Notes under the pieces: generated by a model
The model's database searches: none
What the model saw: the letters and a program-made list of their open reading frames with translations, nothing else
Told to the model about the DNA's origin: nothing
Position numbers and translations under genes: made by a program
Assembly (NCBI GenBank): GCA_010093515.1
Contig: MU001681.1
Location: 310,243 to 374,242, forward strand
Direction: 5' to 3'
DNA length: 64,000 nucleotides
From: Lineolata rhizophorae
Lineage: Eukaryota > Ascomycota > Dothideomycetes > Lineolatales > Lineolataceae
Shown: positions 1 through 64,000 of the stretch, one piece after another
Numbering within the stretch: the stretch's first letter is position 1
Layout of the letters: every line of letters begins with the position of its first letter

Positions 1-769
1 CGAGGTAACGGAGAGTAGAACGTAGGCCGGAGGAGATTAGGTTCGAGGTGTAGCCGAGGAAGATGGTGGGGCGCGCTGAGGTATCAGGGTCCCGATAAGT
101 GTGCTGTGGAAACAAATGTTAAGCTGGTGCTTTATANNNNNNNNNNAAAAAAGCCCCGAGCAGTACATCGCCATGAGCGCAAATGAAACAAACGAACGTC
201 AATTGCGCTTGTCCGCCGAATGATTCTGCGTTCTCCTTGAAGCCCCCAAAGCATCAAAAACCTCGACATCTCCAACACATCACTACCCAACAGACGCTCA
301 CCCTCCCCCATCCCCCTCCCAAAAAAAACCCCCCCAAAAAAACCAAAAAAAACCAAAAAAGAGAGAGAAAGAGAGGGAGAGAGAGAGAGACAGAGATAGA
401 GAGAAAGAGAGAAAGAGAACCAAAAAAAACCGCACCCACCATCTCCTCGACAATGTCGACCGCCTCGGCCAGCGCGCTCGCCTGGAACCCCATGGTGGCC
501 ATGCCGCCGAGCAGCTCGCGCACCGAGACGTCGCGGCCGGCGAAGGCGTCGAACTCGGGCCCGGCCACGCGCCGCGCGTCCGCGGGCACGGCCTCGGACG
601 GCCTGAGCACCGCGGCCGCGGCGGCGGCATGGTTGGGCGCGGCCGGGGGGGGTTCCGTCGGTGTGGGCGTGGGCGTGGGTGTGGATGCGGGGTGTTGTTG
701 TTGGGGCGGCGCGGGGGGCGATGCGGTGGGTTGGGCGGTGTTGTTTTGGGCTGTGGTGGTGGTGGGCAT
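1..769 (-). CDS. DYS1: Deoxyhypusine synthase, 5' part (two exons, truncated by window edge)
   Basis: Deoxyhypusine synthase transfers the aminobutyl group of spermidine to one lysine of eIF5A, using NAD, in the cytosol. Exon 1 (769 to 440) encodes a Pro/Thr/Ala-rich leader and then the family N-terminal block [15 protein letters not shown]...[22 protein letters not shown]. Its donor is GTGGGT at 439. Exon 2 (103 to 1) follows a CAG acceptor and encodes the next conserved block, [18 protein letters not shown] and then [16 protein letters not shown], before the window ends. Both exons join in phase 0 after ATG. The 336-bp intron is long for this genome; it holds a purine-rich tract and a 10-base N gap. 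I start at the MPTTTT methionine (769). An in-frame ATG at 865 would add 32 residues. The NAD and active-site regions lie outside the window. Confidence 0.9.
137..146. other. Assembly gap (10 N) inside the DYS1 intron
   Basis: Ten undetermined bases lie in the intron between the two deoxyhypusine synthase exons, so they do not affect the coding call. The true size of the gap is unknown. Confidence 0.95.
359..419. repeat. GA-rich purine microsatellite in the DYS1 intron
   Basis: About 60 bp are almost pure purine on the plus strand, mostly imperfect GAGAGA/GAAAGA. A/C-rich homopolymer runs lie on either side (321-358 and 420-430). In the DYS1 sense this is a long CT/T-rich tract inside the intron. 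Such tracts slip readily and probably account for the nearby assembly gap. Confidence 0.85.
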
Positions 770-3040
770 TGGGCTGGGTTGTTTGGGGGTGCTGGTGGAA
801 AGAGGGCAAAGGGGCAGTTTGCGTGCGTCGGGATGTCGGGTGGGTGGGACGTCTAGCTCTTCCACTTTGCTAGACGTGGACGTCGGAGGGTGTTACGGGT
901 AAAAGAAAAACTGATCTATTTATTAGAAGTTTGCTTCAACGGGGAGTAGATCTTATAGGCGGGAATCTCCGCTGGGGCTGCTGGTCATGGATAGCGGATT
1001 TCTTGGGCCTGTTGGTCGGTTGCCATCGGTTGGCTGCCATTGGTTAAAGCATGAAAATTAGGACCAAACCCTCAAACGGCGCACTGGTCACGTCCATAGT
1101 ACGGTACGTTTTTCCGAGAATCTCAAATTAGACACGCCGCTATATTTCGAAGGGGCCGGCTCACACTAGCTATTTTGCTTCGCTAACGGAGTCGGCTGTG
1201 GGGAAACATGCCCAAAGAAGGTTTTTAGGCGCGCATAATTTCGATCCGTCTCGACGCGTAGAGGATGGGCGTATCAGCTATGGTTTGTCCATTCGCATGT
1301 CTCTCCTGGACCATTGTACCCCGGATTGTGATCTATGGCACAAAGGCATTGTGAGTAGCATACAATTGAGGCCTGCAGAAGTTTCAAAAAGGACGTTTTG
1401 TTCCCAGGGAACGAACCGCAAATACCTCGAAGCCGGCCCACTTCGAAAACTGAAAGCGGAGGGTATGAATGGAGATGACGCTAGTGGAAGTTCCCACCGA
1501 AATCCCATGACCGATACCACAGTAGGTGCTCCCGTGATGGGCCATTCACTCTTATCACTCACTCCTGTCATATTCTCGGCACAGCCAACCTTGATAAGCA
1601 TCTAGGATTCAAATGGCCACTGGGGCGGGTGAAGCCACGCAAGCCGGAGAGTTTTGAGGACGTGCCGTCAACAAATAGTCCACGGTTGCAGACGTCCGCT
1701 AAGGTTACTACCACGGCTTCCAGCGGGGATCAGCACCAAGGAGTCCGCGGACTGCTTTGGCGCGTTAATAAGCTGCACAGGTACCATGTGCGAACGGACG
1801 CCGGCGGTTTAGGCGGAAGCCAGTTGGAAAGCGCCTGTTCCGCATCGCAGAGCACCGAGGAAACCAACCGCCTTCAGCCTTGCCGCTCCCATACCCGAGC
1901 GAATGCCGAAATTCTCGGGCATTTCCAGCAAGCGCCCGGACCGTGCGGAGCAGCACGCGCATCTGACACAGGGAGGGCGTTTCAGCGGGAAAGGCGTGCG
2001 GCTGCGGGTCCCGCCCGCGACTTTTCCCAATCGGCCGTTTCGCCATGTCGCATCGGACCGGGGCATTTTATGTACAACCCCCCCTAACCCTGTTCGTTCC
2101 GTCCCGGACGGAGAGCAGCCATGGACGCCGCAAAACCGGAAAGCGGCCTCCCCAACCGCAGTGTCGTAGCGGCCTATGTTAGCGCTGTACATAGCACTAG
2201 GCCGCGACGCCCTAAAAATGCAAACGAGGGCCGGAGCGGAAAACCCGTGATCGCCGTTCTTCCATGGTTGCGCTGCTGTATGCACATAAGTATGCACATT
2301 ATGCGGTCTGCCCAGCGGGTTCGTGCGGCGGCACAAATACCGACGTGTGTACGCAGCGTCATCTACGCCTGGAGCCGGGAACCAAAGGGTCTACCGACTG
2401 TCATACATACGTGGTATGTACATATGTGCACCACTGCGTACGGAGTAGTATGTCAACGAGAAGCGCGAACCAAGACCCACACAACGGCACGATCGATACC
2501 GAGTACATACATACTACTATGTACTTCCCGCTCCTCCTCCATACATACGTAGTAGGTAAGCCCGCGACCCCCCCGCCTAGTCCCGCCCACCCGCGTGCCG
2601 GCCGCACCCCAACCAGTCCTTGTCCGGGGCGCCAGCCTGGACCCCATCTCGAACGGCGCGGCCAATTAGCCGACGCTCGTAGCGGAAGGCGGGCCCTTTT
2701 TCTTTCTTTCTTTTTTTTTTTTTGGTCTCTCGTTGCTGCCGCCCGCCCCCCGTCGCCGGCGGGTCGGGGATCTGGAGTTTTGGGGCTGGGGGAGGGCGGT
2801 GCTTTTTTGTATGCGCTGTGAAGGCATGCTGTAGGTGGTGGATCTGAAGCATTCTGCGGGAATGGGTGGTGGGTTTGTGGTTGAGGGGGAGAGTGCTAGG
2901 GCTGGTACGGTTGGAGGGGGAGAGGTGGAGGAGGTGGCGGATGTGGATGTGGTCTGCCGGCGGGTTGTTTGTTGGTCGTGTCCCGCTGAAATTTTGTAAA
3001 GTTTGTTTCTGTTCGACCGGGCGCCGACGCACGCTTTTGT

Positions 3041-3090
3041 GCGCGTGTGTGTGTGTATGTGTGTGTGTATGTGTGTGTGTGCGGGTGTGT
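3041..3090. repeat. GT dinucleotide microsatellite
   Basis: An alternating GT run of about 50 bp, interrupted by a few A and C substitutions, lies in intergenic DNA. Confidence 0.9.
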
Positions 3091-3941
3091 ATTTTCGGGC
3101 GGCCCGGTAAGGTTTGGTCCGCTAGCTACGTGCGATGACTTTGGCGGGATGCGCAGCTCCTGACGAGGGCCTGATGGCGCCCGACGTTTTGAACGCGCCA
3201 GAGGATTTTGATGTCTGTGCCGCGGGTCGGATGGAGCATGGGGCGCCGATGACGACTCGATAAGGAGAGGCGCGCACGCACGTGAAGGCGTAGATTCGGT
3301 CTAAACGTGGGAGAGTGGATGTCTCGAACTGGCAGACAAGCCTCAAGCCTGGGGGTCCTGTCGGAAACAAGAGGTTTGCTTTGCTGGCTGGCGCTTGGCT
3401 GTGTGTGGGTTTGCATCCCGGCAGCAGGTTGGCTGCGGTGGAGAGTGTCGCACGCCGTGACCCGCGAGAAGAACCGTTGCCGGGGCCCCGGTGGTCCTGC
3501 CTATGTATGCCGAGTCGGGGCCTGCGGGCAAGTGTGGGCGTTCGAAAGGGCCAAAGCCAAGCTTGCAGGGCCCCGGCCGTCCTGGGCCTGCTGCACTTTC
3601 GATCCCGTCCATCTTGTCCTTGCGCTACCTACGCTTGCACCCACAACCTGCTAAGCACCAGCCCGCCCTTTTCTCCTTCGCCAGCCGCGCCGCCGTGCTC
3701 TGGGGCGAGCAGCGTTGCCCTCCGGACGGACTCCTGCGGCCGGCTCCAGCGGCCTTGCAGCCGCACCGCAGGCACGCGCAGCCCCCCCCGTCCTTCTCGC
3801 GTCCGCTTGACGTGCAGCGGCGGCCCGTCCTCTCGTTCCCCGTCCATTACTAGGCCGCTTGACACATCTGACGGGCCATCGCTACGCCCGAGTTGCTGCT
3901 GCCCTCGCTTCACCTCTTCCGCAGCCCGTCGGCACCTTCTT

Positions 3942-3972
3942 CACCACCACTACCACCACCACCACCACCACC
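3942..3972. repeat. CCA trinucleotide repeat
   Basis: About ten CAC/CCA units in a row lie in the GC-rich region upstream of SNT1. No open frame around it is convincing as a gene. Confidence 0.85.
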
Positions 3973-5252
3973 GCACGGCCGCAGATCCCGTGACGCGAGC
4001 CGTCCCTTGGCGGCCTTTCGAGATCGCTTGACGCCACTTTCCCACCCCCGGACCTCGCTCTCGCCTTCGCATCCGTCCATCTTCCATCTCTGCCTGGCTT
4101 TCCCGCCGACGGCGCCAATCTCGGCCTTCGTCCGCGTGCAGCTCGCGCCTTGCCGCCCGCAACTCGATTGCGCCCTTCTGCGCGAGGCGTGCGTTGCATT
4201 TGCCCCTCCGTCCTTCAGACCACGGACCACGGACCACGGGACGACGCTCCGCTACCGACGCTCTCGAGAGGCGTTCGACGAGGTTTGTCCCCTTTGCGCC
4301 TCCTGCCTACATCGCACCGGCCCAGCCGACGCTTCGCCGTGCCTGAACCGGCCGCCTCCACCTCCACGCCCGGGCCGCCAGGCCCTTCTCACCACGTAGT
4401 TTCATCTCGTGCACGGCTCGTGGCCAGGGTATTTACCGTTGCTTACGCAGAGAGGATAACAAGGCACGTGGCTGTTGGCTCCCCCCGTTTCCGTCGCGGC
4501 TGCATACGCGCGACGGCCGAAAACCCGCCCGGCCGACCGGGGAAAAACCTCGCCCATCTCGTCCATCGTCGTCTACTCGCGTCCCCGATCCTCAGATCGA
4601 CGGGCGAAAAGGGCCAAGCCGCCTCGCGCTCCCCAGGCCGACTGCGACGCAGAACGCAGGCAGCCCAGCCACTCGCGTCCCCACGGGACCGCGCCCAGCC
4701 CTGTGCTCTCGCCTCTCTCGAATCGGGGAAGGGGAGGGGGTTCCACCCGGATCGGGGAGGGGGGGTGTGTGCGTGCTGAGGCGCGGGCGGCGCCCCATCT
4801 GGCAACCCTTTTCCGTGCAAGGCCCGAGCCACACGGCCGGGGTGAGTGTGTGGGGGGCGGTGGCTAGTGCGCCTGCCCGCTTTTTTCGTCGCGCGCCCAG
4901 CCCCGGGACCCCCGGGCCGCCCGCCAGGGCCCTCGCCGGCAGCCAAGCCGCGAACCGACACACGCGCGCCTTTGCCGGACGCCAGCACCGGGCCCGTTGC
5001 GCGCTAGTCCGCCCCGGGGCATCCAAGCGACCGGCCCGCGGCGCGCCTGCGCGCACTCTGCATCGCCGTGCTGCTGCGCGCGCCTCGCCAACCGCAGCAC
5101 TTCGCCTGCTCCAGGCGCTCGCGCTTGCCTCGTAGGGCCTGTGCGACCTTCGCGCCTCGCCATCCTTCCTTGGCCTGCGTGTTGCGGCGCGAGGGAAACC
5201 GGCAATCTTTTTCCTCTTTGCTACCTCTGCACGAGCCGGCTGGTTGTTCCGC

Positions 5253-5288
5253 TGCTGTGCCTGTACGGTCTGCTGTGCCTGTACGGTC
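5253..5288. repeat. Tandem duplication of an 18-bp unit before SNT1
   Basis: The unit TGCTGTGCCTGTACGGTC occurs twice without a gap, 185-220 bp before the SNT1 start codon, so probably in its leader or core promoter. Confidence 0.9.
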
Positions 5289-5472
5289 TGCGCAACAAGC
5301 CCTTCTCTTCTGCCGCGTGGTACCGCCCGTTCCGCCGGTACCATCTTTTCCCTCGATCCCATTCTCTCCCTCGCCGCCTTTGCATTCGGACCGCGCCTGA
5401 CCAGGCATGACGAGAGGCTCGCCCGCGGTGGACTGGACATTCTAACTGGGACGACCGTCGAACGAGCAGGAC

Positions 5473-8400
5473 ATGGCGTCGCGGTTCTCGAGCGACTCCC
5501 GCTACAGGGATCGCTCGCCGCCGCCGCCGCCGTATCGAGACAGGAGGCAGTCCACGGCGTCGCACAGTGGAGCTGCTGCTGGCGGAAGCGGGCTTGGGGG
5601 TGGTGTGGGTGGCGGCGGCGGTGGCGGCAGCGGCGGTGGCGTGAACTTCTCGTCACGCAACAGCGACGCGGGCTCGTCTTCCGGCCGAGATGTCCCGCGC
5701 GGGCCGAAGGCGGACTCGCGCGGCATGGGGCCCTCGGGCGGAGGGACCAGCTCGTCGATACCGCCTCCGTCAGGCCCACGTGGTAGAGGCAGTGGGTTTT
5801 CGGGCCAGCTGAGAGACGCGCCGCCGCTGTCGGAGTCGCGGTGGCGGCCTGATCGGGACCGCGACCGTGACCGCGACCGAGACCGTGATCGAGATCGAGA
5901 CCGAGATCGAGACAGGGATCGCGACCGGCACCCCATAGATCGGGATAGGGATCGCGACCGACACCCTATAGACAGGGAACGAGAACCTCGCCGCGATCGC
6001 GACCGCGACAGAGACCGCGACAGAGAACGAGACCGCGAGCGTGATGGCCCGAGGGATAGAGACCGGGACCGGGATCGCGACGGTGACGGCATGCGTGGCT
6101 ATGATCGCTTTCCGGACAGGAGGACTTCACCTAGAGCACGCTCGCCGGGGCGTGATAGCCGAGACTCACGAGACAATTATGCGCCGCGGGAGCTGGACAT
6201 CAGCCGCGCGCAGCGGAATTCGAGAGATGGACCGCCATCAGCTGGATCGACCTACTCGGACCCGCCGTTGGGAAGTGCGTCGTTTGGTCGCGCAGGATTT
6301 GGGCGTGGTCGGGGTCGCGGCGACACGTGGGACCGCTCGCGCGGTCGCGGAGCCTATCCCGATGATACGTTCCGCCCGAGGAGTCGATCGCCGCGCGCAC
6401 CGCGTCGAGACAAGGACGACCGAGACTTCGACCGCCGCGACGACCGCCGGTTTGGCGGGCGCCACGACGACGACAGGCGGGTTTTTCGCGACGCGCTGGA
6501 TCGGGATCGCGAGCGAGACAGAGAGAGAAACAGGGAGGATAGGGAGCGCGAACGCCTTCCCCGCGAGCGAGAAACGGAGCGAGACTTGCGCGCGGACCGG
6601 GACCGAGACGGAGACCGCGCAAGGCCTCGTGAGCAGAGATTTCAATCAAACGCTGATTCCCGACACGAAGGATCTACCGTGGTGCCGACGACGCCGCATC
6701 CCCAGCCGTCACATGCGTCTGAGCGTGGCGCCGGCTCCGATGCCGGTCGCGATCACGAGCCTTCAAGGCGCGCGTCGGTTGCATTGGAGGCAGGGCAGAT
6801 CAAGCAAACACCTGGCCGCCGCGAGAGCGAGAAGCAGACGGACCTGTTTGCGAGCAGATTGGAGACGTCAAGGGAAAAGTACGTGCATCGTGGTTCGCCG
6901 CCGTTGCAGGTCACTGTGCCTGCCTTCGGCTCCATCCCTTTCGCTCAGCCGGCAAGGCCGCAGTCGAATGTGTGGAAGGCTCCGCAGCCCGAGGCGAAGC
7001 CGCAGGTCCCCCAGCAATCGGCTCCTGCTGTTTCGCCTTCGGCGCCGCCACCTGCGCAGCAGCAGGCCGCGCGAGCTCCCCCAACGGCTCCGAAGGCATT
7101 GGTGGTGCAGCCGCCGACTGGGCCGAAAGCGGACCGTGTCGAGAGGTCGAGTGTCGAGGCACCGGCCAAAGAAGGGATGAGCAAGCTTGAAGAGGGAGTG
7201 AGCAAGACTACCATTCATAGTTCTGCTAGCCCCGCCGAAGACAGTTCCTCTACGCAAGCGAGGCGGTCGATCGAGCCGCCGACCGCACCCGCGGCTATCC
7301 GCCAAGCGTCGGTTGGACCTCAGGGTCCTAGTGCTCGTCCTATCTCGTCGCCTCAACTCTATGGGAAGGCTCCGCCAACTGCGCCGGCTGGGGCCACGCG
7401 GGACGGCTCTCCGGCTACTGGTGCCGTTCCGCCATCTGGTCCGCGTGCCCTGAGCGCCACCTCACCCAAAGGCATTCCGGCCAACGTTCCCACGGGCCCA
7501 AAGGCCGACAGGGGGTTGCCTATGGCTCCCCGTGTACAGCAACATGCGCCCTTCGGCCCGCCCACCGCACCCCGTGGGGCGCCGCAGCTTGGGGCGCCGC
7601 TCAAGAGCAACCAGTGGGTGCGCCCTGGCGCGCCGCCGTACGTCCCGCGCCCGCCCGTCGTGCCGGCCAAGCGCGACGCCCCCGCTCTCGCTCCCGAGGA
7701 GCGGATGTACGCGGGCCCGTGGGGGGTACCTTCCCGTGCGTCATCAGAGCGAGCCCCGAGCCACGAGGACGGCGCGGGCCAGTCTGGTTTTAAGAAAATC
7801 AAGAGCGAGACGGACATGGAGAAGGTGAAGGAGGTGGCGGCGAAGGAGAACGAGGCGCGCGCGCAGGGTGCGGGCAAGAAGCAGGGGTCCGCCGCGCCGG
7901 AGGCTGTCGCGGAGGAGCCCAGCAAGGAGCGCGAGAGCCCCGCGCGCGTCCAGCAAGGCGCGGACGCGCAGATGGCGGAAAAGGATGCACTTGTCGAGGA
8001 AGGCGAGGCGCGAGCGTCTACGGCGCCGGTTCAGCCGAGCATCGAGTCGGCGGAGACGCAGCAGCAGCGCGTGGACGAGGACGTGGTGATGAGCTCGGAC
8101 GAAGAAGAGGAGGACGAGGACGACTTCGAGGACGAGGACGAGCGGTTCGAGGCCAACCAGGCAAAGTTCCAGCGCGACAAGGCGCTGCTCGAAGCCAAGC
8201 TCGTCGACCTCAGCCTCCGGGAGTACCGCGCTCACACGCCGCTGCGCCATCTCGACGCCCTGGCGCGCATCACGCCTGGCAATCTCCCGACCGAGCTCGG
8301 GTCGCCGACAGAGGCTCGGCCCCGCGCTTCGGCGTCCCCGGTTGCGGCGAAGAAGTCCCCCGTTGTTGCGGAGAGACCGTTACCTCTGGCGGCGGCGGCG

Positions 8401-11400
8401 GCGGCGGCAGCAGCAGCGGCGCCGCAGCCGGCACAGCCGCAGCCGCAGCCGCAGCCTCCCTCTGACTTGCTCACGCCTAAGTTGGAAGAGGCGGAGGATG
8501 TGCCGATGGAGGACGAGGTTGCGAAGGCGGAATCCTCTGAGCCTGCGGAGGAATCAGAAGAGCTGGTGTTGCCGTACCTCGCCAAGGAGCCCCCGACGCC
8601 ACTGTCAGAAGTTGAACGTGAACGCACTGCTTCGCTCGAAATGAACAGCGAGATGATAGCGGCCAGGTTGAAGAAGATGGACCTAGACCGTACTAAGACG
8701 CAGGAGCAGCTGGTTGGAGAGTTTACCAACAAGTACATCGAGTGGAGGATGGATACGATGGAGCTTGACAGGGAACTTGAGGTTTTGAAAGAGCAGAAGG
8801 AGCAGATTCACGAAAAGAAGGAAGAGAAGTTGCCGAAGGAGCCTCCTCCGCCCGAGCTGCCGGATACGAGACATGGGCGCAAGTATAACAGCGAGTACGA
8901 CCTGGAGCTCGCCATCAAGCAGTCGGTCGAGTCGCACAAGAAAGAAGAGGAGAAGAAGGAGCGCGAGGCGAAGAGATCGGTTCCGGACATGGACAAGGAG
9001 GCCGTCGTCCCGGATCAAATGCGCTTCGAGGATCGCCAGCGCCGCATGTTCATATGGACGGACCTACTCATCCGGCCCAAGGCTGTCACGGCGACGTACC
9101 AGTTCATTCCTCCCCTCGACAACTTCACCGAGGAAGAGCACAGGAAGCTCGTGGACCTGTACATCGCCTACCCGAAGAAATGGGGCCGCATCGCGTCGGA
9201 GCTGCCCGGCCGCAACTACAAGCAGTGCATCCAGCACTACTACGCGACCAAGTGGAACAAGGAGTACAAGCCGCAGCGGGCGGTTCGCGGCAAGGGAGGC
9301 GCCAAGACGCGCGGCAAAGCCAAGACGGCCGCCCAGCCCCGCAACAAGTCCAACGCGCTCATGTCGGACCTCGGCGTCAAGCCCGAGGTCTACCACGGCG
9401 ACGAGTTCGGCGGCGCCGCCGCCGCCGGCGCCCAGCCCCAGGTCAGCGAGCGCGGCCGCCCGCGTAGGGCCGCGGCGCCCAAGTTCGGCGAGGTGGATCA
9501 GGACACGGTTGATCAGGCTGGCGCGTCGGCCGCTGGCGGGCTCGGCGGTACACCCGCGAGGAAGACGGAAGTGTCGCGCGCTGGCTTGGATGGGGCGTCG
9601 GATCAGCCGCCGGCGGAGAAGGCGACGAGTAGACGGGCCAAGTCGGCGAGGGAGAAAGGTGGCAAGAGGACAAAGGCGGCGGCGGCGGCGGCGGCGGCTG
9701 CTGCTGCTCAGCAGCAGCAACAACAGCAGCAGCAGCAACAGGGTCAGCAAGGTCAGCAACAGCCGTCGCTGTCTCTCGCCGGTACCCCTGAGGCTGGACC
9801 CGCGTTCGCGTCTCCGCAGAAGCCCGCGAGGGGCGAGAAGAAGGATCGCGGCGGCGCTCCGCAGCCGAAGGACGAGGACGGTCACATGGCCAAGGGCCCC
9901 GAGCAGCTGGTGCCGCAGCCCGTTTTGACACAGCAGACGCTGCACGTTGGCTACGTGGCGCCTTCGGAGCAGCCCGTCACGCAGCATGTTGGGGACGAGC
10001 AGCATCAACAGCAGCCGCAGCAGCACCAGCAGTTGCCTCATCATCCGCAGCAACAGCAGCAACAACCGCAGTACCAGCATGTGGCTGGCCCGTCGGCGGG
10101 CCCGCCGACTACAATGCCCGGTCCGGTGACGGCGATTCCTTCCGCTCCTGCCGGCGCTGCTACGGCTGCTCCTGCGGCAGGGCCGTCCAGGGCGCAGGCG
10201 GCGGAGCGGCCGAGGCAGGGCGAAGGCGGTCAGGGGAGAGGCGGCCCGTCGAGCTACTGGTCGGTTGGCGAGCGGGCGGACTTTGAGCGCTACGTTGGCC
10301 ACTATGGCACGGATTGGGTGACGATTGCGGGGCTCATGCAGACGAAGACGCCGACTATGGTAAGTGGGCTTTGTTTCGATTTGTCGGTCTCAAAAGAGCA
10401 TTGGAACTGGAATGCTGATGGTCGTTGTGCTTTTGCAGGTTAAGAATCACTACCAGCGTAAGCTTGAGGAAGGCGACCGGGCGCTCGAGCAGGAAGCTCT
10501 GGCCGCCAACGAGAGGAGGCGCCGCGGTGAGGATATCGGGCCGCCGCCGATGCCGACGCACTTGTCGAGGGTTCGTCGTGACACTTCGCATGCGATGCAT
10601 CCGCGCACGCTCGCGCCGAATCCGGCCGAAATCGCCGACGCGGAAGCTCAGGCTGGCGGCGCCGCTTCGGGCTCGACGTCTGCTAGCCAGGTTCCCAACG
10701 CCCAGTTCATCCAGGTGCCGCACCAGAGATATCAGGTCGTCCACCCGCCGCAGCAACAGGTTCAGCCTCAGCAGCACGCGCAGACGCAACAACAACAGCA
10801 GCAACAGCAGCCGGCTCAACAGCAACAGCAACAGTCGCAGCCTCATCAACCACAGCACCAGCACCAGCAGCACCAGCAACACCCGCCACAACAACAGCAA
10901 CAGCAGCAGCAGCAGCACAGCCACGGCGGCCATACTGCTGCTTCTCAGGGGCTCTCGCCGAGGCAAATGGGCCCTGCGTCCATAACGGCGCCACCGCAGC
11001 CGCAGCCGCAGCCCGTTTCCCAGGCTCAACAAGCCCCTCCGCCTTCTGGCGCTGCCCAGCGCGGCCACCAGCACGCGCAGGGCCCCCGCAAGGGCTTCTT
11101 CTCCGAGCCGTCGTCGTCGTCGCGCGAGAGCAGGCTGCAGCCGCCGGCCCAGCACGCGGTCAAGCACGCGCCGCCGCAGGCGCCGCCGCATGCGCCGCCG
11201 CAGGCGCCTCCGCAGCACCAGGTGCATCATCGGAGGGAGCATTCGAAGCATCAACAGGTGCATCAGGGAGGGGGGCATCAAGGGGGGCATCAGCCCGAGC
11301 CGCAACAGCCACAGCAGCCTCTTCACGAGCGACTGCCCCAGGGTTTGCCGTCGATGTACATGTCTAATCCAGCCTCTCAAGCTCAGGCCCAGGCCCAGGT

Positions 11401-13138
11401 GCAGGTGCAGATGCCACACATGAGGCAGTCGGCACCCAAGGAAGCAAGTCCGGTCGATACGAGACCGATGCAGATGCCGGCGGGACCACCACCGCCACAG
11501 CACATGCAGCAGCAACAACCGCAACCGCAACAGCAGCCGCCTCCGCCGCCTAGGCCGCAGTCGAATCTTCGTGGGCTCTTGGCGGACCCGCCGCCGCCTC
11601 CTGTGTCCCAGGCCCCTCGACCTCATGAGCATCGTCCGCAGACCGCCGCGGGATCGCCTCCTAGGGAGGAAGCCAGGCCTCACTCGCTTCCTCAGCAGCA
11701 GGCGATGCCGCCTCAGGGCCCACCGCCTGGCCACCCTCCGAGCGCGCCGCCGGCGCCGCCTCCTCAGCACACGCCGACGCCGACGCCGCGGCCGTCGGAC
11801 CCGCCGCGCAAGTCAAACCTTTCGTCGCTGTTGAACCCCGAGCCGTCGCAGCCGGAGGAGCCTAGGTCGCGATCGCGGATGAATCGCACGCCCGTGCAGC
11901 AGTCGCCGGCGCCTCCGCCGCCCCAGAGCTACTCGCAGTCTAGCATCCCGCCTATGCAGACCATGAGTCGGGATTCGCCGTACGGTCGCCTCTCGTATGC
12001 GCAGCAGCCGTCGCAGTCGCCTGCTCCGCAGCCCCCTCCCGGGCCGTCGCGGTCGATCATCGATCTTACTGGTGAGGCGAGGAAGTCGGCCACGAGTTCG
12101 CCGTACGCCGGGCCGATGCAGCTGAACGAGCCCATGCCCCATTACTTTCCCATGCGCGAACGAATCATGAATCAGCCTCGGCACGCGGCGCCGTCGCCTC
12201 CGCCCGGCAGCGACCATCGTGCCGCCGCGTTTGGCCCTATGCAGTCGCAGGGGCGCCATGTACCCTCTCCGCCCCCCGGACAACATCCCGTCTACTCGCA
12301 TTCGCGCAACTCGTCGTTCAACCAGCAGCCCGCGGCGCCGCCCCCGCATCAACAGGTCCAGCAGCAGAGCGCCGGCCCGGCGCCCATGCTGAAGCCCAAC
12401 CCGTACTCGCAAGTGGCCCCGCCGCCGTCGGCGCCTCAGCACCCAGCGACGATCCCGCGTCTGCCCGAGCAGCCCCTGCCGGGACCGAGCATGTTCGGCG
12501 CGGCGCCAGGTCCGCCACCGGGCCCCCCCCCGCAAGCTCAGGAGCATCCGCACGCCCCGCCTCATCACCACCACCACCGCGGCCCCAGCATCAACGACAC
12601 GCTCCTGAACCGCGACGTGGGCCCGCCGCCGCGCGACCGCGACCGCGACCACAACCGCGACCAGGCTGGCCCCGTCCACCCGGGCCCCCGCGAGCCCTAC
12701 CAGATGTCCCCCGTCGCCCGCTTCGGCCACCACACCCCACAGCCGCAGCAACACGGCGTCGCGCCGCCTCCGCCGCCCCCGCCGCTGCAACAGCAGCAGC
12801 AGCAGCCGCCGATGCAGGAGCCCGGCTCGGCGGGCGGCAGCGGGGTGTATTCGGGGCGGGCGACGCCGCTGGGCCATGCTGGGCATGGCGGTCCGCCGCC
12901 GCCGCCTCCGCAGCAGCAGCAACAGCAGAAGCAGCAGCAGCAGCAAGGTGCCCCGCCGGGGCTCGCGGCGCATCATGCGTATGGAGCGCCGCCGCCGCCG
13001 CCGCCGCCGATGCAGCCGGCACTTCTGGATCTGAGGATGGAGGAGGCGAGGCTGCTGGAGCAGCAGAGGAGGAGGAGGGAGATGGAGTTGCAGAGGGAGG
13101 AGGAGATGGGGCGAAGATTGGGGGGGGGGAGGTATTGA
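5473..13138 (+). CDS. SNT1: Snt1-like SANT/Myb domain protein (Set3C/NCoR-type scaffold), 2,528 aa, two exons
   Basis: Snt1 is the SMRT/NCoR-like scaffold of the fungal Set3 histone deacetylase complex in the nucleus. Exon 1 is 5473-10359 and exon 2 is 10439-13138. The 79-bp intron has a GTAAGT donor, a CTGAT branch point and a TTGCAG acceptor, and joins in phase 0 inside the second SANT domain (TPTM/VKNHYQ). Visible order: Arg/Asp dipeptide repeats about 125-200; Pro/Ala-rich middle; acidic stretch about 872-895; charged coiled coil about 1057-1170; first SANT about 1218-1265 (EEEHRKLVDLY...KKWGRIASELPGR); poly-Ala and poly-Gln from 1403; second SANT about 1595-1643 (SYWSVGERADFERYVGHYG); then about 880 residues of Gln/Pro-rich low complexity. 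It is far longer than yeast Snt1, mainly through low-complexity sequence. The paired SANT domains with a coiled coil before the first support the assignment. Confidence 0.85.
5848..6050 (+). repeat. Coding repeat of Arg-Asp dipeptides in SNT1
   Basis: Imperfect hexanucleotide repeats (CGNGAY types) encode long runs of RD with occasional HPID and RE interruptions. Codons vary, which suggests selection on the peptide and not recent slippage alone. RD/RE tracts are known in nuclear RNA-processing proteins and are less expected in Snt1. Confidence 0.85.
10741..10920 (+). repeat. CAG/CAA (Gln) repeat cluster in SNT1 exon 2
   Basis: Several runs of CAG/CAA encode polyglutamine mixed with Pro and His. 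Similar shorter tracts occur at 9707-9745, 9997-10080 and 12780-12950, all in the same reading frame. Confidence 0.85.
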
Positions 13139-14532
13139 GGTGTTGTTGTATTGCTTGCGCTTTGTTTTCATTTTTCTCTTGTATTCGAGGGCTGTGTGTG
13201 ACAGCGTTCGGTAGAGTGGCGGAGCGTCCGCGAGCTCTAGGACTAGGAGCTGGCTGGAAGGGGGTCGCGGTAAGGTGGGGGCGGGTTGCTCTTGGTGCTT
13301 TTTTGCTCTCTTGTGTTAGGTACTTTGTTTTCCATCCTTTCTTTTTTGTTTTCCTGTTCTGCTCTTTCTTATTCTTCCGCATGGGGAGAAAACTTAGGTG
13401 ATTAGGTGGAGCGGGTATTCGGAGGCGGTCAAAGGGCTTTGTGCTAGGGGTCCTGAGGTCGGTAAATGCGAGTCGGGGGTCTTGCGTGGGGGCATTGGCG
13501 TTTGGCTGCGTCCGTGGGTTCTTGTACATAGTACATGCTGAGTAGAAAAGTAGATGGGGATGAGCGAATGGAGGGTGCATTCTTACTTTAGGGATCGTGC
13601 TTGTGATGGACTCTGTTGGGTTGGTAGCTGGGGTGGGAGTTGTGGCTGCTGAATGGTGTAAGCTGTAGAAGGGGTTAGGATGGTAAGTAGGTAGGTATTT
13701 GCGCGGATTTGCATGGAAATGATCAAAGTGCTCCAAACCATCTGGGCTGTCTGGAGAGTCCGGACGAGGTCGAGACGAAACTGTTACCAAGTAACCAACC
13801 ACCTTCGGATAAGACGGCTGATGGAACGCTCCAAGTCACTGCGGCCATCAGTAGCAAGAGCTCGCGCACGCACGGTGAGGATTGCAGGACGGAATCCCAT
13901 TCCGACTATCTAAGCTCGAAGCCTCTACGGAAAGTCCGGGCGATGGGCTTGCTTTCGAGGACCGGGCCCGCCGCGGCCGGGAACGAACGCCAACTTTTGC
14001 GGCTTCCTGCGCGGCTCGACGCTTCGCGCTCCGTCTGTTGCGTGGCTGGTGCGGCTCTGCTCGATGCGCCGTCTTGCGGGGGATGGGCCGGGGGAGGAAA
14101 GCTGGATTGGCGCCGCTGGAATGTCGTGGTTCGTGATTGTATGTGTGCGTGTGTGGGGGNNNNNNNNNNNNNNNNNNNNNNNNNNNNNNNNNNNNNNNNN
14201 NNNNNNNNNNNNNNNNNNNNNNNNNNNNNTCTCTCTCTCTGTCCGTCAGTCCACGCTACCCGTGGTCAGCGTGACTGTGTCCAGTGGGATGACGTATGTG
14301 TGTGTGTGTCCGCAAGGTGTGCATGTTGAAAAAGAAAACTTCGCCGCTCGCTTCGTTTTGTGTGAAAAGTGTGGTTGTGCTCCTTGTGCAGTGCTGATGT
14401 AGTTTTGAATGGAAATGAGCAGAGAAGCAAAGTGCAGGGGAAGAACCCAATGTCATGTAACCGTGGGGTGTATCGTATGCCAGGCATCCGAGTGGCCTCC
14501 TTGCCCCAAAACTCTACGTCGAAAAGGGCCGG
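13139..14532. other. SNT1 3' flank and intergenic region
   Basis: T- and G-rich sequence after the SNT1 stop probably holds its 3' UTR. No convincing gene follows. The stretch includes the 70-base N gap and its flanking GT and CT repeats. Confidence 0.5.
14160..14229. other. Assembly gap (70 N)
   Basis: Seventy undetermined bases are flanked by a GT-rich run on the left and a CT dinucleotide run on the right, so a microsatellite probably caused the break. Translations that read through it are not meaningful. Confidence 0.95.
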
Positions 14533-15831
14533 TTAGGGTGAATCGAAATATATTATCGTGGGCCTCGGCATTTCGACTTGGTCCGGGACGATAAGACCGC
14601 GTGAAGTCGTTATCCAGCCTTGTGGAATGTAGGCGGGACGCTCCCTATCGAGGAAGTATCTAAAATACCCTATATTCCCGTACCGTCCTGCGCCCTGCAC
14701 CCTGTCATCGAAATCTCGCACGCACCCATAGGCAGGCTCCATTCTTTGGAGGATCTGGCTGGCTTCGTGGGACGCTTTATGCTCCAGCCATTCCCACCAT
14801 TCGTCGGACCAGAATTTTATAAGCCAGGAATGGGGGTGGCGGCAAGCCCAGGCTATGAGACCATCGAATGCGCGGGACAATAGGTGTGGAGCCCAAGCCT
14901 CCATATGTCCTGCGTGTGGTTGACCTAGCACGGCTGGAACATGTTTCGCAAGTGAAATGATCCAAGGATTTCCGTTGGAACCTGGACGTGCTTCTCCACG
15001 ATGGTGAACAAAACCGGGAACTCCTCCGTACATGAGATCGCTCCAGAGCAGCCATGGGTGGAGCCTAGGACCGTTGGAAATTGTTAGTTCAAAGAACCCT
15101 CCGGCTGCCCGGCTGAGCCTAAACACGGCATCGATCAGAGCATAAATGATATCATTAGCCATCCGGAACCCTGCGACAGGCCAACGCCAGTCGCCATTGT
15201 TGCGCCCTTCCATGTATGCAACATACGTTCGCTGGCCGATAAGTATCTGCACGCCTGTCCTGTTGTAGCCATAGATGTCTTGGACGTGTGCTCCGGGATT
15301 GATGTTTTCAATGGCGACTGATAACCTGCCGTATCTTTGCTGGTCTGCTGGAGACATGACTTTGAGGATGATGCTTTTGGCTAACCGTTTAAGTGTGTGG
15401 TGGGTGAGTAGTGCCTGTTGTTCGGACAACGCCTGACGGCCAGGGACAATCTCTACACAGTTGTACGCGTCCGGCCCATTGAGAGGACGGCGTGGACCGA
15501 GCAGTATGTCATGCCAAAAGTATAGCGTCTGCTTGTGGACCAACAGGCGAGTAGCCAAACGTAGAACCGGCAGCAGGTTGAGAGAATGGGTGATTTGGTC
15601 TACGCCCCAGTTCTGAATTCCGAAGATATCGTGCGGCTCCATACCCGGGCCATGGCCGTAGTTGCGGTTCAAATGGTCCGGCAATCTGTCCTCAGCGTTG
15701 AAGAAGACAGAGTTGTATAGTCCCTGATCAGGATCAGGGTTCATCGCGAAATCACCTACAACTACGCGCGTCGGGTCTCCGCCTTGTGCGGTTGCCCAAG
15801 GGACAGTTGAATGCGCGAAACGATCATCCAT
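14533..15831 (-). CDS. Hypothetical protein, 432 aa, single exon
   Basis: An uninterrupted 433-codon frame stands in an otherwise gene-poor stretch, which is too long to be chance in DNA of this composition. I do not recognise the family. It has no signal peptide and no clear membrane segment. The N-terminal half has a Leu-rich helical stretch (THSLNLLPVLRLATRLLVHKQ). A conserved-looking core reads GVQILIGQRTYVAYMEG. The C-terminal part is rich in aromatics (WLIKFWSDEWWEWLEH at about residues 350-365). Composition is that of a folded soluble protein, with few low-complexity runs. No splice sites are needed. It could be a lineage-specific gene; function is unknown. Confidence 0.65.
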   Translation of the reverse strand: MDDRFAHSTVPWATAQGGDPTRVVVGDFAMNPDPDQGLYNSVFFNAEDRLPDHLNRNYGHGPGMEPHDIFGIQNWGVDQITHSLNLLPVLRLATRLLVHKQTLYFWHDILLGPRRPLNGPDAYNCVEIVPGRQALSEQQALLTHHTLKRLAKSIILKVMSPADQQRYGRLSVAIENINPGAHVQDIYGYNRTGVQILIGQRTYVAYMEGRNNGDWRWPVAGFRMANDIIYALIDAVFRLSRAAGGFFELTISNGPRLHPWLLWSDLMYGGVPGFVHHRGEARPGSNGNPWIISLAKHVPAVLGQPHAGHMEAWAPHLLSRAFDGLIAWACRHPHSWLIKFWSDEWWEWLEHKASHEASQILQRMEPAYGCVRDFDDRVQGAGRYGNIGYFRYFLDRERPAYIPQGWITTSRGLIVPDQVEMPRPTIIYFDSP

Positions 15832-17100
15832 TCAGGACGTCTTTCTGGTGCAACCCAAGCGAGGGAGAGGGATCACTGGGACTTGGTAGATTTTGAAGAT
15901 GTAGAAGATGTGGAGGCCGCGGAGGACGCTGGAGACTTAGAGGATGCAGAGGAGAGGATGTGGAGGCGTACAGCTTCAAGACCGTCGTATTGGAACGGGA
16001 TACCTAAGAAACGTAAGCTTTATGGTCTTGTAGCTCCACCTGTAACAGCTAGACAATGTATGGCCTAACAGCTTAGCGTTGCTAAGCGCGACATGATGGA
16101 TAAGGTTGTTCTTCCCGACAAAGAACACATGTCACCTACCTTAGTCCTGTAAAGCGTCAACGTTTGAGGTACTGAATCCTGGGGTTTCGAAGCATCACCC
16201 ACTGTATACAGCAAGTTGGTAGGCAATGGTAGAATGGGTGTCCAATCTGTATGCGTGGGTGTTGGTGGGCGGATGAGCAGGCTAGAAGATGGGAGGTTTC
16301 ATGAGTTGGCAGGTTGACACACCCTCCGGCGGCAAAGTTTTGTACTGGAGAGCCGCCATGTTCACATACGCACCGGCGGGGATCTTTTAACTGCCTCCAC
16401 ATTACAGAACCCAAACAGCGCGGTGATTAACCTTTAGGTACAAAGAAGGGGGTACAACTAATTCATATTCCTCACGCGTAGAGGCCGCGATATCGATATC
16501 CAATGCCAAATCACCACGGACATGACAATTACACCTTAGGTAGAAGACCAACTGCATTTCCAACCCCTCGGGAAAAATAGAGCATCAAGAGACAATAAAT
16601 CTCCTGGTTTATGTGAGATCTTTGCTTTTGCCACATTTTGACAGAAACGCAGATGCTGCCAACATAAGGAAGAGTTATATGCAAGCGATTTTCTTCACAC
16701 GATAATAGCATCTAGAAAACCTTTATAAAATTGGTATTTTAATGTCAAACGCGGCCAGAAAAACCCCAATGCTACAATAGCCATCTCAATCCCCGTTCCC
16801 CTTGCACTGGTATCTATATAGCCCTCCGCCGTAGAGAACGGCGTCCGACTGCTCGCTAGCGGACGCAATCATGGCACCACAAACATAACTATCTAAGCAA
16901 GGCGAGCGGCAGTAAGACACATCAGTGCCTAGATATTTAGTACGAGCCCTAGACTTGCTCAAACATGCTTCGGGTGAAATAGATGTTGAGAAAGCTTGGA
17001 GTGGCAAATCTCAGACATGCGATCAGAGCACCTCTATCAAACACCGGCCTTCAACATCTCGACGCGTCAGCACAGAGGATACAGCGAAACCTCAACAAAG
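15832..17100. other. Gene-poor intergenic region
   Basis: No supported gene. An 85-codon plus frame at 15811-16068 with an acidic DVEDVEAAEDAG repeat overlaps the start of the hypothetical gene in antisense and is not called. AT content rises from about 16.4 kb. Confidence 0.5.
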
Positions 17101-17114
17101 CCATCACAAACACC

Positions 17115-17560
17115 AAGTCGGTATCTGATGAGCCTACAAACTAGTGCATAAATGAAATACAAACCAAAAAAAAGCAAGATCTTTTCTTCTTCAGACACTT
17201 GCACAAGGCAAGAAGAATGATGAAAATAAAAATGGTTCGCATCACTCGAGATAGTGCAATACGAGCGACACGGTGCCAGGGGAGATGAGCGAGCCCAGAT
17301 GGCTCCCCCGGCGGTTTCCAAAAACTGAAAACCGGACGATGCCGGCTTTTAAATTTAAAATGAAACTAATACTACACATTATGTCCCTCCACTTAGCAAA
17401 GCTAAGTGACAAAGCGAGGGATCATGGAGAAGGAAAAGAAAAAAGGAGGAATGGAGCATGTTTGGGGGGGTTTTTATACTCTGAGGGAGCGAGATTTTTC
17501 CGCTGCCGTCGCCCGGCATCACCGATGGCCCGACATATTATGTAACAGTGCACCAATGGT
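17115..17560 (-). repeat. TATA/hairpin dispersed repeat, copy D
   Basis: Read on the minus strand, this copy has a TATAAAAA box (17471-17478) followed by a C run and a long pyrimidine tract. Next is a strong stem (CACTTAGCAAAGCTAAGTG on plus, 17390-17408) enclosed by CCCTC/GAGGG (17385-17389 and 17416-17420). The conserved terminal hairpin is at 17198-17212, with CTTGC, loop CTTGT and GCAAG in sense. The same order occurs in three other copies near 59-63 kb. Boundaries are approximate. It may be a solo LTR or a structured transcript unit. Its flanking frame reads FHHSSCLVQVSEEEK across the hairpin, so a short peptide remains possible. Confidence 0.6.
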
Positions 17561-20094
17561 AGCCCAGCCCCGTGATGTTGGCTGTCACGCCTAGTTTGCT
17601 TTGGTCTCGGTGAATTTGCATTTGCCTAATTGACTTCTTTCCATGGTTCTATTAGCTACGACGATTATGCATCTGGTCTTTTCCCTCAAACCCTTACGGT
17701 ATTAGTTCTAGTTCACACGCGGCTCTCACGATGTATCTAATAAGTCCAAGTTAAACGGATGAAGCTTCTAGAGGCCCGGGGTTAATAGTCCCTGAGAAGT
17801 GTGCTTTAGAGGTCTCCGCAGCGTTCTCTTGCAATGCTGACCAAGTGAAGGGATGCAACGAGCCATAGCCGCGCCATGCACGATCTGCAGAAGCGACCAG
17901 ATCAACTTCTCATAAAGCGCACTTGCTTGGTAATAAGCCTCGGATTAATTAAGCTTGGGAGGTCACTTTTAGAAAACTACCGCAAGTACTACGATACCCG
18001 AGGCAAAGGGCTAGATATACAATCCTCTCAGAATATGTCCCATTCTCAATACGTAAGTCGTGCGAGAATCCTTGTAAGTATTCTTCCTAAGACCTCTTGC
18101 TTGGCCTAGAAATGTTCCATTGAATGATGAGAGGGTCCAGCATTAAACGAATCGCCCGAGAAGAAGAATCGACTCCGCAATCAGCACAAGCGCCGTAGTA
18201 TGTTATAGTAGGCCGCAGACCCGACGATTCCAGACAAACACGCCTACTATTCGTCCGCTTTCAAGCCCTAGATGGGCCGTTCTGGCTCTCGACAGCCCAG
18301 TCTCACCCCACAATGTGGTCGCGATCTCCGATTGTGCGACGTCTCAGACCCTTGCCTCGCCCTCCCTAGAACCCCGATCCCGGTCTCTTTGTGGTGCTGA
18401 CGAGCCACCACCATCCGCCGACCCATCCGATTGGCTGGCGATGCCTGTCCCGCCTAGCGCTCCGCTCGGGTGGCGTCAATCCCGCCCTTTTCGCCAACCC
18501 GCCACGTTCGACGATAGCGGGCGCGGCCGAGAGTTTCCCGATTTAGGTCTACAACGCCAGTCGCATAAGGCTGAGACGAGGAGAAGTGATTGGTTAAACT
18601 AGAAGAAGGGCACCAGAAACGAATAGATACAGGAGCAGAGGCGGATTGCATTATTTGCCGCTAGCGGGGTTTTGGGTATTCCTGACCGGGGTACCGGATT
18701 TGGTAAGCCGGCGGTAACTGTGAGCGGAACGAGGATTGGATGGCGTGTAGGCAAGTAGTGCTTGACAGGCATATTTAGTAGTGGGGATGTCTATATATAT
18801 GCTATACGTACATGACAGTTCGAAACCAGTGCGATTTTTATACTCGCAGGTAATAGTGTAGTTTTTGGTGCCTTGTCTATACATTTCTAGCATGCCTTGA
18901 AATCAACTTCTTGGAGTCACTTTGAAAGGGGGAATACTATTTGGTATCAGTGATTCAACACTATGCTGTCTAAAACGTTACCTGGGCCTATCTCTGTGTT
19001 CCGCACGTTGTCAGTTCAATTGTGGAAGCATTTAGTTCATTGTCTGAGGCGTAGTCCTACCTCCAGCCAATATCAACAATGGCAAGTTGTAGAAAATACA
19101 GCTCCTCAACCTATTTGCTTTCGGGTCAGACATGGTGGGGCACCATCTATCCTGACCAATTGTTTGATGCAACGGGAAGCTTACTTTCGCCTTCTATTGC
19201 TTTTCGTATCTTCAATGTGTTCCTTGCGGAGCTACATGAAGTTCAAGTAGAAATTTCAAATCGAAAGGAGAGCCATGCGCATAAGGTCTACCAAGTGACG
19301 ATGAATGGTACAATACTATATTGATTGTTAGAGCATAAGATCATGTAAAGAGGCATAATATCACCTTTGGAAGAGAAATGCTGCTTTAGATTGGGTAATA
19401 TCATCTTTAGAAAGAGCAGGCTTACCACAAAGAATGCAGTATCACATTAGGAGACATAGTATCATCATTAGCAGGCGCAATGTCGCAGCCTGCTGACAGA
19501 TTCACGTGAAGGATTTCTTTTGCCACGGAGGTAACCTAGAAGAGTACTATAGAGTAATATCGCTAAATGGCTAGTTGTATGATCCTTACATCCCACTTCG
19601 AGCGTGCAAACGCACTCTTTCTTGCATGCACACTCTGTGATGCGAAAGAGCCGATAATTTGGCTTAGTATGCCACTGTCAGTGTAGACTGACTGGTTAAA
19701 CTCCTATTGAGTATCAGGCGCACCAGATGCATTCTACTCCAGTGGAGTGATGCAGTCGCACTTTTGTACGCCATTCAGCGCCTCATACATTCTTGCTGAA
19801 CACGACCCATACTAATTCTATCTCGTAGGTTTGGTCTTGAACGACCAATATCGCTATCTAGGATGGAGGCGAAAACGAAAGAAAAGCGGAAAACGTTGAA
19901 ACCGAGATTCTTTAGTCTCCGGACTGCCTTGTCCTGCATCTTGAACCTTAAGAAATCTCGACCACGACGACAGCACTTTTCAACCACTGGCTAGAGCAAA
20001 TCTCTAGCTCTACTTGCCAGTAGATTCCCTACGACGCCACGGAGATAATCAGAATTGGCCTGATAACGATAGACTCATGTCATGAAAGGCCCGG
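17561..20094. other. Gene-poor intergenic region
   Basis: No supported gene. 19350-19490 contains four degenerate copies of a RRTATCAYCWTTAG-like motif at spacings of about 50, 34 and 21 bp. Nothing else stands out. Confidence 0.5.
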
Positions 20095-20470
20095 ATGTCC
20101 AATATTTTCAACTCCACGGCGGCGCAAGCACAGTCGCCGCAGGACACATTCCTACGGCCTACCAAACAACCTCAGAGCCACGTGGGCCTGAGCAACACGG
20201 CCGTCATTGTCGGTTGGCTTTCCGACACCATCGCCGAAGACGAACTCCGTTCTTTCTTTCAGAGAGGACGACTTTGACAGCAACACAGCCGGCGGGGCGT
20301 ACGGCAATTCTACGTGATCGGCAACCGAAACGACACAACCAACTTTGTCGGTCGTCTTCCGACATTACCGAAGATGAACTCCGTTCTTTCTTCCGGGGAG
20401 GGGGGGGGGGGGGGGGGGGAACCCCCAATAGCAACACGATTGGCGGGGCGTGCGGCAATTCTATGTGACT
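20095..20470 (+). pseudogene. Two tandem relics of an RRM-like sequence
   Basis: Copy 1 (about 20190-20317) and copy 2 (about 20321-20468) are diverged direct repeats with a period of about 139 bp. In the open frame copy 1 reads NTAVIVGWLSDTIAEDELRS then FFQRG. Copy 2 reads NDTTNFVGRL and then, in another frame, SSDITEDELRSFFRG. This resembles the start of an RRM in Nam8/TIA-1-type RNA-binding proteins (NTTVFVGGLS..TEDELRSFF). Both copies also share a downstream block ending GGAYGNST/GGACGNSM and a stop. Frameshifts, stops and the absence of the rest of the domain argue against function. The family assignment rests on one short motif. Confidence 0.45.
20401..20419. repeat. Poly-G run of 19
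   Basis: A 19-base G homopolymer lies in the second RRM-like relic, directly after the codons for the SFFRG-like segment. It may be a slippage product or an assembly artefact. Confidence 0.9.
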
Positions 20471-22400
20471 AGGAGCCGAATCAGCAAGCCTAAACGAGCC
20501 GTTTTCGAATCGGAACAATAATGATGGCGCCAACACGCTTAAGTCCTCTAAGCTCGGGGCCGCATCTTATTTATAGGGTGGCAGACAATTTTAAAGGCTC
20601 GGCGGCCAGAACACCAAGCCTCAACGGGCTGGTTTTCCAGGCTCGACGACTTCTCTGATTGAAGGAGCGGCTGGTAGGGTTATCTTTTGCTGGTGTTTGA
20701 AGGAAGGGAGGAGGTGTTGAAGGGGGGGGAGGGTGCTTGTGCAGGAGGAGTTAAGTAGCTGTCATAACACGGAATAGCTTCTTTTCTAAGAAATGAAATG
20801 GCCAAAGCCACTCAGTACCGTCTACGAATTTACCACCTGGAAGGAATATTGGTTCTAAGGAAGAGGATGGTTGGGGAAGGCGTTAGAACTCATGACCTAT
20901 CCAAGACTTCTCAAAGACTTGCTGCAGCAAGAACTTGATCGAATATGAAAAGGCTAGAATAGGGCGCTTGTTGAATAGATGCTCAACTTTTCAAATCCGA
21001 TATCTGTGCTCGTATAGGTTTCTTGAATTCACGGTGAGAGAACATCAATATTAACTGAGCCCGCCTACTTGCAAGGCTACAAGAAGGAACTTCAGTTCAA
21101 GACTTCCAGGTAGGGGAGCGGCGGTGGTAGCCTGGAACTACCACGCCAAAGCATTGTTTAAAATCGTTTTAGAGCCTCGTAATTTCTCAAGTTCTTCCTC
21201 CCTAGAACACCAAATCAGAGCTTTACGTTTCGTTCGGCGGCCTGTCGACACGACTGAAAATGCTGTAAGTCTCCTCCGCCCTCTTAAACCGTTCAACGCC
21301 GACATACAGCTCGCCGTTTGCTAACGACCTGTCTGCGGCAGGAGCCCTTTACCACACTACGCAGCCGCACATCACGCGGCTTCCGCACACCTTCCCCCTT
21401 GCTGCGAGGCACGATGGCTCCATCTCGACCCATCGCACTCAAGCCTCGAGCGCAACTACAAAGCTACCAACAGAAGAAATGAAACACCGAGCATACCCAC
21501 GCCAGCTTGCTCCGGGCACACTCGATGCAACGCCGGGGTCCTATTTCATCCGTTCCGGGCTCGGCTCGAATTCCGAGCTCGCGTCCTACTTCAGGACACC
21601 CGAATCCCTCGGCCATTGGGAGGAGACGAAGCCATCCATAAAACAGCCACGCCAAAAGGCGTCAACAATGCGACGCCATAGAGACGATATCGGGCCGGCG
21701 GTGCCTATGTCAAGCGGGAGGATGACGGGTCGCCGGCCTCGGGTAAGCTGGGTGGGTGTCTCTTGATATGTAAGGACTGTCCTTTTCGATGTAGCCTGAA
21801 TGCTGCTTGACGGCTTCGACGAACCTCGTGGTAGCGTGCTGTGTGTTTTGACTAACAAGAAAGCTAGGAAGACTCATCGCAGCGCAGGGCCGGCTGACCG
21901 TTTCGACCACAACACCTCCGACCACGGCGGAAAGAGTGCCGGGCATGCGCTGCCCGGGTCGAAGGCCGCGGGGAACGACCGAAATTCACACCGTCCCCGC
22001 TGGGCGAAAGCATTGCTCTTTCCACAAGTGCGGAAAGTCGCACTAGAACATTTACGAGGAAAACGGAGAAATGGGACTCGGAAAGATACCGGGAGCGGGG
22101 TATTACCGGGAGGATTTGAAAGGTTTACTTTGGCTCGCCACAAGCATATGCGGATTGTAGGTAGCAAACCTCAAACTACAGACGGAAATCACACAAGCAA
22201 ACACCATGACCTGGTATTCATGAGTTGAAATAGTATTGTAATCATTGAAAGTATGCCCCAAATCGTTAGATACAGCGGCGGCATCATCTACGGCAAAGCC
22301 CACCCTCATAACCCAGAAGACCATGAACAAATCGGACTCATCAGAAAACGAAAACTCAGAGCAGACCCATACCGAAACCGCGCCCCCAACCCAATGCATC
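20471..22400. other. Intergenic region, no supported gene
   Basis: Short, overlapping frames only. The last 150 bp before 22400 should hold the 3' UTR of the minus-strand transporter gene. Confidence 0.5.
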
Positions 22401-24463
22401 TCACACCTTCTCTTGCTGCTGGCCCTCGACGTGCGCGACGCTGCGCTTGCGCTCGGCCTGGGCGGCCGCGTCCGCGAGCGACATGCCACGCACATTTTCG
22501 CCAATCTGGTCGACGTCCTGGAACCTGATCTTGGGGCGGAACTCCTTGCTCTTCCAGGCCTTGTGCACCATGCCGTAGAGCTCGTCGACCTGCTCGAGCG
22601 AGAGGCCCTTGGTCTCGTAGATGAGGAAGAAGACGAAGGAGATGCAGACGAAGCAGAAGCTGGCCCAGATGAAGAAGACCTTGGACTGCAGGTTGGCGTT
22701 GCCCGGCCCGTCGTTGACGAGGTACGGTGTCGAGTAGGCGATGGCCCAGTTGAGCAGCCAGTTGGACGCCGTCGTCATGGAGAGACACTTGGCGCGCACC
22801 TTGAGCGGGAACAGCTCGCCCGTCACGACCCACGCCACCGGGCCCCAGGAGGAGGCGAAGAAGAAGATGTAGATGCACACGAAGGCGATGGCGGCCTTCT
22901 GGGCCGGCAAATTGGCGAAGTCGGCCGCCGTGCCCGTGATGGCGACGATGTACTGGCAGACGCACATGCCGACGGCGCCCATCAGCAGCAGGTTGCGGCG
23001 GCCCATCTTCTCGACCAGGTACAGGCCCGGGAAGGTCGAGGCCACGTTGACCGAGTTGGTGATGACCTGGATGATGAACGGGTTCTGGAACCCGGCGTTC
23101 TCGAAGTACTGCGTGCCGTAGTAGAAGATGAAGTTGACGCCCGTCAGCTGCTGCAGGGCTTGGAGGAGGCAGCCCGTGAGGAGACGCTTGCCGACGGTGC
23201 CTTTGAAGCACTCGATGTACGAGGCCTGCCCGATGGAGAGCTCATAGTGGTGGTTGGCCTGGATCTCGGCGAGCTCGTCGACGATGGCCGGGTCGGTGGG
23301 CGGGAGGCGGCGGAGCTTGCTTAGGGCCTTGGCCGCCTTGTCGTACTTGTCGCGCTTGATCAGGTAGCGGGGCGTTTCGGGTAGGATGATGAGGCCGATG
23401 ACCAGGATGAGGGACCAGGCGAACTGGACGGCGATGGGGATGCGGTAGGAGCCGCTGTCGTCGCGGTCCTTGGTGCCGTTGTTGACGATGGCGGCTAGGA
23501 ACAGGCCGATGGTGATGGCGAGCTGGTAGGCGCCGACGATGGTGCCGCGGATCCACTTGGGCGCCGTCTCGGACTGGTACATGGGGACTGCACACATGAC
23601 CTCTGTCAGCACTTGTCCCGGCCGAGCAATCGAAGGCGGCGAAATGCGCCAGTCGAGCGGCGGCCGATCTTAGCGCGGCTACATGCGGCTCGGGCCCGTC
23701 GCACGCGCTGGAGTCGTGGTTCCCCCGCGCCAACCCCGCCTGCGCCCGCAAGCCACTGACGAGGGCGGCGATCGACTCAAGGCGACGCCCAGGCCTGGCG
23801 CCGCGCCCGGCTCGCCCGGGCCCGGCAATCTTGCCGTAGACACGCTGCGTCTCGGCCAGACCGAACAAATGGACGACGAAACGTCGGGGCGATCTGGCCC
23901 CCCCGGCGGAACTTCTCAAGCCGCTCGCGCGCGTCACGGAATTGGTTGACTTACTCATTGCGGAGACAAGACCGACGCCCAGACCGGCGAAGAAGCGGCC
24001 GGCGATGAACATGGGCTGGCGCGTCGACGCCGTCTGGAGGATGACGCCGAGGTTGAAGACGAGTCCGGCCGCGGCCATCAGGCCCATGCGGCGGCCGAGG
24101 ATGTCGGCGAAGGGCGCGGCGAAGAGGGCGCCGAAGAAGGTGCCGGCCGAGAGGATGGACACGATCAGGGAGTCCTGGGCGGGAGTGATCTCGCCGTCGG
24201 GCTCTGTCGAGAACTCCCGCTTCCAGTAGTCCATGGCAAGAATGCCGGAGATCGTGCCGGTGTCATATCCGAAGAGAACACCACCGAAGGCGACGAAGAG
24301 ACCGATAACGATGGCGGGCCTGAACAAGTGTCCCAGTAGCGATTAGCAGTGCGATTCGTTTTTCTCCAAGACCTCAAATTTGAAAAACCCAACCGCCTAT
24401 GATCACTCACCAAGTCTTGCCCGCCTCGTCCGCGGGCTTCGTGAACATGAATTTGCCAGGCAT
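22401..24463 (-). CDS. MFS hexose transporter, 534 aa, three exons
   Basis: This is a plasma-membrane sugar/proton symporter of the major facilitator superfamily with 12 predicted membrane helices. Exons: 24463-24411 (MPGKFMFTKPADEAGKT), 24319-23955 and 23587-22401. Introns are 91 bp (GTGAGT/TTCAG) and 367 bp (GTAAGT/TGCAG). Family motifs are present: FGYDTG in helix 1 (34-39), GRRMG in the first loop, YQSETAPKWIRG (143-154), PETPR (209-213), QQLTG plus NFIFYYGTQYF in helix 7 (285-300), and ETKGLSLEQVDELY near the C-terminus. The second junction restores GLVSAM/IPMYQSE, as in related glucose transporters. The exact sugar cannot be read from sequence. The 367-bp second intron is unusually long and open in places. 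Confidence 0.9.
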
Positions 24464-24635
24464 CTTGACCTAATTCAGTGCTTCGCAGCACCCTCTAGCC
24501 AGTCTAAGGCGGACCAAGTCCAGCGACTAGCTCCTCTCCGAATTGGAGGAGTTTCTGTTTGAATGGAGGACTAGAAAGGGTCAAACGACGCAAAAAGGAT
24601 TGAGAATTCGTTTGAACGAGGGCGCACACCAGCAG

Positions 24636-24652
24636 CCTTATACCAGGCGGGG
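24636..24652 (-). promoter_or_regulatory. Possible TATA box and CreA-type site upstream of the transporter
   Basis: On the minus strand TATAAGG lies about 173 bp before the ATG. Next to it, on plus, GCGGGG (24647-24652) fits the SYGGRG consensus of the carbon-catabolite repressor CreA/CRE-1. That placement suits a sugar transporter. The motif is short and common in GC-rich DNA, so this is a suggestion only. Confidence 0.3.
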
Positions 24653-24663
24653 CGTCGCGTCTT

Positions 24664-27600
24664 GAATATATTACGATCGTCGCTCTTCCCGAGAGCAAAC
24701 AACGAAAAACCTGGCTGTAGGGATGATGGACAGAGTGTTCGTTCCTACGCCCCAGGCCGCGTCCCCGACCCAGTTTATATACATACAACGGGAGGAGCAG
24801 CACCAACGGTGTCCCCGTTGCACCGTGTTCGGGCAGCAGCTGCTGGTGTACGCACGCGGCACCCCTCCCTCCTCCCTCCCTCCCTGCCCTGGGCTTGGGG
24901 AATGAACAGTTGGAGTGGTTGGCCACCATCCGTGCGCTCTCGCTCGCTAGCCCACCGGAACGCCTGAGCGCGGACGGCGAAGCACGAAGGCGGCGTTCCT
25001 CCGTGAGTCGTAATTGGAAGAAGCCGCGTCCCCACCCCTCTCTCCGCTCTCCGCCTTTTCCACGCCAAGTCAATGGCCTGGGGGGGGAGGGCGGAGAAAA
25101 GGGCTCTGCGCATGTGTTTGCTCTGAACTCGGCCCGCAGGCTGGGGGGGGCCGGCGCCGGGGTCGTCTCCCCGTCCCCCCTTCTTCTGACCCTAGGCTCC
25201 GTAGCCGTCAACGGCTTAGCGCGCGCTGGCCCTCCGTTTTAGCACTCCCTGTTCCTCGGCGACAGGGTGGAAGGGCGCAGGTTAAGACTGGCAAAGCCTT
25301 TTTGCGGCGACCCAATCGCGCCGTCTTGTCGCCGCCACATGATGTCAACGACGAGGCCCGTCCGCTTGGCAACGAGCGAGGAGGCGACAATGCGCGGCTC
25401 CAGGAGCGGAAAGGCTATCGACTTATCCCCCCATATGATGCGGGGAATTGGAAGAAAGGGGGCGGACGATCGATGGGCGCTCGACGCGACGCTTCACCAG
25501 CAATAAAGAGACAGGACGAAGAGATTGCCGCTTTCCCTGCCCAGGTAGATGCGCGCCCAGACTCGCCTACATACCTACATAGGCACCGCGGGCTTGGCAC
25601 AACGCTTGGGAGCACAGCCTAGGAGAGGGGGGAGCCCCCGGGCTGCTTCGCCGCTGACGGCTAGTCGAGATCGTGAACAAGGCGGGCCAACAAGCAGCCG
25701 GTGGGCCCGAGGCGGTTGAGGGAGGCGCCAAACGGGCTGCTGCTGCTGCATGTCACGATCGTGTCGCCGCTAGAGGTTCGGTAATTCGAGGCCTACTGCG
25801 CCCTAGGGCGCGGAGCCGAACGCCCAGCCGGGAGCGACAGACGCATCACGACGTACGCCAAGCTGGCGGAGGCGGCGCTGCGGCGCTCCAGCGCACGCGC
25901 GAAATTCTGACGTCTGTGCTTTTTCTCCTCAACACCTGCACGAATGGTCAGAGCACTGCGTCTGTCATCCGTTTGTCGGGCGCTGAAAGGCGTCGCTCTC
26001 GGCCCGGCGTAGGACTAGCATCGTTTGTGGCAGTCGTTCCTGGCAGTTGCTGGCACGAAGTCGGAAGCTCCACGCAGTCCCAAGCCTTCTAGAACCCCGA
26101 AAAACATCGGGGCCACGCTAGAATGTTCTCAGATCCCGGACTCTCACGCTCGGAAGGGAGGAGGGCCTTCCGCCAGGGCCCTTAGTACTCGTTCGAAGGT
26201 GTGGAGAAAGGCCCGCAATTCGTTGGGTGATCTCCGCAGCCCAAATGCCGTGAGAAGAAGCTGAATGTGACCCATCCTGGATGGAATAGTGGGTTGCCTC
26301 CCTTGCCACGTAGTACGTAGACGGAAGGCCGTTAGTGGCGACCAACGAGGATCCCGTCACCGACAGGGCCCATCATGAGCATGACGATCTCGCTCAGGGT
26401 TCTCTTCTGCCGGCCTGGTCAATGCCCGAGCCAAGAGACGCCGTTTGAAGGTTGAAACGGTGGAATCTCGTGACATTTCTCGAGATCCAAATCGTCTTCA
26501 TCTGGGTGAATCTCCAACCTTGTCTATGTAAATGATTGCCTGATGATGCTCTGCTTAATTGTCCAGCTTCCGGCGCCTCCCGCGAGCGTTGTTGAAACTG
26601 GCAGACGCCCTTTCCGCCCTTTTACGTCAAGTACGGAGTAGAAAGCCGTAAGACGAAAGCTCTACACTTCCCACCACTGGCTCCCCGTCGTAGCTGTCTC
26701 CGCGCGGAGTGCGTACCCAAAGTCGCAAACGTAGCATTCACTCGCGTAATGGGCGCCAATATGGATCCCGAACAACCCCATGCTCCATCGTGTCCAGGAT
26801 TCCTGCAGCCACCACCACCGCCCACCGCAATAGTAACCCTCAACCGCGATCAAATCACCTTGCGCCGCGACCGCCATCCATGATCGCCGTGAGACAAAGA
26901 AAAGCGCCCGAAGGCGCGCCGAAACCCAGGCGAATGGGCGGCGACAAGGGCCCGTCGGCGCCGGCACGCGACCAATAAGCTCTCTAGCGCGAGGGCGGGG
27001 ATAAAGCCGGCGAACTCGGTCCGACCTGGCCATTTTCCTCGGTCCAGAAGACGAGAGGCGGCTCGTTCCAAGGTCGCCGGGGCGCCGTCCATCTAGGTAG
27101 GCTTGCGCCGCGCGCGTGAGTATGCAGAGATCTTGCCGCCGGCTCTCGGGTCTGCGAGCTCCCGGCGGGAAGGCTTGACGGCACGGGCTGAACAGACGGC
27201 GCGATGGTTGCCGCTCGGCGCGGGCTGGTCGGTTTGAGAAGACGGGCTGGCGCGAAAGCAAGGGCAGGCGGGGCCCCGAGGCTTCGCCCATCCAATCACT
27301 GGACTGGTGATACTCGCCGCCGGGCTTCGCATCAGCACGCACGACCTCCTGGATCCGCGGTGCAACGTTCGAGTCAAGCCCTGGCGCACGCGTGGCACGT
27401 GGTAAGCAGGGCGTCTTTGCATCTCGTTTCCCCGTGTCCAAAAGTTGCGCCCTGTTACCTTTCGTCCAGGCTCAGAGCCCTCCCACCCGCTCCCGTCAGC
27501 TAGGAGCCTGGGTCCGTCGTATTGGCACGCCGTACCGGAGGTTGCATCGTCTTATTTCGGTATGTAGGCATGTGGCCCGTTGTCGGCCCGCCTTTTCTTT

Positions 27601-29496
27601 CCCACCGGCGTCGCAGCAACAAGTCCTCAACGTCTCAATGAGGACCTTCCTGTTTAGGTGCGCGTGCCGAAACAGAGCCACGGGCTATGTGTAGCCCCGA
27701 GAAGGCCGGGGTGTGCCGGATTGTGTGGCTGACTCGGCTCAGCTGCTCGAGAAGATCTGGGGTGGTTGGCTAACTTCCCGGCGACTGGCTGGGCGGTGGT
27801 GGGTTAGCGCAGATCGGGCCGCGAATCGGCGAGGGGGTGCTGAGATGCTAACGCGACGGAGGCTCGGAGCGAGATCAAGCAAATGAGAAGCAACGTCGAA
27901 GAAATGCTACGTGGGTGCGGTGGGCGCGCCGAGAACGACGGCGCGTCGTCGGCGCCGCAAGTTAAGGGGCTCAGAGTGGTAGTTAGGCCGAGGGCAAGTT
28001 TAACGACACGAGAGCGGGAAGTAACAACACAATGAAGGATCGAAAGATGCTTCAGCAATTGAGAAAACACGAAAGGCGCAGGAGAATAGGGGCCTTGTTA
28101 AAATTGTCTCGGCTTGTGGTTTAGCAGGAATCGATTGTGGTACTTCGTCTCGTATACTTCATTTTATGGCAAGGACGCAGAGTAGGAAGGGTTCGGCAGA
28201 TCTAGAAGTAATATGCATGTCGTCCGATAGATAGATATACGTAGCGCCCTATAAAAGTAAGAAAAGGGAGGATGAAGGAACTAGGACAATGTCTTTAGTA
28301 CGTCAATTGGCGTCGCATTTGCATTGAATGCCATGAGCAACGAGCGATGAGCGACGCTCGCTTGCTCGGGGGCGAGCTCCCCTGGCCTCAAGCGGGGCCC
28401 CCATGGGGTCCCCGGAAACTCTCATATTATTCGTGTCACTTTTCGGGGGTGTTGAGAACAGAGAGTAGAATCGTGATAGTAGAGGAGCAAAGATTCTTGT
28501 ACTGGAGATGGACTTGTAACCATCGAGTTCCAGCGTAAGTATCCAATCTTCTCAATGAGGGCCTAAGGGCCTAACAGACACACCTACACTCGACCCGAAA
28601 CCTGGATCCGGCCTACAGATGTGATCTTCCCGCTTTGACCCCCGATACAAACGCGCGAGACCCCACGGAGCCATGATCCGCATTCGCTCCTAGGAACGAT
28701 ATTCGTGCTGATTGGGCAAGCCCGCTGTCGCGCAGCTCGTGCCCTGGCACAGATCCTTTTCTCTAATTCTCTGGGCAGCATACCCACGCCCCAGAAAAGC
28801 CACCAGTCACGTCACGAGCCTCATTGTCCAGGCGCCGTAGGTACATACCTCTCCATCCTTGTTTCCCCAGAAAAGCGACCGCAGATCTCAGACCAGGTTT
28901 CTAGATCCACCCCCAGAAACGACCCCCAACCCCCAACCCCCACACGCCTCCCCCAGACACCTGTGTGGCTACCCCCAGTCCCCATCGTCGAGCTCGCCCC
29001 ATTGCCAAGTTTGCGGCACTCCCGACGACGTGGTTCCTGCGCTCACCGGGGCATCCAGACGCACCGACGCCACGGGAACGGAATCTAGCCGCTGTGAAAT
29101 CGGACCGTCTGAAGCACGCGGTAGGTCCCAAACCTAGAGTCAGGCGAGAGGTAATCCCTGGTCTCGGCACTTAGAAGCAGGCAGACTGGTGTTGATCCCA
29201 TAAAGACTCAATGAGTGCTTCGTGAACGTGTGGTTGGCCTCTATTCTAGCCAAGGAGTTAGGCGGTATGCAGACTTTAAGACAAACCGCGAAGCGCAGTT
29301 TTGTGGTGAGCTACTCGGAATTGTAGAATGTACTTGCTACCAGCAAGGTACACGAAAGAAACAGACCGAAGCGCCCTCTGCCATGCAGACATAACATCAC
29401 AAGGGGACAAGTAGCGCTAGAGCGGCGTACTAATTAACGAGGAAGAAGGAATACTTCTGTTCGCAAGTTCTTCGTGCCCCGGCAAACTCTACGCTA
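24664..29496. other. Long non-coding region upstream of the transporter
   Basis: Nearly 5 kb with no supported gene. 24.8-27.6 kb is GC-rich and full of overlapping frames on both strands, including a 259-codon minus frame at 26662-27441 with no recognisable features and a biased Arg/Pro/Ser composition. 27.8-29.4 kb is more balanced in base content. It may be extended regulatory DNA or decayed sequence. The 3' UTR of NOP2 should lie just before 29497. Confidence 0.5.
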
Positions 29497-31602
29497 CTAC
29501 CGTCTCTTCGCCTTGACCTTCCCTGTCACACTCCCATTCTGCGTCCCACGCCCAACCACAACCTTTGGATCCTTACCTTTCTTCCTTGCCGCCTTCTTCA
29601 GTGCGCGCTCAATATACACCCTATCCTCATCCTCATCCCAACCGCCAAAATCGTCTTCGACCTCCTCCTCACCCACCGGAGTCTTATCCACCTCACCATC
29701 CACGCCGACCCCGCCGCCGTTGACCTTCTGCCCATCTTCGGCACCCTCCTTCTTGCCCGTCGCCTTGACCGCTCCCCTCGGCGTCGGTCCGACCTTCTTC
29801 AACTTAGCCACGAAGAAGCCGTCCATGTTGAAGACGTGCGGGTAGAACCGCCTCGCCATCTTCATCTCCTTGCCGAACTTCTTTCCCCTGAACTCTACGA
29901 AGCCCTCGCGGCCCAACGGCAGTCCCGTGTCCATGAGCTTGACGTTGGGCCGCCTGCTCAGCGCGTATCGCACCACCTCCTCGTTCTCCTCGACCGCCAC
30001 GCTGCACGTCGAGTAGACGACGTACCCGCCCGTCTTGCTCCTGTGGTCCACGCTGTCGATGGCGGCGAGCAGCAGCTTCTTCTGCATGTGCGGCAGCCGG
30101 ACGAAGTCGAGCTCCGTCTTGTTCGTCTTGACGCTGGGATCCTTGGCAATGACGCCCGTGCCGCTGCACGGCGCGTCGAGCAGCACGCGGTCGAAGCCGC
30201 CGATGATCTTCGGGAACGCCTTGAGCGCGTCGTAGCTGCACACGATGGTGTTCCGGGCGCCTAGGCGGTGAATGTTGCCTACGAGCGCCGTGGAACGCTC
30301 CTTGTTTGCGTCGTTGGCGAAGATGCATCCCGTGTTGTGCATCAGCGCCGCCATGTGCGTCGTCTTGCCGCCCGGCGCCGCCGCCATGTCGAGCACGCGC
30401 TCGCCCTCCTGCGGCGCCAGTGCCATTACGGGCAAGAAACTCGCCGCAGCTTGTAGCATGTAGTGGCCCGCAAGATACTCGGGCGTCGCGCCTAGCGGCA
30501 CCGCACTCTCAAAGACTTGCAGCCCGACCTTGCTCCACTTGCCGACAGGCTCGAGCGACACGCCGCGGTTGATGAGGGTCTGCGCGAGAGCGCGCCGATG
30601 CGTGCGCAGCGTGTTGGTTCGCAGCACGACGGGGCGTGGGGTCTCGTTGGCCTCGAAGAAGGCGAAGGCTTCGCGAGGTGGGAAGAGGGAGAACAGCTTC
30701 TCGGCTAGGTGCGGCGAATAGCCGTAGTACGTAGAGATATCCTTGAGTAACTGCGCGATGTAGTCGGCACGCGACCGACCGGGCTCGCCCCGGCTAGCCA
30801 TGTCATCCAGCACACGTAGTGTGTCCGTGATGCGTGTGCGGAGAAGTTGTAGGTCGGGCGCGAGGTGCGCCGAGGGTTGGTCCTCGTCCTGGTCCTCCTC
30901 CTCCAGCACTTTGGGCCGGTCTCCGACGATGTTAGTCTGCATCGCAGCGTCATCGAGCTCGGCCTGCGCGTCCTCGGCTTCCTGGGCTAGCTTGGTGTCG
31001 AGTTTCCGCGAGAGCCCTTCAATATTAGCAGCGGTAAGCTTTTCCTCGGCGTCGTCTTCGTCCTCGTCCTCGGACCACATGTGAGCTCCGCGGCGAATGT
31101 CCTCCGCGTCGGAGTCTACAACTTCTTCATCATCCTCATCAAGAAAATTGTCCGCGTCGAGAGGGAAGGTGTCCGAATTGTCCAGATCGTCTTCACTGAG
31201 CTCGTCGAGATCGATATTACCACCGCTCAGATCATCCAAACCACCCTCCTCCGCCGACTCATCCTCCCATAGCGCCTCATCCTCATCCTCAGACTCAACT
31301 TCCTCCTCTTGCGCAGGTTTCTGGTTCCCGGTGCCTCTACCCTTGGACGCCTTCCTGCTAGCCTTTCCATTCGGAATCGCCTCCTGCCGCTTGCCGCCCT
31401 TTTCCGACGCGACCATCTCCTTCTTTCCTACACTTTTAACCGGCTTCTCCAAGTCATTCTTCAGATCCGCCCTTCTCCTCTTCTTATCCGCGAGCAGTTG
31501 CGGCTCCGGCACTGCAACGGCCGCCTTGCGTTTCCGGGTGACAAGCGATTCATCGAGCGGCGCAGGCGGGCCTTGCTTCTTCATGCGGCGGCCAGGACCC
31601 AT
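29497..31602 (-). CDS. NOP2: 25S rRNA (cytosine-C5)-methyltransferase Nop2, 701 aa
   Basis: Nop2 is a nucleolar m5C methyltransferase of the NOL1/NOP2/Sun family, needed for 60S ribosome assembly. It is a single exon. The N-terminus is basic (nuclear/nucleolar targeting), then strongly acidic at about 100-190. The catalytic domain follows: the AdoMet-binding motif DMAAAPGGKTTHM at 405-417, DAPCSGTG with Cys479, and YSTCSV with the catalytic Cys533. The segment FYPHVFNMDGFFVAKLKKV (about 586-604) is the typical end of the fold. A Lys-rich tail closes the protein. Length and domain order match fungal Nop2. It is divergent from GET5, with a 357-bp shared upstream region. Confidence 0.97.
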   Translation of the reverse strand: MGPGRRMKKQGPPAPLDESLVTRKRKAAVAVPEPQLLADKKRRRADLKNDLEKPVKSVGKKEMVASEKGGKRQEAIPNGKASRKASKGRGTGNQKPAQEEEVESEDEDEALWEDESAEEGGLDDLSGGNIDLDELSEDDLDNSDTFPLDADNFLDEDDEEVVDSDAEDIRRGAHMWSEDEDEDDAEEKLTAANIEGLSRKLDTKLAQEAEDAQAELDDAAMQTNIVGDRPKVLEEEDQDEDQPSAHLAPDLQLLRTRITDTLRVLDDMASRGEPGRSRADYIAQLLKDISTYYGYSPHLAEKLFSLFPPREAFAFFEANETPRPVVLRTNTLRTHRRALAQTLINRGVSLEPVGKWSKVGLQVFESAVPLGATPEYLAGHYMLQAAASFLPVMALAPQEGERVLDMAAAPGGKTTHMAALMHNTGCIFANDANKERSTALVGNIHRLGARNTIVCSYDALKAFPKIIGGFDRVLLDAPCSGTGVIAKDPSVKTNKTELDFVRLPHMQKKLLLAAIDSVDHRSKTGGYVVYSTCSVAVEENEEVVRYALSRRPNVKLMDTGLPLGREGFVEFRGKKFGKEMKMARRFYPHVFNMDGFFVAKLKKVGPTPRGAVKATGKKEGAEDGQKVNGGGVGVDGEVDKTPVGEEEVEDDFGGWDEDEDRVYIERALKKAARKKGKDPKVVVGRGTQNGSVTGKVKAKRR

Positions 31603-31959
31603 GACGGCAGCCGATCCTTTCCAAACCGAAAAGCCCTCCTCAAACCAAGAATTGGAAATTGAAGTGACTGGGACTGCGGGAGAAGCAGCAAAGAAAATTG
31701 CTCTTCTTCCGAGTAGCAGGGACCGGAAGTGCGCCCGAAAATTGCCCGCCGCGCAGAAAAAGTTCTCGGCTGCAGGAACGAAATGCCGGCCTTCACCGCT
31801 TTTCTCTTTGCGCCTAGACCGTATCCGGCTTAGCGTCGACGTTCTATCGACATGGCAATGCCAACCGCTCTACCACACCCGCATTCACAACCTCTCGCGC
31901 CGGGAGGTCCGTGTATCTCGCCGCCTTATGCTCGTCTCCATCGTCAGTCGCGAACAAAA
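31603..31959. promoter_or_regulatory. Divergent promoter region of NOP2 and GET5
   Basis: The two start codons are 357 bp apart on opposite strands, so promoters and 5' UTRs of both genes must lie here. An ATG at 31852 is in frame with GET5 and would add 36 residues. I prefer 31960 because its context is AAAAATGAC and the conserved protein begins there. Confidence 0.6.
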
Positions 31960-32787
31960 ATGACCGAACTCCAGTTCGCGCGCCAATTCCTCACCGCGCT
32001 CGACGCGCGCCCGATCAAGATACCCACCGACTACGTCGCCGACCAGCGCAACTTCCACCCGCAAGGCAGCGTGGGTCCCGCCTTCCCCTCCCCTCTCTTC
32101 CTCCATAGCTAACACAAACCTCACCCTCAGTACACCCTGCCCAAACCGCCCACCCTCCCCCCAAAACGCAAGCGCTCTCCCGCTCCGCCCTCCACCACCA
32201 CCTCAGCCGCCGCCGCCGGCACCGCCCTCTCCCAACCCACCTCCTCTCCCACCCTAACCGCTCTCCTCACGCCCCTCAAGCCCCTCCCCAGCCTCCCCAG
32301 CCCCTCCCTCACTCTCCCCTCGCTTCCCCTCACGACCTCCGCCTACGACCTGCGCGCCGCCTTCGCCGCCCGCGCCGGCCACCTCCCGCTCGACAAGGTC
32401 AAGCTGCTGCGCGCGCGGAAGCCCGTGCCCGACGCGCGGACGCTAGCCGACATCCTCTCCGCCGAGAAGGCCGGCAGCGATGCGGTGGCGGGTGCGGCGC
32501 TGGAGTTCAGCGTCATGGTGATGCCGGGCGCGAAGCCGAGCGCCGCCGCCGCCGCCGGTGCTGCGGCACCGGCAGAAGGAGCGGCCGCCCCGGCCAGGGA
32601 AGACGGTCCGCCTGCGGCGGCACTAACGTCGGTGCATCCGAGCGGGAGCGAAGTGTTGGCCACGAAGGAGTTTTGGGGCGATTTGAAGGGGTTTTTGGTG
32701 CAAAGGCTAAGGGACGAAGGGGAGGGGGAACGGTTGGCGGAGGTGTTTAAAAAGGCGTGGGAGAAGGAGGGTGGGAGGGCGAGGTGA
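31960..32787 (+). CDS. GET5: Get5/Mdy2-like ubiquitin-like protein of the GET pathway, 255 aa, two exons
   Basis: Get5 bridges Get4 and Sgt2 in the cytosolic complex that hands tail-anchored proteins to Get3 for ER insertion. Exon 1 is 31960-32070 and exon 2 is 32131-32787. The 60-bp intron has GTGGGT, branch CTAAC and CTCAG. Residues 1-55 (FARQFLTALDARPIKIPTDY...YTLPKPP) match the Get4-binding N-terminal region of filamentous-fungal Get5. Residues 97-168 form the ubiquitin-like domain (AYDLRAAFAARAGHLPLDKV...). An Ala/Pro-rich linker follows. The last 40 residues (EFWGDLKGFLVQRLRDEGEG...) match the C-terminal dimerisation helix bundle. Codon use is very GC-rich. Confidence 0.85.
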
Positions 32788-33581
32788 CGGATGGGAGATG
32801 ATGGTTCTAAGTTTTAGTCTCTGAGAATGGGGCGTGGCCAAGAGTGGAGTTGTGCTTGATTTAAGCGGAGCACATGAACGCTGGGGATTTTAGACAGAGG
32901 ATGAGCGAGTTTTGCGATGTTTGCGGATGAGCGACCAATGATCAAGGGAGGGCCGGACATGTTGCATGAAGCTCCAACTCTCACACTGACACTTTTTGTA
33001 CCAAATAAACAAGAGCATGTCTTCCGTCCGCTTTCTCCTCCTCCGTGGAGTCGGTCGAACAGGTGTTCGGTATAGAAACGAGATTCTCATCCGAAACCCC
33101 TCCCAGACCTTCCCTTCAGCCCACATATTCATCACTGTCACAGGGGTGCAGGAAACAATGGAGAGGTGAAAGCAACAATAGGGAACCTATCATGACTGCT
33201 CGAGCCCCGGCACACCGCCCATAGCCCACACGACGAGACCTATTCCCTCCATCATACCTAGTCCCGGCCATTCGTTCACAAAGTGTACGCACACCTTGTT
33301 CCGCGGTAGAAGCGGCCCTTCACAACACACACGTACTCCATGCTCGCACGCCCAATCACGCATCCACAATACACGTTTCAGAGAACAATAACAACTTCCG
33401 ACTTCTCGCGCTCTACCAACAAAACTCCCTGCTGTAGTCCGCTTGTCACCACGGCCCCCCACTGGTCACTGCGAGCCAGCCCAGACTAGCTCGGCTACCA
33501 CGGAGCCATTGAGCCGACAACAAACATAACACAAGAAAACAGGAAGCTTCCCGAAGAAAATGTAATGGAAAGCCGCCGGCT
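32788..33581. other. 3' flanks of GET5 and cofilin, converging genes
   Basis: GET5 and cofilin point toward each other across about 800 bp. No open frame here has gene character. The stretch should hold both 3' UTRs. Confidence 0.6.
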
Positions 33582-34613
33582 TTAGCGGCCCTTGGAGACG
33601 CGCGAGATGATGTTGTCGAACTCGATGTCGTCGGCGTCGTTGGCCTGGATGTCAGCGGCAAGGCCGTTGAGGGCACGTTTGAGTGCCTCCTTGGACGAGG
33701 AGTACATCATGCGGGGCTATTTGTTTTCCGCCGGGGCACCCAAAGCAAGTCAGCGAAAAACGAAACTAGTCTAGATCAAACCCGAAACCCTGCCCTGCTA
33801 CGTCCCGCAGGGTCGTTGGTGGGGGGCCGTCAAGGAAACTCACGTATTGGGGCGCATCGTCGGGGCTCCAGCTGATGAAGGTGATCTTGTTCCTGCGGCC
33901 CTCGCCGCCCTCGAGGTCGTACTCGACGTCGTAGACGGCGTAGCGGCCGCCGATGCCCTCTTTGCCCCGGCGATCCTTGGACTTCGCGTTGAGTAGCTTC
34001 TCGCGGAAGGCGGACCAATCGTCCTCCTTGGACGTCTCCTCCACCACAATCTCCTTCCAGTCGTCGCTAATCTTGTAGATGATGTACTTGATGTCCTTGC
34101 CGAGCTTGAGCTCGTTGAAGGCCGAGATGCACTCGGGCGAGACGGAGACGCTGGAGTTGGAGGAGGGATGTGTGTTAGTGTGGTGAGTTTGGAAGGAGGT
34201 TTTGTGGATGGGATAGATATGTCGCGGGGGTCAAAGAGGCCTAGTAGTATAGACAAAGGGAGTGTATGATGTAGACCTGGCCAAGCTCAGTGGCCTGGGA
34301 AGGCTGGACCTCGTAGATGGGCGACTAGTGCGGCCGGACGTCGTGAGGTTGGCCATATCCAGGCTGCCCCCACGATACTAGGAGCTGCACCCAGACGGCT
34401 TGCCATCACTCTCTAGCATCAGTGCCCATATCCGCATATCTCCTTTTCCGTCGAAGGGGTTGTGCGGCTACGTGCGTGCGAAATCGGCGAGAAAGAGAGC
34501 GATACGTACCCGGATTGAGCCTAGGCGCACAAAACATGTACGTGTTAGCCACCATGTTCTTATCACAACAGGTTCAATAACAACATTAGCCACACGACAG
34601 CGACACATACCAT
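33582..34613 (-). CDS. COF1: Cofilin/ADF, 151 aa, four coding exons including an 11-nt exon
   Basis: Cofilin severs and depolymerises F-actin. Coding exons: 34613-34611 (only ATG), 34520-34510 (11 nt, GCTCAATCCGG), 34150-33844 and 33716-33582. Introns are 90 bp (GTATGT/CTAG), 359 bp (GTACGT/CCAG) and 127 bp (GTGAGT/ATAG). The total coding length is 456 nt, in frame. The protein starts MAQSGVSVSPECISAFNELKLGK, with the N-terminal Ser region that is phospho-regulated in the family. It continues through KYIIYKISDDWKEIVVEE, the actin-binding helix PRMMYSSSKEALKRAL (108-123) and the C-terminal DDIEFDNIISRVSKGR. Fungal cofilin genes are known to carry an intron very near the ATG, which supports this model. 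The 359-bp intron is long for this genome. Confidence 0.92.
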
Positions 34614-36218
34614 GACTACTTAGTGCTATCGAGACCTCGGTTCGACAACCAAAATGGGTCCGTCTCTGTATTGGCGAAAACAAAGTCGATGTTAGCGTCC
34701 GATTCGACCGTTCCGAAAGCCGCGTGGGGCGTTGAAATATGTGGCCGTGGAAAGAACAAGCAGCGCAGAAAACACGGAATGCGTGCGGTGCAGGAGCAAG
34801 CAGACAGATAGCCAGGTAGACGGGCATCGCAGCGCTCGATCAGAACGAACGAAAGGTTCCATCGGCTGCCTGGAGCCAAGCTAGGCGGTTACGCATCTCA
34901 GGAATCCCCTCACCGACCGCATTACGTGTGCGCCGACTGCCCCTCGCCCAGCTGCCTAGCTGAAAGAAGAGCGGGAGGCAAAAAAAAAATAACATCCGAA
35001 CCGCTTACACTTACAGCAAGCCTTTCACGCAAAGGTCGACGAGTCAAACTTGCGACCGCGGTAAAAATTGCTCGGCAGTTGTTTACTCGGAGGCGGGTCG
35101 GGCGTAGGTTGTTCGTTGAGGCTGACGATGGCTAGATGTCAGAAAGACGGAGTAGTGTGGTTGGGTGGTGTGGGTGTTGTGGTGGTGGAGGGGCGGCGCG
35201 GCGGAGGGGCAGAGAGCCCGGCCGGAAACGAAAATTGGCAGGAGGGGCAATCCCGCCCGCAGCCCAAGCACAGCCCAGCCGGCAGCCCACCAAGCACCAA
35301 GCAGGCTGCAGTGCCTCTCGGCGAAAAACAACCTTACCTGCATGCGTAGTATGTACTCCGTACATAGGTCCATAGGCTTGCGCGAGCGCGTGGGGGATTA
35401 ATGGCGCAGCCAGCGCCTCACCGATGACCGGCAGCCGCCTGGGGATCCACCTCACGTCCCAATAAGCCCGCACAATGACCCCCGCAGATTCGCCCAACGG
35501 GCCTCGCTGCAGCCTGTTATGGCGTGCACCCGGGGCATTCTGCAGCAAAGCTGTTGCGCCCGCCGTTTTCGTGCTAAAGCGGTCTGACGACGACCCAGCG
35601 GGGGCTGTGGCTGGGCCGGGGTGGGCATGACGAATTTCCTAATGCGGAACTGTGGCTTGTTGGCCGGGAGATGTGCCCGTCTGGCATCTTCCCACCACGC
35701 CAAGCATCGTTGCCACGGAGGCTACCCAGTCTATACATATATAATTTCCGTAGAAATTCCCTAGCTAGGAAAACATCGCTTTTTTATTCTCTTCGGTCGC
35801 TGCACCTCTCCGCCGCAGTCGCACTACATAGACCCCGTCTACAAAGACTATGGTACAAAAAACCACCTCCTTCAAGTCTCAAAGACGCCCCTCGTAGTAT
35901 CTTCGCAAATATCACCTCTGCTCCAGGAATAAAACCATACACGACTCTCGCGCTACACGCGAGAACTCGCAGGTAATAAATAGATGATGTGCAAGACACA
36001 AGTGAGAAGGAAGAGTGGAGATCTCGAAGGGAGGACAACGCTGTACAAACAAACCAACACAAGCGGAGAAGTGGGAAACAAGGTTTAAGATGCTATACAC
36101 AAACAGAGCCGTTTGGGGACGAGAGGCAGGAGTCAGAGTATTACGGAGATTGGCAGATTAGGTAGTAGTACGGGCACACGGAAAGCAAAAAGGCAGTTCT
36201 CCTTGCTCACCTGCCCTC
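34614..36218. other. Cofilin promoter side and HSP60 3' flank, no supported gene
   Basis: 1.6 kb between the cofilin start and the HSP60 stop. It includes an A run at 34980-34989 and the palindromic GTACTCCGTAC at 35353-35363. The short frames show no family resemblance. Confidence 0.5.
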
Positions 36219-38156
36219 TTAATACATGCCTCCCATACCGCCCATGCCGCCCATGCCGCCCATCGGCGGGCCCCCCGCCGCCGGCTTCTCCTCGGGCGCC
36301 TCGACGACCGCCACCTCCGTCGTACCCAGCAGGCTCGCCACGCCGCTCGCGTCCACAAGCGCCGTGCGCACAACCTTGAACGGGTCCAAGATGCCAGCAG
36401 CGATCATGTCAACGTACTCGCCCTTCGCCGAGTCGAAGCCGCGGTTGAAGTCGCTTCCGAACTCGTCCATCAGCTTGCCCACCACGACGCTACCCTCGGC
36501 GCCCGCGTTCTCCACGATCATGCGCGCCGGCCGCGTGATGGCGTTGCGCACGATGGACACGCCAAGCTGCTGGTCGAAGTTGGCCGGCTTGACGCTGCCG
36601 AGCGCGTTGGCCGCCGCCTTGAGCAGGCCCGTGCCGCCGCCCGGCAGGATGCCTTCCTCGACCGCGGCACGCGTCGCGTTGAGCGCGTCCACGATGCGGT
36701 CCTTCTTCTCAGACACCTCCACCTCGGACGCGCCGCCCACCTTGATGACGGCCACGCCACCCGACAGCTTCGCCAGCCGCTCCTGCAGTTTCTCCTTCTC
36801 GTACTCCGACGTCGTCGGGTCTGCCATGACGCCGCGGATCTGCTCGCAGCGTTGCGCCACCGCGTCCTTGGACCCTTCGCCGTTCAGAATCACCGTGTCC
36901 TCCTTCGTGATGGTGATGGAGCCCGTGGAGCCGAGCATGTCAGGCGTGACGCGCTCAAGCTTGATGTCGAGCTCATCGGTGAAGACGGTGCCGTTGGTGA
37001 GCACCGCCAGGTCGCCCAGAATGCTCTTGCGGTTGTCGCCGAAGCCTGGCGCCTTGACGGCTGCCACCTGCACCTGGCCGCGCAGCTTGTTGAGGATGCA
37101 CACGGCGAGCGCCTCGCCCTCAATATCCTCGGCCACCACGACGAGCGGCCGGCGCAGCTGCTGCGAGATCTCTAGGGCGGGCACGATGTCCTGGACGGCA
37201 GAGATCTTCTTCTCCGAAAGCAGCATAAGCGGCTTCTCGAACTCGACCTTTTGGGCCTTGGCGTCGGTGATAAAGTAAGGCGAGATAAAACCACGATCGA
37301 ACTTCATGCCTTCGGTGACCTCGAGCTCGTCCTCAATGGTCTTGCCCTCCTTGACGGTGATGACGCCCTCCTTGCCGACCTTCTCCATGGCGTTGGACAG
37401 CAGCTTGCCAATGTGCGTATCGCCGTTCGCCGAGATGGTCGCCACTTGCGAGATCTCCTCCGACGTGGTGATGACGCGCTTGTTCTGCTGGAGGTAGTCG
37501 ACGACAGCATCCACGGCAGACTGAGTCCCACGGCGCAGGTCCATTGGGTTGCAGCCAGCGGCCACGTTCTTCACCATTTCGGAGAAGATCGCACGCGCAA
37601 GCACTGTGGCGGTCGTGGTGCCGTCACCGGCTACCTCGTTGGTCTTAGAGGCGACGTCCTGAAGCAGGCGCGCGCCCAGGTTCTCGAACTTGTCCTGGAG
37701 ACTTATCGCCTTGGCGACGGTGACACCATCTACGAGGAGACTCGTTAGTATCCTTATGAGATGCGACAATGCGGTTAGGCACGAGGGCGTTGGGTACCTT
37801 TTGTGATCTTGGGCGACCCGTAGCTTGATTCGATCAACACGTTCCGCCCCTTAGGCCCCAGTGTTGTGGCGACGGCCTTGGAGAGCGTCTCAACTCCGTT
37901 CAGCAGCGATGCACGACCCTCGACGCCGAACTTGAGCTCCTGTACACCCCAGCAATGTTAGCTTCCGAACAAGACCGGCAGCAACGCATGCCGCTGAATC
38001 CCCAATTCAAGTCTAATCACCCATCCCGACGCTTGATATATTGAGGCGTACCTTGTGCGCGAACCGCTTTGACGTGAGGTTGAAGCTCGACTGCCGTATC
38101 CGGGAGCTCGAGGAGAGGGCCGTTGCCCGAGCTCTGGAAGCCAACGCCCGCTGCAT
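36219..38156 (-). CDS. HSP60: Mitochondrial chaperonin Hsp60, 585 aa, three exons
   Basis: Hsp60 is the group I chaperonin of the mitochondrial matrix, folding imported proteins with Hsp10. Exons: 38156-38052, 37939-37798 and 37729-36219. Introns are 112 bp (GTACGC/TACAG) and 68 bp (GTACCC/CGTAG). The coding total is 1,758 nt. Exon 1 encodes exactly the 35-residue Arg/Ser-rich targeting sequence ([20 protein letters not shown]...), and the mature protein starts at ELKFGVEGR. Nucleotide-binding motifs [20 protein letters not shown] and [12 protein letters not shown] are intact, and the tail is the GGM repeat ending MGGMY. Length and order match the family. Confidence 0.98.
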
Positions 38157-38364
38157 TGCGAAATGCTACTGCTCTCTTCCAAACAGGATAAGAAAAGACT
38201 GTATAGAGAAGGAGTTCGGGTGTGAGGGCGAATGAATGTAGATGAGTTGATTGGCGGTGGGAAGTGTTGATGAAAATGCGGGATAAGAAGGGGGATGGAG
38301 AAGCGGGTGATGGAATTGCTTCGCAGGAAAAATTATTGACGAGCGCAGAGCTCCGGGGCGAGTG

Positions 38365-38377
38365 GAAACTTCTAGAC
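38365..38377. promoter_or_regulatory. Heat-shock element upstream of HSP60
   Basis: GAAACTTCTAGAC fits the nGAAnnTTCnnGAn pattern, with a single mismatch in the third unit. It lies about 209 bp before the HSP60 start codon, a typical distance for Hsf1 control. The motif is short, but its place before a classical heat-shock gene makes it credible. Confidence 0.6.
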
Positions 38378-40210
38378 CGATAATGCCGAGGTATTTCCGA
38401 GCGCACTGGCGAGAGCCCCCGGTCGTCGGTCACGTGAATGACCTTGACTCGAAAAGCAAAAGCACCACCCACACGTGCCGAAAGATCTGATGAACGTGTG
38501 ATGGAACCTTTACGGAGTCTCGGCGACGCTGTCTCGTTGCTTTGTTCAGACGTACTCCCAGAATTTAAAGTAATTCACTACGAAGGCTTAATTCTTTTCA
38601 TAAAATATGCTCGGAATTCTTGCTCCTCTTACGAAGTAAATCTTCAACACCAAAGCAGGCCAGACACGTCCCATCCGTCCTATTAGTTGAATCTTCAAAG
38701 GTGTCAAATATATCCAGGTTTCCTACAATATCTGTCCCCGACGATGTCGTCCTGCATCAAAGATGCAAACGGCGATCGATACTTCCCACGGTCTGTCCAA
38801 TAATCAACAACCGATATTAGAACCTCACTTCTACGTATCCATACCATAAGAGTGCTACCGTCAAATCTATTTAAGATTATTTACGTGGATCGATAGGTTA
38901 AACTCCCGCGGGCAGAACGGTGCCGAGTTCAAGAGGCCCATTAGAATTCGAGTACACTCGCTGCACAAATGCCTGCCTGCTTACATCGCCGCGTCCCATG
39001 AATAAGCTGAAAGCACGTAAAACTCTCCAACCCTCAGTCCCATTTAGGCTCTTCAAAACCAATTCTGGCCAATTCTGTACAGACCATTGGCTGACAGGAA
39101 ATGCTGCTTTAGGCTACCTGCCGGAATCCGGCGGGTTCGCCCGCGAGAGAACGTCGGGCAGAGTACGTCATTTATCGAGTTGCAATTAGCGGCTGAATGA
39201 GTGATAAAGTCGTGGCTATCTCACAATTTTTACAGCTCGCTGTATTGACTAAGTGTTGTATCTCCCAAGGCAAGCTGGAGGTTGTCAATTTGAGCTATTG
39301 GACCTAGGGGGAAGTGTCGAAGAGCTTGGATATGATGAAATTTCGGGGTGCAACATGGCAACGGTCTAGAAACTGGGCTAGAAAGTCAGTGAAGGAGTCA
39401 GAATGGGTTGTTTGGTCCTTTAGAAAGCACACTTTCCATTTGATAGTTAGAAGGTAGGCATTCAACTTACTTCACAGCATCCATCATTGCTTCCGGGTCG
39501 TTGTGCGAGGCAGCCCAGGTAGAAAGACGAAAACAAAGAAAGATTATTTAACCATGGGACTGGAAAGTCCCATTAAATAACCCAAATACGCAAGCTTTCT
39601 AAAAATTTATGGCCCATTGGGCGGGCAGTGTAATCAACGTATCTGCGCCCGTCTAGCCTAGCCATATCAAGCGACCGCAGGTTAGCAACGCTCCGTGTTG
39701 TTGTGAGTCTAGACGCTGGAATGCCTAGACTTACTTTCGTTAGAAGTAGCATTATTATACTACTTAGTATAACAATTAGTGTCTTTTTATGGAGGCATGG
39801 TCCTATACGTTTTCTTTTGAATCAAATGCCGTAATACATCACGCACGCATACCTAAACCATACTTAGGAGAACCTATTGAATACTGAGCTAGCATCTAAA
39901 GGCAACTAGCTATATAGACTCTCCTTTTTTTTTTCCTTTTCTTTTTTCTGACTGTTTTTGGAGGGTTTAAATTTTCTTTTTGGTGCTTTTTTGCATGTTC
40001 AAAATAACCAAAAGCAAAAAGCAAACAGAAATAATCAACTTTTCCAAGAAGAAAACCAATGACATGCAACAAAAAAAAAAAAACCAAAAAAAAAACCGCA
40101 GGCAGCTCAAAGGCTGAAAGTAAGAGACCTAGAAAGTCGTAAGGACCTCAAAAGGCAAGAAAACCGAGAAGACCGTGCATAGAAATTGGAAAAAAGGGCC
40201 GGAATAGAGC
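38378..40210. other. Intergenic region, no supported gene
   Basis: AT-leaning sequence with stop codons in all frames. It contains the palindrome at 39544-39580 and A/T homopolymer runs at 39925-40100 in the 3' flank of the next minus-strand gene. Confidence 0.55.
39544..39580. repeat. Short inverted repeat (15 paired bases)
   Basis: The arms are TTATTTAA plus TGGGACT (left) and AGTCCCA plus TTAAATAA (right). They pair perfectly except for a 3-nt CCA bulge in the left arm, around a 4-nt GGAA loop. No gene end is near enough for a simple terminator role. Confidence 0.75.
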
Positions 40211-42541
40211 TCAATCGTTGCTCCAGAAAAGGTTCTCTTCGCCGTCAAAAGAAGGGAGGCCTCCAGCAAATGGGAATTCAAAGTTGTACATTTGGCTATC
40301 GAAGTAGCTCATCCCATGATCGTTGACGTCCATACCTTCTCCAAAATCCGGAAATTCATCTGGATGGTAGGTGTTGTCTAGAGTATCGGAAGCCACCGGT
40401 AGAGTCGTATCAAGAGCAGAATTCGCGACGAATGCGTCATTAGTTTGGATGTTCGGCGCATTCATAATTGGTGACATGTGCTCTGGAAGATTATTCTGAG
40501 GAGCCATGAGCTGCGATGGTGCAATAGTGCTCACAGGCGGAGGTTGAGGTGTAGAAGAAGCCATTTGCTGCATCATTGGGATCGAAGCAGTATCCTGAGT
40601 GAAGAATTCATTCGTCGGTCCCTGAGCGACTGAAGGTTCAGACGTGTTGATAGAAAGAGATTGCATCGCCTGAGAAGCTGTAGGAGGCAACATAGAGTTG
40701 ACCGGACCAGAAGTAGCGGTTGTGGCCGTTTGGAAAGAGATTGAAGTCACAGGGCCATTTGCAGGAGTTGAAAAAGCGCCTCGAGCCTTGTTGTTTCCTC
40801 GACGCTTCTTCTTGTTCTGAATCTCTTTGACAAACGGGTGGTCTTCTTTGATAACCACGCACACGTATTTGTCAGACGTGTTGTCAATAGGGCCGACTGA
40901 TGCTGTCCCATAATGATGAATTCCAGAGGCGCTGTAACGGTAAAACGTCTCGATCTCCACTGTATGAGGATTCACCATAACTTGACCAGGCTTGATACCA
41001 GGAGATAAAATAATGACTGCAGCTTGATCATCGAGTGTTTTCAGGTCAACTGGACCATTATTCTTGACTTTAACCCACTTGCCAGCTGTGAGGCATTGAC
41101 CCATCCTTGAGCGCTTGTTCTCCCGAGTTTGTTCATCCATACGAGATGCGATGAATGACTGAATATACTCAAGCAGGCACCGGCTATTGTTTGAACCTGA
41201 TGACACATAAATTAGTATATGGTCTTTAGATCGGGATGAACACATATTATCTTTAGTTACCTTCAAGTTGCGGACGTGACAGCTTTGGTAGAATAGGGAC
41301 TGATGAATAGGTTGAGACAGCCAATCCAGTTTGAGGCGCGATACTGGACATGTCATGCGAAAAACTGTTGGAGTTTTCCACTTGATCATCGCGGCGCGCC
41401 CTCTTGAGGGGATTTTGAGTCCAAAGAGAGTCGTCATTACCATTAGCATCCTCGAAGTCGGGATCAGAATCGGAAGGCAATTCAATGACTCCAGACCCCT
41501 GAGTAAACGCATCTTTAGCCATTTTCTGTATCTTGGCCTCAGCACTCCGCTTAGCCTTGCGCTTTAAGGACATTTCACCAAGATTTTGAGAATGCGTCCC
41601 ATCGGTAGACGGAACGCCCTCCGAGAAGTTTCCATGCGGTGTAGAGATCTTAGGGCCTGTAGTTTGGTTGATTAAGGATGCCCTGGAGCCACCAATCATT
41701 GAAGAGGTAAGATCGGCGGTTCGAGAATGATAATTGCCTTCATGAGAACGCGGAAATAGGCCAGGCATGGGGGAACCGAATGAGCCACCAAAAACTTCGG
41801 GACCAGCAGCGGTAGCAACACGACGAGCAGTAAATTGCGGTTCAATTGTACCAGCAGTGAGAATGGCGCCAGTAACATCACGAGGCTTCGATGAAGAGTG
41901 ACGAGACGCATACGTTTGACCAGCAGGCTGTTGTCCTGACTGATTGTCACTCATGTGTGGCTGCAAGTTCGGCTCTTGGAATGTGAAATTTTGGCGACCG
42001 CGTGAAAACCCCGTGGTATCATGTTGCATAGGTGATGGCGCATTCCGAAATAGGTTGGGATTCTTCTTGTGGAATTGCTCCGGGCAAGGCTTCCCCGAAA
42101 TCGCGCGCCGAGCAGCCAGTTTCCGTGTAGCTTGGTGTAATGCATCCGCCGTAGTCGTTGCATTGACGAAACGCGCAATCTTGTCCCAGTCGAATTCTGG
42201 ATGCTTTTCGCGAATTTCAGAATAGAGAGCCAGTACCAAGCGCTCGCGCGCTTCATCTATGAAGCGACATATTAGTATGATATTTAAGAATAAATTTGAA
42301 AGCGGAAATGGCGATATTTACCGTCCCAAGTTTGGATAGAACGAACTGAGGCGCGGTTGGACGTATCGTAGCGACGTCGAGACCCATTTTGGTTTTCACT
42401 GCCATCCGCAGTTTGGTTATCGCTGGCGGGAGCTTGTGCGATAGGAGCTTGAACGTGTTCGAGTGGAAATTCGTATTGCATGTTGTTGTCAAACTGAGCT
42501 CCAACACCCTCGAGAGGGTCTTGAAATTGGGTGAAATTCAT
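40211..42541 (-). CDS. SANT-like nuclear protein of unknown role, 733 aa, three exons
   Basis: Exons: 42541-42322, 42256-41261 and 41196-40211. Introns are 65 bp (GTAAAT/CATAG) and 63 bp (GTAACT/ATCAG). The spliced frame totals 2,202 nt. After a Gln/Asn-rich start, residues about 68-125 (TWDDEARERLVLALYSEIREKHPEFDWDKIARFVN...TRKLAARRA) look like the SANT/Myb-like helix bundle used in many fungal nuclear proteins. Basic clusters follow (LKRKAKRSAEAKIQ; NPLKRARRDD) with an acidic patch between them, consistent with nuclear targeting. Later, a compact region (KWVKVKNNGPVDLKTLDDQAAVIILSPGIK...) may be a second fold I cannot name. The C-terminus is Ser/Thr/Gln/Pro-rich and ends acidic and aromatic (PDFGEGMDVNDHGMSYFDSQ), like an activation domain. 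A transcription regulator is a reasonable guess. Confidence 0.75.
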
Positions 42542-45500
42542 ATTCTGGGGACCAAAATAGTTAGAACTGATGTTGGATGGTGCAGTAATGCAGTCAGGAG
42601 ATGAGCGAAGGCTAAGATGTATGATGGCGCTATAGGCTCAAGTTATTCATGACTTACCTGCTAATGTAGCTCAAGTGTAGGACTGCGATAGTTTGAACTT
42701 CCTCGCGATCGTGGGAGTATACTGCTGATTTGCACGGAAGTAGAATGGTGCAATGGAGCTCAGGAGGGAAAGTGCGAAAGAGAGCAGGATTTTGCTTCCT
42801 TTTATGCCTTTGGCGAAGGACTTATGCTTTGCAACATGACAACGGCAAGTAGTCTATTTTCAGTTCACAATAGTACCAACATCTATTGTCAGTGCCTACG
42901 CAACTGCGCATTCACGCGTCTCGTCAATAAAGTTACGGTGATAGCCGCGGAGATTGGCTCAGGCAGCAAGGTCTAGACTGAGCCTGTGCTAGGCAGACGT
43001 GAATTATATATCAAAAAAGGCCATCTGTAAAGTGTTTCGACGCCTGAAGAGCACATCAATTTCACGGTAACGGTGATGCCACGCAACCATTATGCGGGAT
43101 AATCTCTCGGGCGATTTCAGCAAATAGGGCATCACAGCAGACAAGCGAGACGTAATGACCCTTAAACGAATAAGTGTCACGCTGGGCGAAGGCTGCCACT
43201 GCCTGGGTAATTAAACACATTTTGTGCTCTCTATCTCTCAGGGAGTGCCAACTTCAAGGCATACGATCTCCAATATGAGTGCTACTGCGTAGTAACGCAG
43301 GACAAAAACTAATATTGTACGCGCATGATTGAATAACGGTATAATAGGTATACAGTACGATACTACATTATCTAGCATGGAATGTACATGATAAGCCATC
43401 GCTATCTACGCATCACGGTGCCATAGCACATATTGACCTAGATCACTTCAGCAACTAGCCTCTATTAAATTTGTGCGGTGGATGAATCTCCTGAAACCGT
43501 TGCTTCGTACGCTTAAACAGCAGCGCTGATTTCTTCACACGGCCACATGGCACAGCTACGACACGCTAAGCGACGCCTCGTGGTGTAAAAAACACTAATG
43601 AGCGCGAGGTGGATTATGTATTGTTGGGCACGATCTCCGAAACAGAATTTCTCTGTTTGCTGTGGTATAAAATTCCTCGAGATTTATGATACTATATCCT
43701 CTGCATTTCTTCATGTTCTCAGGCCCTGTTCTAGGCCTTCAGTCGGAGATCCACTCAACTACCGTTTATAGAAGTTAGTTAGCTGTCAACTGCTAAAACA
43801 CTTAAGTGTAGCTGGAGAAGGAAATTCAATCAGATCGGAATGAGTTGTCGCTCACATAGGAACGAGATCGCTATCTTAGAAGCCTCGCCCTTTCGAATGA
43901 AGGGAAACTTTGGATCATCATGTATGGCCGAGAATAAACGCTAACTTACGATTTAGAACATACCTTGAGAACTGCCATATCAATCTCTAGTCTAGGGTAA
44001 CTAAACTATCGGCATGCTTTATAGCCTTCTATTGTAAGGCTGAAAATTGCGGTACCTCAATTGTATCGAAGTCTATCTTTCCCGCATACTTGCATAAGAG
44101 CCTGAGAATTGGATAATGTCTGATCCGGGCGCATTTTGCTCAAAAATGCTGTTCGTAAAAGCTGATGGTATTCTGAGACTGAGAATCGAGATTCAAACTT
44201 CGAAAGATTGCTCGTATGCTGCATGCATCTCTATCCGCTCTACCCAAGTCCAAATCAGAGTACAAAAAAGACGTCTTGCTTTCTTTGTCCGAGCAAGGTC
44301 GATAGAAATTCGTACCTTCTTACGCTAACTAAATATCGATTATGAGAAAGACGTTAGTCGAGGGCATTTATAAGTCGAATGCAAATAGCAAAGAGAATGA
44401 AAGAAAGCCTTAGATGTTCAACATAAAAAGGGTTCCATTCGTGTCCATGCGGTAATACAACATAAAACCATCAATGCGAAGCATGAGGCTTTAGTCGTGC
44501 ATTCCACTTCAGACGAGATACCATCGACACAGTTTTCTCGTCATAGACAGTATAAAGGGCAAGGGAAAATGCAATGCATACTTGCGAGTTCTGTTAATGG
44601 CGGACGATAGAATTTATGTGGATCGGCTCTGCAGCAGCTAGTTTGTCCTACCGCATGTTGTGATAGCACACAAAGTTTTCGATCTAAATAGCTTTTCTAA
44701 ATTGTGTCTAAGTTAGCGACTTTTTCATGGTAGAAGCGTGCATTCAAGATGGAAGACCTAGAATTGTCAGTTGTTTTAATTTGTTTTCTGGTCCCTAAAT
44801 GTCAGCGGGGGCACCACGGTGGTAAACCTCTAGAAGACCCAGCAGTGCACTTTTCTTTGGACACGCGGTTTCGAACTAGAGTCCCAGGCGTGGTCTTTGA
44901 GCTCGCGAAAGCTCTAGTCCAAGGTTCTCATCATCCAATAGAATTTTCCTTTATCCAAACAGAACTATACGTACCAGTCTAGCCGGACATACGAATTGCG
45001 TCCGGAGCCATCAAAGCCGATATTTCCAGCCATGTGCAGTACATTTTCTTCAGCTCTCAAAGTCCTGCGTATGGTGGGAGAGACTGATATCGACTAACAA
45101 TCCAAAAGATTTAGTCCGAGAATGTGAACGGTTGCCGAAACGTTGTAAAGCTTCCCCTTGAGCCGTAACTAATGGTAAAAGAGAACTTAGACCTTGTTTG
45201 TAAAATGCGATTAGCTAGGCCTTCGAAAACCAACTTGCACTTAGCAGGAAAAAACTCAAAAAGCCAACGGAGCAGGTGCCTCAGATGTTCTAATCACACC
45301 ATCAGGTTATCCCATTGCGTAGTGGCGTAGTTGCTCAGTGCACACTAGCTCATGAGCGTTTAGCCAACGTAGGCAACGGATCTGGTATTATTACATCATC
45401 ACTGGCAAAAGAAAAAAAATGAATAGAAATGGTAGGCACTTACGACAAGTGGTCTGAAACGCCTCGGGATGTCCGAATCACCCTGCTGGCTGTGATTTGT

Positions 45501-48500
45501 TTCTACGTTAGCGGATGATGAAAAAGATATCTTACCCATAGGAAAGAGACATGACGAAACAATAATTTCTAAGGATTACTTCGGTTTTGGTTTAGTAAAG
45601 CCCAAGGATTCATGAATGTTAGCGTAAACGTATCAAAGCAAAAGCTAGCAGATATTGGGATGCGATAACTCGGTGAACGCCTCAGCCGGATCGTATTATC
45701 ATTGGACCCCGACGCACGCGAGGTGGTTTCTACCCATGGAGAAACCAACGCATCACGCACGTGGTTTCCTCAACCGAAGTTTCCGTCATCATCGGCGTTG
45801 CTCAGCTAGAGCGATTAGGAAATGAGAGGGCAGACGTACCACTTGTGAGGTTGTTGTTCTTGTCTTAGAACACCTAGAAGCAAGTTAACGCTGAAGCTGT
45901 CAAAATTTTAAATTTTGAATAAGACGAATAAAGTGCGCCGTCAGACGCTGAGAAAAGTGGAATCAATCGAAACCAATTACGAGCGTGATTTCCTTTCAGC
46001 CGAAATACGGTCATTTAAATCATCAGCGCGCGCAACTTTAGTGCCAGCTGTAAAGCCATGAAAGAAACTATAACGCAGAAGTACAATAACTTACCATTTT
46101 CTTACCAACAATCAGGCCGTTAGAAACTCGAGAACGCATAAGACATGGGCGAAGACCTAAGAGGTGTCTTAGTACATTTTCCCCTCAGAAGTGGATATGA
46201 TCTTGATGAAGGGTAGGATAGTAAAATGCAAGTCAGACAGAAGAGAATCGACAGTGATATCAAGCCGTTCCCTGCCTCAGGTATAGAGTTCGAAAGCAGG
46301 TCACGTTCAAGAACCATGGAACCGGTGGCGTATCATGTAATGGTAGCGCGAAAGCAAAGAAAGGGGCACTTTCCCGATTTCCGTGTCTCGATCCTAGGAT
46401 GGATTGCGTAAGCATCCAACGTGTTCCAAGCGGTTGCCGAGCCTTTGGTGTCGTGGTGCAAGCTGTCGTACGAAGCAGTTGATCGAAGTCGAGGCGCTAA
46501 ACGACAACGGTCGGTTGACCCTGGAAGAGAAACCTCAGCCAGAGTCCAATATTTCCTGCGAGATACATAGGCCTTTCAGAGCATTGCTCATAGTGTTTGA
46601 TTTTATATCATGGAAGAATCAAAATATCTGTTCCCATGGTTTCATCATAAGGCCGTATTAACCGAATTGTGAGAAAAAGGTGGATAGTGGGATAACTTAG
46701 CTTTGGATTTCTACCCGCAACAGAAAGAGCTGTTGCTTCGTGGCGCTTTGAATTCATGTTAGCTTGTTGTGAACACTCAGATGCATGATAAAACAAGATG
46801 ATCTGCGAAGTATGCTACGCATACTCCGAAAATGTAACCGCAGCGGGAGCGAGTAAAGATAGATAATGTCAACCGCATGAGAAAACACATGCAAGACACG
46901 GAATCAAAGCGAAAGCGAGCTGCATGAAGGACTTTAATGCAGGTGACAAGGGGAAAATGCCTTGGGAAATGTGTCTTGATAAGGGTGCGTACTCACTGAG
47001 AGGCGAAACGTTTGAGTGGCGCGATAGTTGAGCGCCGTATATAAGAGAAAGACAAGCCACCCTAGGAGCGACTTTAGACTTGAAGACAAGACTTGAAAGT
47101 AGAGAAAGTATATGCTGATGCACTTGGGCTCTGTATGAGAGGTAACAATGTCAGCGCCTGTCACAAAGTATCGAAGGCAAACGTGGAAAAACGAGGTTTG
47201 AAGGAATCAGAGTCTCAGGCGGATGTCGGCTAGCAATGATAATGGAGAGTATTAGATACACTAAAAAGGTGTTGGTGGGTATGGTTGGACAGACGTAACG
47301 CGTGGGACGGTGTAGGATGCGCGACATCCGACCGCAGCGTGCAAGAGCGTAAACGTCAGGAGTCGAGTTATGGGGAAAGACTTACAAGATTTGCGTTGGC
47401 ACTCGCCAACTGTAGGCACGCGGCAGAGTTTGCACAGTTGCATGATACTTACTGGAACGATCGTTAGCAGGTGTCAAGCAACCATGTGAGACGAAGTCCA
47501 AAACGAGGCAAGAGCGACCCCAAGCACGCGATCGCGAGGACAGCAGTGCAAGATCACCGGCCTTGAACTAGCAATGTTTGCAAATTTACGCTCACGGGAC
47601 ATCGACGTAGATGTGATCAGTCTCGTTGTCAGCTGCCAGTCGAAGGCGTGTGTCGTTATCGCCACCTTGACGCGATGGACGAGCTACAACGACCATCCGC
47701 GGCGTATTTTAAGGCGGAACTTGCTCGCAATAGCTGCAAACAATGTTTTTGAGATGTAGGAAGGCTAATATTGATGGCTTACCTCTGAGTTGTTGGTGTT
47801 GTTGCTCAAGGTGGTGGGTGTTGAAAAGAAGAGAAGAAGTGTGGAGGAAGTTTGTGTGGACGCAGGATTTTGACCCACAAGTTGTGTGTGGGTGTTTGCA
47901 CCAAACTAAGTCACATGTTGGCGCCGTAAAGAGAAGGTAGCCACCGGGCTAGTGCCGTGCCTGCTAAAGGGGCGGGCACGGTGAGCCAAACCCGCAGTTG
48001 AAGGGCATGAGGTGAAGGCTTCAAGCTATTCAGCAAAAGCAGTAGGCGTATGGAAGCCCTTACAGCTTGACACAAGTCAGTCTAAGTTGATACAAGGGTC
48101 TGTGAGCCTTTGTTCATTCCTAGAAGGCCAGATATTATGATCATTGTGAACTCTCCTTTTGCTGCAAAATCGCAAGAGACACGCAGAGTGCTTTCATTTG
48201 GAAGATTTGGCCGCAGCTTCAGCAAGACATCTAGCTTCATCCATCTGCTGTGAGGGCACCTCTGCACTATTCTAATGTTTGGAGCCTCAGCAAGGAGTTG
48301 AGAGCAACAAATGATGCAATTGTTCCTAGGATGGTCTAGCCAGATTACCATATCTTGCATACCCTTGAAGGAGCGACCTCACACGGAATTACGAAACGGG
48401 ATAGATGGTGTCGCTTAGTACCTAATACGAGCCCCGGTATCTTACGGGCAGCTTCACTTTCTCCAAAGGAGTTCTGCCATTCTAGTAATTCGTGCCACCG

Positions 48501-49516
48501 GTAACTTAGGTTGGCAAGAGTCGTCAAACAGTTTGACTTTGCTGACGCAAGGTATTCCAACTTGAGAGCCGAAAACTATCATGCGCAACAGCTGCATCAT
48601 GAAATTTTTTTTTAAGCATTTTTAGTTTAAAATAACCAACCCTTTTCCCTTCTACTGTCCATAATGGCGATTTACATACTACGATAACGGAGGCCAGTGA
48701 AAGAATGGTAGGCAGGAGTTTCGCAAGATTACAGGAAGCAAAGCGTACATGTTCACGCCAGATACTGGCTCATGTAGTTCATCTCTACGACTATGTCTCA
48801 TTGCTAATGTAGATATTTCAAGAAACTACGACTTGCATTGCCCACAGAAGCTAGCTACCTACATTTGGTGAGCACTAACTTAGGCTACCGAGATAACTGC
48901 GACGGCGAATCTAACTCACACGGGATATAACCACGTGAATGCTGTTATTGAGCTACAGCCAGAAATTCTCAATAAACTAGGCAGATGAGTCTTTCGTCAA
49001 GCTACCTAACGTTCTTTTTTGGGAAACTTTTACGGAGTAGCACAGGGTACTCTTGGTTGCCATCACCCTTGGCGCTAAGACCAATTGATTATCCCTCGAC
49101 TTGGAAAAAAAGAGAAAAAGTACTTCCTGCCAAATTCCCTGCCTTGTGTGTAAGACCTGATCGCCCTAAAAGAAGTGAGTTTTGAGGTGATGTCGGAATA
49201 AAACTGTTCTCCGTTCGGGCAACTAGCGGCGCGGGCCGCGATCGGTAACCGCCGGTCCGCCGTCCGACTAACGGCGCCCGAGGGCTGACCCGACGTTACA
49301 CATGTATGAACCACACAACAGTCAAACTGAAACAATCCATGGGCCATGGGTCTCTTCCGAGCCTTCTAACAACCTTAGCACTACCTAACGCGCATGCCAT
49401 CGTCATTCGATCCCGCTCCCCGACGGTTGCTACTCTTATAGCCGGTGCACAGGCGCGTCAAGATCGGCCGCTTCTAGCTCGATCTTGACATCTAGATACA
49501 GTGAGTGGTTGTATCA
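42542..49516. other. Seven-kb gene-poor region
   Basis: Moderately AT-rich, with no frame above about 95 codons and no recognisable protein. It contains a strong GC-rich hairpin at 47955-47981 and a sharply bounded GC-rich patch at about 49214-49296. A promoter for the 733-aa gene should lie in the first few hundred bases. I find no tRNA B-box or transposon motif. Confidence 0.5.
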
Positions 49517-50213
49517 TCAAACAGGGTGCTCGCAAATCTTCTTACCGGGGCTGCCAGGAAGAGGGCCGTCAATGGTTGGATTTTCGTTCTTGATCTCGCC
49601 AGGAGAAATGCTCGTCTCTCCAATCTTAGGAACGCTGTGGTCCGAGGAATAACACTCTGGCTCAGGTTCGGTCTTGAAGACAGACGTGGACGTCGGGTCT
49701 TTTACTTCTTCGTCCTTGAACCAAGCCGGGAGCTTCACGTCCTCTTCTTCCTTCGGCTCGCCCTTGAGGATCTTCGCTTTCTTATCAGGCGTCCGGGAGT
49801 ATTCAGAATCGTCGCTATCATTAGCGTTGCGCTTCACACCCTTTTCGTCTGCAAACTTCGATTTAGAGCCAGGCTTGCGACCTCGAGGACGATATGGCGG
49901 AGGAGAACTGCGTTCCATCTGGGTCCTCAGACGTGAATACCGCATACGGGCGGCATGCGCATTGGATATGTTGTTCTCGGCGGCGACAGCTTTCCAGTCA
50001 ATCTTAGTGGATGACTAGTCAGCTCAGGCTAGAACAAAGACATCAAGATCATATGATATACTGGTAACGCGTGGCGAGAGGGGGGAGGTAGCATAGCGCT
50101 GTTTCTAGATCATAAACTACGTAGTTGAATATAGGCGCCGGACATACTGTTTTCAAATCTTGCTGCTTTAGCATGCTGTAGCAGAGCCTCGCGTTCTCCT
50201 TATCAGTCGGCAT
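49517..50213 (-). CDS. Small Myb-like DNA-binding protein, 183 aa, two exons
   Basis: Exon 1 (50213-50148) encodes MPTDKENARLCYSMLKQQDL then KT. Exon 2 (50002-49517) continues IDWKAVAAENNISNAHAARM then RYSRLRTQM. Together these form the three-helix Myb-like domain common in small fungal nuclear proteins, with the recognition helix around NAHAARMRYSR. An AT-hook-like basic stretch (YRPRGRKPGSKSK) follows, then an acidic tail with SUMO-type sites (FKTEPEPE). The 145-bp intron has GTATGT and an AAG acceptor 14 nt after a CTGAC branch point. A TAG 12 nt upstream is in frame and would add SSTK, but sits right at the branch point. A GTAAGA near the end could start another intron giving a different last dozen residues. 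Confidence 0.72.
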
Positions 50214-52576
50214 GGTGCTTGTGATCTATGAGAGGATTCTAACAGCTTGAAAAACTTTTGACACAGTTTAGGTACTGGTGTAACACTTCAGATACTGCGG
50301 AATAGTTGAATCGGGTGCAGCAAGGTGCAAGGAGGTCCTGAGCTTTTAACATTGCGGTTGGGGATTACCAGAGCACAAAGAATGCAAGCAAATCCCGATC
50401 TACATGGCCGTGCATGGAAAGTACAAAGAGCCCCAAAGAGGACAAGACAATGATACTGCTTTCAAACTTGTTGGCTGCAGTAAGCACGGAATCATACTTT
50501 TGATTAATCATGGGCTTTCCATTATATCTAGACATCAGTTCAAACACGATAATAAGGCAGCTATTCAAAGTTTGTATAGTTATTTGAAGGTGTGAAAAGT
50601 GTATTATCCTTATTGGGAGTTGCACATACATTCCTAGAAAGGAATATTCCCCAATAAATATCTGGAGAATTAACGTGATGCTCATTGCAGTGCTTTCAAC
50701 TTAATAGATGTCAAATATGCATATGAGCACTTCCTCACATAAAACAAATGATCATAGACTATATTTTATACACGGAAGAAAATATTGGGTTATTCTATGA
50801 CCTAACAGCTATTATACTCTAATATTACTATCTTGAATACCCAAGCTCCGAAAAGAGTTGCAGAGTATGCAGTGCTCGGGCAACATGATACAAATATACT
50901 GTGGAATTGCCCGAAAAGCCATAACATGTTCAAATTAGTTGCTCCTGTGATAACGCGTAGCTTCGATTAATTCACTGTCGTAATTTAGTTATATATGATG
51001 ACCGATAAGGGCCTAGTATTAGGTCTCATCATGATGACATGCTGCAAATACATGGCATGCCATTTATAGTGTAATGTCCTTTAAGCAGTGAATGCTACTA
51101 CTAATGTGCACGTGACCCAGACATTTAAGGCAAGTAGAAAACCACAACACCCTTCATTCCTTCCCTCCCCACAATCAACAACCTCATTCAAGATCCAAGG
51201 ACATCACATGCCCACGGAAACTTTATAAGCGTACGGGTTGACGTTCCTTTTAAATATGTATAAATGGCACATCGCCGAGGGCCGTAAAACCATGGCAGCC
51301 TCGATTTTGTTTGCGCTGCCCGGCCCCCCACCCAACGACCCCTCTGCTCCGCCGCCTTATGACTCGCCTAGCCTCCCGCCCAACGTCCTATCTCCTCCCT
51401 CTCCTCTCAAGCCGGTAAGTAGCCTCAAAAGATTCCTGCAATCCCTTTCCCTTGTTACGTGCTTATGCCGCCATTGTACTGATAGGTCGATGTAAAAATG
51501 GCAGAAGGAGAACACCTAGCGGGGAGCGCCGTCGACGTTCTGGCTTCGTAAGGAGCTACATCAATATCTTGCAGCTACGAGACCACACGTAGTCAACTAT
51601 GTCATTATAGGGCCAAAACATGGAGAAGAAGTGGACGATTGAGTTTTGTGGCCACGGAAGGGCTCGTGTTGGAAGTTGTATGATTGATTGGTGATGCTAC
51701 GAAGCGAGCGGAGGTTGACTATGACCACTGTACACGAGATTGCGTGCGTAAACCACATTACATACACTAAAAACAGAGCAACATAAAAAACAGCCCATTC
51801 TGACAGCCCGGTTGGTAAATATGTGGTAATATCTTGGCCAATTTTCAAATTTTCGAGTTCGAACCACAGTATTGACGTGATATCGCTAACGAGTCGGAGT
51901 TACGGAGCCACGAAAGCATGATACTGCAGTAAGATGAAACCAACAGGTTTATGCAGGTCTTCCAGGCCCCCTAATCCTTACGTTTTACCCTCAATTGCTA
52001 TTATCACGATCATTACTAGTTGGGTTCTAAATCTCGTACCATCTGCTCAGCGTTTTGTGGGTTTTAGCGCTAGAGAGACGGAATAAAGCATCATCAGGCT
52101 ATCACCGCAGTCTACACACTCAGAATGATGATAGCATCACTTCATCGCCAACGCTCCGGTCGTGAGTATCAATGGCAAGGGCAAGTATGGAAATCGTAAC
52201 AGGCTAACGAAATCATCAACAGGCCTTAGCCTCTAAGTTGAAACACACCATTTGAAGCTAGAAATAGGCGACTCATAGCTACGAGTAGCCCGATGTGCCT
52301 CTACATTGCCGTGGAGTAGTCATATAGCCATATTGCGCAGAGTGGACAGACAGAATACCAACATTACGCAGAGCGAGATGTATACTGAAGCAATATACAG
52401 CTATTGTGATCACATCTCAGCGTCAGACGCGTCGATTGGTAAAGACTCATGAATATTACTTGGTTTCATTAGCAGTACTTGCAGGTTCTTCGCTGAGTTG
52501 CTACATAAAACAGCGCTATAAAGAATGCCAAGTCGCCAACCACTCATAACGTACAGCTGGCCACACGAGCCCGCCC
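50214..52576. other. Mostly intergenic, one weak small gene
   Basis: AT-rich and without clear genes apart from the candidate at 51292-51551. 51140-51200 has the pyrimidine-rich, CAATCAACAACC-like look of a fungal transcription start region and supports that candidate. Confidence 0.45.
51292..51551 (+). CDS. Candidate small two-exon gene, 62 aa
   Basis: The start ACCATGGCA has excellent context. Exon 1 (51292-51414) encodes a Pro-rich peptide (ILFALPGPPPNDPSAPPPYD...). A GTAAGT donor and a TGATAG acceptor define a 71-bp intron, and exon 2 (51486-51551) adds VDVKMAEGEHLAGSAVDVLAS and a stop. The upstream 150 bp look like a fungal promoter and leader. Against it: short length, no recognised family, and a GT/AG pair that could be chance. 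An upstream in-frame ATG at 51238 exists. Confidence 0.35.
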
Positions 52577-54142
52577 TCAGCCTTTCTTCGCCCTTTTAAA
52601 CTCCTTTTCCCTTTCGCGCGGATCATACACCACCAACTCCTCCTCATTCTTCCTCTTCCACTCGAGATCCTTGCCTAGCCTATCTTTCGCAAAGGACAGC
52701 TTATGCGCCAACCAGCTCATATCATCCTCGTCCTCATCTTGGCCTTCCTTCTCCGCCTCGTCCCATGCACTACACGACTGGCAATTCGCAATGAAGTGCA
52801 AATCGCACAATTTAGCATCCGGATCGTCCTCATCCAAGTCTTCAGCGGCCGCCTTCTCCGTCTCCTCCTTCTTCTTGCCCGCCTCCCGCCCCTCCACATC
52901 CATCTTGTCCTTCCCTGTCGGTTTCTCCCTAGCCGCCTGCGCCGCAACCAATTTCCTGCGGAACGCGTCGAGCTTGGCCAGAGATTCAGCCTCCTCGGCG
53001 GCCGTCTGCGCCTTCCCACGCTTGCGCGCCGGCTTCGAGTTCTTGGGCGTCCAGGCGTCGCGCGCCGACGGCTGCTTCTTCTGCGATGTAACTTCGTTGC
53101 GGGGGAGTCCTGCGTCGCGGCGCATGCTGGCCATGAGCTCGGCAATTTGCGCGTTGGTACGGTCGAGGCGGGAGGGCTTGCGTTCGGAGACTGAGAAGGA
53201 ACTAGAGTCGGATGAGGAAGACGGTGAGCGGGAGCGAGATGGGGAACGGCGTTTGGACGAGGTGGTCGGCAATGGGAGCTTCGTAGATTTACGCGGAGGG
53301 GCAGCGGGCGAAGGTGAGCGCGAGAGCGAGGGTTGGCGTCTGGATGGCTTCTCGACGGGCTTAGGGGCAGTTTTGGATTCTGGCGCACGTGACGCAGCCA
53401 AAGAGTGTTCGCTGTCTTTCTTCTCGCCCCCGGCTACGAGCAAGGGGTTAAACTTCGGCTTCTTAACAACCGGGACTGCCAGGTCCCCCTCGTCCCCTTC
53501 TTCGTCGGCGCCAAAGCTCAACAACGCCTTTCCGCCTTTCTTCTTCTGCTTCTTCTTCGCGGGCTTTTCCTCGCCCTTGCTAGGTTTGACTTCTTCCTTC
53601 TTGACCATGTCCTCGAAAGGATTGACCAGGATCTCCGCGCCAGTGATCCTCGTCGGATAAAGTGGCCTATCCCCTCCTTCCTCGGCCAACTCCGCCTCGC
53701 CCATCTTTGCGACATTGTAAATCGTATCGCCTTCCACCCTGCCAAACAGCGTGTTCTTGCCCTGCAACTCCGGCGTCGAGCCGAGGGTAATAAAGAACTG
53801 GCTACCATTGTCGTCCTTGCGGCCAGTGTTCGCCAGGCCCAGCTGGCCCCGCCGATTGAACTTCAGCCGCGAGTGAAACTCGTCTTTGAAGGGCTCTCCG
53901 CCATTGTAAACGCTCACGCCGCCCGCGCCCGTGCCCGTTGGGTCGCCGCCTTGCAGGATGAAGCCCGGCACCAGCCGATGGAACACGGTGTTGGTATAGT
54001 ATCCATCGAGACAGTGCTGCAGGAAGTTCCGCGTCGCGAGCGGCGTCTGCTTGCCGAAGAGTTCGAGGGAGATATCGCCGGAGGTCGTATGGAGCACAAC
54101 TTTGGCCGTGGGTGGCGGTTCGAGGTTGTACATGGAAGACAT
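52577..54142 (-). CDS. CWC27: Spliceosomal cyclophilin Cwc27-like, 521 aa
   Basis: Cwc27 is a cyclophilin-fold subunit of the activated spliceosome. It is a single exon. Residues 10-180 are the cyclophilin domain (VFHRLVPGFILQGGDPTGTG with Arg56; DNGSQFFITL). At the position of the active-site Trp of cyclophilin A there is Glu125 (TPELQGKNTLFG), the substitution known in Cwc27 that goes with lack of prolyl isomerase activity. The rest is charged, low complexity and Ser/Arg-rich (about 270-330), then coiled-coil-like, ending with the conserved DMSWLAHKLSFAKD and KEFKRAKKG-type tail. The second Met (residue 4) is an alternative start. It is divergent from ALE1 over 635 bp. Confidence 0.93.
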   Translation of the reverse strand: MSSMYNLEPPPTAKVVLHTTSGDISLELFGKQTPLATRNFLQHCLDGYYTNTVFHRLVPGFILQGGDPTGTGAGGVSVYNGGEPFKDEFHSRLKFNRRGQLGLANTGRKDDNGSQFFITLGSTPELQGKNTLFGRVEGDTIYNVAKMGEAELAEEGGDRPLYPTRITGAEILVNPFEDMVKKEEVKPSKGEEKPAKKKQKKKGGKALLSFGADEEGDEGDLAVPVVKKPKFNPLLVAGGEKKDSEHSLAASRAPESKTAPKPVEKPSRRQPSLSRSPSPAAPPRKSTKLPLPTTSSKRRSPSRSRSPSSSSDSSSFSVSERKPSRLDRTNAQIAELMASMRRDAGLPRNEVTSQKKQPSARDAWTPKNSKPARKRGKAQTAAEEAESLAKLDAFRRKLVAAQAAREKPTGKDKMDVEGREAGKKKEETEKAAAEDLDEDDPDAKLCDLHFIANCQSCSAWDEAEKEGQDEDEDDMSWLAHKLSFAKDRLGKDLEWKRKNEEELVVYDPREREKEFKRAKKG

Positions 54143-54777
54143 GGCGGCAGATCTAGGCGTTAATCGGATGGATAACGGCGTGTAGGTTAAGTGGGTGGAT
54201 CGGGGAATCTGCGGTCACGAGCCGTAGACTGATAGGCTCTTCCACGGCTGGCTTCGGACTGCGTAGTTCCTTCTAGCTTGTGGCGATGATTCCACGGCAG
54301 CGGAATCGCCGGGCTCACCAATGCCAGACGCCACAGCGGCCACCCGGATTCGGTCGAATGGAGCTAGAACCCACCAGGCTGAAGCACGCGGGTCATGAGA
54401 AGACTGCGCTCATGACTTTGCGACTGCGTTCCTCCCTTAGGGCTGAGGCAAAAATAAGCTTTTGGGTCCTCGCGCTACATTTCGCTAAGCGTTGCCAGGG
54501 TGGTGAGCCACTCGGAACTCTAGATCCGTGCACGGTCCCGAACCGACGTCACCAGATCGCTGCACCTGGCGTCGCAAAAAGCTCGTTCGCATCTGCCAGC
54601 TGCGCTCAGCCGGAGCAAATTAATACCTGCTTGCCTGCCCTTGCATGATGGAGCGGCATTCTGTCCCTTTGTGAAGGCGTCCATTGCAAGCTCTTATCAG
54701 TCTGCTTTCCTTTTTGCTACCCTCGCAGCCTGTGATATCTCTCACGAAGCCCGCTGGCGCTTTGGCGCATCACCACC
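54143..54777. promoter_or_regulatory. Divergent promoter region of CWC27 and ALE1
   Basis: 635 bp separate the two start codons. No gene lies between. The ORF-like frames here do not resemble proteins. The ALE1 ATG sits in the context CACCACCATGC. Confidence 0.5.
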
Positions 54778-57081
54778 ATGCTGCCCCACATCAATACTCG
54801 TGCGCATGCCATTCCCAGGTGTCTATATATCTCATAGACTGACTTGCTTTACAGCCTTTGACTATATTTCTGGGATACTAGGCGCATCGACAGATGAACG
54901 TGAGATTCCCCCGCGCTGGATATTCCCCCCAAACTTGCTAAGCGCCGTCAACTTGTAGTCAAACTTATCTCCTCCTTTCTCCTATCCTACCCGCTCAGCG
55001 GTATTCTCAAGCGCATCCCCGACGGCAAGCCCTGGCAAAAAAATGTCTTCATAATATCGTACGTGTTCCACGCGACTGCTGTATCTTCATTTGACCTTTC
55101 GTAGCGGAACGAGTTTCTGATTTTGATACGCAAGAGTGGCGCTATTCTACCTCGTCGGGCTGTTTGATCTCTGGGATGGACTGCGGACGATGATATGGAG
55201 TGCGTCAGGCGCGTACGCCATTTCGTACTACATCGAGGGGCCGTTCATGCCCTGGATAGGCTTCGGGTTTCTGATGGGACACCTGTCAGTCAGTCATCTG
55301 TACAGGCAGTTCGTGGACCAGCCGCACAGCATCGACATCACTGGAAAGTAAAATCCACGCTGCGTAGATACCCCCCATACTAACGACATGTACAGGTGCT
55401 CAGATGGTGATGGTCATGAAGGTACGTATGCTGAAAGAATTGCTGAAGACAGTGTTGGCTGACCCAAGCAGCTGTCGGCATTCTGCTGGAATGTGCACGA
55501 CGGCAGGCTGCCGGAAAAAGATCTGTCAGATCATCAGAAGGACCGCGCTATTAGAGCATTTCCCGATGCACTTGATTATGCTGGCTACGTGGTACGTCCT
55601 GTCTTCTCTATGCCCGACTATTTGTGTCTAGCTGTCAATGGATCCGATCATGTGACTATGTCCCGATATAGCTACTTCCCTTGCTGTGCATGCTCTTTAA
55701 CATCTAGGATGTACCAACTGATCATGTTGTTCAGCTCTTCTTCCCCTCACTCCTCGTAGGCCCCGCCTTCGACTTCATCGACTACCGCAGTTACATCTCC
55801 ACGTCCATGTTCGTCCTTCCGCCGGGCACATCTCCTTCTTCAGCGCCAACCTACCGCAAAAAGCGCAAAATTCCGCGCAGCTCGATACCCTCCTTTACCA
55901 AAGCAGCGCAAGGCCTTGTGTGGATCTTCGCCTTTCTCAAGTTCTCTTCGTGGTACAACACAGAGGTCATGCTGTCAGAAGAGTACATGCAATACTGGTT
56001 TCCTCGGCGCGTGTGGATCCTGCATATGTTTGGGTTCACGACACGCATGAAGTATTATGGCGTGTGGAGCTTGACCGAGGGCGCATGTATCATGTCAGGC
56101 ATTGGATACAGGGGTATTGACGCTGCCACTAAAAAGCCCGCTTGGGATCGTCTTGAAAACGTCAAGCCGTGGAACATCGAGTTTGCGCAGAACTCTCATG
56201 AGTATCTCGGTAACTGGAACATCAACACTAATCACTGGCTGAGGAACTACGTATACTTGCGCGTAACGCCGAAGGGGAGGAAGCCCGGTTTCAAGGCGAC
56301 GCTAGCGACTTTTTTCACGAGCGCGTTTTGGCATGGCTTTTACCCAGGGTACTACTTGACTTTTGTGTTGGCGAGCTTCATGCAGCACATAGCCAAGAGT
56401 GAGTCTTTCTACCCCTCCCTTGCCGTCTAGACGCGTGATTTTCCTAAGGCCGGCGTTCCTTCAATCGTTTTAGCTTCTCATTGCCGTGAACCCGACTAAC
56501 CACACGCCTTATTAGATACTCGCCGTCTCTTCCGCCCCTTCTTCATGAAGCCTGTCAATCCATCATCTCCCAACGAAGCTCCCAAACCTACAAGGTACAA
56601 GCCCTACTACGACGCCTTCACCACATTCACAACACAGCTCGCCTTCTCCTTCACAGTCGCGCCATTCATCCTGCTCACCTTGCCGGCCTCGATCCTCGTC
56701 TGGGCCCGCGTCTACTTCTACGCCATCATCGGCGTCGCCATTTCGCTCGGATTTCTCGCCTCGCCCGGCAAAGCGGCCCTACAGAAGAAGCTCAGGGAGC
56801 GGCAGCAGAAAGCTATGGGAATGTCGGAGGAGGAGGGCAAGGAGGGCATGCCGCCGCTAGAGAAGATTAAGACGCCGGCGGCGGAGCAGATGCCGACTCT
56901 GGGTCTGCCCGATGATCCGGAGAAGGAGTTGGATGAGATTGTTGACGAGGTCAGGAAGGAGGTGGAGAGAAGGAGGAAGGAAGGTGGTGGGGTCGGGAGA
57001 GGGGAGATTAAAGGCATCGTGCAGGAGAAGCTAGATATGATGTTTGGAGATCAAGCGAAGCAGGTGAAGAAGGAGAACTAG
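54778..57081 (+). CDS. ALE1: Lysophospholipid acyltransferase (MBOAT family, Ale1-like), 583 aa, eight exons
   Basis: Ale1 re-acylates lysophospholipids in the ER membrane (Lands cycle). Exons: 54778-54799, 54855-54899, 54959-55058, 55135-55343, 55396-55421, 55472-55591, 55735-56398 and 56516-57081. This gives 1,752 nt in frame: MLPHINT/PFDYISGILGASTDE/LKLISSFLLSYPL..., then KLSAFCWNV, LDYAGYV/LFFPSLLVGP. MBOAT signatures are WNINTNHWLRN (His341 region) and AFWHGFYPGYY with the catalytic His374. Several hydrophobic helices follow, then a charged C-terminal tail. Intron 4 (55344-55395) has a perfect TACTAAC branch and CAG acceptor, but its in-frame donor reads GA (G/GAAAGT). The nearest GT, 4 nt on, would shift the frame. 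Intron 3 uses an AAG acceptor. Confidence 0.9.
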
Positions 57082-59190
57082 GCTTTGGATGCTGGGATGG
57101 GATGATAGAGTTTGAAAAGGGGCTGGGTTCCAATAGCGTAGATTGGTGTATACATGGTGAGGGGCGCGTCTGACGGGGTCCGAGGCAGAAATACTATTTT
57201 TATACAGTCGTCTTTGGGCTCATATATGAGTAAGTTGATACGCGTTTAACGCAGCGTACCTGTTCTACATAGCAGAATATTCAACATACTTCGATCGAAA
57301 CTTTAACAACTTGCAAATAAATAGATATTGGATGTCAAAAGATCCTATGTGGTTCGATTTGCGTTGTTATCCTGCCAAATATTGGAAGTCAGAGACAAAT
57401 TTACTTCCCCAACGAAGTTACTCATGCATACTAGTAGACACGAGAGCTTTCAAGAGTAAGCCTCGTCACCTTTAAAATTTCTATCTCCACGCCATCCTGT
57501 TGCCCAACAACTCGAGTGTCGCAGATGGCCATAACTGGCCGGATATCTCCATAACTGCACAACCATATCTCTTCGTAGCAAAATGTAGTATACCTTTCGA
57601 GCACCGACCGAGCAAAGGGTTCTGTACATGGTATCGTAATGGTATCTTCTCTCTGTTAGCGAAGAGGGTTTGTAGCAACTATTCAGTTTCAAAGTTAGTG
57701 TTGATACTTTTGAAGATCAATCATAAGCTTCAAGAAACCAGAAAATTCTCCATCAACTCACCACAAAAAACATGAGGCCAGAAGCACGACGGCCCAGTAA
57801 CGGTAGTGTATGAGCAGGCTGAGGTTGCGACGCAATATGCTTTCGGAGTGTTCATGTTATTGTAGTCTCATATATTGTAGGTCGTGATCGTCTCGTCCGG
57901 TCTCTTCAAAGGAGACGCTCAATCACGACGCGGGTGGCAATAATCAACGCAACTGCCATATGCAGGCAGCATAATATAAAGACTCTGACTGTATATCTTC
58001 CGTGGTAATCTCTATGTCCTGTACTACGACAGGGGGGCACAGAAGTAACATTTGTGCAATTTGAAGCAAATGTGTGTCCGAAGGTGGTAGGCGGAGGAGG
58101 GCTCCCTGCAATAGCTGTCTCACAAAATCTCCCGTTAGTCTGGCATGAAGGCATAGAACTGCAGAATGTAGAGGAACAGCTTCTAACCTGCGAATATTGC
58201 CACGTCGGATGAAAGACACGCCGTCCGCACCACCTACGACAACAGTTGTAGCTAGGGTTTATCGCTCTCCAAGTGATAGCCTGTGTACCTGTTCCACGAT
58301 TTGTCTAATTAGCATCCGAAGGTAGAAGTCTTGGGAGCCGCGTTTGGCGATGATTCGCAAACGGAGGAGCGCTTACACCTGTCGCCATAAGCCAGGTTAC
58401 AACTGGCCGTCCACACTTATTGGAAATGTCCACAAGTAGTAGGCAAGGCTAAGGTGGTCAAAATAGGTTCAAGTTGGAGTATTAAGTATCTGCATATCGT
58501 AACCCGTGAAAACTAACCGAGCCCAGAAGTTTTGGGGAGAGTAGCAATGGTTGTAGGCGACATCTGGCGTCTTGTAAGCGTATCGTCATAGTGCAAGGAA
58601 GTAAGCCTACCAACATGGAAGGACCATCGACTGTCTTTCATTGTCCAGGTTACCTCGTGGTGTTGATGTTACTTTGTCAAACCCTCTCTCGACGCGTGAA
58701 CGAGCGCCCGTTACGATCGCTGACTCCAGCGCAAACTGGGCAATGTTGGAACAGTGTTCCACAACACCAAGGCAAATTAGGTGCTAATGCGACCCCCTCG
58801 TGCGGGAGAGATTCTCGATGATGCTTCGTCACAGAAGGTACCAAGATTGTCACGATTCCAGGAAGTGTTCAATACCCTTACTCCGGCCTAAGCTCCGCCT
58901 ACGTGGAAGTTTACGAGGAGGGGGTGACTCCAGAAAATCGCCTAGGCGTCTAACCGTCTAGGACGTATCATGTACAACAATATTAATGCACTATCTTGTT
59001 GGTGGGGGGTGGGGGGTTCCTGCACATAATTGCGTTGACACGCTGGTCGGGCAACTTCTGTGGAGGCCACCACCACGACTTCCCGACACATCGTAAGCCT
59101 TCGCCACTTGCTTCCCCACTAGCATTTAGTTACAATCGTTACAATAACAGAAGACTATATATAGCTATAACAACATAAAATTGAACTCAA
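57082..59190. other. Gene-poor region after ALE1
   Basis: The ALE1 3' UTR is expected at the start. No further supported gene. A minus frame at 57906-58154 has a hydrophobic stretch near its end but no family resemblance and is not called. Confidence 0.5.
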
Positions 59191-59199
59191 TATGTGCTA

Positions 59200-59530
59200 T
59201 ACCAAGACTGTAGGTTGTACTTTACTGTTTACCAACAACTTGGTGTTATTGATCAAAGTAAATACTATTTCTTCTTTACATACCGGCACAAGGCAGGAAG
59301 AGTAATGAAAAAAGGAGGTTTTTTGGACATCAAAAATTATGCCGTTCAAGCTACTCATGAGCTTCGCAAAAACAGCTGTGTTGATTTGGGGAGAGTTGGA
59401 AAGGATAGGAGAGGGGCTCCCCAAAGCAAACCAACTTACCCTCACTCTAGATAGAGTGGTATGAGAAGAGAAGAAAGGAGGAAAAAGTTAGGTGTCTTGG
59501 GGTTTTTATACCTTTGGGGAAGAGGTTTCC
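59200..59530 (-). repeat. TATA/hairpin dispersed repeat, copy A
   Basis: On the minus strand: GGTATAAAAACC (59501-59512), a pyrimidine tract, a perfect 7-bp stem (CACTCTAGATAGAGTG, 59443-59458), further short stems such as GGGG/CCCC, and the conserved hairpin at 59283-59297 (sense CCTGC, loop CTTGT, GCCGG). It has the same element order as copies B, C and D. It faces away from copy B, with about 190 bp between their TATA boxes. A frame across the hairpin reads FHYSSCLVPVCKEE. Boundaries are approximate. Confidence 0.6.
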
Positions 59531-59544
59531 GGCACGGCGCGGTA

Positions 59545-59682
59545 GGTTGATCCGAGTACGTAAGCGTGATCCAGAAACAGCGTGAATATTCATTTGCAGC
59601 GTGATCTAGACAAGCGAACGGCAAGCGAACGGCAAGGTTGATCTGAACCCCCCCCCCCCCCCAAGTGTTTGGCGTGATCTGA
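59545..59682. promoter_or_regulatory. Cluster of GSKTGATCYRR motifs between two divergent TATA boxes
   Basis: Five related 11-mers (GGTTGATCCGA, GCGTGATCCAG, GCGTGATCTAG, GGTTGATCTGA, GCGTGATCTGA) start at 59545, 59564, 59599, 59636 and 59672, all in the same orientation. An 11-bp unit AAGCGAACGGC is duplicated in between, and a C run lies at 59647-59662. Their place between two divergent TATA boxes suggests factor-binding sites, but no factor is identified. Confidence 0.5.
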
Positions 59683-59689
59683 GTGCAAT

Positions 59690-60185
59690 TCCTGCTCGCG
59701 CGGGGTATAAAAACCCCTCCTAGGTCGCGACTTTAACCTTTTTTCTCTTTTTCTCTATCTGTTCTCTAACGTCCTGTAAGCCACAATATTCATAGACCGC
59801 ATTTGAGCATGCCGTCCTGTGCTTAAAGGGAGCCAACACGTCTCAGACCCGGACATCTATTGTTGGTTACTGGGTGGGCGGCAAAGGTAGTATCAGGGCG
59901 GGCACAGAACCAAGCAGGCTGGAAGCCGGCGAGTCCGGTGGTCCGCGTGGACCCTCCTGTTGTGGTTGTCCGGGGGAGGTGCCCTTTTGGGATGCCGAGA
60001 TTGTTATTTGAGGAAGGCGGCAGAGCCTAGCTCAAACGCGAAAATTGACTGTTGCTAAGGTGATTGCATCATCTTAAGAACTATGAAGATGGTGCGGCCT
60101 ATATGCCAACATACATTCCATTTGTTTTTTCATCACTTCTCTTGCCTTGTGCAAGTGCTTGAGGAAGAAGCGTTTCGGCCCGTGA
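59690..60185 (+). repeat. TATA/hairpin dispersed repeat, copy B
   Basis: GGGGTATAAAAACCCC contains the TATA box at 59706-59713. It is followed by a CT tract (59738-59765). The interior has a perfect GGTCC-GCGT-GGACC stem near 59940-59953 and a 10-bp stem GCATCATCTT/AAGATGGTGC at about 60066-60095. The conserved hairpin CTTGCCTTGTGCAAG is at 60141-60155 and is followed by TGCTTGAGGAAGAAG. The interior differs from the other copies while both ends match. Confidence 0.6.
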
Positions 60186-62120
60186 TAGAACTATATCTCC
60201 CATAGATACTTATCTAAGCTTGAAACCTAGTAGGGCGATTTTATTATGCTCTAATGTAGCGCAGCTAGGCCCTGGTGTAGTTAGATGGATGCCGAATACC
60301 AACGTCCTCTCACGAGGAAGGCGGAATGCATTACTACCCTTCAGCCCTCTCTGTTGTTTCTCCTACTAACGTACACAAAGTGGCAAAGTCGTCCGGTTTC
60401 ATGGGTTATGGCTGGAGCCCGCAAACTTTCAGGCTCGTTTTATCTTAACGTTCACAGATAACATCATAACTCTCCCAAGTCGTAACCGCCAAGGCAGATA
60501 TTCCTACGATTCTTAGTCCGATAGTCCGCAAACTACCATTACGCGATAGGTAAATGAGATTTAGCGTGTTTCAAGCTTCTTCGGCAATAAAATTATGCCT
60601 TTCAGCTCCAAGATGAGGGATTTTTCAACGCTCACGACCGATTCCAGATCACGCCTCTCCCAGCCATCGCTTCCTTAGTTAGCGCTAACCTTTGCTCTCT
60701 ATTTCAGTAGGTGCCTACATTCTCGACGTTAATAATGGCAACATCTATGCTTCGCCACTGGCAGTCCTATTCACCTATTCGCTTTCTTAGAGCGTCCAAG
60801 TCACGCAGTGGATACTTGACCTTCTTTTGGATTTTCCATTGGCCTGGCACACAGTATGCATAGCCCAGACGTGCGCAGCAGTAGACGATAATCCTCATAC
60901 AATGCCAGGTTCGTCTAACTGCCCAAAAATGGCTTGATACTGAAAAGGACGAAGGTATACAGCGACGCCCTACCCGGAGAACAACCACGCCCGAGAAGGC
61001 TCAAAACAAGGAATCAAGGATATGGAGAAAGAATAAGGCATGGCTGCGCTTTGATTGGGGTCTGAGGGCCTCTATTTGTGGATTGCCGGCGTCGCTGCGA
61101 TCTGTATGATGAGATAAAGCATGGGCATTGCTAGCTAGACAGTGATCCAAGCTTATCTTACGTCCCGTTGCAGAGGCATGACAAGACATAAGATACATAA
61201 AACTCTTTAGTACTAAGCCAGAGGCCCATAGAACTTCAATCCCACAAAATCTATATGAAGTAGCTAGACACTATAATATCCTATTGGTCAAAGACTTCAG
61301 GGTGATGATGAATCATATCATTTAGACTTGTCCAATTTTTGAGGGCTTCGTAAATAGAATAGTAGGAACAATTTTCTAGCTGTTGTATGAGCTACTCAGC
61401 AACTTATGGCAAATTTCGATGTGAGTGTTAACTCAATTTCATGCCTGGTTACTTTTGGTACCGACGATTCCATAGCGTTTAGGTCCGGTTTGCATGACTC
61501 TGTTGCTACATTCACCGTGCTCAACACCAACGCTGGCCAGGTTCTACACGCAAATAAGTGCGTAGAAAGCTTACGTGGTCCGCTTGGAATCTTCCTCAGA
61601 GTGACTAGATCAATACCAAAGAGGGGAACAAAAACTTAAGGAAGTCGAGAAACTTTGGATCGTGGGGAACTATACATATAGTCGCAAGCAACAAACATAC
61701 TATATGCATAAAGCACTTTTAATGGTTTCACCTATCTATTCAAGACTTCTACTTCACGATGACTAAGGTTGGACAGAGTTTCATGGGAGTAAATAATTTC
61801 ATCACAACAGGGTAATATTCTAGAATGTTGTCTTCAGGAGAACAGCCACCATATACCCAAAGCACCGCCCCCAGTAAGATCAGTTAGAGCGGAAATACAT
61901 AGATATCGTTATTTCAACGGCCTACTAAAGACGAATGATAAAGAGAATAGGCCCTACCATCAACAATGGTGCAACTTTTTCGTGGTGTGTAATTTCAAAC
62001 GTAAGATCAGCACCTTGAAATAACTTCTATCTAAGATAGCATGAAACTTTCTCGGTGCAGCAAAGCCCCAAGGTCCTAGGTCAAATAGCCCGGACATGAA
62101 ACCGAAATCAGTTTGGGCGA
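60186..62120. other. Gene-poor intergenic region
   Basis: No supported gene and no repeat beyond the neighbouring copies. Stop codons are frequent in all frames. Confidence 0.5.
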
Positions 62121-62125
62121 AACCA

Positions 62126-62192
62126 GCGATCAAAATCATCGGTGCTCCGATCAACGGCCAGATCAACAACCCAGATCAACCAACAAGATCAA
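62126..62192. promoter_or_regulatory. Cluster of GATCAA motifs upstream of copy C
   Basis: Five GATCAA motifs have their GATC cores at 62128, 62149, 62161, 62174 and 62187, the last four spaced 12-13 bp. The reverse complement of the fourth (GGTTGATCTGG) is nearly identical to the motif upstream of copies A and B. The cluster lies about 200 bp before the copy C TATA box. Confidence 0.45.
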
Positions 62193-62453
62193 GAAGAGCC
62201 TCCTAGCACGCTTTGCCCGATTCGGTAAAGTAATACCAGGGTCTGATGAGAAGAGCCCAAATCACCCAAGCGACGACCCAGTAGAATCGTCACTTCCAAA
62301 TCGGGAGTTAGTGCTCAACTAGGTCAGGCTACTATTGCAGGCCTTAGTAAGCGTTGATATGGGCACGCAGAATCTCGAGGCTTAGGCTATAAAGGCCCCA
62401 AAAGGGTCGCCCCCTTCACTCCTTTTTTTCTCCTCTTCATACCATCGCGCGGT

Positions 62454-62771
62454 GGGCGTAGCAAGGTTAGAGTCTGGTTTGTGGATAGTCCTGGAAGAGA
62501 CGAGCACCACCTATTGGCGTGTGGATAGTTCTGGACGAGACGAGCACCATCTTTTGGTGTGTGGGTAGTCCTTGAAGAGACGAGCACCACCTTTTGGTGT
62601 GTGGATAATCTTGGAAAGGACGAGCACTACCTTCTGGTGTGTGGATAGTCTTGAACAGGATGAGCACCACCTTCTGGTGTGTGGATAGTTTTGCAAAGGG
62701 CGAGCACCGCCTTCTGGTGTGTGAATAGTTCTGAAAGGACGAGCACCGCCTTTCTAAACCTTGCTATGCCC
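62454..62771. repeat. Inverted repeat enclosing the hairpin array
   Basis: GGGCGTAGCAAGGTT (62454-62468) and AACCTTGCTATGCCC (62757-62771) are complementary at 14 of 15 positions, the exception being a wobble-compatible pair. They sit immediately outside the tandem units, so a transcript could fold with the whole array as a multi-branched loop. Confidence 0.75.
62475..62756 (+). repeat. About seven tandem 40-bp units with internal inverted repeats
   Basis: The unit is GACGAGCACCACCTTTTGGTGTGTGGATAGTCTTGGAA-like. Each holds a CACCA...TGGTG stem with a 4-6 nt loop. Variants are mostly single substitutions, several of which keep pairing through G-T wobble. The period of 40 is not a multiple of three, so a coding origin is unlikely. 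Confidence 0.8.
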
Positions 62772-62880
62772 TAAAATGGACACTTAAATTTTGGAGCCCG
62801 GGCAGGGACAAACACACAACCCTTTTTCATCATTTTTCCTGCCTTGTGTAGGTATTTGAGGAAACTCAGGCATTATATGC

Positions 62881-63960
62881 ATCTAATGTTGTTGGTAACT
62901 GGTAAACTAGAAAGTGTTACACAATGGAATCCCTCAAACTGAGTTGCTACGTATACCTTCAAGCATGTTGTTGCTAGAGGAAACAAATATATTGCCTCTT
63001 ATATTCTCGTACAGAGTCTGTATGGTGGCGCGGGATAGAGTCTATCGTGCGCGTACGGCCTTACGCTAAGCGGATTGTCTTACAACGACTTTGTTTATCG
63101 GACGCAACATGGTGGCGAAATCATCATCACATAGCCTATGAAGACCAAGCGCCCACGAACGTATACAGTTTAATCGTCGCGAAAACTTTCCGTCAAATAT
63201 ATGAACGAAATTTGCCTTTGGAGTAGCAACAGCGGCGTTTGGATGTTTAGAGTGGCGTTCGCGCGATGCGTCAGTGACATGCATTGCACCAAAGCAGAAC
63301 GGAGATAGGAAGTAGAATGCAGGATCTTCTTCTTCCACCACTATTTCCTTTCATGTATCCTAATCTTTAGTCTTGTAAATAGAGCGATACACGATGGTCG
63401 TTGGTAGTTGTTAGTAGGATATTCTGGGACTCAAGCAAAGACAGATTTGCGTCGCCAGTGGCGCAGGTTACCCATCGTAACCTTGTGCTAGAAATATCGT
63501 CATCTAAGACATAGACAGATGATTATACCCTTAAATGACTCAATATCGACCAGGTATGTTCAGGCAAGTCAAAGAAGCAGTATAGCGGCGTAGTATTATG
63601 AGTTGAAGCATATGGCGTGCTTGCGACGCCGTCTCCGTGTCCCGTATCACGAGTCCGAGTCATCATTCGCCTCGCCATATTCGTAGATGCGTTGAAGATG
63701 CAAAAGTTTTACATTCTTTTAATCTAGAAGCGTGGAAGGTCCTTTTTCGCTGCAGTTACTCGAGGGCAGCGTATGATCTCGGGCAGGTGTGTTAGTGGCG
63801 CCCTTCGTCGAAAGGGTGGGAGAATATAGTTAGCAGGCAGAACGGCAACATCTGTTTACGCGCCTTTCGCCGGAAAAGAGATCGTCTCAGGCATGGACAA
63901 TATCAAAGAGAGTAGAACTGAAGCCTAGCCTAATTCTCAAATGAAATCTCTATTAACGTG
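62881..63960. other. Gene-poor region to the window end
   Basis: No supported gene. The 91-codon minus frame at 63066-63341 shows no recognisable features. Confidence 0.5.
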
Positions 63961-63964
63961 GTCC

Positions 63965-63998
63965 ACCCCCTGGCTGCGTTGACCCCCTGGCTGCGTTG
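63965..63998. repeat. Tandem 17-bp unit at the window edge
   Basis: The unit ACCCCCTGGCTGCGTTG occurs twice in direct succession and a third may begin with the final AC. It may be the start of a longer minisatellite outside the window. Confidence 0.8.
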
Positions 63999-64000
63999 AC

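Follow-up and report, generated by a model that had tools for sequence, protein, structure and literature searches.

Four candidate small nuclear RNA (snRNA) genes lie in the window, the 64,000-nucleotide stretch of Lineolata rhizophorae contig MU001681.1 that was analyzed. They share one layout: a TATA box comes first, followed by a pyrimidine tract, an RNA about 150-380 nt long, and finally a hairpin. They are referred to here as 17226(-), 59311(-), 60127(+), and 62824(+).

Genes in the Window

In 17226(-), the TATA box at 17471..17478 is followed by a pyrimidine tract, a highly diverged U2-like body occupies 17231..17418, and a hairpin with three stems lies at 17184..17226 (76.9 bits with the hairpin model, E 2.5e-15), all on the minus strand. 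The body reaches 48.2 bits with the Rfam U2 model RF00004 (gathering score 46). It retains GTGTAGTAT and the half containing the Sm site, stem III, and stem IV. Its 5' half is replaced (z 2.3 in the half-by-half comparison described below), and the canonical U2 5' half (stem I, GAUC, and branch-site loop) is absent beyond GTGTAGTAT.

Also on the minus strand, 59311(-) has an snRNA-type promoter element at 59502..59529 with its TATA at 59510 (pattern match C12:369744-369771(-), 2 mismatches), an RNA body at 59313..59462 with approximate ends, and a hairpin at 59269..59311 (64.9 bits). By blastn, the part of the body from the Sm site to the hairpin matches three U1 loci. The segment around the Sm site (CATAATTTTTGATGTCCAAAA) is of U1 type, with the Sm-like site AATTTTTG at 59331..59338, and the 5' end reads ATACCACTC where U1 has ATACTTACC. 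These similarities mark 17226(-) as a diverged U2 and the RNA of 59311(-) as U1-derived.

The other two genes are on the plus strand, again with approximate body ends. In 60127(+), a TATA box at 59706..59713 and a pyrimidine tract precede a body at 59753..60122 and a hairpin at 60127..60169 (66.4 bits); no Sm-like site was found in this body, and its folding energy is ordinary. In 62824(+), the TATA box (62388..62394) and pyrimidine tract are followed by a body at 62440..62820, in which a long closing stem surrounds head-to-tail 40-nt repeats of family D3 (62475..62754, seven units by spacing). The Sm-like site AAATTTTGG at 62786..62794 comes after this stem, and the hairpin is at 62824..62866 (60.3 bits). 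An Rfam search of window positions 58900-63400, with E up to 5, returned nothing, leaving 59311, 60127, and 62824 without a family. Both 60127(+) and 62824(+) appear to be snRNA-type genes that lack an Rfam-recognized body.

As a side observation, the signal of repeat-induced point mutation in the window is mixed. The TpA/ApT ratio is 0.89-0.97 in four of the sixteen 4-kb blocks and the second index never falls below 1.02, read against the usual thresholds.

Structure of the Hairpin

The original prediction described four 15-nt stem-loop-stem sequences. These are present as described, the copies at 17198 and 59283 on the minus strand and those at 60141 and 62838 on the plus strand, with the predicted stems and with the loop CTTGT in all four. 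The shared pattern proposed for them, TTTTCATCAYTYTTC, is exact in 62824(+) and 17226(-) and carries one mismatch in each of the other two. The predicted 5-bp hairpin is real as an inner stem, but the full element is larger: 43 nt in which an outer stem UUUUC/GAAGA and a middle stem UCA/UGA enclose the inner one. TATA boxes had been placed 220-455 bp upstream; the measured distances to the hairpin start, 252, 199, 421, and 436 nt in the order above, are near this.

Further copies with largely intact pairing occur elsewhere in the genome, at least 32 in all; the copy numbers of the snRNA genes given below are lower bounds too. The 32-row alignment (A4), from which a wrong-strand match of 17.1 bits at L046 was dropped and to which L049 was added by eye, has 97.8% of the cells of the 13 pairs paired, 12 of its rows having served in building the hairpin model. 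When the alignment is slid, 53-60% are paired. Two-sided changes fill 25 cells, compared with 5.8 in shuffles, and none of 500 shuffles reaches 25. Two other, weaker measures of covariation do not exceed the shuffles: the number of pairs with a two-sided change (5, reached by 25 of 500 shuffles and also by the +2 slide) and the number of further pair types (17, reached by 33 of 500). The paired change from T-A to C-G noticed in the four window copies extends to the whole set, where this pair is CG in 21 copies, UA in 9, and GC in 2. Because the stems show two-sided changes, the hairpin is, by the evidence of the alignment, an RNA helix under selection. Conservation is also high at single-stranded positions and in part of the loop; the loop is approximately CUNGN (e.g., CTTGT, CTTGA, or CTGGT), its G is invariant in 32 of 32 copies, and some copies differ by 1 nt in length.

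The element exceeds chance. When up to 3 mismatches are allowed, a 29-nt pattern is matched at 23 places in 31 Mb and its reversed control at none; 17 of them come after Rfam U1 or U2 loci and six after U1-like or Rfam-less bodies. The 15-mers alone are unspecific at up to 2 mismatches (72 matches vs. 54 in the control, and 135 vs. 67). Within the window, a model search with the limit set at E 0.9 gives four places (E 2.5e-15 to 2.2e-11), all four of which had contributed to the model.

Position after snRNA Genes

An Rfam search of the genome found 16 U2 loci, 7 U1 loci, one U4 locus, and a single U5 match. The model places a hairpin on the 3' side of all 16 U2 loci. Six of these had first been reached via the hairpin and were used in the model; the other 10 U2 loci, the 7 U1 loci, and U4 had neither been reached that way nor entered the model. 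Six of the seven U1 loci have a hairpin by the model, four strong (E up to 2.8e-7) and two weak (L050, E 0.022; L047, E 0.62), and the seventh, L049, has one by eye only. The U4 locus has one at E 0.0059. At the U5 match (L054), neither promoter nor hairpin was found. Altogether, 24 of the 32 copies come after an Rfam-recognized U2, U1, or U4. In U2 genes, 4-35 nt separate stem IV from the hairpin, as measured in 14 of the 16 (L045 and L046 were left out). In the stretches compared by blastn, similarity between copies spans the snRNA transcription unit, starting some 70 nt ahead of the RNA and stopping where the hairpin ends; the flanks are excluded.

Part of the snRNA-type genes also share a longer promoter element. 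Its pattern has 19 matches in the genome and none in the control, and 16 of the 19 are followed by a hairpin gene. In the window, at up to 3 mismatches, it matches 59311 alone, the remaining three genes having only a TATA box and pyrimidine tract. At the three promoter-only loci, L087-L089, nothing within about 700 nt is convincing as a hairpin (the top score is 7.9 bits, at L087), and there is no Rfam match.

The position of the hairpin after U2, U1, and U4 genes is thus apparent from the sequence, and the most likely role of the hairpin is to signal the end of snRNA transcripts. The overall reading, to which we give a probability of roughly 0.8, is that it is a 3'-flanking element of Pol II-type snRNA genes, likely cut by an RNase III of the Pac1/Rnt1 type, and that the four window copies lie at the ends of four different snRNA-type genes. 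The idea of an undescribed structured transcript stands as far as structure goes, given the covariation over 32 copies, but not as a separate family, since the hairpin is the 3' element of snRNA genes.

Diverged Relatives of U1 and U2

Four diverged relatives of U1 and U2, two of them in the window, retain the promoter, the Sm/3' domain, and the hairpin, while similarity in the 5' half is mostly gone. When each part was compared with canonical genes (six of the 16 U2 and four of the 7 U1 genes as references; L008, L004, L041b, 60127, and 62824 left out), the 5' half gave z -0.3 to 2.6, close to unrelated. For the same four, z was 5.7-11.6 for the promoter, 6.4-17.2 for the Sm/3' domain, and 8.7-14.0 for the hairpin. 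The loci L057 and L008 are U2-like by blastn and have no U2 match in Rfam.

One tentative reading, possible though still doubtful, is that the genome has more Sm-class RNPs than usual, all built on one U1/U2 chassis, together with a second U2 snRNP that would prefer other branch sites (the GAAGUA clade described below). Promoter, Sm/3' domain, and hairpin would be kept, and the 5' guide half may have been swapped, giving new targets. Members may include 17226 and 59311 in the window, L057 and L086, and perhaps 62824 and L041b.

Alternatively, the four window copies could be decaying snRNA pseudogenes with no function, which we consider rather unlikely. Such pseudogenes occur in many eukaryotes. 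With the Rfam U2 model, 17226 scores only just over threshold, neither 59311, 60127, and 62824 nor the U2-like L057 and L008 have an Rfam match, and three promoters lack a convincing hairpin. Plain decay is nevertheless disfavored, because it should erode a gene evenly along its length and the loss seen in the four tested copies is uneven, near-unrelated 5' halves standing next to similar promoters, Sm/3' domains, and hairpins. On the pseudogene side, partial gene conversion or recombination could likewise conserve one half. Also against decay, the bodies of 17226, 59311, and 62824 fold better than single-letter shuffles (z -3.8, -3.7, and -4.1), although that of 60127 does not (z 0.08).

A U2 Clade with an Altered Branch-Site Sequence

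Seven of the 16 U2 genes form one clade, in a tree that included the branch-site columns themselves, and have the branch-site recognition sequence GAAGUA instead of GUAGUA. The intron pattern GTAAGT..GCTAAC..CAG is found 165 times in the genome, against 27 in the control. Among introns with a GTAAGT 5' site, no class with CTTAC branch sites is visible, though small ones could escape: GCTTAC occurs 27 times (control 20) and ACTTAC 28 times (control 22), the latter with some places counted on both strands because ACTTAC reads GTAAGT on the opposite strand. In these counts, the clade has no visible counterpart among the introns.

A script fitted the arms of stem IIa for 15 U2 genes (L045 was left out). 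In L042 and L043 the stem has only 5 pairs, with a mismatch; in L039, L041, and L044 the presumed IIa was not among what the script returned. No paper on a fungal U2 clade with an altered branch-site sequence was found among the best-ranked open-license literature matches.

Formation of the 3' End

Cleavage of the hairpin by a Pac1/Rnt1-type RNase III is the most likely 3'-end mechanism. The nascent RNA would fold into the hairpin after the snRNA body, and the enzyme would cut it there. This would release a precursor with a short tail, 4-35 nt long in U2, and trimming of the tail would give the mature 3' end. The cut would also help to terminate the polymerase.

The genome has genes for two proteins that carry RNase III domains in pairs and for a single-domain RNase III. 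The latter, at C12:5300-6440, is the candidate by its domain layout and its matches to PDB chains 7dey, 4oog, and 5t16 over the catalytic and C-terminal parts; 4oog and 5t16 are presumably yeast Rnt1. Rnt1 substrates have an AGNN tetraloop, which is absent from the hairpin loops of the 32 copies.

A precedent comes from fission yeast. In the passages of PMC8421224 that treat snRNA genes, Pac1 is found associated with the genes for U1, U2, U4, and U5, each of which has a predicted hairpin directly downstream; when Pac1 is kept out of the nucleus, polymerase builds up downstream. The same passages give a minimum Pac1 helix of 20 nt, with bulges tolerated, and stems of 23-32 nt in fission yeast; the helix described here, with 13 pairs, arms of about 18 nt, and internal loops, appears shorter than both.

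It is improbable, but less so than the explanations below, that the motif acts instead as a DNA element or a protein-bound analogue of the 3' box, used without RNase III by, for example, Integrator-like or Nrd1-like machinery. The unpaired positions and the loop G are conserved beyond the apparent need of a plain RNase III helix, and the missing AGNN tetraloop fits this as well. However, the two-sided stem changes indicate a selected RNA helix, and the fungal precedent, as far as the passages of PMC8421224 go, is RNase III.

The original prediction had also offered solo LTRs, with the TATA box and pyrimidine tract as a U3/R promoter and the hairpin as an R/U5 structure. That combination, and the dispersed, divergent copies, many of them in AT-richer DNA, would suit an LTR. 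The probability is nonetheless very small, since most copies follow recognized snRNA genes and similarity ends at promoter and hairpin in the stretches compared rather than being element-wide. For the copies at U1, U2, and U4, the snRNA bodies and these limits rule it out. The conserved peptide FHHxSCLVxV, though its first 12 codons are open in 20 of 32 copies, has next to no chance and was rejected as a by-product, given the stops in the other 12, the 1-nt length changes, the compensatory stem changes, and the location after snRNA genes.

Relation to Known Systems

A covarying hairpin at the 3' ends of U1, U2, and U4 is a handle for snRNA-type genes that similarity searches miss, and it has already yielded genes without an Rfam match. 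The family forms a natural snRNA series in which the RNP-assembly half is retained and the guide half changed. Together with the altered U2 clade, this series makes it directly testable whether U1 or U2 snRNPs of different kinds are in use within one fungus. Among the best-ranked open-license literature matches, none deals with a conserved 3' hairpin of filamentous-fungal snRNA genes.

Metazoan 3' box/Integrator. Here, too, a short conserved element after snRNA genes specifies 3' ends. That of Lineolata forms an RNA hairpin whose stems covary.

Budding yeast Rnt1. The snRNA hairpins share their position and presumed role with those described here, whereas the loop differs, being approximately CUNGN with an invariant G rather than an AGNN tetraloop.

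Fission yeast Pac1. The hairpins in the passages of PMC8421224 are likewise directly downstream of Pol II snRNA genes and have a small loop, and the Lineolata genome has a gene for an RNase III-type enzyme with the right layout. Unlike in fission yeast, one sequence-conserved 43-nt element is common to U1, U2, U4, and their odd relatives. Its helix is shorter and has internal loops, the U5 match lacks it, and its cleavage is putative.

Variant snRNAs. Human variant U1 genes and Drosophila snRNA isoforms, as portrayed in parts of PMC5159530 and PMC4291461, also comprise several divergent copies per snRNA. Compared with these, U2 here has the most copies found (16 vs. 7 for U1), some copies have a replaced 5' half, and the members of one U2 clade have the same change in the sequence that recognizes the branch site.

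The hairpin as a 3' element

The hairpin is real, and it is a 3' element of snRNA genes in this fungus. Structure modelling resolves it as a 43-nt RNA hairpin with three stems and a 5-nt loop, in which the G is invariant. A sequence check of the window, C12:310243-374242, confirmed all four predicted copies, two per strand: 17226(-), 59311(-), 60127(+) and 62824(+).

Only one window match in Rfam reaches the gathering threshold, a U2 snRNA at 17231-17418 (-), which precedes the first hairpin copy with a gap of 4 nt. Other genomic copies lie 3' of high-scoring U2 genes. Family searches across the genome (31 Mb, 48 contigs) gave 16 U2 loci, seven U1, one U4 and one U5. The U1 loci score 54.8-65.1 bits, all under the gathering score of 69.5, and all seven start with ATACTTACC. 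The hairpin model places a copy behind all 16 U2 genes and the single U4 gene (E 0.0059); after the U1 loci the hairpin is strong in four, weak in two and recognised only by eye in one (L049). Six of the U2 genes were discovered via the hairpin and used in model building. The remaining ten, all seven U1 and the U4 were located without its help and provide an independent test of the association. The spacer from U2 stem IV to the hairpin is 4-35 nt in 14 genes measured, as expected of a trimmed tail.

The model search found no hairpin after the single U5 match in the genome (L054, C6:729465-729571, -). This locus also lacks the promoter and has AT-rich DNA immediately upstream. Another U5 gene may have been overlooked, or U5 may use other signals.

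Pattern counts and covariation

Searched at up to three mismatches, a 29-nt pattern of the hairpin matches the genome 23 times and its reversed control not once. Thirteen follow Rfam U2 genes, four follow Rfam U1 genes, two follow U1-like genes (window 59311 and L086) and four follow bodies without family assignment (window 60127 and 62824, L004 and L041b). Bare 15-mers with two mismatches are unspecific (72 versus 54 and 135 versus 67 in controls). The promoter pattern GAAACTTCNTCGNCAAAGGTATAWAAAC, again with up to three mismatches, has 19 matches versus none in the control, and 16 of them run into hairpin genes, window 59311 and L004 among them. The other three are snRNA-type promoters with no convincing hairpin within ~700 nt: L087 (C9:764223-), L088 (C13:688752-) and L089 (C9:825767+), the last continuing into GC-rich DNA. 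Window 17226, 60127 and 62824 do not match the promoter pattern and have only a TATA box and pyrimidine tract in common. Hairpin and snRNA gene counts are lower bounds, as only the best candidates were scored.

Covariation was assessed in 32 copies (31 model matches and L049, with one wrong-strand match dropped). Standard pairs occupy 97.8% of cells, versus 93.0% in shuffled alignments and 53-60% in slid controls. Two-sided changes occur in 25 cells versus 5.8 in shuffles, and the covariation score is 0.284 versus 0.177; neither value is reached by any of 500 shuffles. Coarser measures are less clear: five pairs show a two-sided change, which 25 of 500 shuffles reach, and there are 17 further pair types, which 33 of 500 reach. 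Inner-stem variants include CTTGC/GCAAG, CCTAC/GTAGG, CGTGT/ACACG, CCTGT/ACAGG and CCCGC/GCGGG.

The original prediction offered a solo LTR family or an undescribed structured transcript. The second was right in kind and the first is wrong: the copies are 3' elements of snRNA genes, and in pairwise comparison of fetched stretches their similarity spans about -70 to the hairpin end and not beyond. Among the papers that the literature searches listed, none was found to describe a 3' element of this sort.

Genes with diverged or unassigned bodies

The gene at 17226(-) is U2-like. Its 3' half is near canonical (z 15.7) and its 5' half almost unrelated (z 2.3), except for GTGTAGTAT. The gene at 59311(-) begins with ATACCACTC and retains the U1 Sm segment CATAATTTTTGATGTCCAAAA and the hairpin, with a 5' half at z -0.3. 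At 62824(+), a closing stem of ~17 pairs (by eye) encloses seven 40-nt repeat units, followed by AAATTTTGG and the hairpin; the body folds with z -4.1 against single-letter shuffles. The 370-nt body at 60127(+) has a folding z of 0.08, a search of it for an Sm-like site found none, and it is the weakest case of the four.

Two of these genes were compared by segment with L057 (C12:260879-261250), a U2-like locus with a replaced 5' half and no match to Rfam U2, and L086 (C9:747300-747580), a U1-like locus with a replaced 5' half and an Rfam U1 score of 40.7 bits. Across the four diverged copies, best z against canonical genes is 5.7-11.6 for the promoter, 6.4-17.2 for the Sm/3' domain (23-37 nt in the two U1 copies), 8.7-14.0 for the hairpin and -0.3 to 2.6 for the 5' half. 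The ten canonical genes used score 10.6-25.1 in the 5' half. Plain decay would hardly produce a loss as uneven as this. The pattern suggests continuing selection on transcription, RNP assembly and 3' processing, but is no proof of function. Partial gene conversion is an alternative source of the uneven divergence.

Two further loci carry the hairpin. In the short gene L041b (L007 1483-1533 (-), C9:788745-), a long 5' stem is followed by AACTTTTTGG, a 3' stem and then the hairpin; the gene has a folding z of -4.3 and the layout of an Sm-class RNA. L004 (C13:961925-962690) is a ~650-nt gene with snRNA promoter and hairpin, and GGAATTTTTGG inside.

Elsewhere the window holds ordinary genes for a sugar transporter (22401-23669), an RsmF-like methyltransferase (29497-31869), a Cpn60-type chaperonin (36219-37850) and a cyclophilin (52577-54214). 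At 14533-15831, 40211-41563 and 41253-42317 it has long open frames that match no Pfam family. All seven lie on the minus strand.

U2 genes with an altered branch-site sequence

The branch-site recognition loop reads GTAGTA in eight of the 16 U2 genes, GCAATA in L046 and GAAGTA in seven (L034-L038, L042 and L043, on contigs C8 and C13). A branch with support 98/96 sets these seven apart as one clade; the tree was built with the branch-site columns included. In five of the seven the stem IIa arms co-vary (AATCAG/CTGATT, AAACAG/CTGTTT, ATACAG/CTGTAT; canonical TTTCAG/CTGAAA), and L042 and L043 have a mismatch there. The GAAGTA genes look constrained. Their perfect branch-site partner would be UACUUAC. 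Pattern searches found a clear excess over control for GTAAGT..GCTAAC..CAG introns and no clear excess for GTAAGT..CTTAC..CAG introns. Together with the gene content, the GCTAAC branch sites point to a filamentous ascomycete. The GAAGTA clade and the RNAs that share the promoter, Sm/3' domain and hairpin chassis are the parts most deserving experiment.

Proposed role in 3' end formation, and comparison with fission yeast

The best-supported reading of the hairpin is a co-transcriptional RNase III site, at which the enzyme would cut the nascent snRNA transcript. The genome has three RNase III-domain genes. Two encode paired domains and are, by this layout, putatively Dicer-like. The third encodes a single-domain protein that aligns to RNase III structures across the catalytic and C-terminal parts.

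Two points count against the RNase III reading: the helix falls short of the Pac1 rule, and the element is missing at the U5 match. For fission yeast, passages of one study (PMC8421224) report that Pac1 associates with the U1, U2, U4 and U5 genes, that hairpins are predicted directly 3' of these same genes, and that polymerase builds up downstream when Pac1 is kept out of the nucleus.
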